Of a stretch of DNA of 22,420 nt, positions 1 to 22,420 are shown one piece after another. The notes under the pieces are model-generated. The model had not been told where the DNA came from and searched no databases. It saw nothing but the letters and a program-made list of their open reading frames with translations. This stretch comes from Myxococcales bacterium (GTDB lineage Bacteria > Myxococcota_A > Polyangia > Fen-1088). Numbering within the stretch: the first letter of the stretch is position 1; each line of letters starts with the position of its first letter. The position numbers and the translations under genes are program-made. Location: NCBI GenBank assembly GCA_003170035.1, contig PMZX01000496.1, positions 1 to 22,420 of the forward strand. The letters run 5' to 3'.

Positions 1-2
1 TT

Positions 3-290
3 CACGTTGACAAGTTCCGCCGCACGCCCACCGCCTCTGGCCGCAGGCGGCGGCGAGGACTGGCTGAACTGATCGAGACTGAACTGATCGAGACTGAACT
101 GATCGAGACTACCTTGGCGGGAACCCGATGGGGTAGACTGCGCCCTGTGGTCGAGACACGCCTTTGCCGACACGCCGACGGTGCCAGGACGCGCAGAACG
201 CAGCCCGCAAGGGTGGGCTCACGGCCACAGGTGCGCGGTGCCGCGTCGTGCTGTAGAGGTTCTCGGACGCCCCCCCTTCGAATCGCTTAG
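3..290 (+). other. Possible 3' tail of an upstream open frame; otherwise gene-poor flank
   Basis: Reading frame 3 on the plus strand is open from the left edge of the window to a TAG at 288-290. Its first part is Arg-rich and runs through the three 15-bp tandem repeats, which encode ELIET three times. The part after the repeats reads like non-coding sequence: Arg- and Pro-rich with no recognisable motif. It could be the end of a gene that starts outside the window, or a chance open frame in high-GC DNA. Nothing recognisable as a gene was seen in the rest of the 1-524 interval. That interval also holds the tandem repeat and, near 448-482, a sequence resembling one end of the dispersed repeat found at 5567. 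Confidence 0.2.
66..110. repeat. Three tandem copies of a 15-bp unit
   Basis: The unit gaactgatcgagact occurs three times without change at 66-80, 81-95 and 96-110, with a partial unit just before. The length is a multiple of three, so an overlapping reading frame would stay open. There are no unique spacers, so it is not a CRISPR. It looks like a small slippage-type minisatellite. Confidence 0.9.
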
Positions 291-447
291 GCACCAGGCC
301 CACCAGATGCGATCATCGCGATGAGAAATTGGAGCGTGGCCGGCAGAATTGGTCGCCACTTTTCGCGCGCTCAGGCCCGCAGATTCAAGCTATGTGTCCC
401 CACGAATTCATGCCAGAATTCCCGCGATCTATTTCCGGACACCAAGG

Positions 448-482
448 GTGAAGGAAAATGGCACCTAGAATGACTATCCACT
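448..482 (+). repeat. Possible degenerate copy of the dispersed ~115-bp repeat (one end only)
   Basis: The stretch ggtgaaggaaaatggc followed by gaatgactatcc resembles the right end of the repeat at 5567-5679, which reads ggtgaaggcaaaatggc and then gaaacgactatgctcc. Roughly three quarters of positions agree if a few single-base gaps are allowed. The left arm of the inverted repeat and the rest of the element are not recognisable. If real, the copy lies about 40 bp upstream of the NACHT gene, which would then be bracketed by direct copies. Chance similarity is not excluded. Confidence 0.35.
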
Positions 483-524
483 GGAGACCCCGCTAATCAG
501 AACTCGCGGGGAAAAGGAGTTGTC

Positions 525-3500
525 ATGACCTTCAGCCGCACCATCCGCCTCTTTGTCAGCTCAACCTTCAGAGACCTCAAGGCCGAGCGCGATGCGTTGC
601 AGTGCGAGGTCTTTCCGCGCCTCAAACAGCTTTGCCTGTCCAAGGGGCTGCGCTTCCAGGCGATTGACCTCCGCTGGGGGATCAGCGAGGAAGCCGGGCG
701 CGACAACAAGACTATGCGGATCTGCCTGCGCGAACTGTGCCGCTGCCAGCAGGACCGCCCCAAGCCCAACTTCCTCATCCTGCTGGGCGACCGCTATGGC
801 TGGCGGCCCTTACCCGAGATCATCCCGGCGGCGCTGTTCGAGAAACTGGCCGCGGCACTACAAGCAACCCATCCCAACGCGGCCCAGCTTCTCCAGAAGT
901 GGTATCTCCTCGACAAAAACGCCGTGCCGCCCGTCGCCGAACTTCAGCCCCGCGGTGATGACGCAAGCTGGCCCGAGCAAGTCGAGACGCCGCTCCTCGG
1001 TGCGTTGGAACAGGCGGCGCAGACGCTAGGGTTGGATCTGGAAAAGGAAGGCGTGACCATCGGCGCTTCGGCGACCGAGCAGGAGATCATCGAGGGTGCG
1101 CTGAAGATCCCCGACGCCGCCACGCACGTGCGCGCCTTCTTCCGCACCATCGACGACTTGCCGAACAACCCGCCGCTCAAGGATTACGTGGACCTCGGCT
1201 CCGACGGACATCGAGACACACTGGCCGCAGAACGGCTCGCCGCTTTGAAGGATCGGATCCATCACCACATCGGCGACAGAAGCGTGTGCCGTTACCGCGT
1301 TCCCTGGCGCGGCGACGGAATCAGCGCCGACGATCTGAAGGAGTTTTGCATACAAGCATGGAAGCAGTTGAGCGAAGTCGTGACCCAGCAAATCGACGCG
1401 CTCAAAGCGGTGCCGTCTGAACTATTGGAGGAGCAGGCGCACCAGGATTTCGGCAAGGAACGCTGCCGCCGTTTTGTGGGACGCGGTGAATCGTTGAAGC
1501 GCATCGCTGTTTACTTGCGCCAAGGATCGGACAAACCATTGGCCGTGATTGGCCCTTCCGGTTCGGGTAAGTCAGCCGTGATGGCTAAAGCGGTGCAAGC
1601 GGCCGGTCAGGAGAATTCCAAGGCCCAGATCATCGCCCGCTACATCGGCATCACGCCGGAATCTTCCGATTTCATACAAATGCTCCGCAACCTGGTCGCC
1701 GAAATCCGCCGGCGCTATCCGGTGCCTGTGGCAAAGGATGCCGGCTCCGGTGAAGATGGCAAAGCGAAGCCCGGCGATGCCGAAATCCCCTTCGAATGCG
1801 ACCCGTTAATCGACGCGTTTCACGAAGCCTTGCAGCGGCCAACTGCCGACCAGCCGCTATGGATCTTCCTCGATGCTCTCGATCAGTTGACGGCAAGTCA
1901 TCAGGCATACGCTCTGGCGTGGCTACCCGGAAAACTCTCTGAACACGTCCGCCTCGTCGTCTCCGCTGCGTTGCCGAAAGCGACTGTAGCTGGGGTCGCT
2001 GAACCCGAATCAACTGCGAGCAGCGATCGCAACTCCACCGACCCTCGTCCCGCGATCATTGCCGCGCTTACCTCACGGCTGGAAACTGCTCAGCGCGTTA
2101 TGCTGGCTCCACTGAGCATCGCGAACGGCGAGCAGATGCTGACGAACTGGCTGGATGATGTCCATCGCACACTCCAAGAACCGCAGCGCAGGACCATCAT
2201 CAAAACCTTTCAAGTCGAAGGCAGTCCACTCTGGCTCCACACGGCCACGAATGAAGCGATGCATCTTGCCTCATGGCAGCCCGCGCCCTCGTTCGCGCCC
2301 ACGACGCCGGAGTTGCTGGGACAGGTTCTGGATCGCCTATCGAAGGGAGAAGAACACGGCGAGAAGCTCGTCTCCCACACCTTGAGTTACCTCGCCTGCG
2401 CCCGGCACGGCTTGGCCGAGGACGAGATCCTCGACATTCTGAGTGCCGACAAAGAAGTCATGGCTGATTTCCGGCGACGTTCACCAGACTCGCCTAAGAC
2501 GGATTGCCTCCCGGTATCGGTATGGGTGCGGCTGCATGGCGACCTCGCCTTCTACCTCGCCGAACACCAAGCCCAAGGAGTCAGCCTGCTCGGTTTTTAC
2601 CACCGAAGTTTTCTAGAGGTCGTGATAGCGTCTTGCCTAGCTGCTAGTGAAATTCGTCTGACGCGGTACGGAACCCTTGCGACCTACTTCGGTGCCCAGC
2701 CGCTCCTTTTCCACCGCGCCGCAGGCATCAGCTACAACCTTCGAAAACTCTACGAGCTGCCGTATCAGCGGACGATGGCCGCGACTTGGGACGCTCTCGA
2801 AGCCGTGCTGACGGATATTGATTTCATCGAAGCCAAGAGCCGCGCCGGAATGTTGTTCGATCTCACAAGCGACTACATCTGCGCCGAGTCGGTTTGGCCG
2901 GGACAGGAGGAAGAGAGGCAGAAGGAGCGGAAACGCGAGCAAAGGGTGAAGAAGTACGTGGATGCGCTGATCGCGTACAGCCTGGCTCACACCACACAGC
3001 GCGAGGGACGGGATGTCAAGATTCCGCCGCTGCCCGAGCCGCCGCCTTCGGTCACATGGACGAGCAAGCCGGAAGTCACGGATGCCGGGCGCGAATGGAC
3101 ACCGCTGGAGCGTGTGAAGATATGGAGCCAGTTCGTTGGCACGCATATCTGGCAACTCGCGAATGGGAAGGAATCTGTTTTTCAAATTGCGTGGAACAGC
3201 GCGGCATCTGGGCCGATTGCTGAGCGAGTCGCCGAAATAGAACGTGCGGGGAACGGCCCTACGGGAGAATGGCTCGGGCTGCGGAACCGGCCGACATTCA
3301 CGCCGAAACCTGCTTGCCTGAAAGTGCTCGCAGGGCATACGGGCATAGTCAATGCCGTCTCCATCACCGCCGATGGCGGGCGGGTGGTCTCTGGGAGCGC
3401 GGACAGCACTGTTCGCGTGTGGGACCTAGCCACCGGCGAGTGCCTGAAATCGCTGGAAGGACATACGGAACCGGTCCACGCCGTCTCCATCACCCTCGAC

Positions 3501-5537
3501 GGTCAGCGGGCGGTTTCGGGAAGCTTCGACACCACCCTTCGCGTATGGGAACTAGCGTCAGGAAAGTGCCTGAAAGAGCTGGTAGGACATACGGACTATG
3601 TAAATGCCGTCTCCATCACTCCCGATGGCGGGCGGGCGATCTCGGGAGGCGGGGGGCAGCGCAAGGACAATACTCTTCGCGTGTGGGACTTAGCGACTGG
3701 TGAGTGCTTGCATGTGCTGGCAGGGCATACAGGTGAAGTCCACGCCGTCTCTATCGCTCCCGACGGCAGGCGCGCGGCATCAGGAAGCCGGGATGAAACT
3801 CTTCGCGTGTGGGACCTGGCAACTGGCGAGTGCCTTCGAGTGCTGGCAGGGCATACAGGCGAAGTCTACGCCGTCTCTATCACTCCCTACGGCAGGCGCG
3901 CGGTCTCAGGAAGCTTTGACCATACTCTCCGTGTGTGGGACCTAGAGACCGGTGAATGTCTGAACGTGCTTAAAGGGCATACGAGCGGAATCCTTGCCGT
4001 TTCCGTCACCGCCGATGGGGGGTGGGCAATATCAGGAAGCTATGACAGGACTCTTCGTGTGTGGGACCTGGCGACCGGCGAGTGCTTGAAAACGCTGGAA
4101 GGTCATACGTACTATGTCCAAGCCGTTTCCATCACCCCCGACAGCCGGTGGGCGGTCTCTGGGAGTTGGGACAAGACCATTCGGGTGTGGGACTTGGTAA
4201 ACAGCGAGTGCTTGCACGTTCTGGACGTGCATACGCGCGATGTCCACGCCGTCTCCATCACCCCCGACGGCAGGCGGGCAGTCTCAGGAAGCGCGGACAA
4301 CACCCTTCGGGTGTGGGACCTAGCGATCGGCAGGTGCCTACAGGTGTTGGAAGGACATACTAGCGGGGTCAATGCCGTCTCCATCACCCCCGACGGTCGG
4401 CAGGCGGTCTCGGGGAGCAATGATAGCACTCTTCGCGTGTGGGACCTGGCGACCGGCGAGTGCCTGAAAGTCTTGGAAGGACATACCAACGGGGTCAATG
4501 CCGTCTCCATCACCCCCGACGGTCGGCAGGCGGTCTCTGGAAGCGGAGAGTATAAAACCTCTGAAGATATCCGCGTGTGGAACTTGGTGACCGGGAAGTG
4601 CCTGCACGTGATGAAGGGACATGCGCGCCCAATCGCTGGCGTCTTCATCACGCCTGACGGCGAGCGGGCGGTTTCGATGGGCCATGATTTTACTCCCCGC
4701 GCGTGGGACTTAGCGACCGGGAAGTGCCTGCACGTGCTGGAAGGGCACACGAGCTATGTCTACGCCGTCTCCATCACCCCCGACGGCAAGCGGGTAGTCT
4801 CAGGAAGCGCGGACAACACCATTCGGATGTGGGACTTGGCGACCGGAAAGTGCCTGCACGTGCTGGAAGGCCATACCAAGAGGATCGATGCCCTCTCCAT
4901 CACTCCTGACGGCAGGCGGGCAGACTCGGGGGAGGGGGTATTCACTAGTGGAACTCTTCGCGTGTGGGACTTGGCGACCGGAAAGTGTTTGCACGTATTG
5001 GAAGGGCATAGGGGTCCGATCCAAACCCTCTCCATCACTTCTGACGGCAGGCGGGCGGTCTCAGGAAGCTATGACAGGACTCTTCGCGTGTGGGACCTGG
5101 CGACCGGCGACTGTATCATGGTGTGTGCAACGGAAAGTGCGGTCACCTGTTTGGCAGTTTACAGTACCAGTTTAGTAGTCGGCGAGGAGAGCGGCCGTGT
5201 CGATATCGTAACTATTGAGAACGGCTGTATGGATAGACCAATCATCACAGCGGTGCGGCTCAAGCTCCTTGAGCAAAAATCGTGGGACACCTACCTCACC
5301 GCCCTCTGCGACGCTTGCGGCCGGCGTTTCCAGATCCCCGTCGCCATTCTCGACACCATCGCCGCCATCACCCGCAACGTCCACCTTGACCCGGACGACT
5401 CCCCTTCCCTGAAGCTGCCCGCCGAGGCGTCGGACGAGCCGCGGCTGCTTAGCGAGTGCCCGCTCTGCCACCAGCCGATCAAGTTCAACCCATTTGTGGT
5501 CGACAATCGGCCTCGATCAAAGGGGGACGTCCATTAG
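525..5537 (+). CDS. DUF4062-NACHT-WD40 STAND NTPase with C-terminal zinc-ribbon-like tail
   Basis: The protein has 1670 residues, and an AAGGAG ribosome site at 514-519 supports the ATG. Residues 4-95 match DUF4062 (RLFVSSTFRDL near the start, LGDRYGW near 87). A NACHT-type NTPase follows, with Walker A GPSGSGKS at 343-350 and Walker B LWIFLDALDQL at 445-455. A helical region typical of NACHT winged-helix segments comes next (YLACARHGLAEDEIL, then FYHRSFLEVV near 690). Residues 931-1529 form 14 WD40 repeats of about 42 residues, enough for two seven-bladed propellers, followed by a degraded repeat. The tail has paired cysteines at 1595/1598 and 1645/1648, probably a zinc ribbon. NACHT/STAND proteins are signal-activated ATPase switches, and bacterial members include antiphage sensors; DUF4062-NACHT-WD40 also occurs in animal NWD1/TEP1-like proteins. 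A defence or self/non-self sensing role is inference. It stands alone, with no partner gene beside it, and its base composition looks less GC-rich than the genes after 10.5 kb. Confidence 0.93.
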   Translation: MTFSRTIRLFVSSTFRDLKAERDALQCEVFPRLKQLCLSKGLRFQAIDLRWGISEEAGRDNKTMRICLRELCRCQQDRPKPNFLILLGDRYGWRPLPEIIPAALFEKLAAALQATHPNAAQLLQKWYLLDKNAVPPVAELQPRGDDASWPEQVETPLLGALEQAAQTLGLDLEKEGVTIGASATEQEIIEGALKIPDAATHVRAFFRTIDDLPNNPPLKDYVDLGSDGHRDTLAAERLAALKDRIHHHIGDRSVCRYRVPWRGDGISADDLKEFCIQAWKQLSEVVTQQIDALKAVPSELLEEQAHQDFGKERCRRFVGRGESLKRIAVYLRQGSDKPLAVIGPSGSGKSAVMAKAVQAAGQENSKAQIIARYIGITPESSDFIQMLRNLVAEIRRRYPVPVAKDAGSGEDGKAKPGDAEIPFECDPLIDAFHEALQRPTADQPLWIFLDALDQLTASHQAYALAWLPGKLSEHVRLVVSAALPKATVAGVAEPESTASSDRNSTDPRPAIIAALTSRLETAQRVMLAPLSIANGEQMLTNWLDDVHRTLQEPQRRTIIKTFQVEGSPLWLHTATNEAMHLASWQPAPSFAPTTPELLGQVLDRLSKGEEHGEKLVSHTLSYLACARHGLAEDEILDILSADKEVMADFRRRSPDSPKTDCLPVSVWVRLHGDLAFYLAEHQAQGVSLLGFYHRSFLEVVIASCLAASEIRLTRYGTLATYFGAQPLLFHRAAGISYNLRKLYELPYQRTMAATWDALEAVLTDIDFIEAKSRAGMLFDLTSDYICAESVWPGQEEERQKERKREQRVKKYVDALIAYSLAHTTQREGRDVKIPPLPEPPPSVTWTSKPEVTDAGREWTPLERVKIWSQFVGTHIWQLANGKESVFQIAWNSAASGPIAERVAEIERAGNGPTGEWLGLRNRPTFTPKPACLKVLAGHTGIVNAVSITADGGRVVSGSADSTVRVWDLATGECLKSLEGHTEPVHAVSITLDGQRAVSGSFDTTLRVWELASGKCLKELVGHTDYVNAVSITPDGGRAISGGGGQRKDNTLRVWDLATGECLHVLAGHTGEVHAVSIAPDGRRAASGSRDETLRVWDLATGECLRVLAGHTGEVYAVSITPYGRRAVSGSFDHTLRVWDLETGECLNVLKGHTSGILAVSVTADGGWAISGSYDRTLRVWDLATGECLKTLEGHTYYVQAVSITPDSRWAVSGSWDKTIRVWDLVNSECLHVLDVHTRDVHAVSITPDGRRAVSGSADNTLRVWDLAIGRCLQVLEGHTSGVNAVSITPDGRQAVSGSNDSTLRVWDLATGECLKVLEGHTNGVNAVSITPDGRQAVSGSGEYKTSEDIRVWNLVTGKCLHVMKGHARPIAGVFITPDGERAVSMGHDFTPRAWDLATGKCLHVLEGHTSYVYAVSITPDGKRVVSGSADNTIRMWDLATGKCLHVLEGHTKRIDALSITPDGRRADSGEGVFTSGTLRVWDLATGKCLHVLEGHRGPIQTLSITSDGRRAVSGSYDRTLRVWDLATGDCIMVCATESAVTCLAVYSTSLVVGEESGRVDIVTIENGCMDRPIITAVRLKLLEQKSWDTYLTALCDACGRRFQIPVAILDTIAAITRNVHLDPDDSPSLKLPAEASDEPRLLSECPLCHQPIKFNPFVVDNRPRSKGDVH
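3315..5111 (+). repeat. Fourteen tandem ~126-bp WD40-encoding units
   Basis: Each unit encodes about 42 residues with the pattern CL-x-VL-x-GHT, AVSITPDG, AVSGS, T-x-RVWDLATG. The framework is almost invariant both at protein level and, by eye, at DNA level (gccgtctccatcac recurs in most units). Differences concentrate in the two or three residues after GHT and in the loop before RVWDL. Units 3, 10 and 13 carry short insertions in that same loop. Such uniformity suggests recent amplification or ongoing gene conversion between blades. Confidence 0.9.
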
Positions 5538-5566
5538 GAAATAGGTTGCCACTTCCCTCTTTCCTC

Positions 5567-5679
5567 TATTGGGATAGTTTGGACGTGTAGGTGAATGTAG
5601 TTTACGTAAGATCTGTTATCAGCCATTTTGCAGATGCGATCCGGTGAAGGCAAAATGGCGCTTGAAACGACTATGCTCC
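5567..5679 (+). repeat. Dispersed ~115-bp repeat, copy A
   Basis: This is one of three closely similar copies; the others are at 8208-8323 (inverted) and 10352-10469. It begins about 30 bp after the stop of the NACHT gene. It contains a perfect 10-bp inverted repeat, gccattttgc at 5622-5631 and gcaaaatggc at 5650-5659, separated by 18 bases. The left part carries two imperfect tandem copies of a GTAGTTGACGTA-like word. A short frame (starting MQMRSGEGKM) crosses the hairpin, but changes between copies alter the residues, so coding is doubtful. It may be a non-autonomous mobile element or a recombination site. Confidence 0.9.
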
Positions 5680-5757
5680 AACGAGAACACGACCAGGGTT
5701 CGCGACGTGTACATCAATCAGACTCAGTGAGCGCCTTTTCAGGTGCGCGGGCCTCCG
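5678..5757. repeat. Diverged duplicate of the 6508-6588 segment
   Basis: Starting at the right edge of repeat copy A, this stretch resembles 6508-6588. It shares ccaacgagaac exactly, then caggg-tcgc-acg, ctca-tgagcg and cgggcct-cga in the same order. The second copy covers the 3' end and downstream flank of the lipoprotein gene at 6549. Here the corresponding minus-strand frame meets an early stop, so this looks like the decayed tail of a paralogous gene. Confidence 0.5.
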
Positions 5758-5790
5758 AGGTGGGACAACCAGCGAATCACGGTCGCCGGT

Positions 5791-6423
5791 TCACTTGCAA
5801 CGCGGAGTCGAGGTTCCCGTGTCACACTTGGCTACGGTCGCCGGCGCACAGGAATCAACCTCGCCTTCAGACGCCAAGCAAGCCTGGGAAGAGCATGTGC
5901 AGCTCGGTGCCGTGTAGTCGCGGCAGCAATGTTGCCCAGCAACCACAGGACAGGTTGGCACTGGGGTGTAGCTATCATACTCAAGACCGAACGAGATAAC
6001 GTTGGCACACATGCAATCCTGCGACGAGGGATCGCTCTTGCAGACATAGGCTTTGCACGTACAGAAGACCGTGCCCTGGCAGCACAGCCCCTGCTCATCG
6101 GCGCCCGTTACCACCGAGTTCGTGTCACAGGTCGCGACGTTGTTAACTTGCGGCTGGGCCTGGGTGCAGGAACAACCGTCCAGGAGTTGCTGGCAGGTGA
6201 GTTGGATCCCGCTGGTATCGGCCGCCTTTGCGACGTCGGCTGCCATCGTGGCATCGGCTGGCTTTGCCGAGGCCCCGGTGTCCTGGCCCACCGGGGATTG
6301 GGTACTGCTGTCTTCACCCTGTGGCTTGTTTCCGCTGCCCGAACCGCAGGCCGAACCCGCCAGAGCGACAACCAGGCACCAGAGCGAGTCCAGGTGACTG
6401 TGGCCGGAGTGGTCTCGATGCAT
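5791..6423 (-). CDS. Cys-rich putative lipoprotein of unknown function
   Basis: The predicted protein has 210 residues from the ATG at 6423; a GTG two codons upstream is an alternative, and an AGGAT-like ribosome site lies just ahead. A short N-terminus is followed by a hydrophobic segment (LWCLVVALAGSAC) ending in Cys26, a plausible though not canonical lipobox because Gly occupies position -3. A Ser/Thr/Ala-rich linker comes next, then about 120 residues dense in cysteine (CCQGT, CTCKAYVCK, CMC, HCC, CTCSSQAC). This is typical of disulfide-stabilised surface proteins in myxobacteria, but I do not recognise a family. It is the most downstream of three minus-strand reading frames between repeat copies A and B. 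Confidence 0.65.
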   Translation of the reverse strand: MHRDHSGHSHLDSLWCLVVALAGSACGSGSGNKPQGEDSSTQSPVGQDTGASAKPADATMAADVAKAADTSGIQLTCQQLLDGCSCTQAQPQVNNVATCDTNSVVTGADEQGLCCQGTVFCTCKAYVCKSDPSSQDCMCANVISFGLEYDSYTPVPTCPVVAGQHCCRDYTAPSCTCSSQACLASEGEVDSCAPATVAKCDTGTSTPRCK

Positions 6424-6548
6424 GGTCACATCCTAGATCACGGGACGCGTTCGCTGCAATTCCGGTCTGCCGGGTTGTCCGTCGGCCGGATTGCAAGAGG
6501 CATGATACCAACGAGAACCAGGGCTCGCCACGCGGGCAACATCCGGGC

Positions 6549-7238
6549 TCAATGAGCGGCTCCCGAGGCGCACGGGCCTTCGATGCAAGATAGTTGGGCT
6601 ATCCATGCATCCCCGCAAGACGGTCCGTGGCCGTTGCCCGGATCGGGAAGCAATGGGCACGACTGGGGGCTATCTGCCCCGAAGATGCGCGAAACCGTAA
6701 CCGGCGGTAGCTGGTCCGGCCTCGGTGCCGCAAAGACATCCGAAGAGGGCCCACCGCGTCCACTATTCTGGAGCGCCAGCAGCCAGGTTCCTGAACAACC
6801 AGTCGTTGACGCCGCGCGTTCCGAAAAGGTTATGATGTCCAGTTCTTCACCTGCTGATATCCCCCCACCGTACCCAGGTGAGAACGGGCCAAGATCATAT
6901 GACGCACCCAAGGACCAGCCCGGTGGCGGCGCGCACTCCCCGCTGTAGAGCCAACATCCAGTGTCGCCCATTGAGATCCCATAGCGCTTGCGCCCCACAG
7001 TGAACTCGATGATGGAGCCCACCCCGAGCCCGTCAAGTGAACCGCACGATAGACCTTCACCGACCACCAGCGGTGGATGTCCACCATAAAGAGCCAACGT
7101 GCTGTTTGCGTCGTATCGTTCCAAGAGCTGCGCCGAGAAGCTGTTCCCCGGCTTGCCGGCGTTCACACAAGGATCACGATACGGTCTGGTACAACCGGTG
7201 GCAACAAGACACAAGGCGGCCAATGTCAGCCTAGGCAT
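6549..7238 (-). CDS. Putative lipoprotein of unknown function
   Basis: The predicted protein has 229 residues. The ATG at 7238 places a good lipoprotein signal at the N-terminus (MPRLTLAALCLVATGC, lipidation at Cys16). The mature part is Gly- and Pro-rich with eight or more cysteines and no family motif that I recognise. No clear ribosome site was seen, so the start rests on the signal peptide. It reads in the same direction as the Cys-rich lipoprotein at 5791, with a gap of about 125 bp. A decayed duplicate of its 3' end appears at 5678-5757. Confidence 0.6.
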   Translation of the reverse strand: MPRLTLAALCLVATGCTRPYRDPCVNAGKPGNSFSAQLLERYDANSTLALYGGHPPLVVGEGLSCGSLDGLGVGSIIEFTVGRKRYGISMGDTGCWLYSGECAPPPGWSLGASYDLGPFSPGYGGGISAGEELDIITFSERAASTTGCSGTWLLALQNSGRGGPSSDVFAAPRPDQLPPVTVSRIFGADSPQSCPLLPDPGNGHGPSCGDAWIAQLSCIEGPCASGAAH

Positions 7239-7430
7239 CAATTGCAAGTACCATCAATGGAAGCACCACCGGGCAGCTGGAGAGTCGCCGCGTCATGCAC
7301 GACAGGCGACGACTCTCCATAACACTCTAGCGTCAGCAGGGCCACCGCGATGCTTGGCGTGGCATGGCCCCACGACCAATTGCCCCAGAACAGGCTTGCT
7401 CGAAGCGTCTGCAGCACCTCGTCTCGCACC

Positions 7431-8252
7431 CTAGTATATTATTATGCCCGAGCACGTTCCGTTGGTCGGGTCCACGTATTCCCCCAAGGGACAGGTCATG
7501 CCGCAGAAGTTTCCTTGCGGGCTGTACGACGGACACTGGTCGTTGGCCTGGTGCAGGAGATAGACGCGGCAGACATCGCACGCTGAATACCCCGCATCTG
7601 TCATGGTCTGGCTCAGGCCCTGGAAGAACGTGTCTTCCTCCAACAGCGCATTCGCTCCCTCAAGTGCCAACCAGTTGCGCACAACCTTTGGAAGCGCAGA
7701 CCCTGGAAGCGCCACGCCTTCCTCGGGCACGGGCGGGTTGAATAGTGTAAGTACTTGAGCAGGGTTGATCTGGTTGAGGTGCGTCGAGCCATTGGAGTCG
7801 ACCTGCCCGGAAGCCGATTTCGCCCACGCGCCGCAGTTGCCCGGCACGTCTACCGTTGACGAGTCTGCCATCGAGTTACCATCAAATGCGTCATGCAGAA
7901 TGCTTGCAACGCGTGCGATCTGTTTCGTGTAGCCATCCCAACTGGAAACGTCCGTCTGGAGCTTCTGTACGCTCGTGCCTGCAATGAGGCCGCTTCCCCC
8001 AAAGTTGTCCTCGACCGAGCGCGTGCCGTTGCACCAGTTCATCTTGTCGTGCCAGGTGGATGTACCGGTGCCGAATGATGCTTCCGGGTGGAAGTAGTTC
8101 GTCCCCCCCGCGACCTGCGCCGCGAAGAAGTCTGCCCAGGCCTCGTTGATATACGCATCGGCGTCGTTGCTCATGTCGAGCTTCAGTATCTGCTTGCCAA
8201 CCGTGGTGAGCATAGGCATTTCAAGCGCCATTTTGCTTTCACCGAATCGCAT
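7431..8252 (-). pseudogene. 5'-truncated zinc-metallopeptidase-like gene ending inside repeat copy B
   Basis: Gene-like sequence runs from about 8207 down to the TAG at 7431. The segment INEAWADFFAAQVAGG near its start resembles the region of gluzincin peptidases that holds the third zinc ligand (glutamate in an E-x-x-x-D/F context), normally tens of residues after HExxH. Here no HExxH and no signal peptide precede it, because the frame runs straight into repeat copy B, which supplies chance starts (ATG at 8252, TTG at 8258). The C-terminus (DVCRVYLLHQANDQC, then CGMTCPLGEYVDPTNGTC) is Cys-rich and looks like a natural end. I infer a secreted metallopeptidase that lost its 5' half when the repeat arrived or recombined. 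An alternative is a different secreted protein with a chance match to the peptidase motif. Confidence 0.55.
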
Positions 8253-8323
8253 CTGCAAAATGGCTGAGAACAGATCTTACGTCAACTACGTCAACCTACA
8301 CCCCAAAACTATCCCTATACCCG
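8208..8323 (-). repeat. Dispersed ~115-bp repeat, copy B (inverted)
   Basis: This is the reverse complement of the elements at 5567 and 10352, with only scattered substitutions. The inverted-repeat arms are at 8227-8236 and 8255-8264. The tandem word is clearest here: ttacgtcaa and ctacgtcaa are adjacent at 8277-8294. With copy C it forms an inverted pair around the GH44 gene, and its hairpin-proximal end interrupts the metallopeptidase remnant. Confidence 0.9.
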
Positions 8324-8449
8324 CGAACGCGCTTGCGTCGATTTCGCGGATCGATATTCTACGCGGCGTTAGGAAGTCCGGTCGCCCGCGTCCGCGGGAC
8401 AGCCAGGTGGTCATTGCCGACCGTTCATTTCATCCGACGGGAGTTCGCC

Positions 8450-10318
8450 ATGCGTTCTGTGAGGACAGTCGAAGCATTGTTCGTGGTGGCCACGCTCTTT
8501 GCGTTGCAGACAACCTCGTGCTCTTCGAAGAGTGGTGGTTCCGGCGGTGGTAGCGGCGGGCAGGGAGGCAAGGGCGGGGCCACGACCGGCAACGGCGGTT
8601 CGTCCGCGAGCGGCGGCGCGACGAGCAGCGGCGGTCAGGTCGGCTCGGGCGGCACGACGATCACCCCTGCCTGCACGCCTTCGTGCACCAACAAAACCTG
8701 CGGAAGTGACGGTTGCGAGGGTACCTGCGGCGGCTGCCCACCCGCGCAGATGTGTGGCGCCAACGGCACCTGCCAAATCAAGAGCGGTTCGGGTATCCTC
8801 ATCGATGCGAGCGCTCAGCTCACGCCGATTTCGCCGGATATCTACGGAATTGGATTCGCGGACGATGAGTCGGCCAAGGTCACCACGCTCAATCGCTCGG
8901 GGGGGGACTCGGCTGAGACCTACAACTGGCAGAAGGACATCACGGGCAAGGCTGCATGGTGGAACTGCGCGAACTACGCGGGAGGGGGAAGCCCCAGCGA
9001 TGCGGACAAGTTCGTGCAAGCCAACAAGTCCAAGAACCTGAACACGCTGATGACGATTCCGATCACGGGCTGGGTCGCGAACGTTGCCACGTCGTCGGAC
9101 AGCACCTCCAGCTCGCTCCTCGGTCAGCCCCTCAGCTTCTGCAACTATCCCCAGAAGGCCGACGGCACGCTGGTCCCGTCGCTGACCTGCTGCCAAGCGA
9201 TCAACACGCAGGAATCCGTGCTCGTCGACAATGGTTCCAAGAACCTGGACACGAGCTTCATGGGCAACTGGGTCTCACATCTCGCGTCGACGTTCGGGAC
9301 TGCAGCCAGCGGCGGCGTGAAATACTACCAGCTCGACAACGAACCCGACAACTGGCAGAACAACCGCCCGGACATCTACCCGACGTTGTATCCCCCGGGA
9401 ACTGGCTGTATGGACTACGCAGTACCCATCACGTCCGGCAACGAGGCGGGCGTGTCGCCGAACGATGACATCATCAATCGCTCGATTGCGTATGCGGCGG
9501 CGGTCAAAGCTGCGGATCCGACGGCGCAGGTGCTGTTCTTGTCGGTCATGAATCCCGACGATCTCGTCAACCTGATGCAAACCGAATGCGGCGTGGGTAC
9601 GTGGGATTCGAGCAAGAAGGTTCCCTATAGCGTCACGAATCCCTATGCCATGGCGATGATGGCGAAAGCAGCACAGTACGAAGCCGCCAACCACAAGAGG
9701 ATTTTCGACTGTCTGGACACGCACTACCCGGCGGACGCGAACGACTTCTGGCAAAGGGACTCGTTGTCGCGTGTGCAAGGCTGGATTCGTGCGACGTACC
9801 TGGGCACGGGGATCTGCGTGAGCGAGTACAGCGTCTCGAACGACGCCACCGACCTTACCGCTACAACCCAGCAAGCCGACTTTCTTGGCACCTTCGGCGT
9901 GGTCGGCGTGCGACTTGCGGCGTACTGGGGCAGCCTGGTGGCGGACGACAAGACGACCCACAAGCCGGTGTACAACGCCTTCCTGATGTTCCGGAACTAC
10001 GACGGCGCAGGCGGCAAGTTCGGCAGCGTATCGGTCGGTGCCCAGAGCGGCTATGCGAACGTCCACGCCTATGCGGCGACGGACTCCGCGACCAGCCCGA
10101 CGAAGTTGTGGATCATGCTGGTCAACCGGGGGACCAGTGCGCAGAGCAACATGACGATCACGATCAACAACTTCACCGCTGCTTCGACCGCAAAGGCGTA
10201 TCAATCCGTCAACGGCGCCGCGCCGGCGGCGGCTGCCGACGTGGCGATTTCGAACGGCTCGATCTCGGGGCTTTCGATCGCCGCAAACACGATCACGCTG
10301 ATTGCGGCTGCGCGCTGA
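8450..10318 (+). CDS. GH44-type glycoside hydrolase lipoprotein (putative endoglucanase/xyloglucanase)
   Basis: The ATG at 8450 follows CGGGAG at 8438-8443 and gives 622 residues; a longer frame from 8333 lacks support. The N-terminus is a lipoprotein signal (LFALQTTSC), followed by a Gly/Ser linker and a Cys-rich module (CTPSCTNKTCGSDGC) common on myxobacterial surface enzymes. The catalytic part resembles glycoside hydrolase family 44: RSGGDSAETYNWQ near its start, the proposed acid/base Glu298 in YQLDNEPDNW and the proposed nucleophile Glu459 in CVSEYSV. A beta-rich C-terminal domain follows. GH44 enzymes cleave beta-1,4-glucans such as cellulose derivatives and xyloglucan. The gene lies alone between inverted repeat copies B and C. 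The family assignment is by motif, and a related clan A family is possible. Confidence 0.82.
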   Translation: MRSVRTVEALFVVATLFALQTTSCSSKSGGSGGGSGGQGGKGGATTGNGGSSASGGATSSGGQVGSGGTTITPACTPSCTNKTCGSDGCEGTCGGCPPAQMCGANGTCQIKSGSGILIDASAQLTPISPDIYGIGFADDESAKVTTLNRSGGDSAETYNWQKDITGKAAWWNCANYAGGGSPSDADKFVQANKSKNLNTLMTIPITGWVANVATSSDSTSSSLLGQPLSFCNYPQKADGTLVPSLTCCQAINTQESVLVDNGSKNLDTSFMGNWVSHLASTFGTAASGGVKYYQLDNEPDNWQNNRPDIYPTLYPPGTGCMDYAVPITSGNEAGVSPNDDIINRSIAYAAAVKAADPTAQVLFLSVMNPDDLVNLMQTECGVGTWDSSKKVPYSVTNPYAMAMMAKAAQYEAANHKRIFDCLDTHYPADANDFWQRDSLSRVQGWIRATYLGTGICVSEYSVSNDATDLTATTQQADFLGTFGVVGVRLAAYWGSLVADDKTTHKPVYNAFLMFRNYDGAGGKFGSVSVGAQSGYANVHAYAATDSATSPTKLWIMLVNRGTSAQSNMTITINNFTAASTAKAYQSVNGAAPAAAADVAISNGSISGLSIAANTITLIAAAR

Positions 10319-10351
10319 GAGGTGCGTACAGGTGCAGTCGGTTCAAGCGCC

Positions 10352-10469
10352 CGGGTATAGGGGACAGCTTGGGTGTGTAGGTTGATGTAGTTGACGTAAG
10401 ATCTGTTCTCAGCCATTTTGCAGATGCGATCCGGTGAAGGCAAAATGGTGCTTGAAACGACTATGCTCC
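10352..10469 (+). repeat. Dispersed ~115-bp repeat, copy C
   Basis: This copy has the same orientation as copy A and is inverted relative to copy B. Similarity runs from cgggtatagg to ctatgctcc. The inverted-repeat arms are at 10412-10421 and 10440-10449; the last base of the right arm is changed, leaving nine matched pairs plus a possible G-U pair. It starts 33 bp after the GH44 stop codon and ends five bases before the stop of the convergent membrane-protein gene. Confidence 0.9.
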
Positions 10470-10474
10470 GCCGG

Positions 10475-11875
10475 TCAGTTGTTTCCGTTCGGGAAGAACG
10501 AATCGTCGTAGCTGAACTGGGTCAAGCGATCGAAGGTGATGGCGCCGAAAAGGTTGACCGCCACCGCCCAGATCAAGAGCACCTTCCACAGGACCGTGAG
10601 TCGGCGATTTCCCACCGAGAGCAGCATGATGAAGAAGACCATGTAGTCCAGGCTGAAACGGTAGCCGAACTGGATGTAGCCCGAATTCTGGTAGAGCAGC
10701 GAGGGCAGGGCAGTGAAGAGGATGGTGATCCACAGACCGCGCGCCAGCGGGCTGCGCTCGGCCGGCGCCACGGTGTAGGCCAGATTGGGCGAGGTCACCA
10801 GCAGGGACATGCCGTGCGCTCCGACCTTCACGTAGGGGTAGTTCGCGAGAAAACGCGGCAGCAGCACCAGCGCGCAGGCCAGGTTGCGCGACAGGAAGTG
10901 CAGATTGAAGAGGCCCCATTTCTGAATCCGGTCCTGCCACGCGATGTTCAGGTACTCGTGACCGAAGACGTAGAACTTGCCGAAGCGCAGGTAATTGTGG
11001 GTCAGCAGCGCGGCCAGGATCGCCCCGGCCGCCAGGGAAAAGCGCAAGAGCTTGCCCAGCAGGCCGGCCGGTAGGCCCTGTTTGGGCAACGAACGCAGGC
11101 GTCCCCAACCGCCAGTCACGCGCACGGTTTCGAAGAGGAAGAGCGGGAACATGAATCCGAGCGGCGTACGTGTGGCAAAGCCCAGGCCGAGGAACAGCCC
11201 GGCCAGGATGGGCCGCGACGCCTCGATCGCGGCCCAGGCGTAGCCGATCACGCAGGTCACGGCGATGACGTGGGCGGTGTACCAGACCTGACCCAGCACC
11301 GAGCTGTAGAAATGGACCGAGCCCGCTCCCAGCAGAACGGTCAGCCAGAGATCGTCGGCCACGCTGCGCTTGCTGTAGCCGCGACGTCGCAGGTTGCGCA
11401 GCAACAGGAAGAGCAACACCGGATTGAACGCCGCCCATATGACGGTGAAGAGCACGTCGTTGAACGCCAGATGCCAGATGGCCACGAAGGGCAGCATCAG
11501 CACGCCGGGCAGCGGTGGAAAAGAAACGTAGCGGATCCAGGAACGCGAGACGATCTCGTCCTTGTCCACGGTCAGCGACGGGCCGCGCAGGGGATAGAAA
11601 CGATCGGTGGGGCCGGTGCCGTGAAACTGACCCTTGAGGGTGCGGCCATCCTTGAGGTGCAGAACCTCGACCCGCGCCCAGTCGTTTTCGTTGGGCGGGC
11701 TGGCGGCCAGGTCCAGGCGGCCATGCAGCCAGCCGTCGGCCAGGTAGGCGAAATGGTTGTAGGCGGAATGCTGGCGAAGCCGCCCGTCCGAGGCGCCCAG
11801 ATACGCGCCCGCGAACACGAGGTAGATGAGGGCCAGCCCCCAGCGGCTGGAGAACAGACGTTCGACCCGAGTCAT
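10475..11875 (-). CDS. Polytopic membrane protein, GT-C glycosyltransferase-like
   Basis: The protein has 466 residues. Its ATG overlaps the stop of the upstream gene (ATGA, 11872-11875), so translation is probably coupled. About ten hydrophobic segments are visible, including one at the N-terminus, a long pair around VLMLPFVAIWHLAFNDVLF and several near the C-terminus. The first extracytoplasmic loop is long and polar, as in GT-C enzymes that use polyprenyl-phosphate sugars, but I see no decisive catalytic motif. Placement directly after a GT39-like gene suggests joint work on sugar transfer at the envelope. The 3' end abuts repeat copy C yet appears complete. Confidence 0.75.
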   Translation of the reverse strand: MTRVERLFSSRWGLALIYLVFAGAYLGASDGRLRQHSAYNHFAYLADGWLHGRLDLAASPPNENDWARVEVLHLKDGRTLKGQFHGTGPTDRFYPLRGPSLTVDKDEIVSRSWIRYVSFPPLPGVLMLPFVAIWHLAFNDVLFTVIWAAFNPVLLFLLLRNLRRRGYSKRSVADDLWLTVLLGAGSVHFYSSVLGQVWYTAHVIAVTCVIGYAWAAIEASRPILAGLFLGLGFATRTPLGFMFPLFLFETVRVTGGWGRLRSLPKQGLPAGLLGKLLRFSLAAGAILAALLTHNYLRFGKFYVFGHEYLNIAWQDRIQKWGLFNLHFLSRNLACALVLLPRFLANYPYVKVGAHGMSLLVTSPNLAYTVAPAERSPLARGLWITILFTALPSLLYQNSGYIQFGYRFSLDYMVFFIMLLSVGNRRLTVLWKVLLIWAVAVNLFGAITFDRLTQFSYDDSFFPNGNN

Positions 11876-13809
11876 GGCGGCAACGGCTCCTGGCGCGGCG
11901 GAAGCGCCGCGCGCTGATAGACCACAACGAAAGGCACGCCCTCGTGGGCATACACCTGGGCTGGCCGGGTGGTCTGATAGGACTCCCAGTGCAAGTACTC
12001 ATAGACCGCGAAATGCTTTTCCAAGATCACGACGCCAAGATCGGCCTGCGCCACCAGGGGCTCGCCCACGCCCACATCGCCAATCGCCACCGGCAGCCGG
12101 CCATCGCGAGCATACATGATGAGGGCGTCGTGAAGCACGTCATGCCAGTAGATGTGGTTGGAGGGGGGACGATGCGCCGTTATCCAGGGCAGGAGCGGCA
12201 GCACGGAATAGCCCCAGAATTGCCGGTTCATGCCCAGGGAAGCGCCGCCGGCGAAACCGCCGGCCAGAAGATTATAGTGGCCCAGACCATCGGGGTGCGA
12301 GCGCTGGGTCTCGGTCACCGCCGGCAGGCACAGCAGGACGACCAGGGCCGCGGGTAAGGCCTGGCGAAGGCGCGAAGGACGCACGAGAGATGTCGCCTGA
12401 CGCGTGATCCAGGCCAGGCCCACGCCGGCCACCATGGCCAAGAAGGGCATAGCAGGCAAGAAGTGCTTCACCCCGCCGAAGATCGGCGTCGAGGGAAGCG
12501 CCAGGATGCCGAGCGGCCCCAGGATCTGCACTGCGAGGAATATGCCGGGCGCCAGGTCGACATCCGCGCCCGGACGCAGCCACGAGGCGCGCGCGCCAGG
12601 CTCGGGCGGCTCGGAATTGACCAGAGAGGGCTCGTCGCTTGCTTCACTTTTCCGGCGCCGGCGGGCCAGCACCACCGTACCTGCGGCGGCCAGAGCCAGG
12701 GTGGTGACCGGCACGGTGAACGCCGTCGAGACAAAGGGAAACGTCGCACGCAAGAGCCACTGACCGGTCTGCTTGGGCGACGGGGGCAGGTTCCAGTTTT
12801 GGCCCAGGTACTCGAAGTTGTAGTGCTCGTGTTGCGTGTGCCGCTGCACCCACTCGCGCGTGCGCGCCACCGGCGCGTGCCACAGCCAGGGCCAGAGCGC
12901 GAACAGGACGATGGGGCCCAGGCTGGCCATTGATAGGAAGGCCAGGGGCACGCGCGGCGGGCGCAGACGGAGAAATCGTCGCGTGGGGAGCCCGCCGGCG
13001 CCGCCGGCGGCGCACCATCGCGGGAGGGTTTGGGAACCCTTTGAGGGTTCCCATCTGAAATCGTTCCGCCGGATCCACAGGTAGTGGACCAGCAAGAAAC
13101 AGGGAATCAGCCAGGCGTTGTGTTTGGTGGCCAGGGCGAAGCCATAGAAGACCCCGCACAGGATGCCCCAGCGAGGCGAGCGCAGCGATTTCCAGTAGGC
13201 GAGCGCCACCAGCAAGGCCATCACTGCGATGGGCGCATCGAAGCACGAGATCTGGGCGTGGAAGAAGTAGTGTGGCTGCGCGACCGAAAGCACAGCTGCG
13301 CCGGCCGCGGCCCAGGGACCGACAAAACGGCGCGCGAAGCCGTAGACCAGCGCCACGCCGAGGCCGGCCAGCAGAATGGCGGGAAAGCGAAAGGCGGTCG
13401 ACTCGCGCGCAAACAGGGGCAGAGTCCGATGCTTGCCGTGCACTGCGATCGGGTGCAGGCCGCGCTTGGGCCCCGCGCAGTCGCAGCGATGGAACAGGCG
13501 CCACGACAGACCGTACAACGTCTTCATCAGGGGTGGGTGCTCGTGGTTGTCGCCCCAGAAGCCGTCGACGGTCGCGCGCGCGAAGGCGCGTCCGGGCTTA
13601 CCGGCGCGCACGGCCTCTCCCAGCGTTTCGAACCAGCCCCAGTAGCGCTCGCCGGCGCGGAAGTACTGCGCCTCGTCCCGGGCCAGGCCTTGCCGGCCCT
13701 CCACCGCCAGCATCCAGCCGGATGTTGCCAGCGCGAGCGCCAGCGGCACGATCCACCGGCGTTCCCACCAGCGGCGGGGCGCTTGCCCGATCTGATCCGC
13801 GCCCGCCAT
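11872..13809 (-). CDS. GT39/ArnT-like polytopic glycosyltransferase
   Basis: The protein has 645 residues from the ATG at 13809, whose first base is the last base of the preceding stop (TGATG). A longer open frame to 14271 only overlaps the upstream gene. One hydrophobic helix (21-36) precedes LARDEAQYF with Asp45-Glu46, the acidic pair expected in the first periplasmic loop of GT39/PMT and ArnT enzymes, and then NHEHPPL at 88-94, also typical. About ten further membrane segments and a soluble C-terminal domain follow. The reaction is probably sugar transfer from a lipid-linked donor to a protein or lipid, with the acceptor unknown. Residues of roughly 249-285 are low-complexity and encoded by two palindromes, an apparent insert in a loop. 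Confidence 0.82.
   Translation of the reverse strand: MAGADQIGQAPRRWWERRWIVPLALALATSGWMLAVEGRQGLARDEAQYFRAGERYWGWFETLGEAVRAGKPGRAFARATVDGFWGDNHEHPPLMKTLYGLSWRLFHRCDCAGPKRGLHPIAVHGKHRTLPLFARESTAFRFPAILLAGLGVALVYGFARRFVGPWAAAGAAVLSVAQPHYFFHAQISCFDAPIAVMALLVALAYWKSLRSPRWGILCGVFYGFALATKHNAWLIPCFLLVHYLWIRRNDFRWEPSKGSQTLPRWCAAGGAGGLPTRRFLRLRPPRVPLAFLSMASLGPIVLFALWPWLWHAPVARTREWVQRHTQHEHYNFEYLGQNWNLPPSPKQTGQWLLRATFPFVSTAFTVPVTTLALAAAGTVVLARRRRKSEASDEPSLVNSEPPEPGARASWLRPGADVDLAPGIFLAVQILGPLGILALPSTPIFGGVKHFLPAMPFLAMVAGVGLAWITRQATSLVRPSRLRQALPAALVVLLCLPAVTETQRSHPDGLGHYNLLAGGFAGGASLGMNRQFWGYSVLPLLPWITAHRPPSNHIYWHDVLHDALIMYARDGRLPVAIGDVGVGEPLVAQADLGVVILEKHFAVYEYLHWESYQTTRPAQVYAHEGVPFVVVYQRAALPPRQEPLPP
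12998..13052. repeat. Pair of palindromes inside the GT39-like gene
   Basis: A perfect 16-bp palindrome, gcgccgccggcggcgc, lies at 12998-13013. A perfect 8-bp stem, gggaaccc at 13032-13039 and gggttccc at 13045-13052, lies close by with a five-base loop. Both are in the coding frame and encode a Gly/Ala/Arg/Pro-rich stretch that interrupts otherwise hydrophobic GT39-like sequence. The pattern resembles REP-like or palindromic coding inserts, though other genomic copies cannot be checked here. Confidence 0.75.
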
Positions 13810-14711
13810 CAAGTGCGCGCCTCCGCCGCAAAGCCGAGCGTGCGCGAGGTGGGGTCGTCGACGGTAATCTCGAAGCGCACGCTCTGCGACTGTCCCGCCA
13901 GCGCAGAAGTGTCGAACTTGCGCAGGGTCCAGCCGGTTAGGCTGCCAGCCTCGATGCGGCCTAGCTCGCGGCCCTGGACGAGCACGCGAAGACTGACGGT
14001 GCCCTTGCCCGACTTGCGCAGCCACACGTTGTGCAGCCCCGCACCCACGGCCAGTTCGCGCCCGAGAGGCACGCGATCGAATTCGATGACCGTGGTCGCC
14101 TGTCCCGCGGGCTGCGTGGACAGGGCCAGGTGCGGGCTGGTGTCGATCTCGAGCAATTCGGGCTTGACCGACTGGGACGGGAGCTCGGGGCACTCGAAGC
14201 GGTCGGGCAGGGGAGAGCACCAGTTGACCTGGCCCCCGAGTCCGACTCGCGAGACAGTGGCGCGGCTCCACTCGGCAACAAAATCGAACGACACCCGGGC
14301 TGCTGCCCGCTCGTAGCGGCGCAGGGTGAGTGCGCCGTGGCGACCCGACTGTGCCACGTGACCGCCTTCGGTTTCCGGCGCCCGCGCGCCCCGCTGCGCG
14401 ATCTCCCAGATGCGGCCAAAGCGGGCGGCATCGAGTCGCCCGGCCACGGCAAGCGGGATCAGATCGCCCAGGTGCATCCGCATCAGCGGGTCAGCCCAGT
14501 CTGGCGCTGTGACGATCAGATCGCCGGGCTGAAACCCAGCCCGAATCGCGGCGGTGGCCGCGCGCCAATCCCGGTCCGCAGGCGCGCGCAGGGGAGCCAG
14601 CAGCGCGTTTGCAGTCTCGACCAGGGCGAGCACGACGATGCCAGCGGCGCAGGCATAGGCCAGACGGCGGCGCCGGAAAGAATCTGCGTCGAAGATACTG
14701 CTCAACTTCAC
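13809..14711 (-). CDS. Membrane-anchored periplasmic protein, first gene of the glycosyltransferase operon
   Basis: With a GTG at 14711 the protein has 300 residues. It starts with a basic stretch (FRRRR) and one hydrophobic helix (LAYACAAGIVVLALVETANALL), giving an N-in, C-out anchor. The next 100 residues (RDWRAATAAIRAGFQPGDLIVTAPDWADPLMRMHLG) resemble the soluble C-terminal part of some GT39-like proteins, and the remainder looks like a beta-sandwich. No catalytic motif is recognised. The open frame continues upstream, without an ATG, into the 163-bp inverted-repeat element, and no ribosome site is evident, so the start is uncertain. The stop shares one base with the start of the GT39-like gene, which argues for a shared function in envelope glycosylation. 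Confidence 0.65.
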   Translation of the reverse strand: MKLSSIFDADSFRRRRLAYACAAGIVVLALVETANALLAPLRAPADRDWRAATAAIRAGFQPGDLIVTAPDWADPLMRMHLGDLIPLAVAGRLDAARFGRIWEIAQRGARAPETEGGHVAQSGRHGALTLRRYERAAARVSFDFVAEWSRATVSRVGLGGQVNWCSPLPDRFECPELPSQSVKPELLEIDTSPHLALSTQPAGQATTVIEFDRVPLGRELAVGAGLHNVWLRKSGKGTVSLRVLVQGRELGRIEAGSLTGWTLRKFDTSALAGQSQSVRFEITVDDPTSRTLGFAAEART

Positions 14712-14829
14712 CGGGCCGCAGCGTACCGCAGTCACGCCAGCAGGGCGAGCGTATCCGATGGGCGGGGCCTTGCCTATCTTGAGCGCCCGAGGATACGACG
14801 AATCTTGCGGAGCGGACTGCCGACTGCGG

Positions 14830-14992
14830 TTAACACTACTGATTGAAATTCGGACCGAGCCGACGCGTCGCGAGGGCCCCGACCGCAACGAACGACGAGG
14901 GAGAATACTCGATGTATTTGACCGAGGAGTGAGGCGGCGGGCGGGGTCCGCAGCAGCGCCGGCGACGGGAGAATTTCAATCAGTAGTGTTAA
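14830..14992. mobile_element. 163-bp MITE-like element with perfect 22-bp terminal inverted repeats
   Basis: The left arm at 14830-14851 begins TTAACACTACTGATTGAAA, and the right arm at 14971-14992 is its exact reverse complement over 22 bases. The 119 bases between them are GC-rich and have no convincing gene. TTAA lies at both outer ends and could be part of the repeat or a target site. No other flanking duplication is evident. The element lies between the divergent genes at 14711 (minus) and 15013 (plus) and ends only 20 bp before the nitroreductase start, so it may also affect their expression. A long-range hairpin acting as a regulator is the alternative. Confidence 0.7.
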
Positions 14993-15012
14993 GCTGGTGC
15001 CCGGAGGACACC

Positions 15013-15564
15013 ATGGAATTTCGCGAGGTCGTGAAGCAACGTCGGTCGCTGCGCTCGTTTGCGCCGGTGGAAGTCAACGACGATCTCATCAAGGATCTCG
15101 CTGTCGTGGCAGGGCTGGCCCCGTCCTGTTCAAACAAGCAGCCCTGGCGCTTCGTGTTCGTGCGCAGTGCGGGTCTGCTGGAGCGGATGGTCACAACCCT
15201 GAAACCAGGGAATGCGGCCTGGGCGAAGGCGGCATCGCTGATAGTTGCGGTGTGGTCACAAGCTGATCTCGACTGCCGGACGCCGGATGGTCGCGACTAC
15301 TACCAGTTCGACGCCGGAATGGCCTCGGCGTTGCTGATGCTGGCCGCGACCGAGAAGGGCCTTTCGGGCCACCCGATTGCCGGGTTCGATCCCGAGGCGG
15401 CCCGGCAGGTTCTAGCGCTGCCCGACGGTTCCCAGGTGATCACCCTGATCATCATCGGTGGCCAGACGCACGAGATCTCGCCCGCGCTGGCGGCCTGGCA
15501 GATCGCAGCCGAGACGGAGCGCCCAGCGCGGATGCCCTTCGAGGCGTTCGCCAGCATCGTGTAG
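15013..15564 (+). CDS. Nitroreductase-family FMN oxidoreductase
   Basis: The protein has 183 residues. The ATG at 15013 has GGAGG at 15003-15007; the open frame upstream runs through the inverted-repeat element and is not credible as coding. The N-terminus shows the nitroreductase signature: an RRSLRSF FMN-phosphate-binding stretch at 10-16, then APSCSNKQPW with Asn41, Gln43 and Trp45. Family members are NAD(P)H-dependent flavoenzymes that reduce nitroaromatics, quinones or, in some cases, dihydropteridines; the substrate here is unknown. It converges with the RibD-like gene, the stops being only about 25 bp apart. Confidence 0.88.
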   Translation: MEFREVVKQRRSLRSFAPVEVNDDLIKDLAVVAGLAPSCSNKQPWRFVFVRSAGLLERMVTTLKPGNAAWAKAASLIVAVWSQADLDCRTPDGRDYYQFDAGMASALLMLAATEKGLSGHPIAGFDPEAARQVLALPDGSQVITLIIIGGQTHEISPALAAWQIAAETERPARMPFEAFASIV

Positions 15565-15589
15565 TTCTTCTGGTTCTGTTTCGCGGCGA

Positions 15590-16378
15590 CTACTTGCGTG
15601 AGTAGCGCAGGAACAGGTGGGATTCGTGGCGGCGCACACTCGACAGGGTGAGAAGGCGTCCCCCTAGATCGACCCCCTCGACCAGTGATTTGCGTTCATC
15701 TCCCTCCTGTCGTCCGAAGAGTCGCGGCGAGGTGGTGAGGAAGAGTTCGTCGATGAGGTTCTCTTCAAGGAACTGCCCGACCAATGAAGGCCCTCCCTCG
15801 GTGAGCACCACCTGCAGGCCTTGCGCGTGCAGCAGGTCCAGCAACGAACGGCCTCCGAGGTGCTGCGAGTCGAGCACGGCGACGCGCGCGCCGCCGGGAA
15901 GGGTTCCGCGCAGGCGGGCTTCACCGTGCGGCGTGGTGATGACCAGGCAGTCACGCAGCGCCGGTTGCGCTGGATCGATGTGCGCTGACGGGGAGACGAC
16001 CACCAGCAGCGGGTGGGGTCGTAGGCCGAGTTGCGTGCGCAAATTGGCGAAGAGATCGGCTGCCGCAGGGTAGACGGCTTCGGGAAGCCACAGATCGCCG
16101 TGGGTCCTGCGAAAAGTGCCGGCCCCGATCAGCACGGCATCGGCGCAGGCGCGCAGCAGTCCCATGACGAACTGGTCGGGCTCGCTGTTGCCGCTGACCA
16201 CGCGCCCCGACTCGTCGGCGCCAGGCAGCGCCACCACACCATCCACGGACGAGACGAAGTTCGCGTAGAGTTCGGGGCGGGCCAGGCCGAAGTCGCCGCC
16301 GTAGATCGCCGCCAAGCCCGCCGGCAACCCGAACCGCGGCAGCCCGTCGCGTTCAAAGAGGCATTCGATCGATTTCAT
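15590..16378 (-). CDS. RibD C-terminal-domain (DHFR-like) reductase
   Basis: The protein has 262 residues from the ATG at 16378, which overlaps the stop of the upstream carbinolamine dehydratase gene (ATGA). It has the marks of the RibD C-terminal reductase fold: NFVSSVDGVVA near residue 40, LLRACADAVLIGAGTFR for nucleotide binding, and VVLTEGGPSLVGQFLEENLIDELFL near the C-terminus. No deaminase domain is present, so this is a stand-alone reductase. Relatives reduce a pyrimidine intermediate in riboflavin synthesis, and some act on folates or pterins. Coupling to a pterin dehydratase points to a pterin or folate role, which is inference. Confidence 0.85.
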   Translation of the reverse strand: MKSIECLFERDGLPRFGLPAGLAAIYGGDFGLARPELYANFVSSVDGVVALPGADESGRVVSGNSEPDQFVMGLLRACADAVLIGAGTFRRTHGDLWLPEAVYPAAADLFANLRTQLGLRPHPLLVVVSPSAHIDPAQPALRDCLVITTPHGEARLRGTLPGGARVAVLDSQHLGGRSLLDLLHAQGLQVVLTEGGPSLVGQFLEENLIDELFLTTSPRLFGRQEGDERKSLVEGVDLGGRLLTLSSVRRHESHLFLRYSRK

Positions 16379-16686
16379 TGCCCGAGTTGTCGTCCCGCCA
16401 GTTCTTCCATCCGATGCGCCAACTGCACGTCGAGCATCGTCACCCCGCCGGCATCGTGAGTCTGAAGATCGATGCGCACCGTGTTCCAGACATTGAACCA
16501 CTCGGGGTGATGGTCCATGCCCTGGGCGACCAGCGCCGCGCTGGTCATGAAAGCAAAGGCGGCAATAAAGTCAGCGAACTTGTACTCGCGATGCAACTTG
16601 CCGTTCTCCAGCTTCCAGCCCGGCAACTCAGCCAATGCCGCCGCAATATCGAATTCACTCAACTTGCCTACTCTGGCCTCGGCCAT
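16375..16686 (-). CDS. Pterin-4a-carbinolamine dehydratase
   Basis: The protein has 103 residues, the usual length, with a strong GGAGG ribosome site before the ATG. The family pattern is complete: MDHHPEWFNVWNTV with His59, His60 and Pro61, then His77-Asp78 and Asp86. The enzyme dehydrates 4a-hydroxytetrahydropterin during cofactor recycling, classically with phenylalanine hydroxylase. No hydroxylase gene lies in this window. It is translationally coupled to the RibD-like reductase. Confidence 0.93.
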   Translation of the reverse strand: MAEARVGKLSEFDIAAALAELPGWKLENGKLHREYKFADFIAAFAFMTSAALVAQGMDHHPEWFNVWNTVRIDLQTHDAGGVTMLDVQLAHRMEELAGRQLGQ

Positions 16687-16867
16687 CGCTCCACCTCCGA
16701 ACCAATTCTACCTCGTCGCGGCCGAGAGGCCCTTCGCCGCGCGAGATCCTGAACGCGCAAAGCCTGCGTAGTGGGGCTCAAGTGCAGGGTTGAGATCAGG
16801 TCAGTGGCGTAGCAGATTTGCGTGCCTGCTCGCGCCACCACCTCAATATATGAAGAGGAGTCAACCA

Positions 16868-17587
16868 ATGCGCACCACACCGAAACCTGTGCTGCTTGCC
16901 GTGATCTTGGTCGCGATTTCCAATCTGTGGGGAACCCCGGCGATTGCCGCTGACAAGCAGGACGCGCCCAAGAACCCCGCGAAAAGTGAACTCTCCATTG
17001 ACCGGGGGCGAACCGCGGTCCTGATCATGGACTACGAGAACCAGATTCTGGGCATGCTGCCGGAGAAGACGCAGGCAGCCGTCTTGGACAACGCGAGCGC
17101 GATCCTCAAGCAGGCGCGCCAGGCCCACTTGCCCATCATCTACGTGGTCGTGCGTTTTCGCGACGGCTACCCTGAGGTCAGTCGCCAGAACAAGCGCTTT
17201 GCCGGCCTGAAAGAGTCGGGGCGTTTGCGCGAGGGCACGCCCGGGGCCGAGATCGAGGCGCGGGTGGCTCCCCAGGCGGGCGACATCGTGGTCACCAAAC
17301 GCCGGGTGGGCGCGTTCTCCACTACCGATCTCGAATCGATCCTGCGCGCCAACAACATCAGCACACTGGCCATGTTCGGCATCTCCACCAGCGGCGTGGT
17401 CCTGTCGACCGTGCGCTGGGCCGCGGACATGGACTACCAACTCGTCGTCGTCTCCGATGCCTGCGCCGACATGGACGATGAAGTCCACCGCGTGCTGACC
17501 GAAAAGGTGTTCCCGTGGCAAGCCACGGTTGTGTCCACGCGTGAGCTTGTGAAAGCGATCGGGGGCAAACCGGAGCGGGGTAAATGA
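16868..17587 (+). CDS. Exported isochorismatase-fold protein lacking the catalytic cysteine
   Basis: The protein has 239 residues from the ATG at 16868, preceded by AGGAG at 16856-16860; an in-frame ATG six codons upstream is less likely because it overlaps that site. The N-terminus is a Sec-type signal peptide (LLAVILVAISNLWGTPAIAA). The body matches the cysteine-hydrolase/isochorismatase fold: Asp55 in LIMDYENQ, Lys144 in VVTKRRVGAF and a GISTSGVVLST loop. In hydrolytic members the loop has Cys where Val177 stands here, so classical nucleophilic catalysis is unlikely. It might be an isochorismatase-type enzyme not needing cysteine, or a binding protein. A periplasmic location is inferred from the signal. 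Confidence 0.85.
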   Translation: MRTTPKPVLLAVILVAISNLWGTPAIAADKQDAPKNPAKSELSIDRGRTAVLIMDYENQILGMLPEKTQAAVLDNASAILKQARQAHLPIIYVVVRFRDGYPEVSRQNKRFAGLKESGRLREGTPGAEIEARVAPQAGDIVVTKRRVGAFSTTDLESILRANNISTLAMFGISTSGVVLSTVRWAADMDYQLVVVSDACADMDDEVHRVLTEKVFPWQATVVSTRELVKAIGGKPERGK

Positions 17588-17655
17588 CCGAATGACGTCA
17601 GCGGCGTGGGTTGCAGGCCATCGTCTGGCGAAAGGGCTCCGAACGGTGATAATCT

Positions 17656-17690
17656 GACACCTGTGCCGGGCGCTATTCGACACCTGAGCC
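17656..17690. repeat. Two 12-bp direct repeats 23 bp apart
   Basis: GACACCTGTGCC at 17656-17667 and GACACCTGAGCC at 17679-17690 differ at one base. They sit in the gap between the isochorismatase-fold gene and the lipoprotein at 17790. The arrangement suggests a protein-binding site or the remnant of a transposon end with repeated transposase sites. No transposase is adjacent. Confidence 0.5.
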
Positions 17691-17789
17691 ACGGGAAGCA
17701 CGAAACGGCGGCTCCGCAGGCGCCCCATCGGGGCTCTGTCATGTGGTCCGGGCATTGCATCGTTGGGCGCCGAAAGGAATGGGTGGTTC

Positions 17790-18755
17790 ATGAATAGGTC
17801 TTCCATCGTTGCGTTCACGTCTCTCGCTTTGGGTGTTGCTGCCAGTTGTGACTCGTCAGCCCCGGGCCAGACCCAGCATTCCATTGAGGCAACCTGTGCG
17901 CGTATTTCCGCGTGCGGCCTCGCGATGGGCAGCGCGGGAACATGGTCCCAAAGCTTCGGTGGCTGCCGCTACTTCATTGGGCTCCTCGGCCTTGCAGTGA
18001 CTACCGAGCAGGGGTCCGATTACAGCCAGACACGAGCCGTCCTCAACTGCGTTGCTGCTGCATCGAATTGCGACGAACTCCGCGCCTGTACAAGACCTTC
18101 TGCCGCCCAGGCGGCAGTCTGCGACACCACGGCTCAGGACACCTGCGTCGGCAACACCCTGGTCACCTGCAGCAGGAAGGGCACTTCGCAGGAGGTGACC
18201 GCGTTCGACTGCACGGCGGCTGGCCTGGTGTGCGGCGCCTCGGCCGACGACGCACTCTGCGGCATAGCTTCTTGCGATCCGGCGAGCACGCCTCCAAGCT
18301 GCAATGGAGACCTGCTGGTGACCTGCGAGACTCAGGGCAACGTCCTGGTCTCCCGCGACTGTCGTAGTAGAGGACAGGCGTGTCGTACCAACTCGGCCGG
18401 CGTATTCAACTGTGTGGGCGATACCCCGTGCGACCCATCCACATCCCAGCTCCGATGCGAGGGTGCCACGCAAGTTGATTGCTGGGACGGAACCGAATCG
18501 CGGTCCGATTGCAGCAGGTTCGGCCTGACCTGCACCCTGGAGGTCACCGGAACTCCCGACCAGTCCACCAGGACCACGACCTGCACGCCGATCGAGCAGC
18601 AGTGCATTGTGGGAGCCTCGGAGAGCTGCCTGAATGGTGTGATCACTTATTGCAGCCTTGGGCTCCCCGCCACCTTCGACTGCCGTTCCGTCGGGCTGTC
18701 AGGCTGTGCGACGCAGGTGACAGGCACGAGCACCGTTGCCCTGTGCGTACTGTAG
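17790..18755 (+). CDS. Cys-rich myxobacterial-type lipoprotein of unknown function
   Basis: The protein has 321 residues from the ATG at 17790, chosen because it begins a good lipoprotein signal (SLALGVAASC, Cys20) and has an AAAGGAAT-like site upstream. The mature part has about 30 cysteines in loosely repeated units such as CDTTAQDTCVGNTLVTC, CNGDLLVTCETQG and CEGATQVDCWDG. Each unit is roughly C-x-G/E-x-x-x-V-x-C followed by a D/S-C pair. Such repeats occur in cell-surface proteins of Myxococcota, and no enzymatic motif is visible. A surface-exposed role is inference. It is a single gene. Confidence 0.78.
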   Translation: MNRSSIVAFTSLALGVAASCDSSAPGQTQHSIEATCARISACGLAMGSAGTWSQSFGGCRYFIGLLGLAVTTEQGSDYSQTRAVLNCVAAASNCDELRACTRPSAAQAAVCDTTAQDTCVGNTLVTCSRKGTSQEVTAFDCTAAGLVCGASADDALCGIASCDPASTPPSCNGDLLVTCETQGNVLVSRDCRSRGQACRTNSAGVFNCVGDTPCDPSTSQLRCEGATQVDCWDGTESRSDCSRFGLTCTLEVTGTPDQSTRTTTCTPIEQQCIVGASESCLNGVITYCSLGLPATFDCRSVGLSGCATQVTGTSTVALCVL

Positions 18756-18860
18756 GGCTGGTTGCAGCGAATCTCGACGGCACAAGACAGGCCCTGCGCG
18801 GGTCTGCGCGATCGGTGCTATTGTCCGGCGCCGATTGCCAACCGGAACAGGGAGGGAGCC

Positions 18861-20201
18861 ATGCGCGACGTCGTCTTGCACGCCTTCAACTGGAACTACG
18901 CCACCATCACCGCCCGGGCCAAGCAGATCGCCCAGGCCGGATACGGTGCGGTGCTCTTTCCGCCCATTCTCTACAGCAAAGACGATGGCTCGGATTGGTG
19001 GCAGCGCTACCAGCCCAAGGACTACCGCATCCTGCGATCGTACCTGGGACGCAAGGCTGATCTCGACGGTGCGCTGAAGGCGCTGCAGGACGTGGAGGTC
19101 CGTAGCTACGCCGACGTCGTCTTCAACCACATGGCGAATGAGAAGCAGATGCGGATTGATCGCGGAGAGTCCGATTTCTACAACTTCCCCGGCCAGTACG
19201 AACTGGCGCGCTACAAGAACGAGCGCGCGGAGTTCATGAAGGATCGGCTCTATGGCAACCTGGACGACGGGCTGTTCCAGGATCAGGACTTCAATCCTGA
19301 AGGCGACATTTCCGATTGGAACAATCCGATAATTGTCGAAGAAAAATGGCTCAATGGTCTTCCTGATCTCGAACTGACCGACTGGGTGGTCGACCAGCAG
19401 TGCACCTGCCTGCGCGCCCTGTGCGACCTTGGCTTTTCCGGCTATCGGATCGATGCCATGAAGCATCTCCCCATCGAGCACCTGATGCGGGTATTCACCA
19501 TCGACGCCATGGACAACAAGTACGTCTTCGGCGAGGTGCTCACCACGAACGACAACGAGGAAGCCATTTTCCTCTGGCCGATCATCGAGCACACCCAGTT
19601 CCCGTGTTACGACTTCGCGCTCCACCAGACGCTCCGCCGCGCTTTCGCGCCCTCGGGAACACTGCGCGAGCTGGTCAATCCAGCCGCGTATGGGCAGGCC
19701 CTGCCCTGGCAGCGCGCGCTCACCTTCAGCATCACCCACGACATTCCCTGCAATGCCACGTTTCGCGGCATGATGCTCGGCGGCCAGGACGAGTACCTCG
19801 CGAACGCCTACATCATGGGCCGCGACGGTGGCGTGCCCTTGGTCTACTCAGACCACAACGAGAGCGCAGACGCCTACCCCGGCGACAGGGATCGCTGGGC
19901 AGAGTCGTGGAACCGCTACGACATCGTGCAGATGATCGGGTTCCATAACGCCGTCCATGGCACGCCCCAGCGCTGTATCTACGAGGCCGACGGCTTCGTG
20001 GTCCTCGCCCGCGGCGATACCGGGATCGTCGCCATCAACAAGACCGAGGATTGGCAGTCGCCCACCATCTGGACCTGGGGCCTGCGCCAGGGGCGCTATC
20101 GCTGCCAGATCAGCCAGTACGAGATGAACCTCCAGGGCGACACGTTCACCTTCGCCATCCCGCCGCGCCAGGCACAGATGTGGTTGTACGAGGAGATGTG
20201 A
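18861..20201 (+). CDS. Cytoplasmic alpha-amylase-family (GH13) glycoside hydrolase
   Basis: The protein has 446 residues. A strong GGAGGGA site (18851-18857) precedes the ATG, and no signal peptide is present, so it is probably intracellular. All four GH13 conserved regions are visible: DVVFNH (I), GYRIDAMKH with the nucleophile Asp198 (II), FGEVL with the acid/base Glu225 (III) and SITHD with Asp294 (IV). A short C-terminal beta domain follows (FVVLARGDTGIVAINK). The family hydrolyses or rearranges alpha-glucans such as glycogen, starch or maltodextrin; the exact specificity is not readable. It is separated by about 100 bp from the preceding lipoprotein gene and is not obviously co-transcribed with it. 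Confidence 0.9.
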   Translation: MRDVVLHAFNWNYATITARAKQIAQAGYGAVLFPPILYSKDDGSDWWQRYQPKDYRILRSYLGRKADLDGALKALQDVEVRSYADVVFNHMANEKQMRIDRGESDFYNFPGQYELARYKNERAEFMKDRLYGNLDDGLFQDQDFNPEGDISDWNNPIIVEEKWLNGLPDLELTDWVVDQQCTCLRALCDLGFSGYRIDAMKHLPIEHLMRVFTIDAMDNKYVFGEVLTTNDNEEAIFLWPIIEHTQFPCYDFALHQTLRRAFAPSGTLRELVNPAAYGQALPWQRALTFSITHDIPCNATFRGMMLGGQDEYLANAYIMGRDGGVPLVYSDHNESADAYPGDRDRWAESWNRYDIVQMIGFHNAVHGTPQRCIYEADGFVVLARGDTGIVAINKTEDWQSPTIWTWGLRQGRYRCQISQYEMNLQGDTFTFAIPPRQAQMWLYEEM

Positions 20202-20225
20202 ACGCGGCGGCGAAACTACGGCACC

Positions 20226-20242
20226 CCCGACGCTGTGTCGGG
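20226..20242 (+). terminator. Possible hairpin terminator after the GH13 gene
   Basis: CCCGAC at 20226-20231 pairs with GTCGGG at 20237-20242 around a five-base loop, 25 bp after the stop codon. Only a weak pyrimidine tract follows and there is no T-run, so it is a partial match to an intrinsic terminator. Confidence 0.3.
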
Positions 20243-20433
20243 CTTCCAGCCTTTGTCCAGCCGGCCACCAAAGATGCGCAGGGTGGCGCTGTCTTTGACT
20301 GTTCCTTTCACAGAACACGCAGCGTGCCCATCCCTGCTAGAGTGCCCAGGCCACGCCCATCTGGTCGAAGTGCCCCGGGCTGAGAGGGTTTCGGAAACGG
20401 ATCGACGTCGTCCACCTTGAAAGGGGGTGGGCG

Positions 20434-20730
20434 CTAGAGATCCTCGAGCGTCTTCATCATCTCGGTCAGAAAGTGCTCGCGCAGCTCGATCAGCGACGAA
20501 TGCTTGGCGCGCGGCACGTGCTCGATCAACTCTCCGTCGGGGCCGGTCACGCCTGCCTCGATCTCGTCGTCGGTGAACTGGAAACGCTGAACCGGGACGA
20601 ATCGTCCTTCCGTCACGTTGGCCAGGTCACTCGCCGCCTTCTCTTGGGCCAGAAGGCGGTTGGGCACGAACGGCGCTGCGGTCAGGGCGGCGGTGAGAAG
20701 AAGCTTCGTCAGCTTGCTGTGCAGTTTCAT
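20434..20730 (-). CDS. Small exported protein of unknown function
   Basis: The protein has 98 residues, and a clear AGGAGGTG ribosome site sits just before the ATG at 20730. Residues 1-29 form a Sec signal peptide (KLTKLLLTAALTAAPFVPNRLLA) with likely cleavage before Gln29. The mature 70 residues are polar and acidic, with a helical C-terminus (LIELREHFLTEMMKTLEDL). No cysteine or known motif is present. It is transcribed divergently from the expansin gene and convergently with the GH13 gene. Confidence 0.75.
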   Translation of the reverse strand: MKLHSKLTKLLLTAALTAAPFVPNRLLAQEKAASDLANVTEGRFVPVQRFQFTDDEIEAGVTGPDGELIEHVPRAKHSSLIELREHFLTEMMKTLEDL

Positions 20731-20852
20731 GGAAGCACCTCCTGTTCAGATCAACGCAGCCGTTGGTCGTTCGTTCCCGCGGCTGTTTCATGCCTCCATG
20801 CGCGGCGGCGGCAGGGTGGACGATGCCCGCCTGCTCGTGCCACCATGAGGGC

Positions 20853-21593
20853 GTGAGCACGCGTCGTCCTTGGGTATTCTGGGTCGTGGCCGGCATGGCT
20901 ATCTCGTGCGGCAACGGCAAGGATCAGCCTGCAGCCACCCACGCCGGGGCGGGCGCCGGCGTGACCGGCCCTACCTGCCCCATGGCAGCCGCCCCTGTGC
21001 ACACCGGCGAGGGCACTTACTACACCTTTGCCGACGGCTCGGGCAATTGCATGTTTCCCGCCACGCCCAACGACCTCGACATCGGGGCCATGAACCAGAC
21101 CGACTACGCTGCCTCGGCGGCGTGCGGGATGTGCGCGCAGGTGACTGGGCCCGACGGAGCGCTTACCATCCGCATCGTGGACCGGTGCCCGGAGTGCAAG
21201 CCGGGCGACATCGACTTCAGCCCCTCGGCCTTTGCCAAACTGGCCGCGCTCTCGCTGGGCCGCATCCCCATCCAGTGGACCTATGTGCCCTGCGCGGTCA
21301 GCGGCCCCATCGTCTATCACTTCAAGGACGGCAGCAACCAGTGGTGGACCGCGGTGCAGATCCGCAACCACCGCTTCGGCATTGCGGGCTTCGAGTATCT
21401 CGACGGCAACGGTCAGTGGCAAACCGTGCCTCGGCTGGACTACAACTACTTCGTGGCGGCCTCGGGCATGGGGCCAGGCCCCTACACCGTGCGCGTGACC
21501 GACGTGAACGGCGCCACCCTGGAGGACTCGGGCGTGGTGCTGACCCCTGACGGCGACTGCGTGGGAACCAACCAGTTCCCCGACTGTCCCTGA
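20853..21593 (+). CDS. Bacterial expansin lipoprotein (EXLX1-like)
   Basis: The GTG at 20853 yields 246 residues beginning with a lipoprotein signal (VVAGMAISC, Cys19). The ribosome site (GAGGG) is close to the GTG, so an earlier start remains possible. Residues 52-130 form the double-psi beta-barrel: GEGTYYTF, CGMCAQV and VDRCPECKPGDIDFS. Asp110 and Asp121 are 11 apart, as are the key Asp71 and Asp82 of Bacillus EXLX1. The second domain has the cellulose-binding CBM63 marks: WWTAVQIRNH with Trp164-Trp165, and LDYNYF with Tyr197. Expansins loosen cellulose networks without hydrolysis. As a lipoprotein it would act at the cell surface, and it complements the GH44 enzyme elsewhere in the window. 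Confidence 0.9.
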   Translation: MSTRRPWVFWVVAGMAISCGNGKDQPAATHAGAGAGVTGPTCPMAAAPVHTGEGTYYTFADGSGNCMFPATPNDLDIGAMNQTDYAASAACGMCAQVTGPDGALTIRIVDRCPECKPGDIDFSPSAFAKLAALSLGRIPIQWTYVPCAVSGPIVYHFKDGSNQWWTAVQIRNHRFGIAGFEYLDGNGQWQTVPRLDYNYFVAASGMGPGPYTVRVTDVNGATLEDSGVVLTPDGDCVGTNQFPDCP

Positions 21594-21627
21594 TGGTAGA
21601 CCGCCCGACCGCGTCCGGGCACTCGCA

Positions 21628-22420
21628 TCAAGAACAAGTCAGATCGACAGTGCCGCTGCGGCCGGTCGAGGATTCCCAGTGCGCTACTGCGGACCCGTCG
21701 AGTGTGACGGTCACGGTGCGCCCGAGGAATCCCGAATGAACGATCTGGCCACCGGCAGCCGGGCACATATTGTCGCAGCGCTGGAAACCGGTGACGCTGG
21801 TGGTTCTTGTCCGGGCGCCCACCTGCAATGCCCACTGTCCGTCAAGGCTCATGCAGGCTGTCGCGAGATCGTGTTCGACCGTGTAGTTGCCGGTGCGCGT
21901 GAACGAGTTGCCCCGGGGACCGACGCCGCTGCCGTTCGTGGTCACCACCAGCAAGCGCTTGCCGGCGTCGTCGCTGAGCACCGCGGTGGCATCCAGGTCC
22001 ATGGTCGCGCGGTTGACCTTCAACCCTTGGCCGGTGACCGCGATGTGTAGCCCATCCGAACTATCGCTGAGCACGGCCACCAGAGTGCCGGTCACGTGAA
22101 CCAGCCCAAACCGGCCCGTGCAGTCGGTCAACACATAGGTCAATGTCGTACTGCTGACGCTGACGGTGGCACAGCCCGCGGGATGGAACCGGCTCGCGCC
22201 GCGGGCCGCTGCCGCGGCCGCCAGATCCGCCGCACTCAGGCTGCTGGTCGTGTCGTCCTGCACGCTGGACGCGACCAGCGCACTCTCGCTCTGGGTTACC
22301 TCCGTCGAATCCGCCGCCTCGTTCGCGGCTGCTTCGTCGGCGTCCATCCGTCCACACGCCCCCACGCCGAAAGCCAATGCGACCGGACCACAGACCAGCA
22401 ATGTTTGAATCGCTCTGCTC
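21628..22420 (-). CDS. Putative lipoprotein of unknown function, 5' end cut by the window
   Basis: The frame is open to the right edge of the window. A TTG at 22401 gives 257 residues, but the N-terminal hydrophobic stretch (LLVCGPVALAFGVGAC) would then lack its basic n-region. Upstream codons supply Ser-Arg-Ala-Ile-Gln, so the true start probably lies beyond 22420. GVGAC is a plausible lipobox. An Ala/Ser/Asp-rich linker follows, then a Thr/Ser/Val-rich domain that looks beta-stranded, with cysteines in CATVSV, LTDCTGR, CMSLDG, RCDNMC and a terminal CS. No family is recognised. It converges with the expansin gene, with stops about 35 bp apart. Confidence 0.65.
   Translation of the reverse strand, partial: SRAIQTLLVCGPVALAFGVGACGRMDADEAAANEAADSTEVTQSESALVASSVQDDTTSSLSAADLAAAAAARGASRFHPAGCATVSVSSTTLTYVLTDCTGRFGLVHVTGTLVAVLSDSSDGLHIAVTGQGLKVNRATMDLDATAVLSDDAGKRLLVVTTNGSGVGPRGNSFTRTGNYTVEHDLATACMSLDGQWALQVGARTRTTSVTGFQRCDNMCPAAGGQIVHSGFLGRTVTVTLDGSAVAHWESSTGRSGTVDLTCS

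Follow-up and report, generated by a model that had tools for sequence, protein, structure and literature searches.

A dispersed ~115-nt repeat of a myxococcal family, probably the right-end region of an IS91-type element

Copies of the repeat and their neighbouring genes

The window, which is the whole 22,420-nt stretch of DNA that was analysed, comes from the host genome G000 and contains three near-complete copies of a ~115-nt repeat together with one right-end fragment (Table 1). An earlier note on this DNA had reported the three copies, and their positions and strands were confirmed by profile searching (E values of 2.5e-35, 4.6e-34 and 5.7e-36 for copies 1, 2 and 3 respectively) and by a pairwise likeness of 88–92%. 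The right-end fragment was absent from that list; it gave a profile match with an E value of 0.017 in 463 kb and lies ~45 nt ahead of a gene at 525.

Table 1. Features of the window associated with the repeat
Feature	Position	Strand	Remarks
Right-end fragment of repeat	447..477	+	ends CTAT, then CCAC at 478–481
Copy 1	5570..5674 (also given as 5567/5570–5679)	+	left end ~8 nt short; right end CTAT
GCTC tetranucleotide past copy 1 right end	5675..5678	+	
CDS	7431..8207	-	starts a few nt from copy 2 right end
GCTC tetranucleotide past copy 2 right end	8208..8211	-	GAGC on + strand
Copy 2	8212..8323 (also given as 8208–8323)	-	full length; left end 8323 toward GH44 gene; right end 8212
GH44-type glycoside hydrolase gene	8450..10318	+	copies 2 and 3 on either side, each with its left end toward the gene
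Copy 3	10352..10464 (also given as 10350/10352–10469)	+	full length; CTAT right end at 10464
GCTC tetranucleotide past copy 3	10465..10468	+	

As had been described, copy 1 lies 3' of the gene ending at 5537 and copies 2 and 3 lie on either side of the GH44 gene. The gene ending at 5537 had been named a NACHT gene; Pfam domains DUF4062, a STAND-type AAA ATPase and WD40 repeats were found in it, and the Pfam NACHT model itself scored under its cut-off (17.3 vs 26.7 bits). The sole longer homologue found for the CDS adjoining copy 2 was P0003 (361 aa, 44% identity), which has 127 extra N-terminal residues, and by this comparison the CDS is a predicted truncated gene. Pfam detected no transposase among the 10 window ORFs scanned (for the WD40 protein, among the best 25 of 50 families), in agreement with the earlier note.

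Distribution and ends of the unit

A search of the host genome and of relatives, as the note had proposed, revealed a dispersed, mobile-type repeat, present at 13 places in G000 (E ≤ 1e-3) and in 10 of 59 genomes, every one within the host's family. Scanning a genome collection with the repeat pattern gave 33 stretches, mostly titled 'Myxococcales bacterium fen_...' (MAGs which we take to be from Stordalen Mire) and some 'Proteobacteria bacterium Chersky', as well as one Abditibacteriaceae and one Acidobacteriaceae MAG contig that are possibly mis-binned. The bacterial family in which the repeat has become numerous lives in soils and wetlands; the repeat was without match in viral contigs (scanned with a single exact pattern), phages and plasmids. 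The comparisons rest on mostly fragmented MAGs, of which G000–G006 represent seven species of one genus and G008 another genus. Identity within genomes exceeded that between genomes by 0.033 (0 of 1000 permutations, all genomes pooled), and eight further places in G008 were 97–99% identical to the query unit, which shows recent spread. For G001, G015 and G017, within-genome identity was not above the between-genome mean, and this was counted against the IS91 reading set out below.

Solo units are ~110–120 nt long and sharp at both ends. The right end was intact in 88 of 95 copies as against 57 of 95 for the left end, figures that the search profile may have biased toward the better-conserved right half; a retained right end and a seemingly dispensable left end are as expected of the IS91 family. 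So is the lack of a target-site duplication: none was found in 39 full copies, which were no richer in direct repeats than shuffled DNA (best repeat 1.97 nt on average vs 2.01 nt, with 181 of 300 shuffles equalling or exceeding the observed value). The unit ends share by eye an imperfect inverted match of ~8 nt only (GGGTATAG / GGAGCATAG). The inner part of the left half (TTACGTAAG/TTACGTTAG) is reminiscent of the inverted repeats of Tn3 at their inner end; a second inverted end was not seen for this Tn3-like reading. A replication-strand bias was considered and rejected, local GC skew being unlinked to unit orientation (47 of 92 positive).

The tetranucleotide 3' of the right end was GCTC in 41, CCAC in 18, CCGC in 5, GCAC in 3 and another in 7 of the 74 scorable copies, so that GCTC, CCAC or CCGC accounts for 64 and, with GCAC, 67 of the 74; in G008 it was mostly ACGC and CCAC. 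At the end of a PMT-like block, where G003 and G005 carry a unit, GAGC is found in three of the five uninserted relatives (G000, G001 and G006), while G002 and G004 show GAGG. At another locus the right end is present in G002, G004 and G006, and G001, G003 and G005, with no unit at the exact place, lack GCTC; because of this the tetranucleotide may be partly element-derived.

IS91-type transposase genes and breakpoints

The note had suggested looking for an insertion sequence with the same ends. In relatives, the gene for an IS91-type transposase adjoins the repeat on its left, at a single fixed junction in several species. Twenty genomes were searched with the DNA left of the unit in G001:C339, comprising the transposase 3' end and its non-coding end. 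Of 16 places with E < 1e-10, nine extend to the junction, and all nine run on into the left end of the unit in the same orientation, a conditional count, since any IS copy ending differently on its 3' side would fall short of the junction. Eight of the nine junctions are clear, one of these eight being the query's own place, and G003:C233 offers only ~25 nt. Viewed from the units, the IS end lies upstream in 10 of 95 copies (92 with enough upstream DNA to test). G008 has a diverged unit, which in 3 of 36 matches stands behind the transposase gene with the junction at CTTGTTTTCGCCC|; the remaining matches start later.

In the L115 element the second reading frame gave a Y2_Tnp match (E 2.9e-19), and Y2_Tnp genes occur in 14 of the 20 genomes; the parent element carries a Y2/HUH transposase gene, as expected of the IS91 family. 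Homology within a second Y2_Tnp subfamily (L149, L150) stops at TTCGC[T/C]TAT with GCTC or GCGC after it, a motif identical to that at the right end of the unit. Downstream DNA was inspected for 18 Y2_Tnp loci, the majority of which were without such a unit. The transposase-3'-end search found no IS91 3' end of the unit-linked type in G000 (77% complete), where three Y2_Tnp matches, all partial, were present.

The earlier note had also proposed that copies may mark recombination hot spots, and at least one copy does mark a breakpoint between species-specific and conserved DNA. Alignment to the six congeners starts between 10470 and 10475, where copy 3 has its right end. The GH44 block is absent at the orthologous place in the readable congeners, where the left side is without counterpart, which leaves no two-ended empty site to compare; the DNA beside the target of copy 3 in G001 had no match elsewhere in G000 (77% complete). 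The start of synteny at copy 3 and the apparently truncated gene at copy 2 would fit a one-ended insertion carrying left-hand DNA. A composite unit, with two inverted copies around the GH44 gene, had been suggested and is not borne out, given the missing target duplications (39 copies), the varied relative orientations of neighbouring copies elsewhere and the presence of the unit behind IS91-type transposase genes.

Interpretation and comparison with known systems

These data suggest, with good likelihood, that the repeat is the right-end (ori-side) region of the family's rolling-circle, IS91-type (HUH/Y2) element and that it also exists as an independent non-autonomous element of ~110–120 nt. 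An IS91-type transposase acting in trans would nick at the right end of the unit, and replication from there would run leftward, usually halting at the left end (TGGGTATAG...), and insertion would take place beside a GCTC/CCAC/CCGC-like site. Where replication ran on beyond the left end, the entire IS or other DNA from that side would be carried along, and this proposed read-through would account for right ends lying against conserved or truncated genes with foreign DNA to the left; it is the step of which we are least certain. Mobilisation in trans, as the note had supposed, is probable for this dispersed mobile-type repeat. Counted against the IS91 reading, it gives no reason for the fixed left end of the unit inside the IS, and the G008 units are clustered on one strand of contig C1.

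Three other identities were considered and judged very improbable to differing degrees. A conserved RNA, terminator or regulatory element is the least credible of them; the window copies are intergenic and contain an inverted repeat, for which the repeat had been called hairpin-bearing, but there was no Rfam match at the repeat, folding was not clearly above that of shuffled DNA (z of –1.04, –0.36 and 0.54 for the three window copies), and all nine tested stem pairs were kept in only 11 of 58 near-full copies with scarcely any compensatory change. Conservation of the hairpin is thus lacking, which also bears on REP/RAYT elements, in which hairpin repeats are linked to a RAYT (Y1) tyrosine transposase; the RNA or terminator identity was rejected. 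Integron attC sites are ~100-nt imperfectly symmetric repeats between genes, with a GTTRRRY/RYYYAAC core motif. The unit is of similar size and location, several same-strand copies occur in G003:C34 and G008:C1, and true integron integrases score above cut-off in 8 of 18 genomes of the wider group. However, the ORFs between units at 94–134 kb of G008:C1 are of mixed strands (17 + vs 18 –), the G008 integrase above cut-off lies on contig C3, which holds 0 of 36 unit matches, and the core was not seen by eye at the unit ends. A cassette array of attC sites was rejected on account of the mixed strands and the integrase on a unit-free contig, its chance being hardly better than that of an RNA. A shade less remote is a classical MITE moved by a DDE transposase, which would have inverted ends and a target duplication. 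Small size, sharp ends, many copies and the short imperfect terminal match would suit it; it was dropped because the duplications are missing, and the linked transposase is HUH, not DDE.

It is unlikely, to a lesser degree, that the repeat is an independent element, of whatever mechanism, and that the IS91-type element is a second partner inserting site-specifically at its left end. Solo units do outnumber IS-linked ones (10 linked of 92 testable; 3 of 36 in G008) and share their sharp left boundary with the IS junction. Against this, the unit has a single orientation at all nine junction-reaching IS ends; where the IS has diverged, in another genus, the unit has diverged with it and the junction is the same; the right-end motif of the unit also closes the second transposase subfamily; and the targets of IS801 are, in the available part of its description, tetranucleotides only (PMC3189936). 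An appreciable chance, if short of even, is given to the view that most of the units are old and no longer active, the breakpoints having arisen by homologous recombination between dispersed copies rather than by transposition with read-through, a view compatible with an IS91 origin. Between G004 and G006, a unit and its right flank are orthologous (92%) and the left flank switches exactly at the unit's left end, as expected from crossing-over within the repeat; the IS801 authors, in the part of their paper available, likewise regarded most of the fragments in genomes as having come from reorganisation (PMC3189936). However, a crossover should alter either side equally, whereas long flanks shared by non-IS copies are right-hand in four groups, which were checked separately, and left-hand in a single group, of truncated copies, although group numbers are small. 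The near-identical places in G008 also point to recent spread.

The closest known system to the IS91-type right-end unit is formed by right-end fragments of IS801, an IS91-family element of Pseudomonas syringae. According to the available part of that work, pieces of 229, 360 and 679 nt with an intact right end were trapped after transposition, which the authors read as one-ended transposition; IS801 was also trapped with 290–1431 nt of recruited upstream (left) DNA, lacks proper inverted repeats and targets GAAC, GGAC, CAAG or CGAC (PMC3189936). Compared with what is described there, the present repeat differs in being one unit of ~110–120 nt with a fixed left end, many per genome and in several genera, and in having GCTC, CCAC, CCGC or GCAC (ACGC and CCAC in G008) in place of GAAC/CAAG-type tetranucleotides; the IS801 fragments are mobile, while mobility of the unit is read here from sequence. 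The earlier note had supposed a previously undescribed cassette-forming repeat family; the repeat sequence may indeed be undescribed, but its kind, IS91-family right-end fragments, is known from the IS801 account (PMC3189936), and its composite-cassette part finds no support here. As the accessible text on ISCR elements has it, these too are IS91-like, with oriIS and terIS sides and variable adjoining DNA, but ISCR1 has its variable genes on the oriIS side, whereas variable DNA here lies mainly on the unit's opposite side (PMC6218425). The Helraiser Helitron, in the portion of its report available, likewise uses an HUH transposase, has one essential and one dispensable end and carries flanking DNA by read-through; unlike the unit it is eukaryotic and uses a RepHel protein, and a hairpin near one of its ends matters, whereas that of the unit is not conserved (PMC4778049).

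It is possible, though we put it forward tentatively, that the unit is a bacterial counterpart of non-autonomous Helitrons: a free ori/ter unit of ~110 nt, moved in trans by an HUH transposase, whose repeated leftward read-through would build species-specific gene blocks (here STAND-WD40 and GH44) beside conserved genes throughout the family. IS91-like elements have been implicated in moving neighbouring genes, and the evidence for such transduction is called circumstantial in the same portion of the Helraiser report (PMC4778049). With small right-end units in large number, and with both occupied and empty sites among the seven species of a single genus, it becomes testable whether foreign blocks begin on the left of the unit and end at its fixed right end. 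The unit, its junction and the tetranucleotide together offer a sequence handle by which otherwise unexplained breakpoints in the family may be annotated.

Copies of the repeat and their distribution

The three copies of the repeat unit reported in the window by the earlier note were present, with limits that are now refined (table), and shared 88–92% pairwise identity over ~110 nt. The unit is oriented here with its left end on the side of an IS91-type transposase gene and its right end at CTAT. The hairpin ascribed to it by the earlier note was reduced to a weak inverted repeat: folding was not clearly better than that of shuffled DNA, all nine tested stem pairs were kept in 11 of 58 near-full copies and there was almost no compensation. 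Rfam gave no match at the repeat. The first gene of the window had been labelled NACHT, a domain which scored under the Pfam cut-off, and the product is assigned as in the table.

Coordinates of unit copies and associated features
Feature	Position	Strand	Remarks
Unit copy 1	5570–5674	+	left end ~8 nt short; GCTC after right end
Unit copy 2	8212–8323	−	GCTC after right end
Unit copy 3	10352–10464	+	GCTC after right end
Fourth unit piece, right end only	447–477	+	ends CTAT, then CCAC; ~45 nt ahead of gene start at 525
First window gene	525–5537		DUF4062/STAND-ATPase/WD40 protein (Pfam)
Joint of unrelated IS-like end with unit, L154	G008:C9		
Joint of unrelated IS-like end with unit, L300	G008:C2 ~14.0 kb		
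Joint of unrelated IS-like end with unit, L303	G008:C8 ~34.1 kb		
Integron integrase, L316	G008:C3:611396–612334		
Integron integrases, L312, L313, L314, L317			

Searched in the host genome (G000, a 77%-complete MAG in 540 contigs) and its relatives, as the earlier note had proposed, the repeat proved to be dispersed. The host matched at 13 places (E ≤ 1e-3), and matches were found in 10 of 59 genomes, every one within the host's own family (7/7 genomes of the host genus, one of a second and two of a third); none was found in the 41 searched genomes outside it, nor in phages, plasmids or viral contigs, the last scanned with one exact pattern. The genome collection, scanned with a sequence pattern, yielded 33 stretches, chiefly from 'Myxococcales' fen MAGs and Chersky MAGs. 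At E ≤ 1e-3, 95 copies were collected from 64 study sequences, mostly picked because of a unit copy in them. With all genomes pooled, copies within one genome were more alike than those between genomes (difference 0.033; 0/1000 label permutations); within-genome identity in G001, G015 and G017 individually was not over the between-genome mean.

Two more short dispersed repeats lie at 95–295 and 307–449, with matches in the congeners G003 and G005, and the latter runs up to the unit's right-end fragment. Positions 5680–5760, right of copy 1, and 6508–6590, ~830 bp apart, resemble diverged duplicates by eye (CCAACGAGAAC...GGGCC).

Association with IS91-type transposase genes

Comparison of flanks identified six copies with 135–400 bp in common directly left of the unit. 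This stretch covers an IS91-type transposase gene in its 3′ part and non-coding sequence that runs up to the unit and ends ...GGGCTTGTTTTCCC. Twenty genomes were searched with this left-hand DNA alone, the unit excluded, and with the best ≤38 candidates per genome scored 16 places had E < 1e-10, IS copies with a different 3′ end being invisible to this search. Nine of the 16 (one the query's own place) reached the junction and all nine ran on into the unit's left end, eight clearly and one, G003:C233, for only ~25 nt. Five of the other seven ended earlier or at a contig edge, and the remaining two (G001:C202 and G006:C164) ended earlier in the match. Of the 95 copies, 92 could be tested by BLAST for this left-hand DNA, and 10 had it upstream.

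One sequence, L115, is a nearly complete element, with a left boundary near 760–808, a transposase gene spread over two open frames, a non-coding 3′ stretch and then a 132-nt form of the unit; the second frame matched Pfam Y2_Tnp (E 2.9e-19) and the first had no Pfam match. In another genus (G008, an assembly of 20 contigs), a transposase gene is followed by a diverged unit at CTTGTTTTCGCCC. A search with this end gave 36 places, three with the IS upstream, and eight further near-full places were recent copies, 97–99% identical to the query unit. G010 carries a related fragment and then, by eye, another diverged form of the unit. Another transposase subfamily, represented by L149 (G005) and L150 (G003), was without the full unit; homology between its two copies stops at TTCGC[T/C]TAT, then GCTC or GCGC, which is the unit's own right-end motif. 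Downstream of most of 18 Y2_Tnp loci inspected there was no full unit, and the unit therefore belongs to one or two subfamilies.

Also in G008, an unrelated IS-like end (GGGCTGCCGCGAAAAAAGTCGATCG...) was repeatedly joined to the unit's first ~46 nt, just after TTACGTTAG. On G008:C1, a contig of 1.83 Mb, 13 of 14 unit matches (L292–L298, 94–222 kb) fell on the + strand inside one 130-kb stretch that has ORFs on either strand; the sole − strand match was weak (E 0.0015). Of 18 genomes searched for integron integrases, 8 had hits above the curated cut-off.

Ends of the unit and adjoining breakpoints

Alignment of 49 copies showed that both ends of the unit are sharp. The right end was intact in 88 of 95 copies and the left in 57, a difference which the better conserved right half of the profile may exaggerate. 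The four bases after CTAT, in 74 scorable copies, were GCTC (41), CCAC (18), CCGC (5), GCAC (3) or other (7), and the bases beyond were variable; in G008 the tetranucleotide was mostly ACGC or CCAC. Target duplications, which the earlier note had proposed looking for, were absent from the 39 full copies examined, where the best direct repeat averaged 1.97 nt versus 2.01 nt after shuffling (181/300 shuffles as high).

Sites with and without the unit were compared among the host and its congeners G001–G006. At the end of a PMT-like block (window ~14753), units in G003 and G005 have their right end abutting ...GGCGAGC on the other strand; relatives without the unit have GAGC (G000, G001, G006) or GAGG (G002, G004). 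At a second locus, a conserved ORF of 604 codons has right-end remnants in G002, and units in G004 and G006, directly at its 3′ end; in G004 the stop codon comes from the unit's end (by eye). G001 and G003 lack a unit at this locus, and in G005 and G000 it lies some 20–50 bp away; GCTC is absent at the exact point in all four, an argument against a tetranucleotide of purely host origin. At the place of copy 3, GCTC stands a few bases ahead of the counterpart in G001 and G006 (two of five readable congeners; by eye).

Within the PMT-like gene (ORF 11875–14271, −) lies an 84-bp (28-codon) in-frame insertion (~12974–13058), absent from the aligned orthologues of G001, G002, G003, G004 and G006; it is reminiscent of the intragenic palindromic elements of Rickettsia. 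Among the matches listed, the stretch ~12978–13060 had dozens in G000–G006 (89–97% identity). A MITE-like repeat of ~162 bp (14830–14992; inverted ends of ~37 nt, TTAACACTACTGATTGAAATTC...) is absent between the same two genes in G006; the matches listed included dozens in G000–G006 and one in G010 (79–98%).

Synteny with G001–G006 runs from 10470–10475 onward (88–91% over the first ~530 nt). Window 1–8400 matched these genomes (E ≤ 1e-20, best 16 candidates per genome scored) only in short dispersed repeats, namely 95–295, 307–449 and the units, and the GH44 region only at 68–76%, on other contigs, among the matches listed. A block specific to G000 thus has its boundary at the right end of copy 3. 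For copy 2, no more than a few nt separate the right end from the start of what remains of a CDS; in one homologue, 44% identical, the alignment to this CDS begins at the homologue's residue 128.

Four groups had long common right flanks and left flanks that differed or could not be read: G004/G006 (nearby positions in G005 and G000, the latter on a contig that breaks off within the unit), two loci of G003/G005, and a pair of places within G003. Apart from the IS itself, long common left flanks were found in one group of truncated copies (L067, L125, L129). Between the unit's left end and common DNA there are 5.2 kb in G005 and 166 bp in G003. This left–right asymmetry, in small numbers, matches what one-ended rolling-circle transposition would predict, and part of it could come from recombination between unit copies.

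Proposed movement and precedents

One-ended transposition of a unit that accompanies an IS91-type transposase gene, has sharp ends followed by a tetranucleotide motif and leaves no target duplication would start from the right end, with the transposase acting in trans. Movement would normally stop at the unit's left end and may occasionally read through it. These steps have precedents in IS801, whose transposase works in trans and for which the trapped products of transposition included right-end fragments of 229–679 nt as well as copies carrying 290–1431 nt from upstream (PMC3189936). In Helraiser, one end is not strictly needed, and flanking DNA is carried by read-through (PMC4778049).

No description of such units in Myxococcota was found in the open-access literature at title and abstract level. 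Right-end fragments of IS91-family elements are a kind already known; what appears to be new is the variant, a fixed unit of ~110–120 nt with many copies per genome, in several genera and with other tetranucleotides.
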